Part shown: piece after piece, positions 1-64,000 of the stretch
Numbering within the stretch: position 1 is the stretch's first letter
Layout: each line of letters starts with the position of its first letter
DNA from: Kocuria subflava
GTDB lineage: Bacteria; Actinomycetota; Actinomycetes; Actinomycetales; Micrococcaceae
Reading direction: 5' to 3'
Assembly (NCBI RefSeq): GCF_012163155.1
Contig: NZ_JAAVUN010000008.1
Span: 1-64,000 of the forward strand
Length of the DNA: 64,000 nucleotides
Program-made: the position numbers and the translations under genes
Notes under the pieces: model-generated
The model's database searches: none
What the model was told of the DNA's origin: nothing
Seen by the model: only the letters and a program-made list of their open reading frames with translations

Positions 1-95
1 CTCCTCCCCCCCCCTCCCCCCCCTCCCTTCCCCTCCCCCCCCGCCCCACCCCCCGCGGGCGGCGGCCCGCTCGCCCCCCCCCCCCCCCCCCCCCG
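1..95. repeat. C-rich low-complexity tract with a 21-nt C homopolymer
   Basis: The first 95 bases are almost pure cytosine on the plus strand and include an uninterrupted run of 21 C at 74-94. The opposite strand is a G-tract that could form a G-quadruplex. No coding potential is visible. It may be a genuine slippage-prone intergenic tract or an assembly artefact at a hard-to-sequence homopolymer. Confidence 0.8.
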
Positions 96-117
96 TCGTC
101 GTGCGTGACGTTCCTGC

Positions 118-178
118 GCCGAGTAGGCCGTTTGATCGCCGCTGACGCGGTCAGGGGCGATCAAACGGCCTACTCGGC
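118..178. repeat. Family A palindrome, copy 1 (intergenic stem-loop)
   Basis: Perfect 23-bp inverted arms lie at 118-140 and 156-178. The 15-nt centre itself contains a 5-bp stem (CTGAC/GTCAG) with a 3-nt loop. The arm begins GCCGAGTAGGCCGTTTGATC and recurs at 1761-1821 and 2979-3039. It sits upstream of the MFS gene, where it could terminate incoming transcription. There is no U-tract, which is common for high-GC actinobacterial terminators. Confidence 0.9.
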
Positions 179-342
179 GGGGGAAGGTAGGGCGAGGCGT
201 CCACATAGTGACCACATCCTGAGATGAGTGTTCCGGAATGTGACACCGGGTGTAATCTCCCCGTGACATCGAGCGGGGCTCTGACCACGGCCCAGCTTTC
301 ACGCCAGAACGTCCCTCACGTTCCCTCCAACCGAAGGAAGCC

Positions 343-1752
343 ATGTCAACCTCCGTTGACCGGTCCGATTCCCCGGACCCGGTGACCACTGACCCCATCG
401 GAACCGCCAAGACGCTGCGCAACCGTGTCCGCGCGGCCTCCCTGGTGGGCACCACCATCGAGTTCTACGACTTCTACGTCTACGCCACCGCGGCCGTGGC
501 TGTTTTCCCGGCGCTGTTCTTCACCGGTGAGGACGAGACCGCCAAGCTGCTGGCCTCCATGGCCACCTTCGGCGCGGCCTTCATTGCCCGGCCCATCGGT
601 TCCGTGCTGTTCGGCCACTTCGGTGACCGGGTGGGGCGCAAAGTGACCCTGATCGGCGCGTTGCTGACCATGGGTATTGCCACCATCCTGATCGGTCTGC
701 TGCCCACCTATTACTCGATCGGCCTGTGGGCCCCGATCATGCTGACAATCCTGCGCTTCTGCCAGGGCCTGGGTCTGGGTGGCGAATGGTCAGGTGCCGC
801 GCTGCTGGCCACCGAATACGCCGAGCAAGGCAAGCGTGCCCGCGCCGCCATGTGGCCGCAGCTGGGTGCGCCGTTCGGCTTCATCCTGGCCAACGGTTTC
901 TTCCTGATCCTGACCGTGATCATGGGCTTCACCACTCTGGCGGACAGCGGCGACGGCCATGCCTTCCTGGTGTGGGGCTGGCGCATCCCGTTCATCGCCT
1001 CCATCATCATGGTGGGCGTGGGCCTCTACGTGCGGTTCTCCCTGGAAGAGACCCCGGTGTTCAAGAAGGCCGTGGAACGCTCCGAGCCGGTGAAGTCCCC
1101 GGTCACCGAGGTGTTCAAGACGTCCTGGCTGCAGATCATCCAGGGAACGTTCATCATGCTGGCCACGTACGTGTTGTTCTACCTGATGACCGCCTGGATC
1201 CTGTCCTACGGCATCGGTTCTTCCGCCGTCGGTGGTCTGGGCATCCCCTACCGCAACTTCCTGGTCATCCAGCTGGTTGCAGTGGTGCTGTTCGCCCTGA
1301 CCATCCCGGTCTCTGGCTGGCTGGCTGACAAGTACGGACGCCGTTCTTCCCTGTTGGTGGTCACCGCCGGCATCGTGGTGTTCGGCCTGATGTTCGGTTG
1401 GTTCATTGCCCCGGAGAACCTGGGGACCGGTGAGGACCTGAGCATGCTGCGTCTGGTGGTCTTCCTGGGTGTGGGCATGGCTCTGATGGGTCTGACCTTC
1501 GGTTCAATGTCCGCGGTGCTGCCCGAGCTGTTCCCCACCAACGTGCGCTACACCGGCTCCGGCATCGCATACAACGTGGCCTCCATCCTGGGTGCGGCCC
1601 TGACGCCGTACGCCGCCGTGTGGCTCAACGCCTCCTTCGGTGTGCCCGCGGTGGGCCTGTACCTCTCCGGTGCGGCCGTGATCACCTTTGTGGCTCTGTG
1701 GCTCTCCCCGGAGACCCGCCACGTGGACATGGTGGAAGTGGGCAACAAGTAA
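343..1752 (+). CDS. MFS transporter, metabolite:H+ symporter (MHS) type
   Basis: A 469-residue inner-membrane transporter with about 12 hydrophobic segments. The N-terminal signature GTTIEFYDFYVY (residues 36-47), the loop 2-3 motif GHFGDRVGRK (91-100) and the RFCQGLGLGGEWSG segment (about 136-149) are typical of the MHS subfamily, which includes ProP, shikimate and dicarboxylate symporters. The substrate cannot be read from sequence; an osmoprotectant or organic acid is plausible. The ATG at 343 is preceded by a strong Shine-Dalgarno (GAAGGAAG, 333-340). The gene stands alone, with a family A palindrome on each side. Confidence 0.9.
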   Translation: MSTSVDRSDSPDPVTTDPIGTAKTLRNRVRAASLVGTTIEFYDFYVYATAAVAVFPALFFTGEDETAKLLASMATFGAAFIARPIGSVLFGHFGDRVGRKVTLIGALLTMGIATILIGLLPTYYSIGLWAPIMLTILRFCQGLGLGGEWSGAALLATEYAEQGKRARAAMWPQLGAPFGFILANGFFLILTVIMGFTTLADSGDGHAFLVWGWRIPFIASIIMVGVGLYVRFSLEETPVFKKAVERSEPVKSPVTEVFKTSWLQIIQGTFIMLATYVLFYLMTAWILSYGIGSSAVGGLGIPYRNFLVIQLVAVVLFALTIPVSGWLADKYGRRSSLLVVTAGIVVFGLMFGWFIAPENLGTGEDLSMLRLVVFLGVGMALMGLTFGSMSAVLPELFPTNVRYTGSGIAYNVASILGAALTPYAAVWLNASFGVPAVGLYLSGAAVITFVALWLSPETRHVDMVEVGNK

Positions 1753-1760
1753 GCCCCCCC

Positions 1761-1821
1761 GCCGAGTAGGCCGTTTGATCGCCGCTGAGCCCATCAGCAG
1801 CGATCAAACGGCCTACTCGGC
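1761..1821. repeat. Family A palindrome, copy 2 (bidirectional terminator candidate)
   Basis: Perfect 22-bp arms at 1761-1782 and 1800-1821, with an inner GCTGA/TCAGC stem. It lies exactly between the convergent ends of the MFS gene (stop 1752) and the minus-strand gene ending at 1843, the expected place for a bidirectional terminator. The arms are identical to copy 1 apart from one base pair at the loop end. Confidence 0.9.
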
Positions 1822-1842
1822 GTATGGGGTGGGGGATGAATG

Positions 1843-2835
1843 TCAGGCTGCCGCACGCCGGGCGATGGCCTGACGGATCAGTTCGACGACGCGCGGCGGG
1901 GTACCCGGTGCAGAACCGATCGGCGGATACAGATCTGAGATCAACACCCGGATCTCGATCCATCCGGCGGCTTCCGTGGCGCGTTGGCGTTCGATGTCAC
2001 GGACGCGTTGGGCATCGGCGTCGTGATGTGGTCCCTCGATCTGGAGGGAGAGCTTCAAGTCCGGGTTGGCAAGATCAGGCCACACGGCTCGGTGCCCGGG
2101 GACATGGAGTTCGACGTCGGTCAGCCACTCCCCCAGTCCGAACTCCATCAGCACCAGTCGAGCCCGAGTTTCCGCAGCAGAATCCACCCCGGGCCGAGCG
2201 AACTCAAGTGCCGAGCGAACACGGGCCACGCCACGCCTGCCGGCCAAGCGCTTGAGATCGAACTCGACGTCATCGGGCGATCTCAGTGCCGGCATCAGAC
2301 TCAGCGGGCCAACTCGGTGCTGGTTGATCACCCCGTCCAACATGGCCACAATGTCTTCCGCAGCCATGAACCACGGCCCCTGGGGTCCCGATAGACCTGC
2401 CAGGTCCACCACTGTTCTGACAGGTCCGGTCACCCGGATGCCGTTGTGAAGCCAGCAGTCCTCCTCATGGAGGTTCTCCCGGTGACCGTGCCAACCCTTG
2501 AGCCGGGTGGCACGATGTCCCGCAAAGTGCGTTACGTGGCCCGGCAACGGAGTCCGTAACCGACCCGGCAGTCTGAGACCCAACAGCAGCGCTGCCGAGG
2601 TGTGACTGGCAGCAGCCTTGGGGTTGACCAGTTGGAATGCAGGCAGCACATCCATCAGACAGGCAACAGGGTCCGTGGGAACCACATGCTGGACCGTGGC
2701 CCAGACGTTGCGGCACACGGAGACATAGCCTGGGCCCAACAGTTGGCTGCGAGTGACCCCGCAGGCAGCGGCCTCCGCCGTCGTGAAGCAGCGGTCTGGT
2801 AGTTCGGCTGGTGGGATGTGCGCGGGAGTGACCAT
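1843..2835 (-). CDS. AbiEi-like / DUF559-type (PD-(D/E)XK nuclease-fold) protein
   Basis: A 330-residue protein. The N-terminus (DRCFTTAEAAACGVTRSQL, about residues 14-32) looks like the winged-helix start of AbiEi-type antitoxins. The C-terminal third has a nuclease-like core: SAAETRARLVLMEFGL, then a PDLANPDLKLSLQIEGPHH segment matching the PD...(E)xG.H pattern of DUF559/Vsr-like proteins. Such orphan proteins are frequent in actinobacteria and lack an established function. No AbiEii toxin gene is adjacent. The ATG at 2835 has no clear Shine-Dalgarno. The gene is bracketed by family A palindromes. Confidence 0.65.
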   Translation of the reverse strand: MVTPAHIPPAELPDRCFTTAEAAACGVTRSQLLGPGYVSVCRNVWATVQHVVPTDPVACLMDVLPAFQLVNPKAAASHTSAALLLGLRLPGRLRTPLPGHVTHFAGHRATRLKGWHGHRENLHEEDCWLHNGIRVTGPVRTVVDLAGLSGPQGPWFMAAEDIVAMLDGVINQHRVGPLSLMPALRSPDDVEFDLKRLAGRRGVARVRSALEFARPGVDSAAETRARLVLMEFGLGEWLTDVELHVPGHRAVWPDLANPDLKLSLQIEGPHHDADAQRVRDIERQRATEAAGWIEIRVLISDLYPPIGSAPGTPPRVVELIRQAIARRAAA

Positions 2836-2978
2836 GAGCCGAGTACATCCTGGTCAACCAGCCCACGGGCCCCGAACCGCCATCTGGGGACAACCACCCC
2901 AGCCTCGCAGGCCCCGAGCGGATCTTGTGGAGTCACCACCACTGGGCTGGGCCCAAGGCGCAGTTCCTCCCCCAGACA

Positions 2979-3039
2979 GCCGAGTAGGCCTTTTGATCGC
3001 CCCTGAGTGCATCAGCAGCGATCAAAAGGCCTACTCGGC
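2979..3039. repeat. Family A palindrome, copy 3
   Basis: Arms of 22 bp at 2979-3000 and 3018-3039. Relative to copies 1 and 2, one arm has G to T (CCGTTTGATC becomes CCTTTTGATC) and the opposite arm carries the matching C to A change, so pairing is fully preserved. It lies just downstream of the lpdA stop codon (3056, minus strand) and upstream of the DUF559-type gene. Confidence 0.9.
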
Positions 3040-3055
3040 GGGGAAGAGGGGAGGG

Positions 3056-4486
3056 TCAGCTCTGGAGGTGGTGCAGGCGTCGCGCGGCCTCGGAGATCGA
3101 GCCGGACAGAGACGGGTAGACCGTGAAGGTCTCAGAGAAGTCGTCCACCGTGAGCCCCTTGGACACGGCCACGGAAATGGCAAAGATCAGCTCGGAGGCA
3201 CGCGGACCCACCACCACCCCACCCACGATGGTGCCCGGGCCCTTGCGGGCAAACAGCTTCACAAAGCCGTCCTCCACCTTCATCATCTTGGCCCGGGCGT
3301 TGGTGGCCAGATCCAGTTTGATCACGTCCGCGGAGAAGGAACCGTCCTTGATGGCCTGCTCCGAGATGCCCACGGAGGCGATCTCCGGTGAGGTGAAGAT
3401 GTTGGAGGCCACCACCGCGGTGCGCAGCGGCTTGACGGCATCGCCCAGCACGTGGGCCATGGCGATCCGTCCCTGCATGGCGGCCACGGAGGCCAGCGGC
3501 AGCACACCGGTGCAGTCACCGGCTGCGTAGATGCTGGGCACGGACGTCCGGGAGACCCGGTCCACGGCGATGTGCCCGGAGTCCTCAAGCTTGACGCCCA
3601 CTTCCTCCAGCCCCAGACCTTCCGTGTTGGGGATCGAGCCAACGGCCAAAAGACCGTGCGACGCCGCGATCTTGCGTCCGCCGGACAAGGTCACCACCAC
3701 GCCGTCGTCGGTGCGCTCCACGGCTTCAGCACGGGAGCGGGAGACCACGGTGAGGCCGCGGCGTTCGAAAACGTTCTCCAGGACATCGGCCGCATCTGAG
3801 TCCTCACCGGGCAGCACCTGGTCCCGGGAAGAGACCAGGGTGACCTTGGCACCCAGGCCGTTGTAGGCGGAGGCGAATTCAGCGCCGGTCACACCGGATC
3901 CCACCACCACCAGGTGTTCGGGAATCTCCTCCATGTTGTAGACCTGGGTCCACGTCAGGATGCGTTCCCCATCCGGCTGTGCGCTGGGCAGGGTGCGCGG
4001 GTGGGCGCCAACGGCCACCAGGATGGCATCTGCGGTGAGGTCGTACTCCATGCCGTCCTCAGCCTTGACGTGTACGGTGTTGGGATCCGCGATCGAGCCG
4101 GTGCCGTCCACCACCTGCACACCTTCTTTTTCCAGACCCCGGCGGATGTCCCGGGACTGAGTGGCGGCCAGCCGCAACAGCCGGGCGTTGATGGTCTGCA
4201 GATTTGCGGCCAGACCCTCGATTTCCGTGCCGTCCTGCGGCCCGCCCACCAGATGCACGCCAAGGTCCTGGACCTCATGGAAGCGGTGGATGGTGTCTGC
4301 AGAGGCAATCAGGGTTTTGGAGGGCACCACATCTGTCAGGACGGCCGCGCCGCCGGTGCCTTGCCGCTCCACCAGGGTGACCTCTGCCCCCAGGCCCCGG
4401 GCATGCAAGGCGGCCTCGTACCCGCCAGGGCCGGCGCCGATGATCACGATTTTCTTCTTGAGACTTTCGGTGATTGAACTCACCAC
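3056..4486 (-). CDS. lpdA: NAD(P)H-quinone dehydrogenase, LpdA type (disulfide-less lipoamide dehydrogenase homologue)
   Basis: A 476-residue flavoprotein of the pyridine nucleotide-disulfide oxidoreductase family. The FAD site GAGPGG is at residues 17-22, and a second NAD(P) Rossmann motif (VVGSGVTGAEFA) lies mid-protein. The redox Cys pair of true lipoamide dehydrogenases is absent: GGAAVLTDVVPSK (45-57) replaces GGTC....GC.PSK. The C-terminal catalytic His is replaced by Tyr (VYPSLSG). This matches the mycobacterial LpdA group, which reduces quinones rather than lipoamide. A GTG start at 4486 or 4483 is used; no good Shine-Dalgarno is visible. As in mycobacteria, punA and pmmB homologues lie nearby. 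Confidence 0.88.
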   Translation of the reverse strand: MVSSITESLKKKIVIIGAGPGGYEAALHARGLGAEVTLVERQGTGGAAVLTDVVPSKTLIASADTIHRFHEVQDLGVHLVGGPQDGTEIEGLAANLQTINARLLRLAATQSRDIRRGLEKEGVQVVDGTGSIADPNTVHVKAEDGMEYDLTADAILVAVGAHPRTLPSAQPDGERILTWTQVYNMEEIPEHLVVVGSGVTGAEFASAYNGLGAKVTLVSSRDQVLPGEDSDAADVLENVFERRGLTVVSRSRAEAVERTDDGVVVTLSGGRKIAASHGLLAVGSIPNTEGLGLEEVGVKLEDSGHIAVDRVSRTSVPSIYAAGDCTGVLPLASVAAMQGRIAMAHVLGDAVKPLRTAVVASNIFTSPEIASVGISEQAIKDGSFSADVIKLDLATNARAKMMKVEDGFVKLFARKGPGTIVGGVVVGPRASELIFAISVAVSKGLTVDDFSETFTVYPSLSGSISEAARRLHHLQS

Positions 4487-4662
4487 TGCATTGTGTCAAA
4501 AAAATCGGACCCCGGGCTTGGGCAGTCACGGCGCGGGTTTCTACACCCCCAAGCCCCTCAGAAACCTGGGAATCCGCCCCGAACACTTGACGAGTCAATT
4601 TGAATCTAGGGTGGGTCTTGACCATGGTGGTGGGGTCCACTTGTACTTCAGATGGGATTTTC
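4487..4662 (+). promoter_or_regulatory. Divergent promoter region lpdA / BCCT gene
   Basis: These 176 bases separate two divergent genes. TTGACG at 4587-4592 is a possible -35 element and lies within a small palindrome TTGACGAGTCAA (4587-4598). A convincing -10 at ideal spacing is not obvious. An upstream in-frame TTG and ATG exist, but a start at 4663 is preferred. Confidence 0.35.
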
Positions 4663-6648
4663 ATGTCTTCCTCCGATGCATCACCGCCCTCCGCGGAGGG
4701 CTCGGCAAAGAACGACGCCGTACACGCCGGTGAACCTTCAGCGGCAAGCAACAACTCAACGGTGACTACAGCCGATTCGCCTGAGACCACCACCGAATAT
4801 CCAGGTGAGGCCAACGGCTCCCCCCTCAGCAGCGCAATCGCGTTGCATGAAGAATTGACCGTCCCTGAGTCCGAGCAGATCCAGGCCCAGGACAGTGACG
4901 ACGAAATCACCGCCAAACTGCGCCAACAAGGCGTGAAGATCGGCAAGTTCGGGGTGGCGCCGCGGGTGTTCTGGCCTGCGATGATCGTCATCCTGGCGGT
5001 CGGTGTGATCGGCATCCTGGCCCCGGATTTCACCGGCGACATTTTTGAGACCACCCAGAGCTGGATCGTGTCCAACTTGGGTTGGTACTACATGCTCATC
5101 ATCGGTGGTTTTGTGGCCTTCACCGTGGTCCTGGGCTTCTCCCGCATGGGCAACATCCGCCTGGGCAGAGATGACGAGGAACCCGAATTCGGGGTTCTGT
5201 CCTGGTTCTCCATGCTTTTTGCCGCCGGCATGGGCATTGGCCTGGTCTTCTACGGCGTGGGTGAGCCTCTGACCTATTCCACCGTCAACCCCAAGCCGGG
5301 TTGGGACGGCGGCGAGGCCCAGTTGCAGGGCCTGGCCATGGCCCAGACCTTTGTGCACTGGGGCTTGCACCCGTGGTCCATCTACGCCGTGATCGGTCTG
5401 GCCCTGGCTTATGCCATCCACCGCCGCGGCCGCCCGGTGTCCATCCGCTGGGCCTTGGAGCCGCTGTTCGGCGACCGGGTCAAGGGCTGGCTGGGCGATG
5501 CCATTGACGTTCTGGCGATCTTTGGCACGGTGTTCGGCGTGGCCACCTCCCTGGGCCTGGGCGTGCAGCAGATTTCTGCAGGCATGGTGGCCATGGGCGT
5601 GGTGAACACCGCGGACAACACCCTGTTGGTGATCCTGATTGTGATCATCACCTTCCTGGCCATTCTCTCCGTGGCCAGTGGCTTGGGTGCAGGCATCAAG
5701 TGGCTGTCCAACATCAACTTGTCCATGGCGGGGCTGCTGCTGATCAGCGTCCTGCTGCTGGGCCCCACGGTGTTCCTGCTGCAGAACTTTGTGGAATCGC
5801 TGGGCATGTACCTGGCCAACCTGATGCAGATGACCTTTGACGTGGGCGCCCACCAGCAGACGGAGGAGGCCCAAGGCTGGTTCACCGGTTGGACCATCTT
5901 CTACTGGGGCTGGTGGATCGCCTGGTCCCCGTTCGTGGGTGTGTTCATTGCCCGCATCTCCAAGGGCCGCACCATCCGCCAGTTCGTGGCCGGTGTGCTG
6001 TTGGTGCCCACCATCGTGGGCTTCTTCTGGTTCTCCGTGATGGGTGGCATGGGCTTGTACCGCCAGTTCTACGGCCAGGGAGACCTGGTGGTGGACGGGG
6101 AGGTCTCCGTGGAGTCCGCGCTGTTCCAGGTCCTGGACGGACTGCCCCTGGGCTCCATCCTGTCCGTGATCGCCATCATCCTGGTGGCCGTCTTCTTCAT
6201 CACCTCCTCCGATTCCGGATCCCTGGTGGTGGACATGCTGGCCTCCGGCGGTCATCCGAACCCGCCCGTGTGGTCCCGTGTGCTGTGGGCCCTGCTGGAA
6301 GGTTTCCTGGCCGTGGGTCTGCTGTTGGCCGGTGGTCTGGGTGCCTTGCAGGCAGGTTCGTTGATCACAGCGCTGCCCTTCAGCGTGGTGCTGCTGCTGA
6401 TGTGCGTGGCCACCGTCCGCGCCCTGATTGCTGAGACCCGGGTGCGTGACCGTGCCTTGCGCCGTGAGGAAATCAACCGCATGCGTGCTCTGGTCACGGA
6501 GGAGATCACGGAGAACCTCTCCGAGTTCCCCGAGTTCGAGTCCTACGTGGACCGCCGGATCGACTACCGCATCGACCGGACCCGCCCCGCCTTCCCGCGC
6601 CCCAACCTGGGCCGCCCCCGCGGCCGTGGGTCGCAGAAGCCGGAGTAG
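4663..6648 (+). CDS. BCCT-family transporter (betaine/carnitine/choline)
   Basis: A secondary transporter of 661 residues from the ATG at 4663. An acidic, Ser/Glu-rich cytoplasmic N-tail of about 100 residues precedes about 12 membrane segments. The BCCT signature FYWGWWIAWSPFVG is near residues 413-426, and WGLHPWSIYAVIGLALAYAIHRR is the conserved Trp-rich segment. The C-tail is strongly charged (RVRDRALRREEINRMRALV...), resembling the osmosensing tail of BetP. Uptake of glycine betaine or a related compatible solute, coupled to Na+ or H+, is likely. The specificity is inferred, not shown. Confidence 0.88.
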   Translation: MSSSDASPPSAEGSAKNDAVHAGEPSAASNNSTVTTADSPETTTEYPGEANGSPLSSAIALHEELTVPESEQIQAQDSDDEITAKLRQQGVKIGKFGVAPRVFWPAMIVILAVGVIGILAPDFTGDIFETTQSWIVSNLGWYYMLIIGGFVAFTVVLGFSRMGNIRLGRDDEEPEFGVLSWFSMLFAAGMGIGLVFYGVGEPLTYSTVNPKPGWDGGEAQLQGLAMAQTFVHWGLHPWSIYAVIGLALAYAIHRRGRPVSIRWALEPLFGDRVKGWLGDAIDVLAIFGTVFGVATSLGLGVQQISAGMVAMGVVNTADNTLLVILIVIITFLAILSVASGLGAGIKWLSNINLSMAGLLLISVLLLGPTVFLLQNFVESLGMYLANLMQMTFDVGAHQQTEEAQGWFTGWTIFYWGWWIAWSPFVGVFIARISKGRTIRQFVAGVLLVPTIVGFFWFSVMGGMGLYRQFYGQGDLVVDGEVSVESALFQVLDGLPLGSILSVIAIILVAVFFITSSDSGSLVVDMLASGGHPNPPVWSRVLWALLEGFLAVGLLLAGGLGALQAGSLITALPFSVVLLLMCVATVRALIAETRVRDRALRREEINRMRALVTEEITENLSEFPEFESYVDRRIDYRIDRTRPAFPRPNLGRPRGRGSQKPE

Positions 6649-6659
6649 TCCCCCGCATC

Positions 6660-6731
6660 ACGACGACGGCCCCCGCCACCGTGCTCATCCCCCACCCGGG
6701 AAGGGCGCGATGTGGTGGGGGTCGTCGTCGT
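6660..6731 (+). terminator. Candidate terminator after the BCCT gene
   Basis: An imperfect long stem: 6660-6680 (ACGACGACGGCCCCCGCCACC) pairs with 6711-6731 apart from two wobble/mismatch positions and the last base. A smaller GTGCTCA/TGAGCAC pair (6681-6687 with 6733-6739) offers an alternative fold. It starts 12 bases past the stop codon and has no strong U-tract. Confidence 0.5.
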
Positions 6732-6844
6732 TGTGAGCACGCCCAAACCCGTGGAGTGTGCAATTCTTTGTCACGGCCATGCGATTGCAAACGCAGTAGG
6801 GCATGATCGATGCGTCATCACGCGCCACGTCCCGAAGGAGTTTC

Positions 6845-9718
6845 ATGCACCCCCTGATTATTGAGGTGGGCAGCACCATCCGCGAGCTGGACCCGTGGCG
6901 CCCCTGGACCGTGGGTTCCTCGCAGTACGCGGACATCCAGTTGCAGTCGCCGGCCATCCAGGACATCCACGTGATTCTGCGCTGGAGTGGGGATTGCTGG
7001 ACGGTGGAGGACCGCGGCACCCGCACGGGTACTGCCATGAATGGGTACATGCTCATGGCCAACATGGCGGCCATCATCACGGGCCCCACTCGGTTGAGCC
7101 TGGCCCCCGGTACGGGTGCAGGGGCTGAGTTCAAGGTCATGGACCCGCCCGCACCGGACCCGCAGACTTCCGCGGATCCCGCCGCCGGTTACGGTTTTGT
7201 GCCGGATCCTGCTGCGGCACCCGCCGCCGACACCGCTCAGCCGCAGCCAGACCAGACCTACGGGATCGTGGCCCCCACGCACCACGACGACAACAACACC
7301 AACGACGACGCATCCTCCCGCATCCATTCGGCCGACATCCCTGTGGCCTCCGCAGAGCCCACCGTGGCCGCCATCAGCATCAACCGGGCCACTGCAGGTC
7401 TGGACGGCACACCATCCGGCCCAGGGCAGATCCGGCGGGAGGCCGGATCGGAGGGCAGCCCCTCTGCCTCTGGCGTTGATCCGTCCGCACCGGTGGTGGA
7501 GGCCCAGCAGCGCTCCTGGGTCAACCGCATGGACAACACGGAAATCATGCCTGCCTCCCCCAGCCCGGAGGACGAGCGTTCAGGCATGCGCCTGTCCCCG
7601 GCCTTCCGCCCGGCTGTTCCTGGCGAGTCCATCATCGTGGGCCGGGATGCCTCCGCTGATGTGCTGATCGACGGTCTGTTGGTCTCCCGCCAGCATGCCC
7701 GCCTGACCCGCACCGGTGACGGTGCCACCATCACGGACCTGGGTTCCACCAACGGCACCTGGGTGGATGGTCAACGCATCACCAGCACCGTCCCCCTGCA
7801 CGTGGGGTCCCAGGTGGTGATCGGCGGCGTGCCCTTCCGCCAGACTTCGGTGGGTCTGTGTGAGCTGATCCGCGCCGAAGGCAACATGTCCATCGTGGTG
7901 CGGGATCTGACCTTCTCCGTGCTTGATCGGATCAACCCCAAAATGAAGCGCACCCTGGTGGATGACGTCTCCTTGGAGATCCCGGACCGGTCCCTGATTG
8001 CGGTGATCGGCCCATCCGGTGCCGGCAAGTCCACCTTCCTGAACTGTTTGCTGGGTGAGATCAACCCGGACCGCGGACGGATCGAGTACCACGGACTGGA
8101 CATGTCCCAGTTCGGCCCGGTGCTCTCATCCCAGATCGGCATGGTGCCCCAGGAGGACGTGCTGCACCGGGATCTGACCGCCGAACAGGTCCTGGAAGCC
8201 ACGGCCGCCCTGCGCCTGCCCGAAGACGTGGACAAGCAACAACGTCAGAGCCGCATCTCTGCGGTCATCGAGTCATTGGGACTCACCGAACACGCCCGCA
8301 CCCCGGTCAGACAACTCTCCGGTGGCCAGCGCAAACGCGTGTCCACGGCCATGGAACTGCTGACCGGGCCCCGCTATCTGTTCCTGGACGAGCCCACCTC
8401 CGGTCTGGATCCGGACATGGACTTTGAGGTCATGGACCTCTTGCGCCGGATGGCCCACGGTGAGGTCGGCGGCCGGGAGGGCTCCACCGTCGTCGTGATT
8501 ACCCACTCCACCGCCAATCTGGACCTGGCGGACAAGGTGCTGGTGCTGGCCCCCGGTGGTTCGGTGGCCTACTTTGGCGATCCGGACGGGATGATGCCGT
8601 ACTTTGAGCGCTCCCAGAACCTGGGCCCGCAGGTGCGTGAGGTCTACAAGGGGCTCAAGGAGGATCCGGCATCCGCAGCGGCTGCCTTCCGGACCGAGGT
8701 CTTCCACGTGACCCACGAACGCCTGGCGGCCCAGACACCGGCCGGCCCGCAGAAGCAGGTGACCCGCCGCGGCATGTTCCAGCTGGGGGTGCTGCTGCGC
8801 CGTCAGATCCAGCTGATGCGCACCGATCTGCCGTCCGTGATGGTGACCACCTTTGTGGCACCGGCCCTCTTGGCGCTGTTGGTGCTGGTGGTCCCGGGTG
8901 ATCACGGGCTGACCTACCCGCAGTCCTCGGAATCGGAGATCAACCAGCCGCAGATCGTGCTGATCGTGATTCTGCTGGCGGCCGTGGCCATTGGTCTATT
9001 CCCCGCCTGTCGGACATTCCTGGACGAGAAACAGATCTTCCTGCGGGAAGCCCGAACCGGGTTGGGGGTGTGGCCCTATGTGGGGGCCAAGACCCTGGTG
9101 ACCATCGTGACCTCACTGATTCAGTCGGCCATCCTGGTGTTCACAGTCCTGTTGCTGATCCCGCATGACTCGATGGCTTCCTGGGGGCCGATGTGGCTGG
9201 AACTGTGGCTGGTCACGTTCTTGCTGATCATGACCTCCTGGCTGCTGGGCTTCCTGGTTTCCGCTCTGGTGGGCCGCTCTGACGTTGCCATGAACACCGC
9301 CTCCTTGCTGGTGGTGGTGCAGCTGATCTTCTGCGGCGGCCTGTTCGCCATGGAGGGAGTCTCCGACACCGCGTCCAAGGTGGTTCCCACGCGCTGGGCC
9401 TACGCCGCGATGGCCCAGTCTGCGGACATCAACCAGATCGTACGCACCGCAGCAGTCGCACTACCCCAGGAGGAGGCCAATGCCGAGGCCCAGGAGGCTC
9501 ACGACGAAGCCGTGACGGCCGCACAGGACGCGGGCCTGCCCGCACCGGAGGCACCCGAGATCCCCGAGGTGGACACTTCCAGTGCCGTTCTGGATTCGAT
9601 GTGGGAGCAAGGCACCCTGCAGTGGTGGGGTTCAACGGGCATCACCGCGGGCTTTGGTGTGGCATTCCTGTTGCTCTCGGTACTTTCGATCCGCCGGGTC
9701 AAGAAGCGCAAGCACTGA
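6845..9718 (+). CDS. FHA-FHA-ABC exporter fusion (Rv1747-like)
   Basis: A 957-residue polypeptide from the ATG at 6845, which has a good Shine-Dalgarno (GAAGGAG). Order: an N-terminal FHA-like domain (about 1-98), a low-complexity linker, a second well-conserved FHA domain (about 262-338; GRDASADV, SRQHARL, STNGTW), an ABC ATPase, then an ABC-2 membrane domain with about 6 helices. In the ATPase, Walker A GPSGAGKST is near 389, LSGGQRKRVS near 491 and Walker B YLFLDEPTSGLD near 512. FHA domains bind phosphothreonine, so the exporter is probably controlled by a Ser/Thr kinase. In the mycobacterial relative Rv1747 the cargo is linked to cell-envelope glycolipid. A large Ala/Glu-rich insertion lies before the last helix. 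Confidence 0.88.
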   Translation: MHPLIIEVGSTIRELDPWRPWTVGSSQYADIQLQSPAIQDIHVILRWSGDCWTVEDRGTRTGTAMNGYMLMANMAAIITGPTRLSLAPGTGAGAEFKVMDPPAPDPQTSADPAAGYGFVPDPAAAPAADTAQPQPDQTYGIVAPTHHDDNNTNDDASSRIHSADIPVASAEPTVAAISINRATAGLDGTPSGPGQIRREAGSEGSPSASGVDPSAPVVEAQQRSWVNRMDNTEIMPASPSPEDERSGMRLSPAFRPAVPGESIIVGRDASADVLIDGLLVSRQHARLTRTGDGATITDLGSTNGTWVDGQRITSTVPLHVGSQVVIGGVPFRQTSVGLCELIRAEGNMSIVVRDLTFSVLDRINPKMKRTLVDDVSLEIPDRSLIAVIGPSGAGKSTFLNCLLGEINPDRGRIEYHGLDMSQFGPVLSSQIGMVPQEDVLHRDLTAEQVLEATAALRLPEDVDKQQRQSRISAVIESLGLTEHARTPVRQLSGGQRKRVSTAMELLTGPRYLFLDEPTSGLDPDMDFEVMDLLRRMAHGEVGGREGSTVVVITHSTANLDLADKVLVLAPGGSVAYFGDPDGMMPYFERSQNLGPQVREVYKGLKEDPASAAAAFRTEVFHVTHERLAAQTPAGPQKQVTRRGMFQLGVLLRRQIQLMRTDLPSVMVTTFVAPALLALLVLVVPGDHGLTYPQSSESEINQPQIVLIVILLAAVAIGLFPACRTFLDEKQIFLREARTGLGVWPYVGAKTLVTIVTSLIQSAILVFTVLLLIPHDSMASWGPMWLELWLVTFLLIMTSWLLGFLVSALVGRSDVAMNTASLLVVVQLIFCGGLFAMEGVSDTASKVVPTRWAYAAMAQSADINQIVRTAAVALPQEEANAEAQEAHDEAVTAAQDAGLPAPEAPEIPEVDTSSAVLDSMWEQGTLQWWGSTGITAGFGVAFLLLSVLSIRRVKKRKH

Positions 9719-9842
9719 CACTTGAGCCCCGGCTCCGATCCACCGCGGTCAGTGGCCCGCTGTGATCCAGATGGCAGGATGGATCCCGACTGCGCCAACC
9801 CGCCGCAGTGACAAGAGCCGCACGCTCAAGGAGGCCCTGACC

Positions 9843-10679
9843 GTGGTGAACCCCACCGACTCCCATGACCCATTCGATCTGGCCCAGCAGGCAGCTGATG
9901 CCCTCCGGCAACGCACCGGAGTGGACACCCACCACGTGGCGTTGACCCTGGGTTCGGGGTGGGGCGGGGCAGCTGAGCTGCTGGGTGAGACCGTGGCGGA
10001 GATCCCCGCCACGGAGATTCCCGGGTTCTCCAAGCCTGCCCTGGAGGGGCACGTGGGAACCCTGCGGTCGATTCGACTGGCCGCCCCGGACTCCGACGGC
10101 CGGCAGCGTCACGCACTGGTGATCGGGGCCCGCACGCACTTCTACGAAGGACGCGGTGTCCGTGCGGTCGTCCACGGTGTGCGCACGGCAGCGGCTGCCG
10201 GGGCCACCACCATGGTCCTGACCAACGGATGTGGTGGGCTCAATCCCAGCTGGTCGCCAGGGACGCCGGTGTTGATCTCCGATCACGTCAACCTCACGGC
10301 CACCTCACCCTTGGAAGGGGCCACGTTCGTGGATCTCACGGACCTGTACTCCCAGCGTCTGCGGGAGATCGCCCGGTCCGTGGACCCGTCCCTGGATGAG
10401 GGGGTCTACGCCCAGTTCCCCGGTCCGCATTACGAAACCCCTGCAGAGGTCCACATGGCAGGTGTTCTGGGGGCAGATCTGGTGGGCATGTCCACGGCGC
10501 TGGAAGCCATTGCCGCGCGCCACGCCGGTCTGGAGGTCCTGGGGATCTCGCTGGTCACCAATTTGGCGGCAGGAATCCAGCAGACCCCGCTGTCCCACCA
10601 GGAAGTGGTGGAGGCCGGGCAGGCCGCCGCCCCACGGATTGCCCGACTGTTGGCAGAAATCGTAGGAGCCATCCGATGA
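9843..10679 (+). CDS. punA: Purine nucleoside phosphorylase (trimeric type)
   Basis: Cleaves inosine/guanosine and deoxy forms with phosphate to free base and (deoxy)ribose-1-phosphate. The 278-residue form starting at GTG 9843 is preferred because AAGGAGG (9828-9834) lies 8 bases upstream; a longer in-frame start at 9762 lacks this. Motifs include the phosphate-binding LGSGWG, GPHYETPAE, GMSTALEAIAARH and TNLAAGI. It overlaps the next gene by ATGA, so the two are translationally coupled. The product ribose-1-phosphate is a natural substrate for the downstream mutase. Confidence 0.93.
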   Translation: MVNPTDSHDPFDLAQQAADALRQRTGVDTHHVALTLGSGWGGAAELLGETVAEIPATEIPGFSKPALEGHVGTLRSIRLAAPDSDGRQRHALVIGARTHFYEGRGVRAVVHGVRTAAAAGATTMVLTNGCGGLNPSWSPGTPVLISDHVNLTATSPLEGATFVDLTDLYSQRLREIARSVDPSLDEGVYAQFPGPHYETPAEVHMAGVLGADLVGMSTALEAIAARHAGLEVLGISLVTNLAAGIQQTPLSHQEVVEAGQAAAPRIARLLAEIVGAIR

Positions 10680-12520
10680 ACACGGCACCCTCCCCCGCCT
10701 CCCCCCTCTGGCCCGGTTCCGGAGCGCACCTGTTGGAGGCGGTTCGCTCATGGATCGCGCAGGACCCGGATGCTGAAACCCGGCAGGAGCTGGAAAAACT
10801 GGTGGCCACCGCCACGGATCCATCTGCCGGTGAAAAGGCTGCTCAGACGGCGGTGGCCGATCTGGCGCAGCGGTTCTCCGGCACCCTGCAGTTCGGCACG
10901 GCAGGGCTACGAGCCGAACTCGGCGCGGGTCCGATGCGCATGAACCGCGTGGTGGTCCAACGTGCGGCAGCCGGTGTTGCCGCCCACGTGCTGGAGGTGG
11001 CCGGAGGAGATGCCGAACGCGCACCCCGGGCCGTGATCGGTTTCGATTCCCGGAAGAACTCTCAGGTTTTTGCCCAGGACACCGCTGCGGTCTTCACCGC
11101 TGCTGGACTGGAAACCCTGATCATGCCGCGTCCGCTGCCCACCCCTGTGCTGGCCTGGGCCGTCAGGGAGTACGACGCCGAAGTGGGTGTGATGGTCACC
11201 GCCTCCCACAACCCTGCAGCGGACAACGGGTACAAGATCTATCTGGGTGGGCGTGCCGTTGAGGACAACGGTCGCGGATGCCAGATCGTGCCGCCGCATG
11301 ACAGCCAGATCGCCGCGCACATTGATGCTGTGGGTGATCTGCGTCAACTCCCCGTGGCCCAGGACGGGTGGACCGTGCTGCCCTACCTGGTGGAATCACA
11401 CTATTTGGACGCGATCGTGCCCGGTGGCACCGGCGGGACCCGGGAGTCAGCGGCCAACCCAGGTCTACCTGGTGCCGCAACAGCTCCGGCGGGTGCTGGA
11501 GCGTCGTCGTCGCCCAAGATTGTGCTGACCGCCATGCACGGCGTGGGTGGACCCACCACTGTGGAGGCACTGGCCCGCGCGGGGTTCGCGGACGTGCACC
11601 CCGTGCGCGCGCAACACACCCCGGATCCGACCTTCCCCACGGTGGCCTTCCCCAACCCGGAGGAACCGGGTGCCCTTGACCTGGCCTTCGAGTTGGCCCG
11701 GGAGGTGGGGGCTGATCTGATCATCGCCAATGACCCCGACGCCGACCGCTGCGCCGTTGCCGTTCCCGACGCCCACCACCCCGCCTTCGTGGACGGGTGG
11801 CGGATGCTGCGCGGGGATGAAGTGGGTGTGCTGCTGGGTCTGGCGGCCCTGCGTTATCACGCCGGGGAGGCCGGGGCTGTGGTGGCCAACTCGATTGTGT
11901 CCTCCCGTTGGCTGGGACGGATGGCTGCGGCAGCCGGTGTGGAACACCGGGAGACCCTCACCGGCTTCAAGTGGATTACCCGGCAGCCGGGGATCATCTA
12001 CGGCTACGAGGAAGCCCTGGGTTACTGCATCCAGCCGCAGACCGTGAGGGACAAGGACGGCATCTCCGCCGCCGTCGCCGTGGCACAACTGGCGCAGCAG
12101 GCAGCCACGCTGGGCCGGTCCCTGGCCGATGAGTTAGCATCCCTGGCGGTGGAACACGGGTTGTTCACCACGGATCAGCTTTCCATCAGGGTTTCTGACC
12201 TTTCCCTGATTCCGCAGATGATGACCACGCTGCGGGAGCACACCCCCACGGAGCTGGCCGGCTCCCCCGTGGTGGAGGTCCGTGACCTTGCCAATCCGCC
12301 TGCGGACTCACCGCTGCCGCCCACGGACGGTTTGCTGTTGCTCACGGCAGATGACACTCGCGTGATCGTGCGTCCTTCCGGCACGGAACCCAAGCTCAAG
12401 TGCTACCTGGAGGCGGTCACGGAGGTGGGCGACGTCGTCGACCTCCCGGCGGCCCGAACGGAGAGCACCAAGCGCCTGTCCGCAGTGGCGACCCAGCTAC
12501 AGGCACTCCTGAGCGCCTGA
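10676..12520 (+). CDS. pmmB: Phosphoglucomutase/phosphomannomutase family protein
   Basis: A 614-residue alpha-D-phosphohexomutase. The phosphoserine loop TASHNPAADNGYK has the catalytic Ser near residue 176. The Mg-binding loop is DPDADR, the sugar-binding motif GYEEALGY, and the C-terminal phosphate loop RPSGTEPK. It overlaps punA by four bases. In actinobacteria this neighbour of punA is annotated PmmB and probably converts (deoxy)ribose-1-phosphate to the 5-phosphate, although hexose substrates are also possible. A short Ala/Gly/Ser-rich insertion (about residues 260-280) makes it longer than the usual 540-570 residues. deoC about 7.5 kb downstream would consume deoxyribose-5-phosphate. 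Confidence 0.88.
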   Translation: MNTAPSPASPLWPGSGAHLLEAVRSWIAQDPDAETRQELEKLVATATDPSAGEKAAQTAVADLAQRFSGTLQFGTAGLRAELGAGPMRMNRVVVQRAAAGVAAHVLEVAGGDAERAPRAVIGFDSRKNSQVFAQDTAAVFTAAGLETLIMPRPLPTPVLAWAVREYDAEVGVMVTASHNPAADNGYKIYLGGRAVEDNGRGCQIVPPHDSQIAAHIDAVGDLRQLPVAQDGWTVLPYLVESHYLDAIVPGGTGGTRESAANPGLPGAATAPAGAGASSSPKIVLTAMHGVGGPTTVEALARAGFADVHPVRAQHTPDPTFPTVAFPNPEEPGALDLAFELAREVGADLIIANDPDADRCAVAVPDAHHPAFVDGWRMLRGDEVGVLLGLAALRYHAGEAGAVVANSIVSSRWLGRMAAAAGVEHRETLTGFKWITRQPGIIYGYEEALGYCIQPQTVRDKDGISAAVAVAQLAQQAATLGRSLADELASLAVEHGLFTTDQLSIRVSDLSLIPQMMTTLREHTPTELAGSPVVEVRDLANPPADSPLPPTDGLLLLTADDTRVIVRPSGTEPKLKCYLEAVTEVGDVVDLPAARTESTKRLSAVATQLQALLSA

Positions 12521-12539
12521 GACCCCTCCCCCCCCTCCA

Positions 12540-12601
12540 GCCGAGACCGAGGTTTAGGCCCGAAACTGCATACTAGATCGGGCCTAAACCTCGGTCTCGG
12601 C
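12540..12601. repeat. Family B palindrome, copy 1
   Basis: Perfect 24-bp arms at 12540-12563 and 12578-12601 (arm begins GCCGAGACCGAGGTTTAGGC) around a 14-nt loop AACTGCATACTAGA. It lies 20 bases after the pmmB stop, preceded by a C-run, and probably terminates the punA-pmmB operon. A second copy is at 13088-13149, and a relic of the loop is at 17170-17190. Confidence 0.9.
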
Positions 12602-12688
12602 GGGAGGGGGCAGGCGCCCAGGAGCGTATCCATCGGGCTCCGTGTTCATCCGGAGATCAACCTCATGCATTGCTGCTCGGCGCAAGCG

Positions 12689-12922
12689 TCAACGGCTGGG
12701 CCCAGCTACTCCTGTGGAATCGCGGCCATGATCCGGATGAGTGCTTCGTGAAGAACGCGAAACCAGTTCGGTCACGGTGGAGAACATCAGCACGGCCAGG
12801 ATCGCGATTCCCCACCGGAACGCCACGGGCAGATCAGTGGTGACATCCAGGACGATGTTGACCACGAGTGCCAGTAAAACGCTACAAACCACGGTGAGCG
12901 TCGGCTTGTGCTTTGCCATCAT
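12689..12922 (-). CDS. Small putative membrane protein
   Basis: A 77-residue reading frame from ATG 12922 (ATG 12919 is equally possible; a TTG lies four codons upstream). Two hydrophobic segments are visible: TLTVVCSVLLALVVNIVLDV and FRWGIAILAVLMFSTVTELV. The tail is polar (SRSSRSTHPDHGRDSTGVAGPSR). The hydrophobic pattern suggests a small two-helix membrane protein. No family was recognised and no strong Shine-Dalgarno is present. It is the only plausible gene between the two family B palindromes. Confidence 0.45.
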   Translation of the reverse strand: MMAKHKPTLTVVCSVLLALVVNIVLDVTTDLPVAFRWGIAILAVLMFSTVTELVSRSSRSTHPDHGRDSTGVAGPSR

Positions 12923-13087
12923 GATTTCAGTCAAACACTCGGTTCAAAGCAAGATCAAGTGCCTTGTCAACGGTGGTCGGCCCCGTGGCCGCGAGAGGGG
13001 TGCCGCGGTCGCTTCACCAACGCCCGTGGCCGGCGCAGGTTCCAGGACCGGAGCAGGCACCTCACTGGTGAGCACGGGACACCACCC
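12923..13087. other. Intergenic stretch between small ORF and palindrome
   Basis: Non-coding in my reading. It holds the upstream region of the small minus-strand ORF. I see no repeat or RNA gene in it beyond the adjoining family B palindrome. Confidence 0.4.
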
Positions 13088-13149
13088 GCCGATACCGAGG
13101 TTAAGGCCCGAAACCGCGTACTAGATCGGGCCTTAACCTCGGTCTCGGC
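13088..13149. repeat. Family B palindrome, copy 2
   Basis: Arms of 24 bp at 13088-13111 and 13126-13149 with a single T/C mismatch. Loop AACCGCGTACTAGA differs from copy 1 by two transitions. The stem change GGTTTAGG to GGTTAAGG is compensated on the other arm, so pairing is maintained. It lies just past the stop of the minus-strand chelatase gene (13165) and could terminate it. Confidence 0.9.
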
Positions 13150-13164
13150 GGTGTTTGGGGAGGG

Positions 13165-13944
13165 TCAGGCGCCCAGGAGCGCGCGGCCTTGTTCCCAGCG
13201 CTTGACGACGACGTCCACCACCTCGGCGGGCACCTCCGCACCGTCGATCAACAGTGGCTCGGTGACGCGCCCACCTGTTGCCGCATGCTCCGACGGCGCC
13301 CCGGGGGCAGGGGTTTGAGCAGCTGCAGCGGCATCGCGGTGGAACACCCCAGGTGCCACGTGGAAGGAGACTGTGGTCACGTGATGTGCCCCGTTGTGCC
13401 AGGCCTCGGCCACGGCTTGGTGGGCCTTGGGGTGGGCAGCGGAGACGAATCCCGTGGTCACGGGGCGCCCGGTGAGTTCTTCAAGGTCAGCGGCCTGTTG
13501 GCGTACAGCTCGAACGGCCCTGGCATCGGAGGATCCGGCGGCCACCATGACCAGATGCGGATCGGGGTCGGTTTCAGCCACACCGGTCTCCCCGAGTTCA
13601 GTCTCCATGATCCGGCGCGCCATCAGCTCGGACAGCAACCTGTCCGGGCCAAGAGCATCCGTGACCACGTGATGCGGCCGATCAGCCACGGTCTCCGCCA
13701 AGTCCTTGTAGACGTGGAACCCGGCCGCCAACAGCAGTGGCACTATCACCACCGGGCGATCCGCGAACTCCTCACACCGTGCTTCAACATTGGGTTCCTG
13801 AACGTCAACCCAGGTCAAAACAACCTCAGCGGACGGAAGTGCTTGGGATACGGCTTGCGCGATCTCCTGGGTGGCAACTTGGGCGCTGCGTGCCCGGGAT
13901 CCGTGGGCACACAGCAGCAGGACGGGGTCAGCAGAAGGTCTCAC
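13165..13944 (-). CDS. Sirohydrochlorin chelatase (SirB/CbiX-like)
   Basis: A 259-residue two-lobed chelatase that would insert Fe2+ into sirohydrochlorin to make siroheme, the cofactor of the neighbouring nitrite reductase. Metal-binding His14 sits in CAHGSR and His77 in LLLAAGFHVYKDL, as in CbiX/SirB proteins. A second, less conserved lobe follows (LVMVAAGSSDARA..., TTVSFHVAPGVFHRD). The ATG at 13944 overlaps the nirD stop by ATGA, so the pair forms an operon. Together with CobA-HemD at 18029 and NirB it completes a local siroheme pathway, except that no precorrin-2 dehydrogenase is seen here. Confidence 0.85.
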   Translation of the reverse strand: MRPSADPVLLLCAHGSRARSAQVATQEIAQAVSQALPSAEVVLTWVDVQEPNVEARCEEFADRPVVIVPLLLAAGFHVYKDLAETVADRPHHVVTDALGPDRLLSELMARRIMETELGETGVAETDPDPHLVMVAAGSSDARAVRAVRQQAADLEELTGRPVTTGFVSAAHPKAHQAVAEAWHNGAHHVTTVSFHVAPGVFHRDAAAAAQTPAPGAPSEHAATGGRVTEPLLIDGAEVPAEVVDVVVKRWEQGRALLGA

Positions 13945-14300
13945 GCGCCCAATTCAACCAGCACGCGGCCGTCCTCCACACTGACCTTGTGAACAGGCAG
14001 GGTGAAGTCGGCACCGGTCCGGCAGGAGCCGTCACGGAGGTCATAAACCTCCTTGTAGAGCGGCGATGCCAGGGTGGGAACACCGTCCACGGTCTCCCCA
14101 ACAATGCCGCGTGCCATCACCAGGGCGCCCGAATTGGGGTCGGCGTGATCGCAGGCATAGACGGTGTCATCCTGCATACGAAACACCGCGATCTGACGCT
14201 GCCCGACCAAGGCCACCTCACCCCAGTCACGTTCCAAGTCATCCAAGGTGCAGATCTCAACTGGTCCTTGGACAGCGGTCTGCGTTGCCTCTGCGCTCAC
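13941..14300 (-). CDS. nirD: Nitrite reductase small subunit NirD (Rieske-like fold)
   Basis: A 119-residue protein when started at GTG 14300, which has GGAAGG about 8 bases upstream; a longer frame begins at 14348. The sequence VEICTLDDL...GEVALVGQRQIAVFRMQDDTVYACDHADP...SPLYKEVYDLRDG...VHKVSVEDGRVLV is characteristic of NirD. It keeps the Rieske fold but lacks the full Cys-His cluster-ligand pairs, as is usual for NirD. It partners NirB in NAD(P)H-dependent reduction of nitrite to ammonium. Unusually, it is transcribed away from nirB and coupled instead to the chelatase gene. Confidence 0.9.
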   Translation of the reverse strand: MSAEATQTAVQGPVEICTLDDLERDWGEVALVGQRQIAVFRMQDDTVYACDHADPNSGALVMARGIVGETVDGVPTLASPLYKEVYDLRDGSCRTGADFTLPVHKVSVEDGRVLVELGA

Positions 14301-14502
14301 TGTGTCACCTTCCGTAACGGCTCTGCCACGATCAGCACTCCCAAGCATCCGGCGGCAACCGCATGACCCTGGAGCACCAAGAGTGATTCCATGTCATCAG
14401 AGGGCCGCGCGAGCACCCAAGCCGTTGCCGCAGATTCCATGTGCAGCGCAGATCGCAGCCGCCCAGGTGACCGATCAGGAACCAGCCGTAGGAGGCCATT
14501 CC
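14301..14502. promoter_or_regulatory. Divergent nirD / nirB control region
   Basis: A 202-base divergent intergenic region. The 10-mer GATTCCATGT occurs twice (14385-14394 and 14433-14442), and a related CATTCCATG covers the nirB start. These could be binding sites for a nitrogen regulator, but no known consensus was matched. Confidence 0.35.
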
Positions 14503-17136
14503 ATGCCCAACACGCCAGCTCCCGGGACCGGACGCAAGATCTTGGTGATCGGCGGTGGACCTGCTGCCCAGCGTTTTGTGCAGAAGATGGTGCAGAAGGG
14601 TCTGGGGCAGAACACCATCACGGTGCTGGCCGAGGAACCCTGGGCCCCCTATGACCGTGTGGCGCTGGAGACCCTCTTCACGGACCCTGAGCGTGATCTG
14701 ACATTGGGGGATGCGGATTTCTGGGACCACCCCCAGCTGGATCTGCGCACTAACACCCGGGCCTCCGACCTGGACGTCAAGAACCAGGTGGTGCACACCC
14801 GTCAGGGTGAGGACTTCCCCTATGACGAACTCGTGCTTGCCACCGGCTCCAATGCCGCCACCTTGAACATTCCCGGTGCCCACCGGGTGCACGTGTTCCG
14901 CACCATCAAGGACGTCCGCGGCATCGTGGATGAGGTGGCTGAGCTGAAGGAAAAGCTGGGGCGCACCCCGCGCGGTGTCGTCGTGGGCGGTGGCCTGCTG
15001 GGGCTGGAGGCCGCAGCAGGTCTGAAGGACCTGGGCGCTGAGGCCACCATCCTGGACGTCGCCGAATTCCTGCTGTGCACCCAGATGGACCGCGACGGCG
15101 GCCTGGCGGTGAACTCTCTGATGCGCGAGCAGGGCCTGGACGTGCGCTGCCAACGGTTCATTGCCGGCGTGGAGCTGGACGAGGAAGAAAACGTCACAGG
15201 CGTGCTGGTCAAGGACGGTCCCGGGCCGGATGCCACCGTGGAACACATCGAGGCGGACATGGTGGTGTTGGGCATCGGCATCAAGGCCCGCTCCGGTCTG
15301 GCCCGCCGGGCCGGTTTCCACCTGGGCGCCCGTGACGGTGTGGTGGTGGATGAGACCTGCAAGACCTCCGTGGCGCATGTGTGGGCCATCGGTGAGGTGG
15401 CAGACATTCTGGGTCAGACCTGGGGCCTGGTGGGACCTGCCAACATCATGGCCGAGGTGGTGGCGGACCGTTTGTTCGGTGGCGATTCCAAGGTCACGGC
15501 CTTTGACACCTCCACCCGGTTGAAGTTCTCCGGCGTGGATGTGGCCTCCTTCGGTGACGTCTACGCCAGGACCCCTGGCTGCATTGAGGTCAACTACACG
15601 GACCCGGTGGCCGGTATCTACCAGAAAATCGTGGTGGACAAGGACCAGGAGACGCTGCTGGGTGGTGTGTTCGTGGGCAACGCGGAGCCCTACGACGCAC
15701 TGCGTCCGCTCCAAGGCCGGCCGCTTCCTGCCGAACCGGCCCGCTACCTCTCTGCTGCAGGTGGCGATGCCCCGGAGACCGAGCTGCCGGATGACGCCAT
15801 CCTGTGTTCCTGCAACAACGTCTCCTTCGGCACCGTGCGAGGTGCCGTGAAGGACGGCAACCATTCGGTGCCTGAGCTCAAGAAGTGCACCAGCGCCGGC
15901 ACCCAGTGCGGTTCCTGTGTGCCCATGCTGCAGAAGACCATGGAGAAGACCATGCTCTCCCTGGGGCTCACAGTCTCCAAGGCCCTGTGTGAGCACTTTG
16001 ATCTGTCCCGCCAGGAGCTCTACGCCGCGGTCCGCGCCAGTGGCATCCGCACGTTCCCGGAGGCCCTGGAGCGGTTCGGCAAGGGCCGCGACGGCTGCTT
16101 GATCTGCAAGCCGGTGATGGCCTCCATCCTCTCCTCCCAGCCCAACGCCTACGTCCTGGATGAAGGCCGCGGCACGCTGCAGGACACCAATGACCGCAAC
16201 CTGGGCAACATGCAGAAGGACGGCACCTACTCGGTGGTTCCCCGCATTCCTGGCGGTGAGATCACGCCGGAGAAGCTGGCCGTGATTGCTTCCGTGGCCA
16301 AGGACTACGGGCTCTACACCAAGGTGACCGGCGCCCAGCGGATCGGTCTCTACGGCGCCCGGCTGGAGGAACTGCCGGAGATCTGGAAGCGGTTTGTGGA
16401 CGCCGGATTCGAGTCCGGGCAGGCCTACGGCAAGGCCCTGCGCAACGTGAAGTCCTGCATTGGATCCACCTGGTGCCGCTTTGGCGTCCAGGACTCCGTG
16501 GGCATGGGCATCCGGTTGGAAAACCGCTACCGGGGCCTGCGTTCACCGCACAAGTTCAAGATCGGTTCCTCGGGTTGTGCCCGTGACTGCGCGGAGGCTC
16601 AGGGCAAGGACATCGGTGTGATGGCCACCCCGGACGGCTGGACTCTCTACCTGGGCGGCAACGGTGGCGCCAACCCGGCCCACGCCAGGGTCATTGCTCA
16701 GGACATTGACGAGGAAACGTTGATCAAGTACATCGACCGTTACCTGATGTACTACATCCGCACTGCTGACAAGCTGCAGCGCACGGCCCGGTGGTTGGAG
16801 GATCTGGACGAGGAGTACGGGGACGCCATGGCTCACCTCAAGGCCGTGCTATTGGATGACTCCTTGGGCATCTGCGCTGATCTTGAGGCGGACATGGAAC
16901 GTCAGGTGGAGGGTTATCAGGACGAATGGGCCGCCACCTTGGCCTCCCCGGAGCGGCTGCGTCGCTTCCGTCCGTTCGTCAATCAGCCGGAAGCCTCCGA
17001 TGACGCCTCCCGCCAGTACGTTCTGGAACGTGACCAGATCCGCCCGGCAACACCGGAGGAGATCGACGCCGCCGAATCCGGTGACGGCCCGGTGTTGATC
17101 GCAGGGGCCCGCATCCCGGTGGGTGCCGGCTCCTGA
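14503..17136 (+). CDS. nirB: Assimilatory nitrite reductase large subunit NirB
   Basis: An 878-residue enzyme reducing nitrite to ammonium. The ATG at 14503 with GGAGG at 14491-14495 is preferred over an in-frame extension to 14248 that would run into nirD. Order: FAD/NAD(P)H oxidoreductase domain (about 1-420; VIGGGPA, VVGGGLLGLEAA), BFD-like [2Fe-2S] domain with Cys435, Cys437, Cys469 and Cys472, then the nitrite/sulfite reductase ferredoxin-like and siroheme domains. The siroheme-[4Fe-4S] ligands are Cys652, Cys658, Cys692 and Cys696 (C-x5-C and C-x3-C). All cofactor ligands are intact. No nitrate reductase or transporter lies in the window. Confidence 0.95.
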   Translation: MPNTPAPGTGRKILVIGGGPAAQRFVQKMVQKGLGQNTITVLAEEPWAPYDRVALETLFTDPERDLTLGDADFWDHPQLDLRTNTRASDLDVKNQVVHTRQGEDFPYDELVLATGSNAATLNIPGAHRVHVFRTIKDVRGIVDEVAELKEKLGRTPRGVVVGGGLLGLEAAAGLKDLGAEATILDVAEFLLCTQMDRDGGLAVNSLMREQGLDVRCQRFIAGVELDEEENVTGVLVKDGPGPDATVEHIEADMVVLGIGIKARSGLARRAGFHLGARDGVVVDETCKTSVAHVWAIGEVADILGQTWGLVGPANIMAEVVADRLFGGDSKVTAFDTSTRLKFSGVDVASFGDVYARTPGCIEVNYTDPVAGIYQKIVVDKDQETLLGGVFVGNAEPYDALRPLQGRPLPAEPARYLSAAGGDAPETELPDDAILCSCNNVSFGTVRGAVKDGNHSVPELKKCTSAGTQCGSCVPMLQKTMEKTMLSLGLTVSKALCEHFDLSRQELYAAVRASGIRTFPEALERFGKGRDGCLICKPVMASILSSQPNAYVLDEGRGTLQDTNDRNLGNMQKDGTYSVVPRIPGGEITPEKLAVIASVAKDYGLYTKVTGAQRIGLYGARLEELPEIWKRFVDAGFESGQAYGKALRNVKSCIGSTWCRFGVQDSVGMGIRLENRYRGLRSPHKFKIGSSGCARDCAEAQGKDIGVMATPDGWTLYLGGNGGANPAHARVIAQDIDEETLIKYIDRYLMYYIRTADKLQRTARWLEDLDEEYGDAMAHLKAVLLDDSLGICADLEADMERQVEGYQDEWAATLASPERLRRFRPFVNQPEASDDASRQYVLERDQIRPATPEEIDAAESGDGPVLIAGARIPVGAGS

Positions 17137-17158
17137 TCACCTGAGGTGACCGCCCCGG

Positions 17159-17204
17159 CTGACCCGGGAACTGCGCCCTAGATCCGGGCCGGTTCCCGGG
17201 TCAG
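17159..17204. terminator. Stem-loop at the nirB / acyltransferase-like junction (degenerate family B loop)
   Basis: Perfect 13-bp arms CTGACCCGGGAAC (17159-17171) and GTTCCCGGGTCAG (17192-17204) lie between convergent genes and overlap the stop of the minus-strand gene. The sequence AACTGCGCCCTAGATC at 17169-17184 strongly resembles the family B loop (AACTGCATACTAGATC), though the outer arms differ. It probably acts as a bidirectional terminator. Confidence 0.7.
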
Positions 17205-17861
17205 TCTGCGAATACGGCGGATGTCTGCCGTGGATCGTGTGACCACCTGCGGGTGGGCCTGGGCGAACTGGGCACTGAGGCGACGCCCGGGCCCCACCTC
17301 GATCACCACGTCACGGCCGCGGCCCACCAGCTGTGACATGGTGTCGCGCCAACGGTCGGATCCGTCCACCTGGGTCAAGAGGTCCTGCCGCGCCTGGGCA
17401 CCGGTGCGCAGCAGCTGCGAGGAACCGGAGCCCACCACCGGCAGGTACGGTTCGCGGAATTCGGTGTTCTCCAGTCGAGCCACCAACGGTTCTGGCCGCT
17501 GCCCCGTGGCATCGGAGTTCCCCAGAACGAAGGCGTGCTCCCGCACCAAGAGCAGACCGTCCGTGAAACTGAGGCACCCTGCTGCCGCCAGTGCCGCGTA
17601 GGAACCCAGTTGATGGCCTGCCAGGACATCCGGCTGCCAGCCGGATTCCAACAACCCCAGGTGCGTGATCACGCTGACCGTGTAGACCGCTGCCTGCAGA
17701 TCCCCGGCACGGTCCTGGGAGACTGACCGCAGACCGACGCCGGTGGCTCGCTCGGCTTGGTCGAACACCTGCTCCGCTATCTCCGGAAAAGCCTCTTGGA
17801 CAACGTCACCCATGGTTGCCTTGTGCGATCCTTGTCCCGGATACACAAATGCGCAGTGCAT
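17178..17861 (-). CDS. Degenerate acyltransferase-like (FabD/MdcH fold) protein lacking catalytic residues
   Basis: A 227-residue protein related to malonyl-CoA:ACP transacylases: FVYPGQGSH (residues 5-13), a nucleophile-elbow-like LAGHQLGSYAALAAAG (80-95) and DVVIEVGPGRRLS near the C-terminus. The nucleophile elbow reads GHQLG instead of GHSxG, so the catalytic Ser is Gln84. The protein is about 70 residues shorter than FabD because the small ferredoxin-like subdomain with the catalytic His is missing. It is therefore unlikely to be an active transacylase. The frame is otherwise clean and probably expressed. It is not near fatty-acid genes, and lies between nirB and cobA-hemD. Confidence 0.75.
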   Translation of the reverse strand: MHCAFVYPGQGSHKATMGDVVQEAFPEIAEQVFDQAERATGVGLRSVSQDRAGDLQAAVYTVSVITHLGLLESGWQPDVLAGHQLGSYAALAAAGCLSFTDGLLLVREHAFVLGNSDATGQRPEPLVARLENTEFREPYLPVVGSGSSQLLRTGAQARQDLLTQVDGSDRWRDTMSQLVGRGRDVVIEVGPGRRLSAQFAQAHPQVVTRSTADIRRIRRLTREPARI

Positions 17862-18028
17862 GTTTCCACCGATCTCTAGAGCATTCCCCCAAGGGCCGCC
17901 AGGTTTCCCCTACCTGACACGGCCCGATTGCCTCCAATACGCTCACACGTCATGCCTGCGCAAACAAGTGAAAAAGCGCGTACAAAATCTGACAAGCGCC
18001 CCCGGGAACACATGTGGGGAGACCTAAT
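17862..18028. promoter_or_regulatory. Divergent upstream region (acyltransferase-like / CobA-HemD)
   Basis: A 167-base divergent gap. GGGGAG at 18016-18021 is the probable Shine-Dalgarno for the GTG start at 18029. No confident -10/-35 pair was found. Confidence 0.4.
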
Positions 18029-19999
18029 GTGGAGATCATGTTCCTGGAGACCGATCTTGCCCGTGTGACCGTTCTGTTGTTGGGCGCAGGCCCGGATTCC
18101 CGCACGGCTCGGCGCCTCCGGGCAGGTGGGGCCACCGTCAGCGTGGATGTTGAGGCCGGACAGCCACCGGGCGTCGTCGTGGTGGTGGGAGATCGGGAGC
18201 CGTGGGCGGCCGCGCTGGAACGGATCACGGAGGTCCACGGCCCGCTGCCGGTGGCCGTCACCGATCCAGAGCGAACTGGGGTCACCTTGGTGGGTGGCGG
18301 CCCCGGTGCCGATGACCTGATCACAACCCGCGGTTTGTCCGCCGTGGCAGATGCCGATGTGATTCTTCTGGACCGTCTGGCCCCACAAGGTGTGGCTGAG
18401 TCCCAGGCCCCGCATGCCCAGATCATCCGGGTGGGCAAATGGCCGGGGCACCATCCCGTGCCGCAGGAACAGATCCAGTCCATCCTGCTCAACTCGGCCC
18501 AGGAGGGCCGGCACGTGGTGCGGTTGAAGGGCGGCGACCCGTATGTGTTCGGCCGTGGTGGTGAGGAAGTGGCGGACTGCGAGTCCTGGGGTGTGCCGGT
18601 GGACGTGGTTCCCGGCATCACCTCCTCCGTGGCCGTACCGGGAGCCGCGGGGATTCCCGTGACGTTCCGGGACGTTGCCCGCACCTTCACCGTGGCCTCC
18701 GGGCACGTGCCGTTCACGGAGGCCGAACTACGCGGCTTCTGTGCACTGCTGGAGACCGGCGCCACCCTGGTGGTGCTCATGGGTGTTGCCACCCTGCCCC
18801 AGCTGGTCAGCGGCTTGGTACGCCACGGCGCCAACGCCACCACCCCCATTGCCGTGGTGGAAAAGGGCTTCAGCGCGGACCAGCGCGTGCACACCTCCAT
18901 TCTGGAAACAGCGGTGATCGATCTGGCAGGGGCCGGGTCACCGGCCGTGACGGTGATCGGCCCCGTGGCGGCTCTGGCCGCTGAGGACCGCGAGCGGGTC
19001 CTGGGCGAGCTGACACCCCACCGCGCCATTGCACCGCGCACCCTGGAACCGGCCGATCCTGATCCCACACCTTCCACCGCATCAACGACGACGACGGAGA
19101 CGCACCCCCACATGGACACCACCCCCACCCAGGCTGACGGGCCACTGACGGGCCGCACGGTGGCGGTCACCGCCCACCGCCGTGCCGAAGACCAAATGGG
19201 TGCGCTGCAGCGCAAGGGAGCCACCACGATCGCAGCACCGGCGTTGAAGTTGGTCCCGGTGGACCAGGACGCCGACGTCGTCACCGAAACCCGGCAGATG
19301 CTGGCGGCCCACCCGGATCTGATGGTGGTCACCACGGGCTACGGGTTCAAGCGCTGGTGGGACGTGGTGGAGGCCTCCGGTCAGGCGGATGGTGTGCACG
19401 CCATGCTGGCAGCGGCTGACATCTGGGTCCGCGGCCCGAAGGGACGGGCTGCCGTCCGCGGGATCGGGCTGCACGACGTCGGCATCTCCCCGGATGAAAC
19501 CATCGGGCCCCTGGTGGATCAGATCCTGGAGGCCTACGACCACGACCTCACCGGGGCGGTGATCGGTTGGCAGGAGAACGGCTACCACGATCGCGAGCAG
19601 CGCGCGCGACTGGTGGGGGCCGGAGCCGCCGTGCACACCGTGGTCCCGCACCGGTGGGCCGACGCCGACGACGCCGGGATGATCCCGCGCGTGATCCGCC
19701 AGGTGTGTGCCCGTGAGATCGATGCGGTGACCTTCACCTCTGCCGCAGGTGCCGATGCGGTGCTGTCCACGGCATCGGAGATGGGACTGGAAGATCAGTT
19801 CGTGGCGGCCTTCACCACCCCTGACGGCAGTTCCGCCGGTGTTGGCACTCATACGGTGGTGGCTGCAACCGTTGGACCCGTCACCGCAGCACCCCTGCAG
19901 GTCGCGGGCATTCCTGCCCTGGTGCCACAGCGATTCCGCATGGGAGCCATGATCAATCAGTTGGCCGAGGTTCTGGGGAGCTCTGAGACCGCCGGATAA
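18029..19999 (+). CDS. Fused uroporphyrinogen-III C-methyltransferase and uroporphyrinogen-III synthase (CobA-HemD)
   Basis: A 656-residue fusion. Residues about 1-85 form a short Rossmann-like start (VTVLLLGAGPDSRTARRL), possibly a remnant of the CysG dehydrogenase domain. Residues about 90-335 are the SAM-dependent methyltransferase: VTLVGGGPGADDLIT, VVRLKGGDPYVFGRGGEE, VPGITSS and PIAVVEKGF. A Thr/Pro-rich linker leads to a HemD-like domain (about 370-640; RTVAVTAHRRAEDQMGALQRKGA, AVTFTSAAGADAVL). The enzyme would make uroporphyrinogen III and methylate it to precorrin-2 for siroheme, serving NirB. GTG 18029 is chosen for its 7-base spacing from GGGGAG; ATG 18038 is the alternative. Confidence 0.88.
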   Translation: MEIMFLETDLARVTVLLLGAGPDSRTARRLRAGGATVSVDVEAGQPPGVVVVVGDREPWAAALERITEVHGPLPVAVTDPERTGVTLVGGGPGADDLITTRGLSAVADADVILLDRLAPQGVAESQAPHAQIIRVGKWPGHHPVPQEQIQSILLNSAQEGRHVVRLKGGDPYVFGRGGEEVADCESWGVPVDVVPGITSSVAVPGAAGIPVTFRDVARTFTVASGHVPFTEAELRGFCALLETGATLVVLMGVATLPQLVSGLVRHGANATTPIAVVEKGFSADQRVHTSILETAVIDLAGAGSPAVTVIGPVAALAAEDRERVLGELTPHRAIAPRTLEPADPDPTPSTASTTTTETHPHMDTTPTQADGPLTGRTVAVTAHRRAEDQMGALQRKGATTIAAPALKLVPVDQDADVVTETRQMLAAHPDLMVVTTGYGFKRWWDVVEASGQADGVHAMLAAADIWVRGPKGRAAVRGIGLHDVGISPDETIGPLVDQILEAYDHDLTGAVIGWQENGYHDREQRARLVGAGAAVHTVVPHRWADADDAGMIPRVIRQVCAREIDAVTFTSAAGADAVLSTASEMGLEDQFVAAFTTPDGSSAGVGTHTVVAATVGPVTAAPLQVAGIPALVPQRFRMGAMINQLAEVLGSSETAG

Positions 20000-20072
20000 A
20001 GTGGCCTCTGGGCAGCATCACGCACCGGTGTGATCAGTCCCGCATCAACTCCGCGACCAGGAAGGTACCTCC

Positions 20073-20774
20073 GTGCCCCAGATTTCCGAACGCCACAGCC
20101 TGCCTGCCGACGTTGACCCCAGCGCTGCAGAGCTTGCGTCGCGCGTGGACCACACGCTGCTGAAGCCGGAGGCCAGCCAGGAACAGGTGGAAACCTTGTG
20201 CCAGGAAGCCCTGGAGCTGGGGTTCGCTTCCGTGTGCGTCAACGGGCTGTGGACCTCCCTGGTGGCGGAGAAGTTGAATGGCTCCCAGGTGCTGACCTGC
20301 ACCGTGGTTGGTTTCCCGCTGGGTGCCTCCACCTCTGAGACCAAGGCTTTCGAGGCCCAGGAAGCGGTGGCCAACGGTGCGCAGGAGATTGACATGGTCA
20401 TTGACGTCGCAGCCGCCCGTGCCGGGGACCAAGCCGCCCTGGAAGCGGAGATCCGCGCAGTCGCCCAGGTGGTTCACGCAGGGGGTGCCGAGCTGAAGGT
20501 CATCATCGAGGCCTGCTTGTTGACCGATGACCAGAAGGTCCTTGCGTGCCAGGCGGCCGTTGCAGCCGGAGCCGACTATGTGAAGACCTCCACCGGTTTC
20601 TCCACCTCTGGTGCCACAGCACAGGACGTCGCTCTGATGCGCAAGACCGTGGGTGAGGAGATCGGGGTGAAGGCCTCCGGCGGCGTCCGTACACGGGATG
20701 CCGCCGTGGAGATGCTGCGAGCCGGGGCCTCACGGATCGGCGCTTCAGCCGGGGCCGGGCTACTTGAGGCGTGA
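20073..20774 (+). CDS. deoC: Deoxyribose-phosphate aldolase
   Basis: A 233-residue class I aldolase that splits 2-deoxyribose-5-phosphate into glyceraldehyde-3-phosphate and acetaldehyde. The Schiff-base Lys171 lies in [10 protein letters not shown] and the second active-site Lys200 in VKASGGVRT. The N-terminal [14 protein letters not shown] and [15 protein letters not shown] segments are also diagnostic. The GTG start at 20073 follows AGGAAGG at about 7 bases. It would complete deoxynucleoside catabolism begun by punA and pmmB. Confidence 0.95.
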
Positions 20775-20922
20775 GCCTGCAATCAACTGACAGATCGTCG
20801 TCATGACCCAGTACACTGGGCTCAGACTCAACAGGCGAACGCGCGGGTCGGGGTGAACCTCAAGGTTCGGCTCACGTTCTGCCGCGCCACGCCGTCGCCA
20901 GCACCACAGGGAAGAGGCTCAC
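20775..20922 (+). promoter_or_regulatory. Promoter/leader of the small membrane protein gene
   Basis: The palindrome CCCAGTACACTGGG (20807-20820) contains TACACT, a good -10 candidate, so the site could be a promoter with an overlapping operator. A CTGACA lies about 19 bases upstream as a loosely spaced -35. Confidence 0.35.
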
Positions 20923-21219
20923 ATGGCTACTGACAATCACGGACGCACCATTCGCCGCTACTCCGGCGAGGGCCAGGGCGTCGCCAACTTTGTGCTGTGG
21001 CTGGTGCCCGTTGTGGCCATCCTGGCCAGCTTCTGGCTGTTCACCATGCCGGAGAACTGGTGGTTTGTGGTCGGCATCCTGATTTACGGTGCCGCCCTGA
21101 TGATCCCCACCTTGATTGTGGCCGGGAAAACCGCAAAGCACTCCACCGGCGGCCGCGAGCTGACCTTGGACGTTCCGCACTCCACGGAGTCGGCCCCCCG
21201 CCAGGAAGTCCGCGCCTGA
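20923..21219 (+). CDS. Small two-helix membrane protein, unknown function
   Basis: A 98-residue protein started by ATG 20923 with GGGAAGAGG about 6 bases upstream. A charged N-terminus (MATDNHGRTIRRYSGEGQG) precedes two membrane segments (VANFVLWLVPVVAILASFWL and WWFVVGILIYGAALMIPTLI). The C-tail is hydrophilic. I do not recognise the family. It is followed closely by a strong terminator and appears monocistronic. Confidence 0.7.
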   Translation: MATDNHGRTIRRYSGEGQGVANFVLWLVPVVAILASFWLFTMPENWWFVVGILIYGAALMIPTLIVAGKTAKHSTGGRELTLDVPHSTESAPRQEVRA

Positions 21220-21279
21220 GAACACTGGCACTTTCCGTTCAGATGCCCCACTGACAGGAGTCGGGCGGCACTGCATGGA

Positions 21280-21314
21280 AAAGGACCCCGCACGTTCACC
21301 GTGCGGGGTCCTTT
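21280..21314 (+). terminator. Rho-independent terminator
   Basis: A perfect 14-bp stem (AAAGGACCCCGCAC, 21280-21293, with 21301-21314) and a 7-nt loop, ending in TTT. It lies 61 bases after the stop of the small membrane protein gene. Confidence 0.85.
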
Positions 21315-21643
21315 GCGTCGGTGCCGCTTCATCAGCAACACCGGAGGCTGCGGCCACGCGGCGAGTTCTCCATCCCAGGACTCAAGCGGCAGGCCATCCT
21401 GCAGCGTCCACGCTTCACCTGCTCGGCACCTCCGAAATCCCCAAGATTTTCGGTGGCGTGGATCCAACGGGTCAGCGGGAGGCTGCACTCTCCCTGTTCC
21501 ACCAAAAAACATACGTGTGTTGCCACGGAATTTCATGCCCAATCGGCCTGTTCGGGGCCACTGTCCCCACAAGTAGTGGCGGGCAAAGCATGCGTACCTG
21601 GTCGCCTGCTGGCCGCGCCAATCCGCACCCGATGTTCCAGCTG
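21315..21643. other. Intergenic region without a recognisable gene
   Basis: About 330 bases between the terminator and the mfd stop codon. A weak dyad (CCGAAATC with GATTTTCGG, about 21428-21452) is the only structure noted. No credible ORF or RNA gene is seen. Confidence 0.5.
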
Positions 21644-24600
21644 TCAGACGGCCGGTGCCGGCTCCTGAATCACCGCGGTGATCACCTCATCCGCCCACGC
21701 CAGAATGGCTCCGTCCACCAGGTCCTTGCCGCCGATGCGCGCGGTCTTGGGTTTGGGCACCAAGGCCACGTGCTGGGCGGTGTTGGGCACCGCCAGGTAC
21801 TTGGATCCGGGGTACATACGGGTCAGACGCATCTGACGGGATTCCGGCAACTCCACCGGGCCGAATCGAATGTTCGGTCCCTGGACCGCCACGTCCACCA
21901 ACCCGGCAGCCCGGGCCTTGATCCGCAGACGGGCCACGTCCAGCAGAAGCTGGGCTGGTTCCGGAAGGTCCCCGTAGCGGTCCTTGAGTTCCTCGGCCAC
22001 CTCCAGCACACCGGCCTCGTCCGTGGCGTTGGCCAAGGTGCGGTAGGCGTCCAGGCGCAGCCGCTCCCCCGGGACGTAGTCGTGCGGCAGGTGGGCGTTG
22101 ACGGGCAGTTCGATTTTCATTTCGGCTGGGGCATCGTCCTTGTCACCGCGGAACTCGGCCACGGCCTCACCCACCAGGCGCAGGTACATGTCAAAGCCCA
22201 CGCCGGCAATGTGCCCGGACTGTTCACCACCCAACAGGTTGCCCGCACCGCGGATTTCCAGATCCTTCTGCGCCAGCTGCAAACCGGCGCCGAGCTCGTT
22301 GTGTGCTGCCACGGCTTTGAGACGCTCCAGAGCGGTTTCCGTCAGGGGTTTTTCGACGTCGTAGAGGAAGTAGGCGTAAGCACGTTCCCGGCCACGGCCC
22401 ACACGCCCACGCAACTGGTGCAACTGGGAGAGGCCGTATTTGTCCGCACCGTCCACGATCAACGTGTTGGCGTTGGCAATGTCCAGACCGGTCTCCACGA
22501 TGGTGGTGGAGACCAGCACGTCAAAGCGCTTTTCGTAGAAGTCCACGATGATCTGTTCGAGTTCGTTCTCGCTCATCTGCCCGTGAGCCACGGCCACCCG
22601 TGCCTCCGGCACCAGCTCCCGCAGTTCGGCTGCTCGGCGCTGAATCGAGGAGACCCGGTTGTGCACAAAGAACACCTGTCCTTCACGCATCAACTCGCGC
22701 CGCACCGCGGCAGTGACCTGTTTGTTGGTGTAAGCACCCACGTAGGTCAGCACCGGATGCCGTTCCTCCGGCGGGGTGGCCAGGGTGGAGGTCTCCCGGA
22801 TACCGGTCAGGGACATCTCCAGCGTGCGGGGAATCGGAGTTGCGGACATGGCCAGGACATCCACGTTGGTGCGCATGGCCTTGAGCTTTTCCTTGTGCTC
22901 CACACCAAAGCGCTGTTCCTCGTCAATGATCACCAGCCCCAGGTCCTTGAACTTGACCTCTGAACCCAGCAGACGGTGGGTGCCGATCACCACGTCCACG
23001 CTGCCCTCGGCCAGGCCCTTCATGACTTCCTTGGACTCCTTGGCCGTCTGGAAACGTGACAGGGCGGCCACCCGCACCGGGAATCCTGAATAACGCTCGG
23101 AAAAGGTTTCCGTGTGCTGCTGCCCCAACAAGGTGGTGGGGACCAGCACGGCCACCTGTTTGCCGTCCTGCACGGCCTTGAACGCGGCACGCACGGCCAC
23201 CTCGGTCTTGCCGTAGCCCACGTCGCCGGAGATCAACCGGTCCATGGGGACCTCGCGCTGCATGTCCGCCTTGACCTCGTCAATGGTGGTCAGCTGGTCC
23301 GGGGTCTCGATGTACGGGAACGCCTCTTCCAGTTCCCGCTGCCACGGGGTGTCGTCACCAAAAGCATGACCGCGGGTTGCCATGCGCGCCGAGTACAACC
23401 GGATGAGCTCACCGGCAATGTCCTTGACCGCACGTTTGGCGGCCTTCTTCTTCTGGTTCCAGTCCGCCCCACCCATCTTGGACAGTGCAGGGGTCTCCCC
23501 GCCCACGTAGCTGGAGATCTGATCGAGTTGATCCGTGGGAACGAACAAGCGGTCCTTCGGCCCATTGCGCTTGGAGGCCGCATATTCCAGGACCAAGTAC
23601 TCCCGCATGGGTCGCGGCTGTCCCGCCTTGGGCACGGCACCGGCAATGGGGCGGGCAATCAGCTCTACGAACTGTCCAATGCCGTGCTGCTCGTGCACCA
23701 CGTAGTCCCCGGCCTTCAGCGCCAGGGGGTCCACAGCATTACGACGACGCCGCTGCGGCAGCTGCCGCGAATTCTTGGCGGCATAGGCAGAAGATCGGCC
23801 CAGCAGATCCGATTCGGTGAGGAACGCCAGTTTGAGCGACTCCACCACAAAGCCCGTACCGGCCGTGGCGCAGGTCAGCTCCACCACTCCCGGCTGGGGC
23901 TCATCCTCAAGGGTGTCGTGCCGAGAGGCCGGGATGCCGGCGTCGTGCATGAGTTCTGCCAGGCGTTGCAAGGGTCCTGGGCCCTCGGTCACGGCCACCA
24001 CACGCCAGCCGTCGCGCACCGATTCACCCAGGTGCTCCAGCATGGCCTCCACGTTGCCACCGAAGGACAAGGGTTCACGCGCGTCCACGCTCAAGGTGTC
24101 GGCATCGGAGTCCAACAGCCTGATGGTCTCCGCGCTGGTTTCAGCATCCACCTCCGCCAGGGAGGCATCCACGGGCAGTGCGGTGGTGGCCCACCACCCC
24201 AGGTGGGCATCCAGTGCAGACTCGCGCGCTTCCTCCAGGCTCTGGAAGGAGCCGGTGGCCAGGGACCGACCCTCAGCCTCCGTGTTGGTCACATCAAGGG
24301 GGGCAACGTCTGTGTCAGCGGCCGACTCCCAGGCCGCGGCCAAGAACTCCTGGTTGGTGGCCACCAGATCCGCAGCTCGGGTCCGGACCTTCTCCGGTTC
24401 CATGACCACCACCAGGGAGTCCTGCGGCAGCAAGGAGACGAACGGCACCATGCGTTCGGCCAGCAACGGGGCCAGGGACTCCATGCCTTCCGAATAGATG
24501 CCGCCGGCCACCTTTTCCAGCAGGGCCTCCGCACCGGGCAGTTTGGAGATCAGCTTGGCCGCGCGGGACTGCACAGCAGGGGTGATCAACAGTTCACGGC

Positions 24601-25336
24601 ATGGCGGGGCAATGATGCGCTCCGGGTGCTGCCCACCGCGCAGCGTGCGCTGATCGGCCACTGCAAACCAACGCAGCTCATCGATCTCGTCCCCAAAGAA
24701 CTCCACCCGCACCGGGTGATCGGCCGTGGGTGGGAAAACGTCCACGATTCCGCCGCGCACGGCGAACTCCCCACGCCGGGTGACCATGTCCGCGCGGGCG
24801 TAGGCTGCGGCAACCAAGGCGGCCACGACGTCGTCGAAAGACTGCTCAGCACCCTTCTGCAGGACCACCGGCGTCAGGTCGGCCAGGCCCTCCACCACGG
24901 GCTGCAGCAGCGAGCGCACCGGTGCCACCACGACGTCGATCGGCTCCTGACCCGGGTGTTTGAGGCGGCGCATGACCTCCAGGCGACGCCCCACGGTGTC
25001 CGAGCGCGGGGACAGGCGCTCATGCGGCAGGGTCTCCCAGGCCGGGAAGTCCGCGATCTGCGCATCCGGGCACCAGGTGGGCAACTGCGCCACGACGTCC
25101 TCGGTCTCACGCCCGGTGGCGGTCACTACAAACAGCACCGGTGCGGGGCCGGCACGCCGCTCTCCGGCTGCTCGCAGACCCGCCAGCAGTTGCGCGAACA
25201 CGGCGGGACGCAAACCGTCCGTGACGCTGATGATGGTCTCCGCGGAGCGCTCGGCGGGACCCACCGCGGCCTGGGACCGGACGTTGGCGATCGAACGTTC
25301 CTGAGTCAGCACGGATGCCAAACCGGTCAAGGACAT
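21644..25336 (-). CDS. mfd: Transcription-repair coupling factor Mfd
   Basis: A 1230-residue DNA translocase that removes RNA polymerase stalled at lesions and recruits UvrA. ATG 25336 (MSLTGLASVLTQ) with AGGAG about 10 bases upstream is preferred over an extension to 25381. Features in order: UvrB-like N-terminal modules, the CarD-like RNA-polymerase interaction domain (LKAGDYVVHEQHGIGQFVEL), the SF2 translocase with Walker A GDVGYGKTEVAVRA near residue 703 and DEEQRFG near 803, and the C-terminal TRCF domain (GKTARIGGKDLVD near the end). It normally neighbours pth/rplY/prs/glmU in actinobacteria; here about 30 kb separates them. Confidence 0.96.
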   Translation of the reverse strand: MSLTGLASVLTQERSIANVRSQAAVGPAERSAETIISVTDGLRPAVFAQLLAGLRAAGERRAGPAPVLFVVTATGRETEDVVAQLPTWCPDAQIADFPAWETLPHERLSPRSDTVGRRLEVMRRLKHPGQEPIDVVVAPVRSLLQPVVEGLADLTPVVLQKGAEQSFDDVVAALVAAAYARADMVTRRGEFAVRGGIVDVFPPTADHPVRVEFFGDEIDELRWFAVADQRTLRGGQHPERIIAPPCRELLITPAVQSRAAKLISKLPGAEALLEKVAGGIYSEGMESLAPLLAERMVPFVSLLPQDSLVVVMEPEKVRTRAADLVATNQEFLAAAWESAADTDVAPLDVTNTEAEGRSLATGSFQSLEEARESALDAHLGWWATTALPVDASLAEVDAETSAETIRLLDSDADTLSVDAREPLSFGGNVEAMLEHLGESVRDGWRVVAVTEGPGPLQRLAELMHDAGIPASRHDTLEDEPQPGVVELTCATAGTGFVVESLKLAFLTESDLLGRSSAYAAKNSRQLPQRRRRNAVDPLALKAGDYVVHEQHGIGQFVELIARPIAGAVPKAGQPRPMREYLVLEYAASKRNGPKDRLFVPTDQLDQISSYVGGETPALSKMGGADWNQKKKAAKRAVKDIAGELIRLYSARMATRGHAFGDDTPWQRELEEAFPYIETPDQLTTIDEVKADMQREVPMDRLISGDVGYGKTEVAVRAAFKAVQDGKQVAVLVPTTLLGQQHTETFSERYSGFPVRVAALSRFQTAKESKEVMKGLAEGSVDVVIGTHRLLGSEVKFKDLGLVIIDEEQRFGVEHKEKLKAMRTNVDVLAMSATPIPRTLEMSLTGIRETSTLATPPEERHPVLTYVGAYTNKQVTAAVRRELMREGQVFFVHNRVSSIQRRAAELRELVPEARVAVAHGQMSENELEQIIVDFYEKRFDVLVSTTIVETGLDIANANTLIVDGADKYGLSQLHQLRGRVGRGRERAYAYFLYDVEKPLTETALERLKAVAAHNELGAGLQLAQKDLEIRGAGNLLGGEQSGHIAGVGFDMYLRLVGEAVAEFRGDKDDAPAEMKIELPVNAHLPHDYVPGERLRLDAYRTLANATDEAGVLEVAEELKDRYGDLPEPAQLLLDVARLRIKARAAGLVDVAVQGPNIRFGPVELPESRQMRLTRMYPGSKYLAVPNTAQHVALVPKPKTARIGGKDLVDGAILAWADEVITAVIQEPAPAV

Positions 25337-25406
25337 GGTGAAGAAGCTCCTGGGCAGGGGTGGGTGGTCAGGCGCGGACAACGCCCGTCCAGGGTACTCC
25401 TCAGCT

Positions 25407-25463
25407 CGGACAGTGGTGTGGTGGCCTGCTCACATGAGCTCAGGCCCGGACCACCACTGTCCG
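25407..25463 (-). terminator. Large stem-loop terminator between GT2 gene and mfd
   Basis: Outer 12-bp arms CGGACAGTGGTG (25407-25418) and CACCACTGTCCG (25452-25463) enclose nested GGCCTG/CAGGCC and GCTCA/TGAGC pairs. It sits 8 bases past the stop of the minus-strand GT2 gene and upstream of mfd, so it likely separates the two transcripts. Confidence 0.7.
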
Positions 25464-25470
25464 TGGGAAC

Positions 25471-26559
25471 TCAGCGCCCCGTGGAGGGGTCGTAATCCAC
25501 GTAACCGTCAATGGTGCCTTGGCGCTTCTGCAACCACTTCATGCCGCCGGGCAGCTTGGAGATCTTGTGCTTGACGGCCACACGCTTCTGCGCAGGCATC
25601 ACACTGGCCGCAGCATCCAGCTGACGTTTGGCCTCTTCCAGATTGCCGTTGCGCAGGTTGGTAGCCATGGCCTTGAGCAGGCCCTGCGGCGAGCCAACGT
25701 CCAAGCGGTGCTCCACAAAGGCGATCTCCGCAGGGGTCATCTCATCCCGGAAGCGCTCCAGATTGCGCCGCAGGGCCTCGTCCTCACCAGCGTCCATGGC
25801 AGCACGGTTGGACATCATGGACCCGGCAGTCCACCAGATCATGCACAGCACCTCAGAGGTCCGGTGGAACCGCCACCCCGAGTAGATGGCGCGGATCCAG
25901 AACTCCCAGTCCTCCACAAAGGCCATGGTGTCGTCAAAGGTCCCCACCTCCTGGAAGAAGCGGCGGGGGAACAAAGCGGTGAAGGCACCAAAGTTGTACT
26001 GCAGGATGACCTCACGCTGCTTGGCGGGAGCCGGCATGGGTTCCCGGTGCATGGGCCGGGTGGTGTCCAGGCCGCCGCCGGTGACCTCCACGGACTGCGG
26101 AACCACAATCCAGTTGCCCTCCCCCAACGCCTCACGCTCGGCCATCATGCGGGTGATGGCCCCCGGGAGGTAGGCGTCATCCGAATCCAGGAACAGCACC
26201 CACTCACCCGTGTAGAGCTCCAATCCGCGGTTACGGGCGGAGGCCACTCCGCCATTGGGTTTGGAGGTGGTGATGATCTTGCGGCCAGGGATCTCCATGT
26301 CCGCGTACACGGACACCAGGTCCATGGCGTTGTCCGGTGATTCATCGTCCACCACAATGATTTCCAGATTGGGCCAGGTCTGGCGCAGCAGGGAGGAGAT
26401 GGTCTCCCCCACGCTGATGCGGCTGTTGTAAACGGGAACGATCACGGAAACCAGCGGGTGAGACTCCAGCCCTGCCGTGTACTCAGTAGTGACCACGGGC
26501 TGATCCGCAGTCTCCAGCTTCTGACGGTCTTCTGGCGTGCTGTGACCGTGTTCAGACAT
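25471..26559 (-). CDS. Family 2 glycosyltransferase (GT-A)
   Basis: A 362-residue protein from ATG 26559, which has GAGGGGGAA upstream. The GT2 fold is shown by LVSVIVPVYNSRISVGETISSLLRQTWPNLEIIVVDDESPDN, KPNGGVASARNRGLEL and the metal/nucleotide-binding LDSDD near residue 125. It would add a sugar from an NDP donor to the lipid-linked EPS repeat unit on the cytoplasmic face. It is transcribed divergently from the Wzz-like gene and is the left border of the EPS locus. Confidence 0.88.
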   Translation of the reverse strand: MSEHGHSTPEDRQKLETADQPVVTTEYTAGLESHPLVSVIVPVYNSRISVGETISSLLRQTWPNLEIIVVDDESPDNAMDLVSVYADMEIPGRKIITTSKPNGGVASARNRGLELYTGEWVLFLDSDDAYLPGAITRMMAEREALGEGNWIVVPQSVEVTGGGLDTTRPMHREPMPAPAKQREVILQYNFGAFTALFPRRFFQEVGTFDDTMAFVEDWEFWIRAIYSGWRFHRTSEVLCMIWWTAGSMMSNRAAMDAGEDEALRRNLERFRDEMTPAEIAFVEHRLDVGSPQGLLKAMATNLRNGNLEEAKRQLDAAASVMPAQKRVAVKHKISKLPGGMKWLQKRQGTIDGYVDYDPSTGR

Positions 26560-26973
26560 GATCTGTTCCCCCTCAAGGTTGTGGAATGCCATCAGATGCT
26601 CCACGGGGCCTGCCTGGCCCTGCGGGGCGGCATCGTCAAGGATTCCCCTACCTGCGGCCACCGCACCTGCGGCAACGGCGTCCCCCTGACGCCGCAGCTT
26701 TGACCCAGATTCTACCGACCAGCCTCACTTCGCCCCGGCGGCGGTGTCCCCACATCTGCGCGTGTAATGGGTCTCATCCGCGGCCAGCGCCATCCATTTC
26801 GAGTAAATCCCATGTACCGTGGCCCATCGCAGGGGCTGTGACCGCGTGCTCGGGGAAAGCCGCGAACAACAACGGGTCCTGCACTGACGACGACTCATTC
26901 GTCCGTCACCGCATTCACTGCCCGGAACAGGGCCGGGAATGCCCATTGGGTTGGATTCATGAGGGGGAACACC
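26560..26973. promoter_or_regulatory. Divergent EPS control region (GT2 / Wzz-like)
   Basis: A 414-base divergent region without a gene. Both flanking genes carry the same unusual leader block TGAGGGGGAACA (26564-26575 on minus; 26960-26971 on plus). TGGGGACACC on the minus strand (26743-26752) recurs as TGGGGACGCC ahead of two other EPS genes (45170-45179, 56673-56682). No firm -10/-35 assignment was made. Confidence 0.4.
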
Positions 26974-27585
26974 GTGACGCTCGCGCGTTATCTCAAGGCA
27001 TTGCGCCGCATGTGGCCGATCGTTCTGATCACCACCGTGATTGGCATTGCACTCGGGTTGGGCTCAGCACTGGTGATGCCCAAATCCTATGAGGCCCAGT
27101 CAACAATCTTTGTGAACGTGGCTGAGTCCACCACAGTCCAAGACCTGCAGATGGGTGAACAGTTCGCCCAGGCTCGCGCAGCCTCCTATGCAGCCATCGG
27201 CACCTCCTCACGGGTGCTTGAGCCCGTTGCCCAGGAGTTGGGGGATGGTGCCACGGCTTCTTCCCTGAAGACTCAGGTCACGGTGACCAACTCGCCCAAC
27301 ACGGCAGTTGTGACCGTCACCGGCACTGACGGTGACGCCCAGCGTGCGGCCAACATTGCTCAGGAAACCGCTCAGGCCCTGGTGGATGCTTCCGCACAGT
27401 TGGAGGGCGCTGACAACACCCAGGACTCCCCGGTTCAGCTGAACATCGTCCAGGAGGCGGTGGTGCCCAACGCTGCGGCAGCCCCGTCCCTGCCCCTGAA
27501 CACTCTGGTTGGCGCAGTTGTCGGCCTGGTGATCGGGTTGCTGATCGTGCTGGCACGCGCGGGATCCACCCGCCGCCCTGCCTGA
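26974..27585 (+). CDS. Wzz/YveK-like polysaccharide chain-length determinant
   Basis: A 203-residue polysaccharide co-polymerase-like protein. GTG 26974 is chosen because GAGGGGGA lies 5 bases upstream; ATG 26959 is upstream of this site and in frame. One membrane helix near the N-terminus (WPIVLITTVIGIALGLGSAL) and one near the C-terminus (LNTLVGAVVGLVIGLLIVLA) flank an extracytoplasmic coiled region, the Wzz arrangement. It ends soon after the second helix, so the autokinase domain of BY-kinases is absent. It would set EPS chain length with the downstream Wzy-like polymerase. Confidence 0.82.
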   Translation: MTLARYLKALRRMWPIVLITTVIGIALGLGSALVMPKSYEAQSTIFVNVAESTTVQDLQMGEQFAQARAASYAAIGTSSRVLEPVAQELGDGATASSLKTQVTVTNSPNTAVVTVTGTDGDAQRAANIAQETAQALVDASAQLEGADNTQDSPVQLNIVQEAVVPNAAAAPSLPLNTLVGAVVGLVIGLLIVLARAGSTRRPA

Positions 27586-27690
27586 GCGGCCACCACCCAC
27601 CCACCAGCCGGGTCCTGGCAGCGGCCGCCACCGCGGCGGCTCTGACAGCCACCCCGCATTCAGCACACCCCACACGGCAAGGAGTCTGTG

Positions 27691-28920
27691 GTGAGCCCCT
27701 ACGCAACCACCCGAGTGATCGTGGTCTGCCCCACTGAGTACGGTGGCCAGATCGAACACGCTGCGGACACCGCCATGGCCTTGGCGGCCGATCCCGCCGT
27801 GGAGCAGGTGATCCTGCTCTCCCGCCCCGGTGCCGCCGCCTACCTGGGGCAACCACAGATGCATGGTTTGCGCATTGTGGAGACCGTTCCGCCGCGGCGA
27901 ACCTCCGGATTCGGTCCCCTGCGCCGAGTTGTTCAGGTGCTGGACCTGGTGCGCGAACACGCACAGATCCGGGAGCTGAGCCGCCGCGGTGGCGAAAACA
28001 TGGTGCTGGCCCTGGACTCTTCCAAGTACCCGTGGCCCCGGTTGCTGACCGCCAAGAGCTCCCAGCGCCTGGCACTGTTCCTGCACAACGTCAAACCCCA
28101 CCACGACGAGACCGCCGCATCTGCCCGCGAGCGTGTGCTGCGCTACTTGGAGTTGGGCGCTGCCCGGGGTGTGGATCGCGTGATCGTCCACGGTGAGGAC
28201 CAGAAGCGCACGGCACGGGCCAGCGTCCCCGGAGACCTGGTGGCCGTCACATTGCCCACCTCCACCCGGATCGACGACGTTGCCACCGCTCCGTCCGTAC
28301 CCGTGGAGGTTGCCGACGACGACGCCGGCCACGCCTCCACCTCTGCCCGGCGTGCCACCCAGGACCTGACGGCGCTGACCAGCTCCCCGTACGCCTTGGT
28401 GTTGGGAGAACTGCGAGCCAACAAGGGCGTGGAACTGGCCATCGATGCTGCAGGTCATGCTGGTGTGCCACTGGTGGTGGCAGGCCGTGCGGAAAGCGCT
28501 GAATTGGGGCGTGAGCTGGCCGATCGAGCCCGGCGTGCCGGAACCGTGACGGTTGTGGACCGGTTCTTGGAACGCTCAGAGTTCACCCAACTGTTGGAAC
28601 AAGCCACTGTGGTGGTGCTTCCCTACACCCACTTTGATGCCCAGTCCGGGATCTTGGCCAAAGCTGTGGCTGCGGGGCTGCCCATCGTGGCCTCGGACCT
28701 GGCCTCCCTGCGGGAACAGGCCGGAGAGCACCAGCCGGCGGTCTTTGCTGATGTTCACAACACCAAAGATTTTGCCGCAGCCCTGCGTCAGGGTTTTGAT
28801 GCCGCAATGGCCCAGCCCCGCTCGGCTCAATCCGCGCCGGCTGGTGCCCCGGACCGTTCGGATTGGGATGCCACGGTCAACGCGGTCCTGAACACACGTC
28901 GTCGTGGTCGGAGGCACTGA
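27691..28920 (+). CDS. GT4-like (GT-B) glycosyltransferase
   Basis: A 409-residue protein, from the second of two tandem GTG codons (AAGGAG at 27679-27684 gives best spacing to 27691). A divergent N-lobe (VIVVCPTEYGGQIEHAADTAMAL) is followed by a GT4-type C-lobe: PYALVLGELRANKGVELAIDAA, VVDRFLERSEFTQLLEQATVVVLPY and the conserved tail SGILAKAVAAGLPIVASDLASLREQ. It probably adds one sugar to the EPS repeat. A roughly 100-base gap after the Wzz-like gene lacks a clear terminator, so co-transcription is likely. Confidence 0.83.
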   Translation: MSPYATTRVIVVCPTEYGGQIEHAADTAMALAADPAVEQVILLSRPGAAAYLGQPQMHGLRIVETVPPRRTSGFGPLRRVVQVLDLVREHAQIRELSRRGGENMVLALDSSKYPWPRLLTAKSSQRLALFLHNVKPHHDETAASARERVLRYLELGAARGVDRVIVHGEDQKRTARASVPGDLVAVTLPTSTRIDDVATAPSVPVEVADDDAGHASTSARRATQDLTALTSSPYALVLGELRANKGVELAIDAAGHAGVPLVVAGRAESAELGRELADRARRAGTVTVVDRFLERSEFTQLLEQATVVVLPYTHFDAQSGILAKAVAAGLPIVASDLASLREQAGEHQPAVFADVHNTKDFAAALRQGFDAAMAQPRSAQSAPAGAPDRSDWDATVNAVLNTRRRGRRH

Positions 28921-28921
28921 C

Positions 28922-30415
28922 ATGCCGTCCTCACGCGCCCCTTGGGACACCGGCGCGCTGCCCGCGCAGCGTGGCCCGCGGTGGATGCACGCTCCGCGGC
29001 ACTCGCAGTTGCCAGAAGGTCGTGAGTACCCGGAAACGGGGACATTCTTTGATCGTGCCCTGGCGGCATTGTTGATCCTGCTCTCCGCCTTCCCGTACGC
29101 GGGAATCGCGCTGGGCGGCAACACCAACGTGCCGATTTCCTCTTTTGTGGCCACCATTCTGGTGTTGCGCTGCATCAAGTACATTCCGCTGATGGCGGTG
29201 GCGGTGGTCTTTGCCTCCATCCCGTTCTTCTCCGCGTTCATCCGGATGTTCTACGACCCCACCCCGCTGCAGATCATCCCGGTGATCACCTGGATCGCTG
29301 CGACCTTGGCGCTGCCGGGTGCTGCAGCCGCCGTGATTTTCCTACGACGACGCACCATCCCGTGGCTGTCCTGGACACTGATCGGCTCCGCGGGGTACGC
29401 GGTGATCCAGAAGCACGTGTTCATTGACACCTTGAACATCGTGCCCTTCCCGGCCCTGTACGAACTGCCGGGCTACGCCAACCTGCTGCCGTTCGAGGAA
29501 ACCTTTCTGACCTACGTCCGCAGGCCGTTCGGCTTCTTCCCGGAGACCTCCTTCATGGTGGGAACCGTGACGCTGATGGCCATGGTGCTGATTGTGCTGA
29601 TCCGGCACTACGGAATGTCTCCGGCGGCCCGGGACTGGATTGCTGTGGGCCTGGCCGTGTGGGCCACGGCCGTGAGTGGTTCCGGCTCCGCGGTGTTCGT
29701 GCTGGGGGCTGTGGTCATGGCCATGGTGTTGCCCGTGGCCATACGCCGAGCATGGATCGGGGTCCTGGGCGTTCCGGCGGCTGCCGCAGGTGCCTACCTG
29801 GTGGCCAACAGCGTGTTGGAGGAACGTTCCAGCTCCTTCAACTGGTCCTGGGCGGACCGCGGTTCCTCCATCCAAGCCGTGTTCAAGCGGTTGTTCGAGG
29901 ACCCCGGAGCGTTCTGGGGTGGCTTGGGCCGTGGCCGCGTCAATGAAGAATTCGTTTCCAGCAACATGCCCACGGAGACCTTCACCTACTACAACCCCAT
30001 TGAGGACATCTTCTCCGTGAGCGGGCGCATGGTGGCGGAGAACGGCATGCTGGTGGGCGGTTTGGCTTTTGTGCTCATGTGCTTGCTGCTGTTGCGTTCC
30101 GGTGGCCGAGTGCCCATTTTCTACGGAATCCTGCACGTGTTCGTGTGGGGCGTGATTGCCGGCGGCACCATCACCTATGACAACGCCTTCTGGTTGTGGG
30201 GTGGCGCCGGTGTCTGCCTGGGCCTGGAACTGACCCGCCACTGGCCGGACAAGCCTGTGCCCGAACACCGTCTGATTCCCAGCACCGCTCAGATCGAGGC
30301 CGATCTGGACCGTGAACTGGATGACCTGGAGGCCGAGGACCGGCACAGCGAGCTGGGCACATCCCACGCGCCGGTGGCAACCGCTGATTCAGGGCACACC
30401 CCTTCCGAGAACTAG
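28922..30415 (+). CDS. Wzy/O-antigen-ligase-like EPS polymerase
   Basis: A 497-residue polytopic membrane protein from ATG 28922, one base after the preceding stop and with GGAGG upstream. About ten or more hydrophobic helices are visible. A polar extracytoplasmic stretch (about 300-350: EERSSSFNWSWADRGSSIQAVFKRLFEDPGAFWGGLGRGR) has the general pattern of Wzy/WaaL proteins. The C-tail is acidic and cytoplasmic-looking. Sequence conservation in this class is low, so the role rests on topology and position between glycosyltransferases. No exosortase signature was seen. Confidence 0.75.
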   Translation: MPSSRAPWDTGALPAQRGPRWMHAPRHSQLPEGREYPETGTFFDRALAALLILLSAFPYAGIALGGNTNVPISSFVATILVLRCIKYIPLMAVAVVFASIPFFSAFIRMFYDPTPLQIIPVITWIAATLALPGAAAAVIFLRRRTIPWLSWTLIGSAGYAVIQKHVFIDTLNIVPFPALYELPGYANLLPFEETFLTYVRRPFGFFPETSFMVGTVTLMAMVLIVLIRHYGMSPAARDWIAVGLAVWATAVSGSGSAVFVLGAVVMAMVLPVAIRRAWIGVLGVPAAAAGAYLVANSVLEERSSSFNWSWADRGSSIQAVFKRLFEDPGAFWGGLGRGRVNEEFVSSNMPTETFTYYNPIEDIFSVSGRMVAENGMLVGGLAFVLMCLLLLRSGGRVPIFYGILHVFVWGVIAGGTITYDNAFWLWGGAGVCLGLELTRHWPDKPVPEHRLIPSTAQIEADLDRELDDLEAEDRHSELGTSHAPVATADSGHTPSEN

Positions 30416-30422
30416 GAGCAAC

Positions 30423-31502
30423 ATGCGCATCCTGCACGTGGTCAATGATGCCGACACCGGCGGGGCACAAACTCTGATCGAGGCTCTGGCCCAGCGCCGG
30501 GGTCCGCAGGACGAGGTCCACATCCTGGTGCTGCTGGGACGCGGCGGTCTCAGCGATCGTCTGGAGGCAGCAGCCACCACCGTGGACTACGTGGGCATGA
30601 GCCGCAAGGAAGTTCTACCGGCCCGCGCATCCGTGCACCTGCTGCGGTTGGTGCGCAAGCACAAGATCGACGTGGTGCACTCACACCTTCACCAGTCCGA
30701 TCTGGTCAACGCCATCACCCCGCACGGACGACCCCGGATCTCCACCCAGCACGCCGGCGAGGACGCCTCCTCCTCCAAGGTGGCCCACGCCGCCTGGAAG
30801 GCAGCCGGCAAGATGTCCTTCCGCATGGACCAGATGGTGGCCTGCTCCCCCTCCGCCCGGAACATCACGGCCGAGTTCGGCTACACGTTCCCGCCGGAAA
30901 AGATGCCCGTGATCTTCAACGGCACCACAGTCACCCAGGCGCCGTCGCCGAATCCCGGTGGTCAGCTGTTGCTGCACCTGGCACGGTTCGCCCCGCCCAA
31001 GGACCACCGCAACCTGTTGGAGACCATGGCCCGGGTACACGCACAACACCCGCAGGCGCGATTGTTGTGCGCCGGCAACGGTGTGGATGAGGCCAACACG
31101 CAACTGAGAACGTGGCGCACTGAACTGGGTCTGGACGGTGTGGTGGAGTTTGCAGGCACCATCACCAATGTCCGGGAAAAGCTGCGCCAGGCTGCTGCGT
31201 TGATTTTTGCCAGCTACAACGAGGCTCTGCCCATGGCGGGGCTGGAAGCCATCAGTGAGGGTCTGCCGGTGATCACCACCCGTGCCGGGGACGCCGCGTT
31301 CATGACCGTGGACGAGCACCTTGCCGTGCCCCCGCGGGACCCGGATGCTCTGGCAGCCGCTGTGGACTGGTTCCTCACCCGCACCCCGGAGCAGGTTGAT
31401 GACCTGCGTCAGGCTTCCTGGGAGCTCTCCCACAGGGACTTCGACATCAACCGCGCCACCGAGCGTTACATGGCCATCTACCGGGATCTGGCCCACTCCT
31501 GA
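30423..31502 (+). CDS. Family 4 glycosyltransferase (GT-B)
   Basis: A 359-residue protein from ATG 30423 with AGGAG 5 bases upstream. N-lobe MRILHVVNDADTGGAQTLIEALAQ and HSHLHQSDLVNAI are typical of GT4. The C-lobe has the E-x7-E type motif in NEALPMAGLEAISEGLPVITTRAG. It is the last gene of the plus-strand EPS operon, followed by a hairpin shared with the convergent flippase gene. Confidence 0.9.
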   Translation: MRILHVVNDADTGGAQTLIEALAQRRGPQDEVHILVLLGRGGLSDRLEAAATTVDYVGMSRKEVLPARASVHLLRLVRKHKIDVVHSHLHQSDLVNAITPHGRPRISTQHAGEDASSSKVAHAAWKAAGKMSFRMDQMVACSPSARNITAEFGYTFPPEKMPVIFNGTTVTQAPSPNPGGQLLLHLARFAPPKDHRNLLETMARVHAQHPQARLLCAGNGVDEANTQLRTWRTELGLDGVVEFAGTITNVREKLRQAAALIFASYNEALPMAGLEAISEGLPVITTRAGDAAFMTVDEHLAVPPRDPDALAAAVDWFLTRTPEQVDDLRQASWELSHRDFDINRATERYMAIYRDLAHS

Positions 31503-31550
31503 CCGGGTCTCACCCGGTACTGCCCCTCACACGGTAATACCACTCACCCC

Positions 31551-31589
31551 GCTGACGCCCCGATGGCCCACCACCACCGGGGCGTCAGC
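31551..31589. terminator. Bidirectional terminator between convergent EPS operons
   Basis: Perfect 11-bp arms GCTGACGCCCC (31551-31561) and GGGGCGTCAGC (31579-31589) with a 17-nt loop. It is placed between the stops of the GT4 gene (31502) and the minus-strand flippase (31612). Confidence 0.8.
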
Positions 31590-31611
31590 ACCTGGGTGGT
31601 GGTCACCTGTG

Positions 31612-33291
31612 TCAGGCGCGGCCCGGTTCCTCTGCGTCCCGGGCCTCCTGGTCGGTTGTGCTCCGGGCGTTGTCCTCAGTGGCGTTCTGGGCCTGCCGCT
31701 GCGCCACCAGGGCTTCTGAGTTCTCCTCACTCATCTCAGCCACCACAGCGCCGTCGGCCCGTACCAGCTTGAGCATCCGCAAGGCCATCACTGCCAGACC
31801 CGCACCGACCACCAGGATGGTGGGCCAGGTGGGCAGGAAGTACGCCACCAGCAGCGCGAATCCGGCGTAGAGCAGAGCACCACCTGCCATCCCGCCCCAT
31901 CGGGTGAGGTCGCTGCGCTGCAGCCCGTAGGAGACGTCCTTGTTGGCCAGGTACATCTGCACCCCGGACATCAGGAAGCTGGGCAACACGGTGGCCAGCG
32001 CCACCACGGTGATGCTGTCCGTGAAGGTGGCAAGCCACACTGCGGGCAGGGTCAACACCAGCGTGGTCAGGCTCAGGATGGAGGCGCGCACGGCTGAGCC
32101 ACGCAGGTTCATCACCAGGTTGGCCGGCTGGGTGATGGCCTCGGCCATGATGCCCAGAGCCAACATGGACAGTCCCAGCGCGGCAGAGGCGAAGTCATCG
32201 CCCATCCACGCGGTCATCAATTCCGTGGGAATGGTGGCCAGGGCAACGCCCATGAGCAGGCCGATGCCCACGGTCAGGGTCAGACAGTTCTTGAGGATCT
32301 GTGCCGCCTTGTCAGGGGTGGCAATGCGCAACGGATACCCGTAGGGCAGGGCAATCCAGGAGACCACCAGACGGCAAGACTGGTACACGCGCATGAGGGC
32401 ACCGAAGGCGGTGGTGGCGTGCAAGCCCAATGTGGGACCCACCAGGAACAACGGCAGCTGGTAGATGCCCAACTGGGACAGCGCACCAATGGACATCACG
32501 GAAGAGATCTTGATCAGGGGCTTGCCGTGGTCGCGCCAAAGCCCTGGGCCAAAGACCGGGGAGCTGAACCGGCGGGCCACGGCCACCATGCACACCAGCG
32601 GCGGCAGCATCAAGGAGAGGCATTCCACCACCACGATGCCCAGCAGCCCGGTGTCCGTGACCACCACCACCGCATAGCCGGCCGCACGGCCCAGAATGGC
32701 AATCACCGCAGCCTTGCGCTCAATGTCCGGGCGGTTCAAGCCCCACAGTACGGAGTTCATGCCGCGGCCCACCAGGGAGATGAACAGGGTGAGCCCGGCC
32801 AGGATGGTCATGGGCCACAAGATCGCCTGGTCCTGCTCAGGGATGGTCACTGCCTGCAGGTAGAGCGGGAAGATCAGCGTGTAGACGGCGGTCAGCACCG
32901 TGGCAAGGATCAAGAACACCAGCAGGGCTGCGGTGACGAACATGCGGCGATCACGCTGGTAGTCCACGTTGTCCGGAATACCGGTCAAGGTACGGACAAT
33001 TCCGGCCCCCAGACCAAAGTCCGTCATGGTCAGCATCTGGATGGCACCGATGGCCAGCACCCACAGGCCGTAGGAGCTGGCACCCACAATGGAGACCGCC
33101 AGCGGGTAGAGCAGCAGCAGACCAAAGATGGAGGTGAATCCGGACAGGTAGTTCCACAGGATGTTCTGGCCCAGCCGTGATGCGCTGGTGTCCGCCCCTG
33201 TGCTGTTCTCAGTCTGCTTGCGGCCGCTCTCAACCACCTTGCGGTGTTTACCGGCGCCGCGGCGTTTCTTCCCCGAGTCCGTTGTGGCCAT
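31612..33291 (-). CDS. Wzx-like polysaccharide flippase (MOP superfamily)
   Basis: A 559-residue protein from ATG 33291; a longer frame to 33411 overlaps the upstream gene. A basic N-tail (KKRRGAGKHRKVVESGRKQ) precedes about 12-14 helices starting LGQNILWNYLSGFTSIFGLLLLYPLAVSIVG, the usual opening of RfbX/Wzx proteins. It would flip the undecaprenyl-linked repeat unit to the outer face for polymerisation. It is the last gene of the long minus-strand operon, 16 bases after the second hydrolase. Confidence 0.85.
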   Translation of the reverse strand: MATTDSGKKRRGAGKHRKVVESGRKQTENSTGADTSASRLGQNILWNYLSGFTSIFGLLLLYPLAVSIVGASSYGLWVLAIGAIQMLTMTDFGLGAGIVRTLTGIPDNVDYQRDRRMFVTAALLVFLILATVLTAVYTLIFPLYLQAVTIPEQDQAILWPMTILAGLTLFISLVGRGMNSVLWGLNRPDIERKAAVIAILGRAAGYAVVVVTDTGLLGIVVVECLSLMLPPLVCMVAVARRFSSPVFGPGLWRDHGKPLIKISSVMSIGALSQLGIYQLPLFLVGPTLGLHATTAFGALMRVYQSCRLVVSWIALPYGYPLRIATPDKAAQILKNCLTLTVGIGLLMGVALATIPTELMTAWMGDDFASAALGLSMLALGIMAEAITQPANLVMNLRGSAVRASILSLTTLVLTLPAVWLATFTDSITVVALATVLPSFLMSGVQMYLANKDVSYGLQRSDLTRWGGMAGGALLYAGFALLVAYFLPTWPTILVVGAGLAVMALRMLKLVRADGAVVAEMSEENSEALVAQRQAQNATEDNARSTTDQEARDAEEPGRA

Positions 33292-33307
33292 GCCTTGGCG
33301 CGCCTTC

Positions 33308-35269
33308 CTAGATGATGGTGGCCCTTGTGCCTGCAGCGCCCTGGAGAGGGTCGGATGGGTCGCGGTCGGTTGTCCCCGGTTGACCGTGGCGCGAACGGTC
33401 GGCCTCCCCAAAGGCCGATCCCGCTCCTACAAGGAGTTCGAGCAGGATACTACGCACCGCCACCCTGGCGGCGGCACTCAGCAACGCGTGGTCAAGTTCG
33501 GGGACAGAACGCACCACAAGCCCGCTGGCTTGGGACAAGACCTCACCTGATCGGTGGCGGGTGAGCAGAATCTCACGGTGGGCAGCCCCGGATTCAGGAC
33601 CCACCCCAGCGCCACCACGTCCACGACGACGCTGGGCCCGGCTGGCGGCCCATGTCCCGTTGAGCTGGTGGAAGCGCAGCAGGTCTTCGCGCCCCTGCAC
33701 CAGTTCCAGCCCCGGCACATCCGTCTGGTCCAGGACCAGGGATGGCGCATCCACCAGGCCGGTGTACCCCATCAGATGCCACAACCGCGCCGGTGCGTTG
33801 TTCTCCAGGGTGTCCTTGGCTAGGGACAACCAGCCCTTGAGTCGGCGTGGCAGGTGGGCGGCGTGCACGAGGAGGGAGCTGTGGGCGGCGTCGTCGTGCG
33901 GTGTACCAGGTTCCGGTTGTTGAGTGGCCGCAAGGGCAGCAGGTGCCCCGTCCCAGCCGGCGATCTTGGTGTAGACCCGCTGGTAATGGGTGGTTCCGGT
34001 GCGCCAGGCGATGTTGTTGAAGGCGATCACGCGCTGCAGTCCGCAGGCCTCTCCGGCCTTCATGAGCAGCCAGGAGCCCACACACAGGCCCACCCCTGTC
34101 ACGGGTGCCCCGGTGTGGCGGGCCAACCAGGCGATGTCCGCGCGGACGGCGTTGATGGCGGCTTGTTCGTAGGGAATGGGGGGGTCGTCGTCCAGGGGGT
34201 CGGCCAGCACCCCACAACGGGGTCGGTCCGTACGCAGCACCGTGAGACCAGCGGCGGCCAGGTCCCGCGCGCAGGCGGTCCACAGTCCGGTGGGGCCATC
34301 CATGGGCTCAGCGGCCGCCGAGACCATGAACACGGCATGACCGGAAGCGTCCTGAGTCCCGTCTGCGGTCCTCGCCGCTGTTCTTGCTGGGGTGACGTCC
34401 CCGGGGGCAGCGGTGAAAATGCCTGGACTGCCCGCGTCAGTGACCACCAAGCGCTCAACCACGGTGGACCCGGCATGAACCAGCTCCATGGTCTCAAGCG
34501 GCTGGAGATCCACGGCGGACTCGGCGCAACCACGCGGCTCAGCCAGGTCAAGGGCGATCTGCTGAACACTGCTGCGCGGCACTCGGGCGAACTCGCTGGA
34601 GACCTCGTAGAGCAGTTCGGCACTTCCACGGTCTTGCTCCGTGCGCACTGACCATCCGTCAGGCAACGGCCCGGTGCCGGGGTCCTTGAACCGCTTGAGG
34701 GCATCGGCTTGAGCAGGCGTGTAGAGCTCCCCGGAGGTTTCAGTGCCCAGGGCGGGATCCGCCACGGGGCGCGCCACGCTCATCCTGCGCAACGCAGCCG
34801 CTTTGCGCAGGTAGGCACGGCCTCCCACCGGTTCCCACAAGATGCCCTGGTGCACAGGCACCTGATGGGTGGCGGCAGCGCTGCCCAGGACAGCTGCCCC
34901 GATCCGCAGTCCCACTGCTTTCAGCGGCACGCCAGGTGCGCGTCTGCCGAGCTCACCCACAGCAGCCATGACGTCCTGCTGCCAGGCCTCATACAGATTC
35001 TCCGGGGCCGGGTGCGAATCGCCCGTGCCACGCAGCGCGATCCGCAGAACCGCGGCACCGCGCAAGGCCAACTCATGGCTCAACGCAACCAGCGCCCGAA
35101 CGCTCACCACTTGTTCACGCCCCACGGGAGCCACCAGAACCACGCCGAAACGGGCTCGCCCACTGCGGGGAGCCTCAAGCACACCGTGAACGCCGGCGTC
35201 AGGGAAGCCGTCAGCTCCCGGAACACGAATCCATGTGGGAATCGGCCCGGTGGTCAGGGACGTGGTCAC
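33308..35269 (-). CDS. Double-domain alpha/beta hydrolase-like protein (copy 2)
   Basis: A 653-residue protein starting at GTG 35269, which overlaps the preceding stop as GTGA. Two alpha/beta-hydrolase-like halves are visible. In the first, VVLVAPVGREQ and ALRGTGDS precede an elbow GLRIG (residues 120-124) with Arg in the nucleophile position. In the second, the elbow is GLCVG (394-398) with Cys in place of Ser. These elbows resemble, from memory, hydrolase 2 (GLRxG) and hydrolase 1 (GLCxxS) of proteobacterial exosortase-A EPS loci. A role in handling acyl or aminoacyl thioesters of the nearby carrier protein is inferred. The C-tail is Arg/Gly-rich. No signal peptide is present. Confidence 0.65.
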   Translation of the reverse strand: MTTSLTTGPIPTWIRVPGADGFPDAGVHGVLEAPRSGRARFGVVLVAPVGREQVVSVRALVALSHELALRGAAVLRIALRGTGDSHPAPENLYEAWQQDVMAAVGELGRRAPGVPLKAVGLRIGAAVLGSAAATHQVPVHQGILWEPVGGRAYLRKAAALRRMSVARPVADPALGTETSGELYTPAQADALKRFKDPGTGPLPDGWSVRTEQDRGSAELLYEVSSEFARVPRSSVQQIALDLAEPRGCAESAVDLQPLETMELVHAGSTVVERLVVTDAGSPGIFTAAPGDVTPARTAARTADGTQDASGHAVFMVSAAAEPMDGPTGLWTACARDLAAAGLTVLRTDRPRCGVLADPLDDDPPIPYEQAAINAVRADIAWLARHTGAPVTGVGLCVGSWLLMKAGEACGLQRVIAFNNIAWRTGTTHYQRVYTKIAGWDGAPAALAATQQPEPGTPHDDAAHSSLLVHAAHLPRRLKGWLSLAKDTLENNAPARLWHLMGYTGLVDAPSLVLDQTDVPGLELVQGREDLLRFHQLNGTWAASRAQRRRGRGGAGVGPESGAAHREILLTRHRSGEVLSQASGLVVRSVPELDHALLSAAARVAVRSILLELLVGAGSAFGEADRSRHGQPGTTDRDPSDPLQGAAGTRATII

Positions 35270-37116
35270 GACGCCGTTGGGGCAATGTGCGGCTGTGCGT
35301 CTCCTGCCGCGTGGTCCCCCACCAGCTCGGTGCGCAGGGTCTCCAGGACCGTCCTGCACCCGGTTGCCGTAATGACGGAGTGGTCCAGACGATCACTTTC
35401 CACGGATCGGACGCTGCGCCCGGCAGCGGAGAGCTTGTCCACGGCCCGATCCGCCCGGGTGACCTGCCACCGCGGAAGATCATCCGGGCCGTTGAGCACC
35501 ACCACCCGGGTGTTGCGACTCAGAGGCTCCAGCACACGTTCGGGGGTCTCCAGCCTCCCCTGCTTGCCGGCCAACTGCCACAGCACGTACGGCATACGTG
35601 TGCGCAGCAGCTGCACCACCTGGTCGCGGAGCACCGCCTTGACGGCAGGCAGACCCTGGCTGATGCGGAGGTCATTGAGCCACAGGACGCGGTCCAGCAC
35701 CCCCGGCAGCCCGGGCCGGATCTTGCGCGTGGGCATCTGCGGGGCAGCTGAGTTCCGTGCCGCCCGGTTGACCGTGCCCGTGGCTGCTGCTGTGCGCGGG
35801 GCATCGGCGTTGTAGGTTTCCCGCACTTGCTCCCACAACTGCTCGGACATCTTCCATTCGGCGTGCCCGATCAGTACCAGGCTCTGAACATTCAACGGTG
35901 AACCGTGCACCGCAGACAGCCCTGCCGCCCACGCGGATGAACACAGCAGCCCCGCATGCACGGGCTCGCATCCGTTGGACCTCAGCCAGTCCACCGATTC
36001 CTGGAAGCTCACAGCACTGCGGCGGGTGTAGCTGTTGGTGGCCCGAATGGCGTCCACGGGCGTGGAATCGCCCACCAGGGGCCGGTCCACCCGCAGGGTG
36101 ACCAGTCCGTCTGCTGCCAAGGCGCGGGCAATCAGCGGCCATTCGCCACCTCCGTAGCGGGGATCCGGGCCACCACCTGAGACGAACAACCCTTCCGCCC
36201 CGCGGAAGTCTCCGGGTTCGCCGTAGCCCTGTGCCCAGGTGACCACTCCCACCCGGTGTTCCGGGCCCACTTCCACCACACGTTCGTGCAACTGGTGGCC
36301 GTTCGCATCCGTCCAGGTGTTCTCCAGCACGGTGTGCAGTTCCGCTGCCACCGGGCGAGCCGTGGCTGCCGGCAGGGCGTCACGGACGCGGTTCAGGACG
36401 TCATCGTGCACTCGGATGTCAAAGGGCTCCACGCCGTACATGGCTTTGGCGCGGCGCTTGTCCGCCTCCTTGACCTCCACCACCGTGGTAGCCGCGCCGG
36501 CCGCTTGCTCTGTGCCCTCATCAGCGGCACCTGGCTCCGATGTCACCGTGTCGCTGGGCTGTGGAATACCTAAAGTGCTGAACTGCTGGGCCTGCTCCGG
36601 GGTGAGGGCCATGCCCAGAAGGTCCACCAGCCCCTCCGTGTCAGGGACGTGATGTGCAACGGTGTGCCGCAGTCGGGACCACTGGCGGACAAAAGTCTTG
36701 CCGGCCACCGGTTCCCAGGAGACCACGGTGTCGAACTCCTCCAGCATGCTGCCCACCACCGCGGCACCGGTTCGGTACCCCACGGCATGCGTGGGCAGAT
36801 CGTGGACGCCCAGCAGCTGACGGGTGCCGTCCACCACGGCCCGGACATCCGCCTGCCACGCCTGGACGGCGTCGTCCGTGGGCAGCAGCGGCTGGGAATC
36901 CAAACTTCCACGCCATCCAAAACGCACGGCGGTGAATCCGGCCTGCGCCAAGATGATGCACAGCCTGCGGATGGTCAGCGCGGACAGCGTCAACTCACGT
37001 CCGGCCGGCGGTGCCACCACCACCAGGCCACGGCTTGTGGCCTCTGGCGAGGTGTGGACCCAAGCCAGCACTGCAGCGGATCCTGTACCGATCCACGTCG
37101 GTTCTCCCTTGATCAT
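35266..37116 (-). CDS. Double-domain alpha/beta hydrolase-like protein (copy 1)
   Basis: A 616-residue paralogue of the next gene in the operon: SWEPVAGKTFVRQWSRLR here matches LWEPVGGRAYLRKAAALR there. The first half has VVVAPPAGRELT and elbow GYRTG (113-117); the second has GLLCSSAW (389-396) after a WPLIARALAADGLVTLRVDRP segment typical of alpha/beta hydrolases. A Glu/Ala-rich linker (about 190-220) separates the halves. ATG 37116 overlaps the GH2 stop as ATGA. The classical Ser nucleophile is not evident in either half, so catalysis, if any, may use Cys. Function unknown, probably tied to EPS acyl decoration. Confidence 0.65.
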   Translation of the reverse strand: MIKGEPTWIGTGSAAVLAWVHTSPEATSRGLVVVAPPAGRELTLSALTIRRLCIILAQAGFTAVRFGWRGSLDSQPLLPTDDAVQAWQADVRAVVDGTRQLLGVHDLPTHAVGYRTGAAVVGSMLEEFDTVVSWEPVAGKTFVRQWSRLRHTVAHHVPDTEGLVDLLGMALTPEQAQQFSTLGIPQPSDTVTSEPGAADEGTEQAAGAATTVVEVKEADKRRAKAMYGVEPFDIRVHDDVLNRVRDALPAATARPVAAELHTVLENTWTDANGHQLHERVVEVGPEHRVGVVTWAQGYGEPGDFRGAEGLFVSGGGPDPRYGGGEWPLIARALAADGLVTLRVDRPLVGDSTPVDAIRATNSYTRRSAVSFQESVDWLRSNGCEPVHAGLLCSSAWAAGLSAVHGSPLNVQSLVLIGHAEWKMSEQLWEQVRETYNADAPRTAAATGTVNRAARNSAAPQMPTRKIRPGLPGVLDRVLWLNDLRISQGLPAVKAVLRDQVVQLLRTRMPYVLWQLAGKQGRLETPERVLEPLSRNTRVVVLNGPDDLPRWQVTRADRAVDKLSAAGRSVRSVESDRLDHSVITATGCRTVLETLRTELVGDHAAGDAQPHIAPTAS

Positions 37117-39893
37117 TTCTGCCTCTCCTGGGTCTCTGCCGGTGTCTGCGGCCAGTTCTTGGCCAAGACCACGGCGATCTCCCGTTTCTCCCCCGGACCC
37201 AAAGTCATCACATCGTCTTCTGCCACCACACCCGGCCCCACATCCACGCTGACCCCTGCCGCCGAGAGTGAGGACTCCCGACCCACCTCCCGGAATCCGT
37301 CCGTGTGGCCACCATCCAGCTGACTCAGGGACAGCCCTTCCAGCAGATCAGCAGCGGCGTCCCGGTGCCCATCACCCAGAAGCCGGGTCTCCCGCAGGCA
37401 ACGCACAGCGCAGTTTCCCCCGGGGTCCCCGATGCCATCAGGGATGATCTCCACGGCCACGGCCTCCCATTGCCGTAGCCCAAAACCCCATGTGTGGTTC
37501 AGGTCCAGGAACCCACCCAGGACCTGCTCCACGTTCCAGATCTTCTCCCCGGCCCCTGGCATTTCCACCTGCACCCGGGCAGAGGGACCAGCCACTGCGT
37601 GTCGGCTCCAGGTCCTGACCTCCATCATGCCCGTGAACGGCTCATCACGGTCATGGAGTACGTGAATGTGAAGCCCGGACAGTCCGTCGTCCACAATGCG
37701 CACCGCGGTGTCTGCGCACGCCCGGCGCATGGCGTACCAGGTGGCCTTGGGCCGGCCCGTGTGATCCAACAATCCCCACCCGGGCCCTGCCGTCAGATCG
37801 CGGCTGGAGAGGATCACCACACCGTCACACCCGGAGGCCTCCCGCCGCAGATCCGTCAGTGTGTGTTCCACGGCGCGGGCCGCAGCCACCCGCTCCGCCT
37901 GCAGTTGCTGTTCTCGACTCAGTTGCGCCCAGAACGAACCCGCTGGGGCCGAACCCCTTGAGACCAGATCTGTTGGCACCAGACCCGTTGCGCCCTGGGG
38001 CGGTTCCTCAGGGTTCGACGGCGCCCCACCGGCCGCCCCGGTGTCTGCCTCCAGGCCCGGCTCCAACCAACGGCGGGCATAGTGCACCGTGGTGTCCTCG
38101 AAGTCCCAGGACGCACCGGGGTCCTTGGCGGCACCGGCACGCCAGGTGGTGCGGGCGTCGTCGTTGTGGTCAGCAGTGGCAGAGCCGAAGGCGGCTGCGA
38201 TCTGGGAGGCGGCTGGTGGCACACCAAAGGCCAGGGCCTCCACGGCAAACCGCACCCCGCTGGTCCGGGTGTCCGTGAGTGGGCGACGGTAGGCCCCCAC
38301 CCCGAACCAATGGGAGATCCCGGTGTCCGGACGTGTGGGCGGTGTGCCCCCACTGGGGCTGGAGGGCACATGAACAACCTGCGGTGCCAACTCGGCACAC
38401 AGCCTGGGAATCAGGTCCTCGATCACCGGAATCTGAATCGTCGCCAGGTCCCGGCCCCACAGCACGGGTTGCTGCAACACCTCGTTGCCACCGGAGAACA
38501 CCGCCACGCAGGCGTGGGCTGCCAGCCGGGGCAACCAGGTGCGCAGCTCTGCCTCCACCAGCGCCAGCCATTCCGGCTCCGAGGGCGGATCCAGTGTGGC
38601 CAACATGGCGTCGTGCCACACCATGACTCCGTGCTGATCACAGGCATCGTAAAAAGCTTGTTGTTCCCAGGCATGCGTCCCGGAAATCCGCAGCAGGTTG
38701 GCCCCGGCGGCACGCATGGCCCGGACCATCCGATCGATTTCGGCAGGGTCACCACCCAGGGTCACAGGGTCCACGGGGGTCCAGACGGCACCGCGGGCAA
38801 AGATCTTGCGTCCGTTGACCGCCAGAGCGAATCCGCCGTCATGCTGCTCGGCCGTGATGTGGCGAAAACCCACCTGGCACTGCTGGATGGTGTGCCACGG
38901 CTCCTCACCCGGGCCACGCACGGAGACCGTCAGTAGGTGCAACTGCGGCTGACCGTGGGTGGCCGGCCACCACAGCGCAGGATCTGCCACGGCGAGCACC
39001 AGGGTGCGCTCGCCGGCTTCCAGCGCCCATTCCTCCGTGACCACTGTTGCCTGTTGCCCGGGTGCTGCGCATGTTGCCCGCACGGTCACCTGCTGCGGCA
39101 CCCGCACGGAGACCTCGACCCGACCTGTGGCATCAGCCGTGGCAGTTCCACCTGGCCGGTCCAGTGCGGTACGTACACCCTGCACCTCCACACCGTGACC
39201 GTCCACGGGTTCCAGGGTGGCCTCACCCCACGGACCCACCACGGGGTGGGTCCCGGACCACGGGATGCGCCCGATCAGCGGCGTACGCCGCCAGCGCAAG
39301 GAGGAATCCGCCACCAACGTTGAGCGCCAGCGGGGTCGGGGTTTACGCGGCACCGGCACCAACGACGGCGCTCGGCACACCACGGCCAGTTCATGGGTTC
39401 CAACAGTTCCCGCAAGATCCACCACGACGTCGTCCAGCCCACTCACCGAATGTGCCACCCGCTGCCCGTCCCAGAAGACTTCAGAAACGGTGGCCACCCC
39501 GCACAAACGCAAGCGCCACGTGCGTGCAACGGAACCACCCTGGTGGCTGGGCCCATCCGGGAACTGCACAGAGGTGCTCCACCACCAGTCGAAGTCATCC
39601 GGGTGCACGAGTGATTGGCCACCCGACTCCCGGGCATCCAGTGGATCAAGTCCCGCATCGCGCAATGCACCCGCCACGGTTCCGGGAACCGTGGCGGCAA
39701 CGGAGTTGATCACGGTGTCTGGATCCTGCTCCCACCCCACGGCAGCAGAGATCACGTCCTGGAGGAGCCCGTCATGCACCGAGTCCGGCCGGCGGGCAGT
39801 GCTGGGTAGCAACGTGCCGTCCCATTGGAGGTCAGCAGAGAATGCCACTGCCCCGGCTCGGGTACGCCTCAGGCTCCAGTCCAGCTCAGTCAT
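37113..39893 (-). CDS. GH2-family glycosidase (beta-mannosidase-like)
   Basis: A 926-residue protein starting at ATG 39893, overlapping the DUF1839 stop by one base (TGATG). It has an N-terminal jelly-roll-like domain (FDWWWSTSVQFPD...GVATVSEVFWDGQRV) and a TIM barrel with FARGAVWTPVDPVTLGGD and GANLLRISGTHAWEQQAFYDACDQHGVMVWHD. The acid/base Glu471 lies in SGGNE and the probable nucleophile Glu552 in RFAVEALAFGVP. These are the landmarks of GH2 beta-mannosidases. No signal peptide is seen, so it looks cytoplasmic, which is odd in an EPS biosynthesis operon. It may trim or edit a lipid-linked or mis-assembled glycan. Confidence 0.82.
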   Translation of the reverse strand: MTELDWSLRRTRAGAVAFSADLQWDGTLLPSTARRPDSVHDGLLQDVISAAVGWEQDPDTVINSVAATVPGTVAGALRDAGLDPLDARESGGQSLVHPDDFDWWWSTSVQFPDGPSHQGGSVARTWRLRLCGVATVSEVFWDGQRVAHSVSGLDDVVVDLAGTVGTHELAVVCRAPSLVPVPRKPRPRWRSTLVADSSLRWRRTPLIGRIPWSGTHPVVGPWGEATLEPVDGHGVEVQGVRTALDRPGGTATADATGRVEVSVRVPQQVTVRATCAAPGQQATVVTEEWALEAGERTLVLAVADPALWWPATHGQPQLHLLTVSVRGPGEEPWHTIQQCQVGFRHITAEQHDGGFALAVNGRKIFARGAVWTPVDPVTLGGDPAEIDRMVRAMRAAGANLLRISGTHAWEQQAFYDACDQHGVMVWHDAMLATLDPPSEPEWLALVEAELRTWLPRLAAHACVAVFSGGNEVLQQPVLWGRDLATIQIPVIEDLIPRLCAELAPQVVHVPSSPSGGTPPTRPDTGISHWFGVGAYRRPLTDTRTSGVRFAVEALAFGVPPAASQIAAAFGSATADHNDDARTTWRAGAAKDPGASWDFEDTTVHYARRWLEPGLEADTGAAGGAPSNPEEPPQGATGLVPTDLVSRGSAPAGSFWAQLSREQQLQAERVAAARAVEHTLTDLRREASGCDGVVILSSRDLTAGPGWGLLDHTGRPKATWYAMRRACADTAVRIVDDGLSGLHIHVLHDRDEPFTGMMEVRTWSRHAVAGPSARVQVEMPGAGEKIWNVEQVLGGFLDLNHTWGFGLRQWEAVAVEIIPDGIGDPGGNCAVRCLRETRLLGDGHRDAAADLLEGLSLSQLDGGHTDGFREVGRESSLSAAGVSVDVGPGVVAEDDVMTLGPGEKREIAVVLAKNWPQTPAETQERQK

Positions 39894-40879
39894 CACGGTC
39901 CGGCCCACTCCCTCAGGGTGGCGGCAGCCAGGGCCCACTGTTCGCTGATGGTGGCCATGGTGGTTTCCAGGGAGGCTGACTTGCGTCCACGAGCCACCCG
40001 GGCCAGCTGAAACTGCAGCGCCTTGGACTCCTTGCTCACCGTCACGTATGCCTCAGCGGCCCCCTGGATCTCCTCCACGGCGCTGAACCTCACGGCCTCT
40101 GCCGCCAACATGCTGACCACTCCCAGCTGCCGTGTGGTCTCAAAGCACAGGGCGTGATAGCCATCCATGCCGGCCTCAGCCAACCAGTCGAAGTGCGAGC
40201 GCACCACGTCCATCAGCTCGGCCACCGGGTTGTGGGCTGTGGCCCGCAGCGCGTGGTGACGCAGCAAGCGGACGGTGTGCGCACGGGCGTCGTCGTCGTT
40301 GGCGGCTCCCAGACGATCCAGGCGCACCAACTCCACGTACGGTGCCGGCACAATGCCCTGGCTGCGCTGCTCACCCAGGACAAAGTCAAAGTCCTGGCCG
40401 CGCAGTTCGTGCAGGCCCTCGTTGTGGAGATAGACCAGGTGACGCTGCTGCGGGTCCACCCGCAACGGCACTATGGAGGTCTTGGTGTGCTCCGTACCGT
40501 AGGAGATGCCGCGGGTGTCCGGGAGCCAATGTGCATCGGCCTCGATGATCATGAGGTTGCCTGCCGCCATCTGCGTGAGCACATGCTCCAGGAGCGGTTT
40601 CCAGACGTCGTACTCCCCCACCCGCAGCCCGTGGACCTCCTCCAGGTCCCGGTGATCCACCTTCAGGAACTCGAACTGTTCCACCTGGGTTTCGGCCGCA
40701 ACGGCCGCAGCAAACAGCGGCTCGGGGCGCCTTCCCATGCCGTGCAGCAGCTCAACCCACACATCCAGGTAGCAGTTGGTGTTGGACCACAGCGACTGGT
40801 CCTGATGCAGCGGATGAGGTGTGAAACCTTCCGCGCTCAGACCTGGGAACACAGCACTGGTGGCAGGCCCTGCGCTCAT
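39893..40879 (-). CDS. DUF1839 family protein
   Basis: A 328-residue protein overlapping the ligase gene upstream (ATGA) and the GH2 gene downstream. The N-terminal half carries HPLHQDQSLWSNTNCYLDVWVELLHGMGRRPEPLFAAAVAAETQVEQFEFLKV, then EVHGLRVGEYDVWKPL and NLMIIEADAHWLPDTRG. From memory these match DUF1839, a family known mainly as a partner of amino acid:[carrier protein] ligases in bacteria such as Bradyrhizobium. Conserved His, Asp and Cys residues suggest a peptidase-like or transferase fold, but no activity is established. It may release or transfer the aminoacyl group from the carrier protein. Confidence 0.68.
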   Translation of the reverse strand: MSAGPATSAVFPGLSAEGFTPHPLHQDQSLWSNTNCYLDVWVELLHGMGRRPEPLFAAAVAAETQVEQFEFLKVDHRDLEEVHGLRVGEYDVWKPLLEHVLTQMAAGNLMIIEADAHWLPDTRGISYGTEHTKTSIVPLRVDPQQRHLVYLHNEGLHELRGQDFDFVLGEQRSQGIVPAPYVELVRLDRLGAANDDDARAHTVRLLRHHALRATAHNPVAELMDVVRSHFDWLAEAGMDGYHALCFETTRQLGVVSMLAAEAVRFSAVEEIQGAAEAYVTVSKESKALQFQLARVARGRKSASLETTMATISEQWALAAATLREWAGP

Positions 40880-41826
40880 GCGGCATCCAGTCCCAACAAG
40901 TCGCGGACGGACTCAGGCCACGTCCGCAGGTCCGTGCCGTGGGTGCGCGCCAGGGCCAGGGCAATGCGTTCCAGTCCAAAGCCGAAGCAGGCCGAATGCG
41001 CCACGGAACCATCCGGGGTGCGCAGGTCGAACTCCGCCCCGAAGTGGTCCTCGTGGTAGTTGCCGGAGGAGATGGCGGTGTTGCGTCCCGGATAGATCTC
41101 AGTGGTGATCTCGAACTTCAGTTCCGCGGCCCGCTGGCCCTTGGCCAGCATGACCCCGGCCCGCCCGAAGAACGGGTCATTGGCACCCTCGACGGTGACT
41201 GCCAGCCCCAGGCCAGCCAACAGGCCTTGCCCAAGCTCCAGCATGGCGGTGCGGTGGGCCACGGCCTGCTCGGGGCTGCCCACCAGCACGAACTCCAACA
41301 TGCGGAAGCTGACCAACCGCATGGGATCCGGTGAGGGCTCATTGCGGAAGCAGTCGCCCGTGATGGTCCACACGGTGCCGTCCACGGTGGCGGCGTTGAC
41401 CTGGCTCAGCCACGCGTAGAGCGGATGGCAGGCGGCAGGTACCAGGGCGTAGTCGCTGGTGTGCAGGTGACCGTCCCAGGGCAGACCGGCCTCACGGTCA
41501 GCCAGCAGGCGGCGGTGATCCTTGGTGTCCCCGGAGAACACGTCCACGGTGCCCAACAGCTGCGGGAAGCTGGCCACGTAGTCGGTGCGTTCCAGCATGG
41601 AGCGCCCGTTGACCGGTGGGAACCGCACGGACTGCAGAGCACCCGGACGTGGCAGGTGCCTGGCCACACGGTCCCGCGCCAGGCGTTGCAGGCCCTGGAT
41701 CACGGCCTCCATGGCCACGCCGGTTCCGGTGACACCAGCACCCAATGTGGGCAGCAGCCACTGCGCTTGGAGCAGCTCGGCCTCAAAGGCACGCTCGGCG
41801 TCGAGGACATCAGGTTCCGTGGTCAT
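40876..41826 (-). CDS. Amino acid:[carrier protein] ligase (SerRS-like class II aaRS homologue)
   Basis: A 316-residue protein resembling the catalytic core of zinc-containing (methanogenic-type) seryl-tRNA synthetases without a tRNA-binding arm. Motif 2 is TGDCFRNE (Arg161), motif 3 FGFGLERIALAL (Arg286). Putative Zn ligands are Cys133 (AACHPLY), Glu178 (FRMLEFV) and Cys280 (SACFGFG), the Cys-Glu-Cys set of characterised aa:CP ligases at nearly the same spacing. Known homologues adenylate small amino acids (Gly or Ala) with ATP and load them on the phosphopantetheine of a dedicated carrier protein. Here the carrier gene, a PPTase gene and DUF1839 are all adjacent. The amino acid specificity is not readable. 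Confidence 0.85.
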   Translation of the reverse strand: MTTEPDVLDAERAFEAELLQAQWLLPTLGAGVTGTGVAMEAVIQGLQRLARDRVARHLPRPGALQSVRFPPVNGRSMLERTDYVASFPQLLGTVDVFSGDTKDHRRLLADREAGLPWDGHLHTSDYALVPAACHPLYAWLSQVNAATVDGTVWTITGDCFRNEPSPDPMRLVSFRMLEFVLVGSPEQAVAHRTAMLELGQGLLAGLGLAVTVEGANDPFFGRAGVMLAKGQRAAELKFEITTEIYPGRNTAISSGNYHEDHFGAEFDLRTPDGSVAHSACFGFGLERIALALARTHGTDLRTWPESVRDLLGLDAA

Positions 41827-43076
41827 CGCCGCCCCCTGGAAACCATTTGGAGGGTGGCCGTGTTCTTCAGAATGCGGTCATTGTTGACCTGCAGGGACGG
41901 ACCCATGGCATCACGCAGAGGGCGAGCCAGGGACCACGGCCCGGTGTTGGAATAAGAGGCAATGCCCACGATCACCATGGCATCCCCCACAATCTGCCGC
42001 ACCAGCTCAGAGGTGGAGACCTTGAGGGTGTTCATGGCAATGGCAAAGGGCATGGAACCCAGCACGGAGACGTCATCGGCCTGGTCTGCAAACCGCCGCA
42101 CGTTCACGCGCACCACGTCCGTCATGCGCTGCAGCTCGATCTCCAGTTCAGCCAAACGCAACGCACCTGGCGGGAGTTCGCCCGGAGTGGCCCGGGCCTT
42201 TTTCTGAACGAACTTCCGGGCCAGATCCCCCGCCGCACTGGCCAGCCCCAACCAGGAGGAGGCCCACAGCGTGTGGGAGGCCGGGAGCATGGTGTGGGAG
42301 GAAATGGTGGCAAAGTCCACGGGCAGCACGTGATCCGCGGACACCGTGGCTTCCAGTTCAAACCCTTCAGACATGGTCCCCCGCAGACCCAGTGCGTCCC
42401 AGGGTGTGGTCCGGTCCAGCTTCAGGGCGGACTTGGGCGCCACCACAAGGACTTGCTCGGAGGAGGGCGCTTCCGGATGACGCCGGGCGGTGACCAGGAT
42501 GGCGTCCGCATAACGGGCATAGGAGATCACCGGCGCGGACTTGCACACCGTGACAGTCCCGTCCCCGTTCTCCACCACAGCGCACGACGACGTCCGGGTG
42601 TCCCCGCCAATGTTCTTCTCCGTGGTGGAGGAGGCCAGCAGCCACTGCTCGGCCGCCACTCGCTCGGTGACGGCCGTGAGCGCGGACTCCTGCTCCAAGT
42701 CCACATGGCGAGTCAGGCACAACTCTTGACTGAAGTGCATGGCAACGATTGCCGCCGTGGAACCGCACACGCGGCCCAGCTCCTCGATCAGTGCGCACAA
42801 CTCAACAATGCTGACGGCACGCCCGCCGCGAGCCTGGGGCACCACCGCACCGAAAATCCGCTGCCGGCGGCATTCGCCAATGGCCTCGTGCGGAAACCTG
42901 CCCTGTCGATCGACGTCGTCCGCGTGTTCGCGCGCCACCGCAACGACGGCCTCAACGCGCTGCTCCCACGTGTTGTGGGTGTCCGGCGGCAGATCCCGGA
43001 CCACGGTGGTGCCGGTGGGAATTTCGTGCTGATCAGCAACCTTGTCCGTGGCACCCAATTCGGTGCGTAGGCTCAT
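41823..43076 (-). CDS. Acyl-CoA dehydrogenase-like flavoprotein
   Basis: A 417-residue protein from ATG 43076 (TGATG overlap with the carrier-protein stop; GTG 43079 is equally possible). The fold is shown by FPHEAIGECRRQRIFGAVVPQARGGRAVSIVELCALIEELGRVCGSTAAIVAMH, the middle domain EQWLLASSTTEKNIGGDTR and the LARPLRDAMGP C-terminal helix. The usual catalytic Glu position of medium-chain dehydrogenases is not Glu here (GPSLQVNNDRI), closer to flavin monooxygenase-like members. By analogy with prolyl-carrier-protein oxidases, it might oxidise an aminoacyl thioester on the carrier protein. This is inference from position in the operon. Confidence 0.75.
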   Translation of the reverse strand: MSLRTELGATDKVADQHEIPTGTTVVRDLPPDTHNTWEQRVEAVVAVAREHADDVDRQGRFPHEAIGECRRQRIFGAVVPQARGGRAVSIVELCALIEELGRVCGSTAAIVAMHFSQELCLTRHVDLEQESALTAVTERVAAEQWLLASSTTEKNIGGDTRTSSCAVVENGDGTVTVCKSAPVISYARYADAILVTARRHPEAPSSEQVLVVAPKSALKLDRTTPWDALGLRGTMSEGFELEATVSADHVLPVDFATISSHTMLPASHTLWASSWLGLASAAGDLARKFVQKKARATPGELPPGALRLAELEIELQRMTDVVRVNVRRFADQADDVSVLGSMPFAIAMNTLKVSTSELVRQIVGDAMVIVGIASYSNTGPWSLARPLRDAMGPSLQVNNDRILKNTATLQMVSRGRR

Positions 43077-43339
43077 CACTGCTCATCCTGCAAGGTGGCC
43101 ACTGCCTGGGCGATCGAGTCCAGGGACTCGAAAGTCTCCTTGGTGAGCATCTCCTCCGGGAACTCGATGTCAAAGGCATCTTCCACGCCCAGCATCACGT
43201 TGACCGAGGCGTGGGAGGTCATGCCCGCGGTGTAGAGACTCTCCGATGCGCTCAAACTGGCGGCGTCACTACTCAGGTGGGCATGCTGTGCCACCACGTC
43301 CCGAATGGTCTCCACCAGCTGCGAACGGTCCTGACTCAC
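43076..43339 (-). CDS. Acyl/aminoacyl carrier protein
   Basis: An 87-residue acidic four-helix carrier protein. The phosphopantetheine attachment site is Ser42 in AGMTSHASVNVMLGVED, where TSH replaces the DSL triad of fatty-acid ACPs. A T-S-x-A-S-V context is, from memory, typical of carrier proteins served by aa:CP ligases. The GTG start at 43339 has GGGGAT about 8 bases upstream. It heads the long coupled operon (ACP, dehydrogenase, ligase, DUF1839, GH2, two hydrolases, flippase). Confidence 0.85.
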   Translation of the reverse strand: MSQDRSQLVETIRDVVAQHAHLSSDAASLSASESLYTAGMTSHASVNVMLGVEDAFDIEFPEEMLTKETFESLDSIAQAVATLQDEQ

Positions 43340-43540
43340 GATTCATCCCCAATTCTCCCGGCCTGCATGCCGGGATTTCCCCACGAGCTGCTGACGTGCA
43401 GCTCACTGCGTGGGCCTGCCCGCGATGAGCAGGAACCCACAAAACTCCCCGTCCGCGGCGCCGCCCGAGCCCCACGAACCGGCACGCGTGGTCAGGTCCC
43501 CACCTGAGCATCTGCGGCCACATGCAATTCTACCGTAATT
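43340..43540 (-). promoter_or_regulatory. Promoter/leader of the carrier-protein operon
   Basis: An AT-rich patch (about 43523-43556) in an otherwise GC-rich gap offers TAGAAT elements on the minus strand as -10 candidates. Nearer the gene, CCCGGC/GCCGGG (43357-43362 with 43369-43374) forms a small hairpin 18 bases upstream of the start, which could modulate translation. Evidence is suggestive only. Confidence 0.4.
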
Positions 43541-43981
43541 CTATGATTTTGCACCAGTCAGTGCGACAACTGTTGCGTAACCAGAAGCGGTGACACCGTG
43601 GCCACAGAACCATGACCAGGCCCTCCACTGGTCAATGCCCTGGCGCTGAGCGGTCTGCAGCGCACCATCGGTCACATGCACGGACCACCTCTGGGCCCCG
43701 GCAGGCACGCCGTCGTGGTCTTCCACACCGGCCGGGGACTTGTGCACGGCGATCCACCGCCACGCCCAAGGCTCGTCCGAGCGCACGGCGAGGGCCTTGG
43801 CCACGGCTTCCTTGAGGGCATAGCGCTGGGTGATCTCCTCCACGGACATGGAGGTTCCGCTGTGCTCAGATGTGGCCAGCACCGTGTTCAGGTAGCGCTG
43901 ACCGTGGTGAAGCCACGCTTGACGGACGGCACGGGCCGACTGGGTGTCACACCCCACCGCGACGACGCATGGCTGGTCCAC
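43541..43981 (-). CDS. Holo-[carrier protein] synthase-like phosphopantetheinyl transferase
   Basis: A 146-residue AcpS-type PPTase. The N-terminal VAVGCDTQSA carries the metal-ligand Asp12, and RYALKEAVAKAL carries Lys57-Glu58, the core (x)KEA motif with the second metal ligand. The rest is short, as in AcpS rather than Sfp. It would transfer 4'-phosphopantetheine from CoA to Ser42 of the downstream carrier protein. It follows the GT4 gene by 15 bases and is probably cotranscribed with it. The local PPTase supports a dedicated carrier-protein system separate from fatty-acid synthesis. Confidence 0.82.
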   Translation of the reverse strand: MDQPCVVAVGCDTQSARAVRQAWLHHGQRYLNTVLATSEHSGTSMSVEEITQRYALKEAVAKALAVRSDEPWAWRWIAVHKSPAGVEDHDGVPAGAQRWSVHVTDGALQTAQRQGIDQWRAWSWFCGHGVTASGYATVVALTGAKS

Positions 43982-43996
43982 CTGGGCACCTCAGGT

Positions 43997-45145
43997 CTAC
44001 GGAGTGATCAGGTCAATGCCCAGCGCCCCGGTGGGCAGCAGCTCCAGCCCGTACGCCTCTGCCAGGCGTTCGCGCTGCATGGAGCGGGTGTTCTCCCACA
44101 GTGCGGCGTTCTGCTCAGCCACGATCGTTTCGCGAGCCTGTGCGTCCTTGAGCCGTTCCCAGTGCTGCACCAGATCCTCCGGGCGTTGAATCACCAACGG
44201 CATGCCGATGTCATCAAAGGCCCGGATGCCACGCACCGCCATGGGGCGGCCCAGTTGAGCGGCCTCCAACACCGTGATGGGAAAGCCCTCCCACCGGGCG
44301 GTGTGGACGTAGAGGTCTGCCTGTGCCAGGTGACTGAGCACGGAGGAGGGGTCAACCCATCCGGTGACCTCAATGTCCTGGGCCTCCATCTGCGCCTGCA
44401 GTTGGTCATCACCACCGCCCACCCACAACGCGCGCACCGAATGACCTGCTGCACGCAACGCCGCGATGACCTTGGCGAACCATTCGGGGTCCTTCTGCAT
44501 GGTCAGGCGCCCGGAGCCCACCACCAGCGGGGCGTGGGATTGGTTCCAGTCGGTGATCTGCGCCTTCTCCAGCTGAGCTTGAATCTCAGGGGCCACGTTG
44601 GGCACGTACACGGTTTTGAGCTTGGCACCCCACGCGCGGATTTCCTGGTTCTCTGCCCGTGAACAGCCGGCCAGCACATCCGTGCGGCGACTCAGGCTGC
44701 GTTCGACCGCCCGGTAGGCCTTGCGTTGGGCGTTGGACTTGTCCTCACGGTCAAAGGCCCAGGCATGCGGCGTGTAGACGCAGCGCACGGTGTTGTTGCC
44801 CACCAGCGCGGCGCGGGCCCACACGCCCGCGTAACTGCTGTGGGCATGGACCACATCAGGGTCCAGCGTGTTGATGGTGGCGCGCACCAACTTGGTGGCA
44901 CCCATGTGGCCACCGTCAATACGGTGGATGGAGGCGAATTCCTCCACCCACTCCGGTTCCAGGGTCTCGGCTTCGGGGCGCAGGCGGCACACCAGATGGT
45001 GTTCGCATTCCGGCAGGGCTCGGACGTAGTCGCGCACGGCGGCAGCCACGCCGCCGCCAAAGGCCTCCACCACGTGCACCACACGCTTGCGGAAGCCCTT
45101 GCTGCTGTGCTGCTGACGATCGGTGGCATGAGTCATCGATGCCAT
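43997..45145 (-). CDS. Family 4 glycosyltransferase (GT-B)
   Basis: A 382-residue GT4: KRVVHVVEAFGGGVAAAVRDYVRAL (N-lobe glycine-rich loop), DVVHAHSSYAGVWARAAL, VVGSGRLTMQKDPEWFAKVIAALR and the donor-site block RWEGFPITVLEAAQLGRPMAVRGI. The ATG at 45145 follows GAGGGGGAGCA. The fold resembles glycosyltransferases using UDP- or GDP-sugars in EPS pathways. It heads the transcript containing the PPTase gene and probably assembles the EPS repeat unit with the other three glycosyltransferases. Confidence 0.9.
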   Translation of the reverse strand: MASMTHATDRQQHSSKGFRKRVVHVVEAFGGGVAAAVRDYVRALPECEHHLVCRLRPEAETLEPEWVEEFASIHRIDGGHMGATKLVRATINTLDPDVVHAHSSYAGVWARAALVGNNTVRCVYTPHAWAFDREDKSNAQRKAYRAVERSLSRRTDVLAGCSRAENQEIRAWGAKLKTVYVPNVAPEIQAQLEKAQITDWNQSHAPLVVGSGRLTMQKDPEWFAKVIAALRAAGHSVRALWVGGGDDQLQAQMEAQDIEVTGWVDPSSVLSHLAQADLYVHTARWEGFPITVLEAAQLGRPMAVRGIRAFDDIGMPLVIQRPEDLVQHWERLKDAQARETIVAEQNAALWENTRSMQRERLAEAYGLELLPTGALGIDLITP

Positions 45146-45523
45146 TGCTCCCCCTCTGCACGGCCCTCTGGCGTCCCCACGCCGGCCCGGGCTGTGTCGT
45201 GTTTAACGTCGTGTTTGCGTAACCGCACCACGACTGCGCAGGGCGATCCCATGCCCCGCACCGCAAGTCTATGTATTCGGTACGGAACGGGTCAGGCCAC
45301 CCTAACCCCCTTTGGACCCACAGGCCCCAGAATCCGCGGATCGGGGCAGGGTGAATCTCGCCACAACCCGTTGGCCACTGCCTTTCGCGCAGTGCACTTT
45401 CGCTCGGAGTGGGCCACTGCGTGGGCCGACTAGGATTGAGCCGAACGGCACCAGTCCGTGTGCAAGCATCACCACGACGTTCAAGCGTCACCACCGTTCA
45501 AGCGTCATTACAAGGAGTAAACC
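45146..45523. promoter_or_regulatory. Divergent control region GT4 / DUF2505 with two sets of direct repeats
   Basis: A 378-base gap without a gene. The 9-mer GTCGTGTTT occurs twice at 45196-45204 and 45208-45216 (12-base period), upstream of the minus-strand GT4. CGTTCAAGCGTCA occurs at 45478-45490 and 45495-45507 (17-base period), with a third degenerate unit CAAGCATCACCAC at 45463-45475, just before the DUF2505 gene. TGGGGACGCC (minus, 45170-45179) is shared with other EPS leaders. AAGGAG at 45511-45516 is the Shine-Dalgarno of the plus-strand gene. Confidence 0.5.
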
Positions 45524-46021
45524 ATGGCTGTAACCGCCGAGCAGACCGTCAACGCCCCCGTGGAAAAGGTCACGGAGACTTTCCTGGACGAGGCCTTCAA
45601 CCGCCACGTGGCCGAGCGCGGCGGGGCCACCCTGAATTCCTTTGAGGTCGACGGCGACACCGCCGGCGCCTTCACCGTCACCTCGGTGCGCACCATGGGT
45701 GCGGACAAGCTGCCGGAGATGGCCAAGAAGTTCATCAAGGACGGTCTCAATATCACGCAGGTGGACTCCTGGGCAGCCCCGGAGGCGGATGGATCCCGCA
45801 ACATTCGCACGGAGATCACCGTGGGTGGCATGCCCGCCAACGGTGAGGGAACCCAGCGTCTGCAGGCCCAGGGCGAGAAGACCGCCGTTTCCGTGAACAT
45901 GTCCCTGAATGTCAAGATCCCCCTGGTGGGCGGCAAGTTGGCCTCCACGGCGGAGCCGTACGTGGGCAAGGCGCTGTCCCTGCAGGCCCGCGAGGCCGAT
46001 GCCTGGATCGCCTCCCACTGA
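45524..46021 (+). CDS. DUF2505 family protein (SRPBCC-like)
   Basis: A 165-residue protein from ATG 45524 with AAGGAG 7 bases upstream. The opening AVTAEQTVNAPVEKVTETFLDEAFNRHVAERGGATLNSFEVDGD and the SLNVKIPLVGGKLASTAEPYVGKAL tail are typical of DUF2505, an actinobacterial family with a START/SRPBCC-like fold of unknown ligand. No signal or membrane segment. It is monocistronic, flanked by direct repeats upstream and a strong terminator downstream. Confidence 0.85.
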   Translation: MAVTAEQTVNAPVEKVTETFLDEAFNRHVAERGGATLNSFEVDGDTAGAFTVTSVRTMGADKLPEMAKKFIKDGLNITQVDSWAAPEADGSRNIRTEITVGGMPANGEGTQRLQAQGEKTAVSVNMSLNVKIPLVGGKLASTAEPYVGKALSLQAREADAWIASH

Positions 46022-46030
46022 TGTTCTCCT

Positions 46031-46060
46031 GCCGCTGCCCGGCCCGCTCCGGGCAGCGGC
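46031..46060 (+). terminator. Terminator after the DUF2505 gene
   Basis: A perfect 12-bp stem GCCGCTGCCCGG (46031-46042) with CCGGGCAGCGGC (46049-46060) and a 6-nt loop, 10 bases past the stop codon. Confidence 0.8.
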
Positions 46061-46165
46061 ATCGTGGGTAACACCGGGCGCCCCCGGTGAGGCCTGTCCC
46101 ACACCTGGAACATGACCGGCGTACACTGACGCGGTCCCGAGTGCTCGTCCAGGAGGTCAGCAGCC

Positions 46166-47434
46166 TTGTCTCAGCAGACTGAAACCCCTCACCAGGTGAA
46201 TCAAGGCTTCAGCGCGTTCATCCGGAAAGACCTGGTGGGCGGCTGCCTGCTTCTGATTGCCATGTTGGCGGCTCTGGTCCTGGCCAACAGCCCGGCCCAG
46301 GAGTTCTACTTCGGTCTGCGTGACTACAAGATCGGCACGGATGCCGTGCCCGGTCTGATGCACACCGTGGGCGAATGGGCGGCAGATGGCCTGCTGGCGG
46401 TGTTCTTCTTCCTGGTGGGCCTGGAGCTCAAGGCCGAGTTCGTGGACGGCGAGCTGCGCAATCCCCGCAAGGCCGCCCTGCCGATCGTGGCCGCTTTTGC
46501 CGGTGTGATCACCCCCGCGCTGATTTACGTGGGCGTGAACCTGGTCAACAACACGGATCCCACCGCCCTGCGCGGTTGGGCCATCCCCACCGCAACGGAC
46601 ATTGCTTTCGCCGTCTCAGTGCTGGCGGTTGTGGGCTCGGCACTTCCGCTGGCCATGCGCACGTTCCTGCTGACCCTTGCCGTGGTGGATGATCTGATCG
46701 CCATCATCATCATCGCGTTGTTCTACAGCTACGGCATCAGCCTGCTCTCCCTGGGCGGGGCGCTGGTGGCGTTGGCCGTGTACTGGGCTCTGACGCATCG
46801 CTTCAGCCACTTCTTCATCGAGAAAGCCTGGGCGGCGTGGCTGATTCTGCTGCCCCTGGGTTTCATCACCTGGTTGCTGGTCTACAACGGCGGCGTTCAC
46901 GCCACAATTGCCGGTGTGCTGCTGGGTTTTGCCACCCCGGTCATGGCCATCAAGCCACGCCTGATCACCCGTGACACCCCCGCCTTCGGCCTGGCACCCA
47001 CCTTGGAGCACCGCTTCCGGCCGCTGTCCAACATCCTGGCCGTGCCGATCTTTGCCTTCTTCTCCGCGGGCGTGGCCGTGGGCGGCTGGGCCGGGTTCAC
47101 GGAGTCCTTGACCGACCCCGTGGCCATCGGCATTTTCTCCTCGGCCTGGCTGATGAACCGCTTCACCCCGGCCCGCAAGGACGCCGACTACGAATGGATC
47201 GACCTGATCGGGCTCTCCATTGTGGCGGGCATCGGCTTCACGGTCTCCCTGCTGGTGGCGGATCTGTCCTTCGGCCTGGGCTCACCACATGACAACCATG
47301 CCAAGGTGGGCATCCTGTGCGGTTCCGGTGTGGCAGCCGTTGTGGGTGGCGCCCTGCTGCTGGGGCGCAACGCCTATTACTCCAAGCTGCGCACTGAGGG
47401 AGACCGGGTGGACTCCTATGACGACCCCGCCTGA
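46166..47434 (+). CDS. nhaA: Na+/H+ antiporter NhaA
   Basis: A 422-residue antiporter exchanging Na+ or Li+ for H+, important for pH and salt homeostasis. The TTG start at 46166 has AGGAGG 9 bases upstream. The diagnostic core PTATDIAFAVSVLAVVGSALPLAMRTFLLTLAVVDDLIAIIIIA contains the paired Asp of the ion site (VVDDL). FFFLVGLELKAEFVDGELR and FSAGVAVGG are also NhaA hallmarks. About 12 membrane helices. Monocistronic. Confidence 0.95.
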   Translation: MSQQTETPHQVNQGFSAFIRKDLVGGCLLLIAMLAALVLANSPAQEFYFGLRDYKIGTDAVPGLMHTVGEWAADGLLAVFFFLVGLELKAEFVDGELRNPRKAALPIVAAFAGVITPALIYVGVNLVNNTDPTALRGWAIPTATDIAFAVSVLAVVGSALPLAMRTFLLTLAVVDDLIAIIIIALFYSYGISLLSLGGALVALAVYWALTHRFSHFFIEKAWAAWLILLPLGFITWLLVYNGGVHATIAGVLLGFATPVMAIKPRLITRDTPAFGLAPTLEHRFRPLSNILAVPIFAFFSAGVAVGGWAGFTESLTDPVAIGIFSSAWLMNRFTPARKDADYEWIDLIGLSIVAGIGFTVSLLVADLSFGLGSPHDNHAKVGILCGSGVAAVVGGALLLGRNAYYSKLRTEGDRVDSYDDPA

Positions 47435-47466
47435 TCCCCCATCCGGTGGTTGGCGGTTCGAGAGAG

Positions 47467-50190
47467 TCAGCCCTGCAGCGCCTCCTGCACTTCACTGCGC
47501 TGGGAGATGCCCAGTTTGTCGAACAACCGGTACACGTGGCCTTCCACGGTGCGCCGCCCCAGACCCAGCTCCTGGGCCACCTGAGCGTTGGTCAGACCTC
47601 GGGCCACCAATTCGGCCACTTCCTGTTCACGCTCGGTCAGGGTGGAGCGTCGTCGTCCTCCGGCCGTGGTGCGCCTGCGCATGGAGCGGCCCGTGGAGCG
47701 GAAGGCTTCATCGGCCGCCTGCGTCACGGTGCTGATAACTGACGACGGCGCGTACGGGCTCAACAGCACCAGCGCGCGTTCCAGAGCGTCCCCGGCCAGG
47801 CCGTCGAACTCGGCGGCATGACACTGCAGGCCCGCGGCCACCAGCCCGTCCACGTCCACGGTCATGACCGCCTGGCAGATCCGGGCCACCATTTGTTGAT
47901 AGAGCCCGCTGGTGCCGTGAGAGACCTCCCGCAGCTTGCGGATGAAGGCGTCCTCCCCCGTCTGCATGACCTGTGCCAGGGCAAAATGCGCGGTCACCAC
48001 CTCGCCGTCGGCCAGGGAGGAGTCCACCACGGAGACCAAGGCGCTGATGTCGGCAGCATTGCCCTCGGCGGTTCGCGTCACGGAGTCGAACAGGATGTGG
48101 AACCAGCGCATGGGCAGCAGGTCCCCGTCCAACCACGTGTCGGAGACCGTCTCCGGCACCTCCGTGCGTTCAGGGGCAACACCTGTGGTCAGCAACGTCG
48201 TCAGTTCAAGGGCGCTGCGGCACATGGCCAGCAGGTAGGGGGCGGTGTCGTCGCGCGAACACGCCACGGCCGCCTGGAAGTAGGCGTGGGCGGGGGCGAT
48301 GGTCCCCTTCAACAGCAGGCTCATGGCAGAGGCGGCGTAGTAGTGACCGGCCAGTGCCAGATACGGGCTGGAGTCCTCCGGGCCCCAGGTGTTGGGCAGC
48401 GCGCTGAGAGGAGCCACCGGGTCCCCGCTCAGCGCCCCGGCCCACAGACGTCCGATCCGTGTCACGTCCGTGAAAACGGACAACAACCCCGGATGCGACT
48501 CGGCCAACAGCATGGCCCGGAACCACGCCTCGGATGCCGCATCCAGATCGGCCGCCCGGGTCTGACTGCGGCCCAGGGAGGCCAGGGCCAGCATGGCCAC
48601 CTCCGGAACCGGGGAATCACGCAGTTGGTGCCATCGCTGCCCCGGCTGGGCGCCGGGCGGACCCGACCAGTCGGCCCACAGCTGCACCAGGATCTCCAAG
48701 GCACCAAAGAACTCCCGCTCCTGGGTTGCCGTGTGCGGATCTTCCAGGCAGCGTGCCGCCAGCTCTTGCCAGCGGCGCTGCCACTGCTCATCCGTGTAGG
48801 ACAACTCGCCGGTTCCGCGCAGCATGCCCTCACAGGTCATCAACACCCGTAGCTGGCGTGCCGAGAGCCGGTGGACATCGATTCCCGCGGCGATCACACC
48901 CGCTTCCAGGTGATGGCGCAATTTGATCCGAGCCCGCAGTTTTTCCAGGTCTGCTGCCGCCTGCCACTGGGTCTCCACAGGGCTCTGCAACGTGCGCAGC
49001 GCGTAATCGGCCCACAACCGGTCATTGGCTGAAGCTGCCAGCGCCACCAGATCGGCGCCGTCGATCAGCGTGCCGGTGTTCACGGCCCACGCCGCCCTGG
49101 AAACAGGTGTCAGGCCGTGTTCCAGGACGGAGGCGTGCAGCGGGCCCAACGTGACCGCCAGTCCCGGGGAAAGGTGCTGGCGGACCGCCTCCGCAAAGTG
49201 CTCACAGCTGGGAATCAGCGTCCAGCGGTGTGACTCGTACCGGCTTTGCACCAGCCCGGATTCGATCAGGACCTCCAGCGCCTCCCCCAGCACGCCGTTG
49301 ATGGCCGGGTTCATCTGGATTCGTTCGGCCAGCACGACGACGAACAGCACCTGCCGTTGCGCCTCGCTCAACTCCGCCAGATGGATGGCCACCACCTCAC
49401 GGAGGTCATCCGAGACTCCTTCCACCGGTCCCACAAAGTGCCACAGGCCGTCGTTGAACAGCAGCAGCCCGTCCTCGCGAGCGCGGTCCAGGTAGGAGAT
49501 CACCAGTCGCGGAACACCTGCGGTGAGCATGGTGGCCCACTGTGCGGTCAGCGGCGGCACAGTGCCGCCCAGCACCTGTTCCATCAGTTCTCTGACCCCG
49601 TCTCCATCCAGTGGGGACAGGGTGTGTGCCCGCAGCAGACCGCGGCGCAGGACCGGCAGCAGGTCACCGCAGGCATGGGAGGCCGAAGCCGTGGAGGCCA
49701 CCAGCACCACCTTGATCAGGCCCGCACCCAGCAGTCCCGCCACCAGGCGTTGAGCTGCGGCCGGCATTTTGTGCAGGTCTTGGATGACCATCAGGGGAAC
49801 CGGACCGGCGGTGCTGCGCATCTTGCGGCAGGCTCTGGCCACAAGGTCAAAGGCCCCAGCGGAGTCGTTCAACGGGGTGTGTTCGTCCTGGAGGTCCTGC
49901 GCCAAGGAGGCCACCAGGAATGCCAATCCACCCAACGGGGATTCTTCAGCGGCACCGTGATCATGCTCAGCGCGCAGGATGGCAGCACTTTCCACAAAAT
50001 GCGCCAGCACGGCTCTGGCCACGGTGGAGGTCCCGGCACCAAAGACGCCGTGAATCACCACACCGCGGCAGTCGGTGTCACGCAGGTCCCTGACCGCGGC
50101 CTCCACTGTTGCGGCCCGGACCCCCACCAGGTGGTGGGGCTCCAACCAGCTGCGGTCAATCCGTCCGCGCTCCACGTGGCTCTCAGTCAC
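47467..50190 (-). CDS. Large LuxR-family regulator (LAL type), copy 1, degenerate Walker A
   Basis: A 907-residue regulator with an N-terminal ATPase-like domain, a long helical middle region and a C-terminal LuxR helix-turn-helix (about 842-902; LTEREQEVAELVARGLTNAQVAQELGLGRRTVEGHVYRLFDKL). The P-loop reads GVFGAGTST (48-56), with Thr54 where the nucleotide-binding Lys is expected, so ATP binding may be lost. The GTG start at 50190 lies inside the end of the upstream paralogue (8-base overlap), indicating coupling. It is the last gene of the sufS-sufU-regulator-regulator operon. The target genes are unknown. Confidence 0.85.
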   Translation of the reverse strand: MTESHVERGRIDRSWLEPHHLVGVRAATVEAAVRDLRDTDCRGVVIHGVFGAGTSTVARAVLAHFVESAAILRAEHDHGAAEESPLGGLAFLVASLAQDLQDEHTPLNDSAGAFDLVARACRKMRSTAGPVPLMVIQDLHKMPAAAQRLVAGLLGAGLIKVVLVASTASASHACGDLLPVLRRGLLRAHTLSPLDGDGVRELMEQVLGGTVPPLTAQWATMLTAGVPRLVISYLDRAREDGLLLFNDGLWHFVGPVEGVSDDLREVVAIHLAELSEAQRQVLFVVVLAERIQMNPAINGVLGEALEVLIESGLVQSRYESHRWTLIPSCEHFAEAVRQHLSPGLAVTLGPLHASVLEHGLTPVSRAAWAVNTGTLIDGADLVALAASANDRLWADYALRTLQSPVETQWQAAADLEKLRARIKLRHHLEAGVIAAGIDVHRLSARQLRVLMTCEGMLRGTGELSYTDEQWQRRWQELAARCLEDPHTATQEREFFGALEILVQLWADWSGPPGAQPGQRWHQLRDSPVPEVAMLALASLGRSQTRAADLDAASEAWFRAMLLAESHPGLLSVFTDVTRIGRLWAGALSGDPVAPLSALPNTWGPEDSSPYLALAGHYYAASAMSLLLKGTIAPAHAYFQAAVACSRDDTAPYLLAMCRSALELTTLLTTGVAPERTEVPETVSDTWLDGDLLPMRWFHILFDSVTRTAEGNAADISALVSVVDSSLADGEVVTAHFALAQVMQTGEDAFIRKLREVSHGTSGLYQQMVARICQAVMTVDVDGLVAAGLQCHAAEFDGLAGDALERALVLLSPYAPSSVISTVTQAADEAFRSTGRSMRRRTTAGGRRRSTLTEREQEVAELVARGLTNAQVAQELGLGRRTVEGHVYRLFDKLGISQRSEVQEALQG

Positions 50191-52939
50191 CCTGTGCTCC
50201 CCTCCACAGATCCACCAGCTCGTTACGGCGGGACATGTTCAGTTTGCGCAGGACCTGGAGCATGTGTCCTTCCACGGTGCGGCGAGAGAGCCCCACCTGT
50301 TCGGCAATGGACTGGTTGGTCAGACCCGCTGCTGCAAGATCAGCGATCTCACGCTCGCGTGAGGTCAGCACGGCGGCCATGCTCACCGCACGGGCATCCA
50401 TCTCCCCGGTGCCCACCTCCACCACTTCGTCGTCGGGAAACGGCACCACCGGGCCCGTCCCGGAGGTGTGTCCACGAACTGCTATCAGGCGCTCCAGGTA
50501 ACCGGCCAGACTCAGATCCCCCATGGCGGCAGCGCTGCGCAGAGCAGCCCGAAGATCGGTGATCTTCTGCCCGTCCAGGGCAACGGCCAACAGCCGCAGA
50601 CTCTCCGCCCAAGCGCCCTGGCAGCGCTGAGCGGTGACTGTCAACTCACGCACCGCGAACTCGGATCCAGCCCGTGCCAGTGCTTGCAGGAACACCAGGG
50701 CCAGCCCGTGGCAACCGCGAACCATGGTGTCATCCGCCCAGCTGCGCCACCTCTGGACTCCGGCTGCCACGTCTCCCAACAGGAATTCAGTCAACCCGCG
50801 GAAGTACTCGCCGGTGGCACGGTAGAGATAAGACTCCTGGGCGTGATCGGTGTGATCCATCCGCAGCAGCTCCTTGGCATCAGTGTGCCGACCCACCCAT
50901 GCGAAGGCCGCTGCGGTGAGGCTGACCACCAGGTGCGGCACGGGAAAGGCCACCGCGTCAGCCGTTGCCTTCAACGCGGCCTCCAGGTACCCCACCGACT
51001 TGTGCGGGCGGCCCGTGAGCAACAACAAGGCACCTTTGAGGACGTTGTGCTGCACCCAGGCAGGAGTGTCCGGCAATCCGCCGTCCTGGCCCTGGACCTG
51101 CTCCAACAGCTCAGACCACTGTCCGCCGAAAATGGCGGCGATCATGGCCGCATCCTCCGTGTGCTGCTGGGCCAGGCGTGCATTGCGCGCCGCCAGGTCC
51201 ACACGGACTGCGTGCGTCAGGATGGCCTGCCCATCAGTGGGCCGGCCACACACTGCGTTGGCTTTTGCCGTCAGACCCACCATCAAAGCTCGAGTTGTGC
51301 GTTCCACGCTGCGGGCTGCGGAGGCGCGCGCCAGGGAATCCAACAGGGTTTTGTAGTCACCGCGGAAGTTTTCCAGAATCCACCGGGCGGACAGGGCCGC
51401 TTCCTCCAGTGCGGCGTTCTGCGCCAGCTCATGGGGTGAATGCTCCGCTGCGGCGGTGCTGCTCATCAGTGCCCGGTGATGCCCCTGTGCCATGGCCAGC
51501 AGGGTCTCGAACTCCCCGGTTGCTCGCCGTTGCTGCGTGCTCATGGCGGCCAGCACGTACAGGGCCTCGACTTCACGGATCTGGAGCGGGTGCTGGGGAT
51601 CCGGCGTGGCATCCAGCAACGGCCTGGCCAGTTCGGTGGCGGCGTCAATCTGCCCCACGCCTGCGAGTGCCAAGGTGTGCAGCCCCCGCAACGGGGCAGC
51701 GTGGCCTGGATCCAGAGTTCGGATCAAGGCTTGCACCGTGTTGTAGTCGGCACTCACGGCAGCCGATTCCGCCAGATGCGTGATTCTCACCGGGTCCAGC
51801 GGCAGCCCCAGGGCATGGCGCCACAGTTCCAGGTCCGCACGAGCCCCCGCCACCACGCGTGCATCCGTGCTGTACCCGGCAACGACGTCGTAGAGCTCCC
51901 GGTCCCGCTGCTCGGAGATCAGTCCGGGGACCAATCCGGCGATCCAGGTGTTGGTCAGCACCACACCGCGGGAAGGGCCCCGGCCCTGCAGGCGCAGCAC
52001 ACCGGTGTCCATCAAGGCATCCAGGTTCTGGGCACCGAACAGGTCGATCAAGACGGAGGCGGGGAACTGACGCAGGCGGGAGAGCACTTGAACAATGCTC
52101 ACCTGATCGGGATCCAGGCGGGTGGTGGACAGTGCCTGGCACAGCAGCTGTTCACCGTTGTGGACACCGGGATCCGGCAGGTTGTTGCCCACGTTGCTCT
52201 GGGGCAACATGTGCCCCAGAGCCGTCACGGCGTGCCCCACCACGCCCTGGGACCTGCGCAAGATGGGGACAGCTTCTGTGATTTCCGGTTCACGGCCCAG
52301 GGCTGCTCGCAGCAACTCGGTCACATCGGGCAAGGACAGATCCGGGATTCTGTGATCGGAGATCACGCCGTCTCGCCACAGCTGACTCATGGCACGGCCC
52401 GTCAAACGGATCGAGGTGGCCGCCAACAGCAAGGAAATCTCCTGATTACGCGTCAGCTGCGCCAACACATGGCGGTGGGACTCCTGAAGGAGGTGGACGT
52501 CATCCACCACCACCAACACCGGTGCGTCCTGAGCGTTGTGGTGCAGCCAGGTACGTGCCCGTTGGAAAGCGCGAACCACGGTGTGCTCAGCACCGTGGCC
52601 GTCAGGTGCCGCACGGGTGTCGGATCGCCCGGGTTCTGCGATTTCGGACGGGCCTGAGCTGCTTGCGAGCAGTCCCACGATCTCCTGTGGCAGGCCGGCA
52701 GCCGGATCAGCTGGTGATCGACCACCTGGCGGTGCGAGTGTCCACCACCGAATGATGTGTGCCGTGCCCTCCAACCGGGCGCACAGCTGATCCAGCAGCA
52801 CGGTTTTGCCCACACCCTGTGAGCCCGTGAGCACCATGCTGGGCCCGTGGGCGTCCCACTCCCACGAGCTGGCCAGTGCTCGCAGAAAAGCCGCCCTGCT
52901 GGGCAGTTTGACGGTCAGGACGCCATCAGCGGGATTCAT
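50183..52939 (-). CDS. Large LuxR-family regulator (LAL type), copy 2
   Basis: A 918-residue paralogue of the downstream regulator. ATG 52939 overlaps the sufU stop (ATGA) and is preferred over an extension to 53002. It has an intact Walker A GSQGVGKT (39-46), a Walker B-like VLVVVDDVHLLQ, a long alpha-solenoid-like middle and a C-terminal LuxR domain (LTSREREIADLAAAGLTNQSIAEQVGLSRRTVEGHMLQVLRKL). LAL proteins couple ligand or energy sensing to transcription activation. The inducer is unknown. Coupling to Fe-S cluster genes is unusual. Confidence 0.87.
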   Translation of the reverse strand: MNPADGVLTVKLPSRAAFLRALASSWEWDAHGPSMVLTGSQGVGKTVLLDQLCARLEGTAHIIRWWTLAPPGGRSPADPAAGLPQEIVGLLASSSGPSEIAEPGRSDTRAAPDGHGAEHTVVRAFQRARTWLHHNAQDAPVLVVVDDVHLLQESHRHVLAQLTRNQEISLLLAATSIRLTGRAMSQLWRDGVISDHRIPDLSLPDVTELLRAALGREPEITEAVPILRRSQGVVGHAVTALGHMLPQSNVGNNLPDPGVHNGEQLLCQALSTTRLDPDQVSIVQVLSRLRQFPASVLIDLFGAQNLDALMDTGVLRLQGRGPSRGVVLTNTWIAGLVPGLISEQRDRELYDVVAGYSTDARVVAGARADLELWRHALGLPLDPVRITHLAESAAVSADYNTVQALIRTLDPGHAAPLRGLHTLALAGVGQIDAATELARPLLDATPDPQHPLQIREVEALYVLAAMSTQQRRATGEFETLLAMAQGHHRALMSSTAAAEHSPHELAQNAALEEAALSARWILENFRGDYKTLLDSLARASAARSVERTTRALMVGLTAKANAVCGRPTDGQAILTHAVRVDLAARNARLAQQHTEDAAMIAAIFGGQWSELLEQVQGQDGGLPDTPAWVQHNVLKGALLLLTGRPHKSVGYLEAALKATADAVAFPVPHLVVSLTAAAFAWVGRHTDAKELLRMDHTDHAQESYLYRATGEYFRGLTEFLLGDVAAGVQRWRSWADDTMVRGCHGLALVFLQALARAGSEFAVRELTVTAQRCQGAWAESLRLLAVALDGQKITDLRAALRSAAAMGDLSLAGYLERLIAVRGHTSGTGPVVPFPDDEVVEVGTGEMDARAVSMAAVLTSREREIADLAAAGLTNQSIAEQVGLSRRTVEGHMLQVLRKLNMSRRNELVDLWRGAQGD

Positions 52940-53409
52940 TCCCGCTCCACGCCGGCTTGCATCAGGGCAGCCTCCGTGGCCACCCAGGCCAGCGCTGCGC
53001 ATTTGACCCGTGCCACGAACTTGGCCACGCCGGCAAAGGCCACACCATCGCCCAACAGTTCCTCGTCCGGCTCCGCGGTCCCCCGGGAACGCAGCATCTC
53101 CCGGAAACCGTCAATCTGGCGGCGCAGGGTGTGGACATCGGTCTGTGGAGCCATCTCCGCCAGGACGGATGCTGCCGCCATGGAAATGGAACAGCCGTCC
53201 CCCTGCCAGGTCAAAGACGTCACGGTGTCACCGTCCAACCCCACCCGAACCAGGATCTGGTCCCCGCAGGTGGGGTTGAACTCGTGATGGGTGCCGGCGG
53301 CCGATTCACCGGGCAGCAGGGTGGCATCGGCTCCGGCCAACCCCTCCCCGATTCTCCGCTTGGAATGATCCAGAATCACGTCCTGGTACATCTGGTCCAA
53401 AGCACTCAT
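52936..53409 (-). CDS. sufU: SufU-type Fe-S assembly protein
   Basis: A 157-residue Zn-dependent sulfurtransferase that accepts persulfide sulfur from SufS for Fe-S cluster assembly. Zn ligands are conserved: Cys48 and Asp50 in NPTCGD, Cys73 in GCSIS, Cys137 in VKCA. The insertion of about 18-20 residues between the second and third Cys (about 92-120) distinguishes SufU from IscU. It follows sufS by about 60 bases and overlaps the next regulator gene by four bases. No sufBCD genes are present in the window. Confidence 0.93.
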   Translation of the reverse strand: MSALDQMYQDVILDHSKRRIGEGLAGADATLLPGESAAGTHHEFNPTCGDQILVRVGLDGDTVTSLTWQGDGCSISMAAASVLAEMAPQTDVHTLRRQIDGFREMLRSRGTAEPDEELLGDGVAFAGVAKFVARVKCAALAWVATEAALMQAGVERE

Positions 53410-53471
53410 GGTGTGGGTGACTCCTCGTCAGTGGTCAAGTCGGAACAAGCGGGGGTAGAGCCGAGGCTGGT

Positions 53472-54797
53472 TCAGTCCTCCAGGCGGAAATACCGCCGCA
53501 CCCCGGCCAGCTCGTTCAGTAAGCGGTCGACGTCATCGGTGGTGTTGTAGAGGTAGGTGCTGGCTCGGGTGGTGGCCGTGACCCCCAGGCGCCGGTGCAG
53601 GGGCTGGGCGCAGTGGTGACCCACGCGCACCGCCACACCGGCCACGTCAAGCAACTGACCGACGTCGTGGGCATGGACACCCTCCACCACCACGGAAGCC
53701 AGGCCCACCCGGTCCACTCCGGGTTGCGGACCGATCAGGCGGATCCCGGGAAGCTGCGCGACTCCGGCCGCCAGACGTTGACCCAGCTCGGACTCCCACG
53801 TGGCCACGTTCTCCATGCCCACAGCGTCCAGGAACCGCACCGCCTCCGCCAGGGCAACGGCCTGGGAGATGCGCTGGGTGCCGGCTTCAAATCGTGTGGG
53901 GGCGGGCAGGTATTCGCTGCGTTCCATGGTCACGGAGGTGATCATGGAACCGCCGGTCAGGAACGTGGGCAGGACATCCAACAGCTCGGCACGCCCGTAC
54001 AGGGCACCAATACCAGTGGGACCCAGCATCTTGTGACCGGAGAACGCCGCAAAATCCACACCCAGCTCATGGAAATTCACCGGCAGGTGCGGCACCGATT
54101 GGCAGGCGTCCAGCACTGTGAAGGCCCCGACCTTGCGGGCGGCATCCACCAGCGCGGCGACGTCGTTGACTGCACCGGTCACGTTGGAGACGTGGGTGAA
54201 GGACACCACGCGGGTTTGCTCGGTGATCACAGAATCCACGGCGGGCAGATCCAGGACACCGTGGTCGTCAACCGGGATCCAGCGCAGCTCGGCCCCGGTT
54301 CGGGCGCACAACTCCTGCCAGGGCACCAGATTGGCGTGGTGTTCGGATTCCGTGACCACAATCTGGTCTCCGGGCCCCAGACGGAACTGCTGGGAGGCCT
54401 CTCCCGCACCGTTGCTACCCGCTGAGGCGTTGGAGAAGGCGTAGGTGATCAGGTTGATCGCCTCGGTGGCGTTGGAGGTCCACACGATCTCCCGGGGACC
54501 CGCTCCCACAAAGTTCGCCACGGTCTCGCGTGCCTGCTCAAAAGCGTCAGTGGCCTCCACAGCTACCGTGTGTGCCCCGCGGTGAACGGCGGAATAGGAG
54601 GAGCGGAGGAAGTCGAACTCGGCATCCAGCACGGACTGCGGGCGTTGGGAGGTGGCACCGGAGTCCAGGTACACCAGCGGTTGATCCATCACGGAACGTT
54701 GCAGGAGGGGGAACTGTGCTGCCAGCTCCCGTGCGCGCTCGTTGTTCAGCGCACCCGGTACGGGGGTGGTCAAAGCTGGGCTGGTGCCGGTGGGCAC
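53472..54797 (-). CDS. sufS: Cysteine desulfurase SufS (group II)
   Basis: A 441-residue PLP enzyme that removes sulfur from cysteine as a persulfide. GTG 54797 with AGGAGG 7 bases upstream is preferred over ATG 54842. The PLP Lys256 lies in SGHKMLGPTG, the persulfide Cys396 in RVGHHCAQPLH, and ESEHHANLVPW and TNATEAINLI are typical of this class. It heads the operon with sufU and two LuxR regulators. The start region contains an additional AAAGGAGG farther upstream that could serve a short overlapping leader ORF. Confidence 0.94.
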   Translation of the reverse strand: MPTGTSPALTTPVPGALNNERARELAAQFPLLQRSVMDQPLVYLDSGATSQRPQSVLDAEFDFLRSSYSAVHRGAHTVAVEATDAFEQARETVANFVGAGPREIVWTSNATEAINLITYAFSNASAGSNGAGEASQQFRLGPGDQIVVTESEHHANLVPWQELCARTGAELRWIPVDDHGVLDLPAVDSVITEQTRVVSFTHVSNVTGAVNDVAALVDAARKVGAFTVLDACQSVPHLPVNFHELGVDFAAFSGHKMLGPTGIGALYGRAELLDVLPTFLTGGSMITSVTMERSEYLPAPTRFEAGTQRISQAVALAEAVRFLDAVGMENVATWESELGQRLAAGVAQLPGIRLIGPQPGVDRVGLASVVVEGVHAHDVGQLLDVAGVAVRVGHHCAQPLHRRLGVTATTRASTYLYNTTDDVDRLLNELAGVRRYFRLED

Positions 54798-55008
54798 GGG
54801 GAACCTCCTGAGGCTGCTGTGGCTCGGGCTGACGCGGATCATGCGCGGGTGGGCGCTCGTCCACGGCCACCTTCACCGTATCGAGCCTCCTTTACTCAAC
54901 GTTAGACCAGCTCAACACTTGAGTAACGTTTTGTCCTCCCCAACTGACGACGACGCCGGGACGTGTCCCGCCTCAACGCATGGTGTCAGGGGCTGCGATC
55001 TCCCACCC
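54798..55008 (-). promoter_or_regulatory. sufS promoter region with inverted repeats
   Basis: TTACTCAA (54892-54899) and TTGAGTAA (54919-54926) form a perfect 8-bp inverted repeat with a 19-base spacer. Overlapping it, AACGTTA (54898-54904) and TAACGTT (54924-54930) form a second one. The AT-rich patch in a GC-rich background and its position suggest an operator for an Fe-S or stress regulator; no consensus was confirmed. Confidence 0.5.
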
Positions 55009-55599
55009 TCAACGGGCGTGGACCGCGTTCTGTGCGGCCGTCAGGCCGTGGTCGATGATCTGCTCGACGGCATCCGCGGAGCGCTCCAGCAGCAGCGGCA
55101 GATCAGCCTGTTCCGTACTGGTGAAGGGCTTGAGCACAAAGTCAGCGGTGTCCATGCGTCCCGGGGGCCGTCCCACCCCCACCCGCACGCGCAGGTAGTC
55201 CTTGCTCCCGCAAGCCTTGGAGATGTCCCGCAGTCCGTTGTGGCCACCTTCGCCTCCGCCGCGTTTGAGCTTGATGGCGTCGAAGTCGATGTCCACCTCG
55301 TCATGGACCACCACCAGGTTCTCCAGGGTTGCGCCAAAGAACTTCAGCACGGAGGCCACGGGCCCACCGCTGAGGTTCATGTAACTCATGGGCTTGACCA
55401 GAACCAGTCGGGGACCGCCCGGGCGCAAACGCGTTTCCACCATCTGTGTGCGGGTCTGCTTGTGCACCGTGAACTTCTGGCCCGTTCGTGCCGCCAGGTC
55501 GTCCAGGACCATCTGACCCACGTTGTGGCGAGTGCGTTCATACTGCGGGCCGGGGTTGCCCAGTCCCACCACTATCCATCGTTCAGTCACGGACACCAT
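55009..55599 (-). CDS. pth: Peptidyl-tRNA hydrolase
   Basis: A 196-residue enzyme recycling peptidyl-tRNA. The active-site His25 lies in ERTRHNVGQ, after VVGLGNPGPQY. KPMSYMNLSGGPV and VHDEVDIDFDAIKLKRGGGEGGHNGLRDI complete the tRNA-binding and catalytic groove. ATG 55599 is used; GTG 55590 would give a better-spaced GGAG. It lies downstream of rplY in the conserved rplY-pth arrangement, separated from it by a strong hairpin. Confidence 0.95.
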   Translation of the reverse strand: MVSVTERWIVVGLGNPGPQYERTRHNVGQMVLDDLAARTGQKFTVHKQTRTQMVETRLRPGGPRLVLVKPMSYMNLSGGPVASVLKFFGATLENLVVVHDEVDIDFDAIKLKRGGGEGGHNGLRDISKACGSKDYLRVRVGVGRPPGRMDTADFVLKPFTSTEQADLPLLLERSADAVEQIIDHGLTAAQNAVHAR

Positions 55600-55642
55600 T
55601 CTCCATGTTCACGCTGATCTCTGCGCCGGACGGTCCAAGAAC

Positions 55643-55680
55643 CGGACGGCACCCGGGGGATCTCCCCCGGGTGCCGTCCG
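55643..55680 (-). terminator. Strong hairpin between rplY and pth
   Basis: A perfect 17-bp stem (55643-55659 with 55664-55680, arm CGGACGGCACCCGGGGG) and a 4-nt loop. It lies 36 bases past the rplY stop and upstream of pth, so it likely terminates or attenuates read-through from rplY. Confidence 0.85.
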
Positions 55681-55716
55681 TGGCAAGATGACGGTCAGGC
55701 CGCCATCTGCAAAGAA

Positions 55717-56358
55717 TCACTCGTCGTCCGAGGACTCCTCGGAAGCCTCGGCCTCAGCGGCCTCGCCCTCTTCACCTTCGGCTTCTTCGCCCTCGGCCTC
55801 GGGCTCTTCGCCCAGGTCCTGCTCGATGGGCTCGGCCACGTTGACCACCAGCATCTCTGCATCGGTGACCAGCTCGACGCCGGAAGGCAGGTTGATGTCG
55901 GAGGCGTAGAGGTGCTGCTCGGGTTCGCGACCCTCCACGGAGAGCTCGAACTGCTCGGGGACCTTGAGGGCATCCACCAGGACGGTCACGGTGGACTCTT
56001 CCTGGTTGTACATGGTGCCGGGAGCCACCTCGCCGGTGACAACCAGGGGCACGTCCACCTCAACCTTTTCGCCGCGCTTGACGGTCAGGAGGTCGATGTG
56101 GAGGATCTCCGGGCGGATCGGGTGACGCTGGATGTCCTTGAGCATGCACAGGTGCTCACCGTCGGCCAGGACCTCAATCACGGCGTTGGCGTTACGGGCA
56201 ACCAACATCATCTCGTGGCCCGGCAGGGACACGTGGATGGGATCGTGGCCGTGACCGTAGATCACGGCGGGGATCTGGTCGTTGGCGCGGATGCGGCGGG
56301 CGTAGCCCTTGCCGAAATCGGTGCGGACTTCACCGGGAATGCGAATGACGTCAACCAT
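55717..56358 (-). CDS. rplY: 50S ribosomal protein L25/general stress protein Ctc
   Basis: A 213-residue L25 of the long (TL5/Ctc) type that binds 5S rRNA. ATG 56358 with GAGGAG 10 bases upstream is preferred over 56376. The N-terminal RNA-binding barrel (VDVIRIPGEVRTDFGKGYARRIRANDQIPAVIYGHGHDPIHVSLPG) is followed by the Ctc C-terminal domain and a Glu/Ala-rich acidic tail of about 35 residues. It belongs to the conserved glmU-prs-rplY-pth block. Confidence 0.95.
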   Translation of the reverse strand: MVDVIRIPGEVRTDFGKGYARRIRANDQIPAVIYGHGHDPIHVSLPGHEMMLVARNANAVIEVLADGEHLCMLKDIQRHPIRPEILHIDLLTVKRGEKVEVDVPLVVTGEVAPGTMYNQEESTVTVLVDALKVPEQFELSVEGREPEQHLYASDINLPSGVELVTDAEMLVVNVAEPIEQDLGEEPEAEGEEAEGEEGEAAEAEASEESSDDE

Positions 56359-57014
56359 GCTGGTTCGACTCCTCACGGGTTGTGCTGGGTACCTGATGGA
56401 TCAGGCATGTTCTTCACGTACGTTGCGCCGGCCACAGGCGACCGGCTCATCATCGTTCAGATGATTCCGACGTCACAGCCCACGCGGGCCTGTTCCTGAC
56501 GGAATCCTCAGCAGATTCGAACCAGCCTCGTCGATCACGGGACGCTGATGCACACGCACCTGCGATCCCCTCGCCTCGGCAACCGGGAAATACTAGCACG
56601 CAGGGCGTGAAGTGCCCCTGACATGCTGTGATTCACACCACCATCCCAAGAATTAGATGATTTGGACACATCTGGGGACGCCTGAAAGCGAACCCACCTC
56701 TTAGGATGGAGACGTCTGAAAGCACCTCAACGTGGTGACGAGTGATGGGGATCTCCGCGGCACGTCCAGAGGCTGGATGACCAACAGAAGTCGTCGTCTG
56801 CAACAAGGTCGGTCCTCGCGGTGACACGTGGGAACCGTCGTCGTTCTTGGGGAACGGCAGCTGATTGACCACGGTGCACTGCCGCGCTCCATGGGCTGAA
56901 TCTGGGGAGGGGCACCCGCCCCGCGGTCGCAGGTGTTCGCCGTCGTCGCTTCTGGTGTGCGCTGAAATCCAGCGCCAACGTTCTGTGGTTCTTCTTGAGG
57001 GGGAGGAAGAAGTG
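56359..57014. promoter_or_regulatory. Long divergent region rplY / sugar-phosphate transferase
   Basis: 656 bases without a convincing gene. On the minus strand TGCTAGTAT (extended -10; TAGTAT at 56590-56595) is a likely rplY promoter with a leader of about 230 nt, which contains the small palindrome CCTGATGGATCAGG (56392-56405). On the plus side, GACGCCTGAAAGC (56677-56689) and GACGTCTGAAAGC (56711-56723) are direct repeats 34 bases apart, and TGGGGACGCC (56673-56682) matches other EPS leaders. TTGAGGGGGA (56995-57004) includes the Shine-Dalgarno of the next gene. Confidence 0.5.
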
Positions 57015-58784
57015 ATGGCCAGTGTCACCGACTCATCGGTGGACGGCATGAGTCCGCACCATGATGCTCATGCCGGCAAGCGCAACGGTCCCGGTGGCGA
57101 TCGCAGCCACGCCCGCGGCCCGGCGCCGGCGCAGCTACCCATCAACGGGGACGGCTCACCGGTACAGCCCAGCACCGGCCCCGTGGAGGTGATTCGCCGC
57201 TCCACGGACGGTCAGGCACCCACCCGCTCCGGGTCAACCTCCACCTCGGCCTCCGGCACCGCCATGAGCACAGAGCGCATCCCGGGGAAAACCCCCGCCG
57301 TGCGCCCTGCGGCCGGTGGCGGAAGCGATGACTGGCGCTCCCGGTACGTGTGGTCCATGCGGATCACTGACGCCGTGGCCATTGCGGCCACCGTTCTCAT
57401 GGCACAACTGGGCCGATTCGGCGCGGACGGCATCCGCGGCGGAAGCGATCTGGTCTGGGGTGGCGTGTACGTCAGCTACTGGTTCGTGGGCATCTTGTTG
57501 GCTGTCCTGTGGTGGACCTGGTTGGAACTGCGCGGAACGCGCGCGGTCCGGCTGATCGGCTACGGCATGGAAGAGTCCCGGGAGGTCTCCTCTGCGGTGT
57601 TGATCTTCTTCAGCGCAGTGGCCATCTTCTCCTTTGCCCTGTCCCTGCCGTTTGCCCGCGGGTACGTGCTCATCGCCTTGCCCGCAGGCCTGGTGCTGCT
57701 CATCCTGGGGCGCTGGTGCCTGCGGACCTACTTGCTCCACGGGCGGCGCCGCCGGCGCTCCGGAATGTCACGCACCATGGTGGTGGGGCGCCAACGCGGC
57801 GCGCTGGAAACCGTGCAGTCCCTCCAAGACCACGTCGAGGCCGGCCTGGCACCGGTGGTGGCCTACTACCCCGTCGGCAAGCAGCCCATCCCGGAAAAGT
57901 TGGCCACCGTGGACGTGCGCAACGCACTGTCCCAGGGAGAACGCCCCACCGTGGCCGGAATCCTGGAGGCGGCTCACCGCAACCGCGTCCAGGCGCTGGT
58001 GCTGACCAACAACTCTCCACTGAGCTCGGCGGAGATTCGCCACCTCAGCTGGTACCTGGCGGATGCGCGCATTCGTCTGATCCTCAACACCGGCCTGACC
58101 GATGTGGCAGGTCCGCGCATCCACACCCAGCAGCTGGCCGGGCTGCCCCTGATCCATGTGTCCACTCCGCGGATGTCCTGGTCCCGGCGCCTGCTCAAGC
58201 GCGGCATGGACGTGGCGGGTGCGCTGGCAGCTCTGCTGATCCTCTCCCCGGTCATGCTGGTGGTGGCGGCCATGGTCAAGGCCCATGACCGTGGCCCGGT
58301 GTTCTTCGGCCAGGAACGTGTGGGCCTGGACGGTAGCCGGTTCAAGATGCTGAAGTTCCGCTCCATGTACACGGATGCCGAGGAACGCAAAGCCGCTCTT
58401 CTGGCCGCCAACGAATCCCAAGGGGATGTCCTGTTCAAGATGAAGGACGATCCCCGTGTGACCAAGCCTGGCAAGGTGCTGCGCCGTTACAGCCTGGATG
58501 AGCTGCCGCAGTTCGTGAACGTGCTCAAGGGAGAGATGTCCCTGGTGGGTCCCCGTCCGCCGCTTGAATCCGAGGTGGACAAGTACGAGGACTACGTTCA
58601 CCGCCGCCTTCGTGTGAAGCCGGGCATCACCGGGCTGTGGCAGGTTTCCGGCCGCTCGGATCTGGACTGGGACCAGTCCGTCCGCCTGGACCTCTACTAC
58701 GTGGAGAACTGGTCCGTTCTGGAGGACGTGCTGATCCTGCTGCGCACCGTCAAGGCGGTCTTTGCACCGTCCGGCGCCTACTGA
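57015..58784 (+). CDS. EPS-initiating polyprenyl-phosphate sugar phosphotransferase
   Basis: A 589-residue WbaP/CpsE-like protein from ATG 57015 with GGAGG 8 bases upstream. A low-complexity N-tail precedes 4-5 membrane helices, a Rossmann-like CoA-binding domain (RTMVVGRQRGALETVQSL) and the C-terminal catalytic domain: KRGMDVAGALAALL, FKMLKFRSMYTDAEE, RRYSLDELPQFVNVLKGEMSLVGPRP and KPGITGLWQVSGRSD. It would transfer a sugar-1-phosphate (often Gal or Glc) to undecaprenyl phosphate, the first step of EPS repeat synthesis. It is about 12 kb from the other EPS genes in this window. Confidence 0.92.
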   Translation: MASVTDSSVDGMSPHHDAHAGKRNGPGGDRSHARGPAPAQLPINGDGSPVQPSTGPVEVIRRSTDGQAPTRSGSTSTSASGTAMSTERIPGKTPAVRPAAGGGSDDWRSRYVWSMRITDAVAIAATVLMAQLGRFGADGIRGGSDLVWGGVYVSYWFVGILLAVLWWTWLELRGTRAVRLIGYGMEESREVSSAVLIFFSAVAIFSFALSLPFARGYVLIALPAGLVLLILGRWCLRTYLLHGRRRRRSGMSRTMVVGRQRGALETVQSLQDHVEAGLAPVVAYYPVGKQPIPEKLATVDVRNALSQGERPTVAGILEAAHRNRVQALVLTNNSPLSSAEIRHLSWYLADARIRLILNTGLTDVAGPRIHTQQLAGLPLIHVSTPRMSWSRRLLKRGMDVAGALAALLILSPVMLVVAAMVKAHDRGPVFFGQERVGLDGSRFKMLKFRSMYTDAEERKAALLAANESQGDVLFKMKDDPRVTKPGKVLRRYSLDELPQFVNVLKGEMSLVGPRPPLESEVDKYEDYVHRRLRVKPGITGLWQVSGRSDLDWDQSVRLDLYYVENWSVLEDVLILLRTVKAVFAPSGAY

Positions 58785-58799
58785 CCAGCCATGACCTTG

Positions 58800-58895
58800 G
58801 CTCTATAACAAAACGGTCACGTTATACTCTCTTCGGTTCGGCCTGCGCTTCCCCTCCCCCATGGGCCGGATGTCCCCCCGACGATAGGCAACAGC
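58800..58895 (+). promoter_or_regulatory. Promoter of the GH25-SLH gene
   Basis: TATACT at 58823-58828 is a strong -10 candidate, overlapping AACGGTCACGTT (58812-58823), a palindromic AACG-N4-CGTT site that could bind an envelope-stress or cell-division regulator. The leader is about 65 nt. Confidence 0.5.
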
Positions 58896-60632
58896 GTGAA
58901 CCTGTCCCGCACCAAGCCGCGCATTCCCCGTGCCGCGGCCACCGCAACACTGTCCCTGACCGCATCTCTGTCACTGATCGTCACCGGTTTGGCGGCGGTC
59001 TCCCCCACGTGGGCCGCCGAAAAACCGGTGCCCTCCGTGGTCAATGAACACACCACCCAGGAAGGCACTCCCCAGGGCGAATTGACGCTCACCGACGGGG
59101 ACGTGGTTTCCTACGACGCCGACGCCGTGGCCTCCTACGATGCCCCGCACCTGCCGGATCAGGCTCCCACCACCGGCGACGACACACCCGGAGCAACCAT
59201 GGGCATGTATCAGAAGAGCGTGGATGCAGCCGCTCATCTGTCCCCGGACTCTGAGCGATCCATGAAGGAGATCGAGCAGAGCACCGGTGGCGCATCTGAG
59301 ACGCCCGGATCCTCCGCGCAGCCCGGTGCCACGCGGGAGGATGGCGCGGCGTCGTTCTCCAGCGCCATGAGTCCCGCCGGTGCCATGTCCCTGGTTCAGG
59401 TCAACGGCGCCTGGCAGCCTGCCGGGATCCAAGGCATGGACGTCTCCGGTTGGCAGCCTGCTGTGAACTGGAGCAGCGAGTACGCCATGGGTGCCCGGTT
59501 CGCCTACATCAAGGCCACGGAAGGCACCAGTTACCGCTCCCCCACCTTCAACAGCCAGTACATCGGCTCCTATCAGGTGGGAATGATCCGCGGCGCTTAT
59601 CACTTTGCGATTCCCACCAGGACCTCCTCCGGCGCTGCCCAGGCCGATTATTTTGTGAACAACGGTGGTGGCTGGTCCGCTGACGGGCGGACGCTGCCCG
59701 GGCTGCTGGACATCGAGTACAACCCGTACCCGGCCTACGGGAACATCTGCTACAACCTGACCCAGGCAGAAATGCGCAGCTGGATCAAGGATTTCTCCGA
59801 CCGCTACAAGCAGCGCACCGGTCGCGTGCCCGCCATCTACACCACCACGGACTGGTGGATCCAGTGCACCGGCAACACGCAGGTGTTCAACGATCACCCG
59901 TTGCACATTGCTCGATGGACCACCTCCCCGGGGCGGATGCCCAACGGGTGGAACACCTACGACATCTGGCAGTACTCGGAGACGGGCCCGTTCTCCGGTG
60001 ACTCCAATGTGTTCGGTGGTTCCTGGGCCCAGCTGCAGGACCTGGCCACCAACGCCAACTACAAGCCCCTGGGTGGGCGCACGCCGGCAACCGCGGCTGG
60101 CCCGTTCAGCGACGTCGCAGCCACCAACCAGTTCGCCCGGGAAATCACCTGGGCCCGCGACCGCGGCCTGCTCAACGGGTGGCCCGATGCAACGTTCCGG
60201 CCCACCCAGCCCATTGACCGCGATGCCATGGCTGCTGTTGCCTACCGCATGGCAGGTTCCCCGGCCTACACGCCGCCCGCTCGATCTCCCTACACGGATG
60301 TTTCCACCTCCCACCCCTTCTACAAGGAGATCACCTGGGCCCGTTCCCGCGGCCTGCTCACGGGCTGGAACGACGGCTCATTCAGACCCAATGCCAACAT
60401 CACCCGAGATGCCACGGCAGCACTGCTCTACCGGATGGCCGGTCGCCCGGCCTACACCGCGCCTGCGGCGTCCCGGTTCCGGGATGTGCAGCCCGGGCAA
60501 CAGTTCTACCGAGAGATCCATTGGCTTGCTGATCGCGGTGTCACCACCGGCTGGGCGGACGGCACCTACCGTCCCGTGACCACCACCAACCGTGACGCCA
60601 TGGCTGCCTTCCTCTACCGGTATTCCCGATAG
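58896..60632 (+). CDS. Secreted GH25 lysozyme with three SLH repeats
   Basis: A 578-residue protein from GTG 58896. A Sec signal peptide (basic start, hydrophobic core, cleavage after PTWAA near residue 42) is followed by a low-complexity region, then a GH25 muramidase domain (about 178-385): GMDVSGWQP, YIKATEGTSYRSPTF, GAYHFAIP and the acidic pair in GLLDIEYNP. Three SLH repeats close the protein (about 402-578; FSDVAATNQFAREITWARDRGLLNGWPDATFRP...). It would cleave or remodel peptidoglycan while anchored to a wall polymer. A weak Shine-Dalgarno is noted. Confidence 0.9.
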   Translation: MNLSRTKPRIPRAAATATLSLTASLSLIVTGLAAVSPTWAAEKPVPSVVNEHTTQEGTPQGELTLTDGDVVSYDADAVASYDAPHLPDQAPTTGDDTPGATMGMYQKSVDAAAHLSPDSERSMKEIEQSTGGASETPGSSAQPGATREDGAASFSSAMSPAGAMSLVQVNGAWQPAGIQGMDVSGWQPAVNWSSEYAMGARFAYIKATEGTSYRSPTFNSQYIGSYQVGMIRGAYHFAIPTRTSSGAAQADYFVNNGGGWSADGRTLPGLLDIEYNPYPAYGNICYNLTQAEMRSWIKDFSDRYKQRTGRVPAIYTTTDWWIQCTGNTQVFNDHPLHIARWTTSPGRMPNGWNTYDIWQYSETGPFSGDSNVFGGSWAQLQDLATNANYKPLGGRTPATAAGPFSDVAATNQFAREITWARDRGLLNGWPDATFRPTQPIDRDAMAAVAYRMAGSPAYTPPARSPYTDVSTSHPFYKEITWARSRGLLTGWNDGSFRPNANITRDATAALLYRMAGRPAYTAPAASRFRDVQPGQQFYREIHWLADRGVTTGWADGTYRPVTTTNRDAMAAFLYRYSR

Positions 60633-60673
60633 GAGCCCTGCCCCACAACCGCTGAGACCCATTCACCCCAACC

Positions 60674-60711
60674 CGGTGGTGCCTGCCGAAACCCATGGGC
60701 AGGCACCACCG
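60674..60711 (+). terminator. Terminator between the two SLH-protein genes
   Basis: A perfect 14-bp stem (CGGTGGTGCCTGCC, 60674-60687, with 60698-60711) and a 10-nt loop, 42 bases after the GH25 gene stop. Each SLH gene may therefore have its own promoter. Confidence 0.8.
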
Positions 60712-60817
60712 CAGTCACACCCCATTCACAACATCTTTCCGGTTGCAGCCCAGGACGCCACAGCGGCCTTCCCCTCCAGGGTTGAGTCCAACCTGTGCCT
60801 GAAAGGACCCATGCCTC

Positions 60818-61987
60818 ATGCGTAAAACCCGACATCTTCTGGCCGGAGCCGCTCTGGCCGCGGCTGCCGTCACGGCAGTTCCCATGGCTCTGACCACCCC
60901 CGCTCACGCGGCCCAGCAGGACATTGTCAACGCTTCCCAGTCCACCCTGGACGGGCATCGGCAGACCATCCTGAATGAAATCAACAAGTACCGCAGCTCC
61001 CGCGGGTTGGCGCCGGTCAAGTACTCACCCACGCTCACCGGGATCTCCCAGGACGAATCCAACCGGGCGGTACGGGAGGAGAACTACAACCACTCCAACA
61101 ACTTCCTGCGCGATTCCCGATTCCGTGGGGCCACCACCATGCGGGAAATCACCGCCCTGGAATACAGCGTGAACCCGGTGGCCCTGGTGACCTGGTGGAA
61201 GAACTCTCCGTCGCACAACGCCGTGCTTCTGGACCCCAAGGTGACCGTGGTGGGCATTGGAGTGACTCTTGCCGACGGCAGCCTGACCAACACCCGCCAG
61301 CCCTGGCGAATCGTCTCCGTGGTCAACGGCGGCGGCTACGCCAACGGTGGTCAGCCCTCCGACACCCGCACTTCCGTGACCGGCACCCCGGCACCGGCGG
61401 CAGCACCCGCCGCCGCACCGAGCCCCCAGCAGACGGCCGTGACGCCGCAGGCAGTGGCCGGTCCTTTCGCTGACGTGGCCGGCAACCAGCAGCACGCATC
61501 AGCGATCAGCTGGGTCAAGTCCAAGGGGCTGCTCACCGGCTGGCCGGATGGCACGTTCCGCCCGCACCAGGCCATCGATCGTGACGCCATGGCGGCCGTG
61601 GCCTACCGCATGGCAGGTTCACCCGCCTTCACCGCTCCGGCACAGTCCCCGTACTCGGACGTGGCCGTGAACCACCCTTTCTACAAGGAGATCACCTGGG
61701 CCAACTCCCGGGGTCTGCTCACGGGTTGGTCGGATGGAACGTTCCGACCCAACGCTGACATCACGCGAGATGCCACGGCGGCCTTGTTCTACCGCATGGC
61801 AGGATCGCCCGCCGTGGGTTCGGCGTCGTCGTTCGCGGATGTGAGCGCAGATCAACCGCACGCCCAGGCCATCACCTGGATGGAAACAACCGGTGTGGCC
61901 AAAGGCTGGTCTGACGGCACCTACCGCCCCACCCAGACCACCAACCGAGACGCCACGGCGGCCTTCATCCAGCGCTACTCCAGCTGA
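60818..61987 (+). CDS. Secreted CAP-domain protein with three SLH repeats
   Basis: A 389-residue protein from ATG 60818 with GAAAGGA 10 bases upstream. A signal peptide ends near AHAA (residue 32). The CAP (SCP/PR1-like) domain spans about 40-175 (HRQTILNEINKYRSSRGLAPVKYSPTLTGISQDESNRAV, VTWWKNSPSHNAVLLDP). A Pro/Ala linker leads to three SLH repeats (about 212-389) nearly identical to those of the preceding GH25 protein, e.g. NHPFYKEITWANSRGLLTGWSDGTFRPNADITRDATAAL. Bacterial CAP domains are secreted proteins of mostly unknown activity. It probably shares wall anchoring with the GH25 protein. Confidence 0.88.
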   Translation: MRKTRHLLAGAALAAAAVTAVPMALTTPAHAAQQDIVNASQSTLDGHRQTILNEINKYRSSRGLAPVKYSPTLTGISQDESNRAVREENYNHSNNFLRDSRFRGATTMREITALEYSVNPVALVTWWKNSPSHNAVLLDPKVTVVGIGVTLADGSLTNTRQPWRIVSVVNGGGYANGGQPSDTRTSVTGTPAPAAAPAAAPSPQQTAVTPQAVAGPFADVAGNQQHASAISWVKSKGLLTGWPDGTFRPHQAIDRDAMAAVAYRMAGSPAFTAPAQSPYSDVAVNHPFYKEITWANSRGLLTGWSDGTFRPNADITRDATAALFYRMAGSPAVGSASSFADVSADQPHAQAITWMETTGVAKGWSDGTYRPTQTTNRDATAAFIQRYSS

Positions 61988-62003
61988 TTGCTGCCCCGCC
62001 AGA

Positions 62004-62050
62004 AACGTGTGCGGCCCGTGTCCCTTGACGGGGCACGGGCCGCACACGTT
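62004..62050. terminator. Bidirectional terminator CAP-SLH gene / prs
   Basis: A perfect 17-bp stem (62004-62020 with 62034-62050), extended by CCC/GGG pairs to a 5-nt loop. It lies between the convergent stops at 61987 and 62105. Confidence 0.85.
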
Positions 62051-62104
62051 GTGGTCAGTCACCGCTGAAGCCGAGGCTCCGGGTTTGCTGCACAGTTCAT
62101 GCGG

Positions 62105-63085
62105 TCAGGAGTGACCGTTGAACAAGCTGGTGACCGAACCGTCCTCGAACACTTCCTGGATGGCGCGTGCCAACAGAGGCGCGATGGAGAGCACGTGAAG
62201 GTCCTCGAACCGGTGCTCCTCCGACACGGGCAAAGTGTCCGTGACCACCACGGCGCGGGCACCGCAGTTGGACAGACGCTCCACGGCGGGGTCGGAGAAC
62301 ACCGCGTGGGTGGCGGCGATGATGACGTCCTTGGCGCCGTGTTCCCGCAAGACCTTCACAGCTCCCGCGATGGTCCCGGCGGTGTCGATCATGTCGTCGA
62401 TCAGCACGCAGGTACGGCCCTTGACCTGGCCCACCACTTCCTTGGACTCAGCCTGGTTGGGGCGGGTGATGTCACGGGTCTTGTGCACGAAGGCCAGAGG
62501 GGTGTGGCCCAGCAGCTCTGCCCACATCTCAGCCACACGCACACGGCCGGTGTCCGGGGAAACCACGGTGACGGCGTCGTCGCCCACCAGGCTCTGGACG
62601 TGCTCGGCCAGGATCGGGATGGCCATCAGGTGATCCACGGGCCCGTCAAAGAAACCCTGGATCTGGGCGGTGTGCAGGTCCACGGACATCAAACGGTCGG
62701 CACCAGCGGTCTTGTAGAGATCAGCCATCAGGCGGGCCGAAATCGGCTCACGGCCACGGTGCTTCTTGTCCTGACGGGCGTAGGGGTAGAACGGAGACAC
62801 CACGGTGATGGACTGGGCGGAGGCCCGCTTGAGAGCATCCAGCATCAGCAGCTGCTCCATCATCCACTGGTTGATGGGGGCCGGGTGGGACTGGATCAGG
62901 AAGGCGTCTGCGCCACGAACGGACTCACCAAAGCGAACGTAGGTCTCACCGTTGGCAAAATCGTACGCATCCGTGGGCACCAGTTCCGTGCCCAGCTCAG
63001 CGGCCACGTCTTCGGCCAGCTGCAGGTGGGCCCGCCCTGAGAGCAACACCAATCGATTGGCACCTGAGTTGAGGATCCCGGTCAT
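62105..63085 (-). CDS. prs: Ribose-phosphate pyrophosphokinase
   Basis: A 326-residue PRPP synthetase making phosphoribosyl pyrophosphate from ribose-5-phosphate and ATP for nucleotide, His and Trp synthesis. Motifs: PFYPYARQDKKHRGREPISARLMADL (ATP site), SVDLHTAQIQGFFD and the PRPP loop VLIDDMIDTAGTI. It lies 67 bases downstream of glmU on the same strand, the standard glmU-prs operon of actinobacteria. Confidence 0.96.
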   Translation of the reverse strand: MTGILNSGANRLVLLSGRAHLQLAEDVAAELGTELVPTDAYDFANGETYVRFGESVRGADAFLIQSHPAPINQWMMEQLLMLDALKRASAQSITVVSPFYPYARQDKKHRGREPISARLMADLYKTAGADRLMSVDLHTAQIQGFFDGPVDHLMAIPILAEHVQSLVGDDAVTVVSPDTGRVRVAEMWAELLGHTPLAFVHKTRDITRPNQAESKEVVGQVKGRTCVLIDDMIDTAGTIAGAVKVLREHGAKDVIIAATHAVFSDPAVERLSNCGARAVVVTDTLPVSEEHRFEDLHVLSIAPLLARAIQEVFEDGSVTSLFNGHS

Positions 63086-63152
63086 CGTGACTCGCTTTCT
63101 GAAGCGTTCCTAATCGGTGGTTACTGCTGGTGGGTCTGATGAAGTTGTGGGT

Positions 63153-64000
63153 TCAGTCCGTGTGGTGCGTGTCCGCCTGGGTGCCGGCTGCCTGCGCTGC
63201 TTCAGCGGCGGCAGTTCCTGGCCGGTTGTCCACCACCCAGTTCTCCACGATCACCTGGCGCCCCTCCGTCAAGGCCAAGGCCCCTGCGGGAACGTCCTTG
63301 CGGACCGTGGTGGAAGCCCCTGAATAAGCGCCGTCTCCCACGGTCACCGGTGCCACGTACATGTTGTCCGAACCCATGCGTACGTGGTTTCCAATGGTAG
63401 TCGGGTGCTTGTTCACGCCGTCGTAGTTGACGAACACGCTGGCGGCACCAATGTTGGAGTGCTCACCGATGGTGGCATCCCCCACGTAGGACAGGTGCGG
63501 GATCTTGGAACCGGTACCGATCTGGGCGTTCTTGGTTTCAACATAGGCACCGATCTTGCCCTTGGCGCCCAGTTCCGTCCCCGGACGCAGGTAGGCGAAC
63601 GGGCCCACGGAGGCGCCCTCCCCAATGCTTGATTGCAAACCGTGGGTGCGCACCACCGTGGCGCCGGGACCCACGCGAACATCCGTGAGCGTGGTGTCCG
63701 GTCCCACGACGGCGTCCTCACCGATCGAGGTCACGCCGTGCAGCTGGGTGTTGGGGTGGATCACGGCATCCCGTGCAATGGCAACATCCGTGCCGATCCA
63801 CGTGGTGGCAGGGTCCACAATGGTCACGCCGTTGCGCATGTGCATCTCAGCGGTGCGCTGACGCAAGTAGGCGCCGAGCTCGGAGAGCTGGACGCGGTCA
63901 TTGGCGCCTTCCACCTCCATGTGGTCATCCATGACCAAGGCATCCACGGTGCCACCCTGGGCACGGGCCAACTTGGGCACGTCCGTCAGGTACATCTCCC
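63153..64000 (-). CDS. glmU: Bifunctional GlmU, C-terminal part (truncated by window edge)
   Basis: The visible 282 codons end at 63153; the 5' part with the uridylyltransferase domain lies beyond the window. The left-handed beta-helix acetyltransferase domain is visible: [72 protein letters not shown]. GlmU makes UDP-GlcNAc for peptidoglycan and possibly for the EPS genes. The linker segment [14 protein letters not shown] at the edge is the end of the N-terminal domain. The C-tail is Ala/Thr-rich. Confidence 0.95.

Follow-up and report, generated by a model that had tools for sequence, protein, structure and literature searches.

The EPS locus of Kocuria subflava carries a cassette centred on an amino acid:[carrier protein] ligase, a dedicated carrier protein and a DUF1839 protein, and on balance we take this cassette to be an accessory set that decorates surface polysaccharide with an aminoacyl group. 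We regard it as accessory because one Kocuria genome has an equivalent EPS locus without it. This model starts from gene order, conservation, active-site residues, a fold match of DUF1839 to CcbD, and the presence or absence of the cassette in EPS loci; from these we infer the amino acid, the flavoprotein chemistry, the acceptor and the roles of GH2 and the hydrolases.

Gene content of the cassette and its EPS locus

Positions refer to the window, the whole 64,000-nucleotide stretch of DNA that was analysed. An ORF check placed all cassette genes where the preliminary description had put them, on the minus strand, in the order GT4, PPTase, carrier protein, ACAD-fold flavoprotein, ligase, DUF1839, GH2, hyd1, hyd2 and probable Wzx. 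The gene set, the order and the overlaps of 1-4 bases were thereby confirmed: 4 bases are shared by the carrier protein and flavoprotein genes (43076-43079), the flavoprotein and ligase genes (41823-41826), ligase and DUF1839 (40876-40879), and GH2 and hyd1 (37113-37116), and DUF1839 and GH2 have 1 base in common, given a GH2 start at the ATG at 39893. The claim of an unbroken run from the carrier protein to Wzx holds for these core overlaps, whereas the ~100-base overlaps of hyd2 (33308..35359) and wzx (31612..33411) with their upstream neighbours arise only with the longest ORF, the starts being probably near 35270 and at 33291. The PPTase (43541..43981) and the GT4 glycosyltransferase GTa (43997..45145; PF13579, 2.3e-20) do lie upstream as described, but a gap of 201 bases separates the PPTase from the carrier protein, and the GT4-PPTase pair may accordingly form its own unit.

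The description of the module as embedded in an EPS locus was also supported. On the plus strand lie a Wzz chain-length determinant (26959..27585; PF02706, 8.2e-10), the GT4 GTb (27688..28920; PF13692, 8.1e-13), a probable Wzy-like membrane protein assigned by position and sequence, with no match in Pfam or to another family (28904..30415), and the GT4 GTc of the divergent EPS operon (30312..31502; PF13692, 2.3e-24); a GT2 glycosyltransferase on the minus strand (25471..26661; PF00535, 6e-30) marks the edge of the locus. A phosphoglycosyl transferase (Bac_transf; 56865..58784, plus strand; PF02397, 1.1e-69), ~12 kb off and the sole match in a search of its own genome, is the likely EPS initiation enzyme. 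The assignment of Wzx, previously called a flippase outright, is weak: its many hydrophobic segments and the nearby probable Wzy agree with it, but Pfam gave no match and NF041503 matched at 5.2e-5, far below cut-off. BLASTP detected no homology between the window Wzx and a Salinibacterium flippase (E 1.4), and therefore the Flip profile, which was seeded with both, mixes two groups. A crude hydropathy scan gave 0 TM segments for the carrier protein, flavoprotein, ligase, DUF1839 and GH2.

The ligase (40876..41826) can be assigned to the SerRS-like amino acid:[carrier protein] type of Bll0957 on its homology, class-II motifs 2 and 3, zinc ligands and adjoining carrier protein. It matches Bll0957 (3mey) at 1.4e-58 and 4h2w at 1.6e-60, and scores 328.5 bits (3.5e-98) with NF005479, under the equivalog cut-off of 357. 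The motifs and zinc set reported earlier as intact proved invariant in 13/13 aligned ligases (motif-2 Arg161 and Glu163, motif-3 Arg287; Cys133, Glu178 and Cys280). Studied relatives of this ligase load Gly or Ala. The carrier protein (43076..43339) scores above the NF005480 cut-off (1.1e-29), and its expected pantetheine site, Ser42 in G-M-T-S-H-A-S, is kept in 94/94 aligned rows. The PPTase, putatively an AcpS-type 4'-phosphopantetheinyl transferase with a K-E-A motif, is a weak assignment, since both PF01648 (21.5 bits against a cut-off of 25; 2.5e-4) and NF011251 (2.3e-7) matched below cut-off.

The flavoprotein (41823..43079; ACAD N-terminal domain, 5e-12) has V398 and S268 at the known catalytic-base positions of MCAD and IVD. 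HMMER alignments placed V/I at the MCAD position and S/A/T/R at the IVD position in 42/42 rows, so the catalytic Glu is absent. With no acid at either position, monooxygenation of a tethered aminoacyl group appears more likely than alpha,beta-desaturation, and DnmZ, DszC and a nitrososynthase match the protein at 4e-23 to 7e-21. These observations make it rather doubtful, if compatible with every reading of the cassette given below, that the flavoprotein acts as a genuine dehydrogenase, in the manner of prolyl-PCP oxidation, leaving an imino- or oxo-acyl instead of a hydroxylated aminoacyl group on the carrier protein; that variant draws on the best single profile, Rv1679 FadE16 (4.3e-29), on a match of the prolyl-PCP dehydrogenase RedW (6.5e-9), and on the names of the eight best solved structures in a profile search, all acyl-CoA or butyryl-CoA dehydrogenases.

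DUF1839 and the CcbD fold

The protein encoded at 39893..40879 matches PF08893 (DUF1839) at 300.5 bits (1.9e-89; cut-off 22.5). An AlphaFold model built from a 38-row alignment reached a pLDDT of 93.9; a single-sequence model reached 34 and was set aside. Foldseek with the former returned 19 chains at E <=0.001, comprising 8 of CcbD, 8 of CtaG and 3 of AziU3/U2 from the azinomycin pathway, and no others. VIA aligned 287 of 328 residues to CcbD (Z 20.5, rmsd 3.4), while rows outside these three groups had Z <=9.8 and were mostly helical proteins; the endoisopeptidase PeiR scored Z 8.4. At the sequence level, the DUF1839 profile yielded 7 PDB matches at E values up to 10, most of them to designed coiled coils. 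BtrH_N matched weakly in 4/38 DUF1839 members (best E 0.0073), and 8 pattern matches to DUF1839 in viral contigs yielded 0 confirmed relatives.

CcbD transfers carrier-bound proline via a Cys to the amine of a sugar (PMC12945683). In DUF1839, Cys36, which begins the first main helix of the model (36-47), and His152 are invariant in the 38 rows, and position 134 is T/S (Thr134 in the window). These residues presumably correspond to the Cys-(Thr/Ser)-His triad assigned to DUF1839 in PMC10318531, an order other than the Cys-His-acid one seen in CcbD. Given a match that extends over the fold of the full chain, DUF1839 is predicted to be a CcbD-like, carrier-protein-dependent amide synthase acting on an aminoacyl-S-carrier protein and an amine. 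Tentatively, we suggest a fuller version, in which DUF1839 is an amide synthase of CcbD type whose Cys-Thr-His triad is rearranged; together with the ligase it would follow the logic of lincosamide synthetase, and an amino sugar of the EPS would receive, ahead of export, a glycyl or alanyl amide that has been oxidised (e.g. N-hydroxylated). Among the papers listed by literature searches, mainly of open-access articles, none was found to link DUF1839 to CcbD.

Distribution of the cassette and of EPS genes

Relatives were surveyed in the loci of the best 80 of at least 585 ligase relatives; removing 8 Kocuria loci, whose contigs also occur in a separate Kocuria set, left 72, and removing 14 shorter than 18 kb left 58 long loci. 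Among these 72 from the best 80, with heuristic gene calls, a carrier protein was present in 71, the flavoprotein in 64, a hydrolase in 57, DUF1839 in 39 and GH2 in 36. Counting against the decoration model, 33/72 loci are without DUF1839, and another enzyme must therefore act in them. An early HMM count of PPTase (69/72) had probably drifted onto carrier-protein ORFs and was rejected; the motif-filtered count, 37/72 of the same loci and 11/16 in Kocuria, carries no evidential weight. In an even phylum sample, own genome excluded, DUF1839 occurred in 2/9 genomes with a ligase-family match, several of them with distant family members only, and in 0/386 others, on the assumption that both counts cover the same 396 genomes.

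As controls, 40 regions at round coordinates were taken from eleven genomes of the phylum sample, separate from the 72-locus genomes. Polysaccharide genes lay near 37/58 long loci and 6/40 controls (p 1.4e-6), with EPS profiles that were seeded partly from the test loci and that leave out families such as Wzy or GH16. The hydrolase profile matched 2/40 controls and GH2 1/40; DUF1839, ACAD, carrier protein and ligase matched 0/40. Counted by taxon group (21 groups, from hand-assigned genus labels), EPS genes were found in ~11.2/21 (taken as 11; p 0.006). Counted against the decoration model are the 21/58 long loci in which the profiles detected no EPS gene and the 8/21 taxon groups without one, including Curtobacterium (0/6 loci). 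These figures approach, and do not reach, a distribution in which the module lies as often away from EPS genes as beside them, which the preliminary description had named as speaking against its proposal.

Within Kocuria, no ligase was found in genome G024, which possesses the EPS locus; its hyd1 lies ~90 bases away from GTa. GTa occurs in four cassette-free EPS loci (L184-L187). A single ligase set (17 rows, support 91/81) is found in two different Wzx/Wzy-type EPS loci. Homologues of Wzx lie beside homologues of Wzy in 12/27 Kocuria genomes, the same genomes for both. Ligase and Wzx are only weakly associated across the 27 (both in 10, ligase only in 7, Wzx only in 2, neither in 8; p 0.11), which also counts against decoration, as do the triad order of DUF1839 and the lack of a clear amino-sugar gene among the annotated flanking genes.

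Proposed pathway, alternatives and known systems

In the proposed pathway, the PPTase would arm the carrier protein at Ser42, and the ligase would adenylate a small amino acid and load it. The flavoprotein would then modify, probably oxygenate, the tethered aminoacyl group, after which Cys36 of DUF1839 would accept it from the carrier protein and pass it to a sugar amino group as an amide. GH2 and the Cys-type tandem hydrolases may serve in trimming or editing, either of the glycan itself or of acyl groups on it, and the decorated repeat unit would be flipped by Wzx and then polymerised. Decoration before flipping, as first suggested, is still the best reading given a core free of TM segments, the CcbD fold and the EPS enrichment; its acceptor and amino acid are presumptive.

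Some of the same evidence would fit a cassette that makes a diffusible small aminoacyl-glycoside, lincosamide- or mycothiol-like, and lies near EPS genes only through common sugar precursors. The closest folds, CcbD and CtaG (PMC12945683 and PMC6772006) and AziU3/U2, come from small-molecule pathways, and a GT4 adjoins the PPTase. The beta-mannosidase-like GH2 (37113..39893, longest ORF to 39938; PF00703, 1.5e-6) keeps both expected catalytic Glu (E486 and E567, numbered from the longest ORF), has no TM segment and adjoins DUF1839 in 36/36 loci with GH2 among the 72 from the best 80 of at least 585 relatives. All 6 Curtobacterium loci have the carrier protein-ACAD-ligase-hydrolase set with no EPS genes in view; the one annotated locus (L129) contains aceE and an acyltransferase gene. 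We nevertheless consider this alternative unlikely, given the one ligase set in two Wzx/Wzy-type loci of Kocuria, the enrichment of EPS genes over controls, and the lack of any small-molecule export or resistance gene among 20 scanned window proteins.

A further variant, compatible with either reading, assigns transfer of the acyl group to the polysaccharide to the Cys-type hydrolases, with DUF1839 and GH2 a separate accessory pair. The tandem alpha/beta-hydrolase hyd1 (35266..37116; C-terminal elbow Cys392, Asp546, Asp578-His579) and hyd2 of similar architecture (Cys426) resemble exosortase-A-associated hydrolases, with best scores below the curated cut-offs (40.6 bits with TIGR03100, 5.1e-10, against 168.45; 60.1 bits with TIGR03101, 2.4e-16, against 202.75). 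The variant would suit the elbow Cys in 52/53 aligned rows (one gap), the Asp-His in at least 96%, the hydrolases of 29/33 DUF1839-less loci among the 72 from the best 80, and the retention of hyd1 in Kocuria EPS loci without the cassette. It is unlikely: hyd1 persists in the genome where no ligase was found, so its substrate need not be an aminoacyl-carrier protein, and the hydrolases are not specific to the aminoacyl module; their profile also matches control regions, and we found no structural or experimental link to carrier proteins in a search that did not include fold comparison. An NRPS-like peptide role was set aside, since scans of ten proteins encoded by the cassette and adjoining genes detected neither a condensation domain nor any other domain of NRPS type.

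A pathway of the decorating kind, thought at first to be undescribed, had been predicted in a 2010 note in proof from the neighbourhood of Bradyrhizobium and Agrobacterium ligases (PMC2922099), which describes, as in Kocuria, a SerRS-like ligase, carrier protein, redox enzyme, conserved uncharacterised protein, glycosidase and saccharide genes; the PPTase, tandem Cys hydrolases and neighbouring Wzx are not named there. The ligase role was still termed unknown in 2022 (PMC9437257). We therefore place the cassette in this predicted kind of pathway, now with a concrete mechanism proposed; among the papers listed by literature searches, mainly open-access, no experimental study of the ligase/DUF1839 module was found. 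Atu2574 is probably a DUF1839 protein.

Lincosamide synthetase (CcbD/LmbD with the carrier CcbZ/LmbN) likewise joins a carrier-tethered amino acid to an amino sugar as an amide through a Cys enzyme of the DUF1839 fold, the cassette side being predicted; in the cassette the triad appears rearranged, activation is by a class-II aaRS-like ligase and the context is polysaccharide, not antibiotic. In AlmEFG, a carrier-loaded amino acid decorates lipid A. DltA and AlmE are another type of adenylating enzyme, the Dlt and Alm systems use other transferases, and we know of no counterpart of the flavoprotein, DUF1839 or GH2 in DltABCD or AlmEFG. DltABCD resembles the cassette in loading a small carrier protein with an amino acid for surface-polymer decoration (PMC12930378).

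Through its fold match to CcbD, DUF1839 becomes a candidate for the transferase that had been missing, and a likely reaction can be proposed for it; the existence in Kocuria of EPS loci that have the cassette and others that lack it makes the purpose of this ligase family testable. Should the model hold, actinobacteria and proteobacteria would widely modify their surfaces with amino-acid amides of EPS sugars, and enzymes of the DUF1839 family might be developed for use in amino-sugar acylation.

Exosortase-A (XrtA) EPS loci, which contain an ACP and an AMP ligase, have hydrolase 1/2 relatives of hyd1 and hyd2. In Azospirillum (L123) and Methylobacterium (L137), a single protein with hyd2- and hyd1-like halves follows GH2 and matches TIGR03100 down to 2.8e-34, all exosortase-A-associated hydrolase scores lying below the curated cut-off.

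Ligase, carrier protein, and accompanying enzymes

All ten open-reading frames named in the preliminary description exist and lie in the order stated there, as judged by ORF and profile checks. The ligase of the cassette is homologous to Bll0957, a protein of known structure, and its residues Cys133, Glu178, Cys280, Arg161, Glu163, and Arg287 are kept in 13 of 13 aligned rows; its profile score falls below the NCBIfam equivalog cut-off. The carrier protein scores above the cut-off of its own family, and Ser42 is kept in 94 of 94 aligned rows. Two such ligases per genome were seen in G194, a same-order genome (L054 and L055, ~ 10 kb apart), and in the Arsenicicoccus genome of locus L124, the second ligase adjoining its own carrier-protein or PPTase-like ORF.

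The ACAD-fold flavoprotein carries valine or isoleucine (42 of 42 rows) at the position of the catalytic glutamate of most ACADs, and the alignment also lacks an acid at the position of the IVD-type base. Its invariant residues are His115, His269, Ser186, and Tyr187, and it matched DnmZ, a nitrososynthase, and DszC in profile searches, with true dehydrogenases scoring higher. On sequence grounds, monooxygenation would be the favoured reaction, as a 2010 note had already guessed for the redox enzyme linked to the ligase (PMC2922099).

The GH2 protein is similar to beta-mannosidases, and both positions expected to be catalytic hold an invariant glutamate (36/36 rows). The tandem alpha/beta-hydrolase proteins, hyd1 and hyd2, have a cysteine at the C-terminal elbow in 52 of 53 rows, the Asp in 89% and the Asp-His in 96–98%, while their N-terminal elbow (consensus G-L-R-x-G-A) shows no evident nucleophile in the alignment; they match exosortase-A-associated hydrolases below cut-off. 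In a crude hydropathy scan, Wzx shows many transmembrane segments and hyd2 a single borderline one; no clear segment is seen in the carrier protein, flavoprotein, ligase, DUF1839, GH2, or hyd1.

DUF1839 and the predicted transfer step

A 2023 survey counts DUF1839 as a papain-like protein whose triad is Cys-(Thr/Ser)-His and, judging by gene context, suggests a role in acyl-CoA-dependent processing of cell-wall glycans (PMC10318531). Thr34-Asn35-Cys36, His152, Asp163, and Lys286 are invariant in our 38-row alignment, position 134 is Thr or Ser, and four of the 38 members weakly match BtrH_N (best E 0.0073). The predicted model (pLDDT 93.9, pTM 0.91) gave 19 Foldseek matches at E ≤ 0.001, all of them chains of CcbD (8), CtaG (8), or AziU3/U2 (3). 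VIA aligned it to CcbD over 287 residues (Z 20.5, rmsd 3.4), followed by AziU2-U3 (Z 18.2) and CtaG (Z 17.0), the remaining rows reaching at most 9.8. The cysteine of CcbD accepts proline tethered to a carrier protein and transfers it onto a thiooctose amine, and arginines of the enzyme touch acidic residues of the carrier (reviewed in PMC12945683); for CtaG, acyl transfer from one carrier protein to another has been proposed (PMC6772006). Of the new evidence, the match of the DUF1839 model to the CcbD fold speaks most strongly for the predicted transfer, in which an amino sugar would receive the acyl group as an amide.

The reading that we consider most likely, if only by a small margin, is that the cassette would attach an aminoacyl amide, possibly oxidised, to an amino sugar of the EPS, and do so in the cytosol, ahead of the flipping step. 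The preliminary description knew of no actinobacterial EPS pathway with aminoacyl decoration of the repeat unit before flipping. The 2010 note had already associated the SerRS-like ligase with an ACP, the conserved protein Atu2574, a redox enzyme, a glycosidase, and saccharide genes, and its prediction was amide ligation onto an amino sugar of the surface (PMC2922099); the idea is therefore a rediscovery. A 2022 review still terms the role of the ligases unknown (PMC9437257). As far as our searches show, the new elements are the CcbD-type fold, the flavoprotein without a catalytic acid, the strict DUF1839-GH2 pairing, the cysteine hydrolases, the cassette-free EPS locus, and the count with controls.

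Distribution of the module and its polysaccharide neighbours

The ligase is present in 17 of 27 Kocuria genomes, the window's included, and in 0 of 32 further genomes from the family and order in the same survey; in a wider, even sample of the phylum, G194 is the one same-order genome with it. This wider sample has it in 10 of 396 genomes, the window's included, and DUF1839 occurs there solely in genomes with a ligase-family match (2/9 vs 0/386, own genome excluded). DUF1839 and the flavoprotein accompany it in 16 of 16 fetched Kocuria loci.

Beyond Kocuria, we compared 72 named loci from the best 80 of at least 585 relatives. The ligase is accompanied there by the carrier protein in 71/72 and by DUF1839 in 39/72; the flavoprotein is found in 64, a hydrolase in 57, and GH2 in 36. 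All 36 GH2 loci have DUF1839, and the three with DUF1839 and no GH2 (L087, L099, L135) end soon past DUF1839. Within the same 72 loci, DUF1839 and GH2 share a strand in 36/36 and lie ≤ 50 bases apart in 34/36, whereas ligase and DUF1839 share a strand in only 23/39, so the module seems to consist of two sub-units, CP-ACAD-ligase(-hydrolase) and DUF1839-GH2. The DUF1839-GH2 pair of L104, L136, L094, and L095 is encoded on the strand opposite to CP-ACAD-ligase, in the last two with several genes between, and it therefore seems to move as its own unit.

EPS genes were counted in loci of ≥ 18 kb from the same best 80 of at least 585 relatives, with profiles (GT4, GT2, Wzz, flippase, phosphoglycosyl transferase) partly seeded from the tested loci. 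At least one was found in 37/58 loci vs 6/40 control regions, and at least two in 21/58 vs 2/40; at least one was present in 21/28 DUF1839 loci vs 13/25 ACAD+CP loci without DUF1839. Averaged per taxon group, the figure for at least one is 11.2/21 (taken as 11, p = 0.006). Against the link, the profile search found none in 8/21 groups of these relatives, including Curtobacterium (0/6). That the product would instead be a small aminoacyl-glycoside, the chief rival to EPS decoration, we consider rather unlikely.

Annotated neighbours include a phosphoglycosyl transferase, GT4, flippase-like protein, and Wzz in Salinibacterium (L110), Wzz-kinase and GT4 in Methylobacterium (L137), Wzz in Bosea (L140), an EPS transport family below cut-off in Methylosinus (L134), GH16 and GT2 in Rhodococcus (L091), and GT4 in Williamsia (L076). 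The module in L076 (Williamsia limnetica) is followed, at 12679-15401, by an EAL gene and, in the opposite orientation, a GGDEF gene, which suggests c-di-GMP genes near the module. In Curtobacterium L129 (8583-19599), the CP-ACAD-ligase-hydrolase set has aceE and an acyltransferase gene downstream of it, and no EPS genes are in view; this variant without DUF1839 may serve a different purpose.

Kocuria EPS loci with and without the cassette

The 17 Kocuria ligases form one set (support 91/81, midpoint-rooted tree), divided into group A (6 rows, the window's included), located in the window's EPS locus, and group B (11 rows), located elsewhere. A Wzx homologue is present in five of the six group A genomes, G020 being without. 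The only group B ligase annotated at length, that of G018, has as neighbours a WcaI-like GT4, Gmd, a GDP-fucose-synthase-like protein, a Polysacc_synt_3 flippase, GT2, Wzz, and a further GT4. G018 and G006 retain the first, window-type EPS locus without the cassette. In G024, 99% complete and with no ligase found, this locus is present (GT2, Wzz, GT4, Wzy, GT4, Wzx, hyd1, GT4; 63–83% identity), and the counterpart of GTa, the GT4 at 43997..45145 (-) in the window, lies ~ 90 bases from hyd1; G002 resembles it, but its genome is 79% complete. These cassette-free loci and the position of group B indicate that the cassette is accessory and can be missing or occupy another EPS locus, and that one hydrolase is part of the EPS locus itself. 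Within the genus alone, the ligase and this Wzx show a weak association (both in 10 genomes, the ligase alone in 7, Wzx alone in 2, neither in 8; p = 0.11).

In the window, from an assembly of 3.03 Mb in 284 contigs, the strand opposite to the cassette carries Wzz, a probable Wzy, and two GT4; GT2 and, ~ 12 kb distant, a phosphoglycosyl transferase round out the EPS gene set. At 47467-53002, two large regulators of the LuxR type (907 and 939 aa), both with AAA domains, adjoin each other. A protein of 839 aa whose C-terminus is LuxR-type adjoins the EPS genes of L110, and together they may represent a shared type of EPS regulator. Directly after the phosphoglycosyl transferase, at 58896-61987, are two proteins with three SLH repeats apiece, of which one also has a GH25 lysozyme domain and the other a CAP domain; for them, anchoring to a cell-wall polymer is possible.
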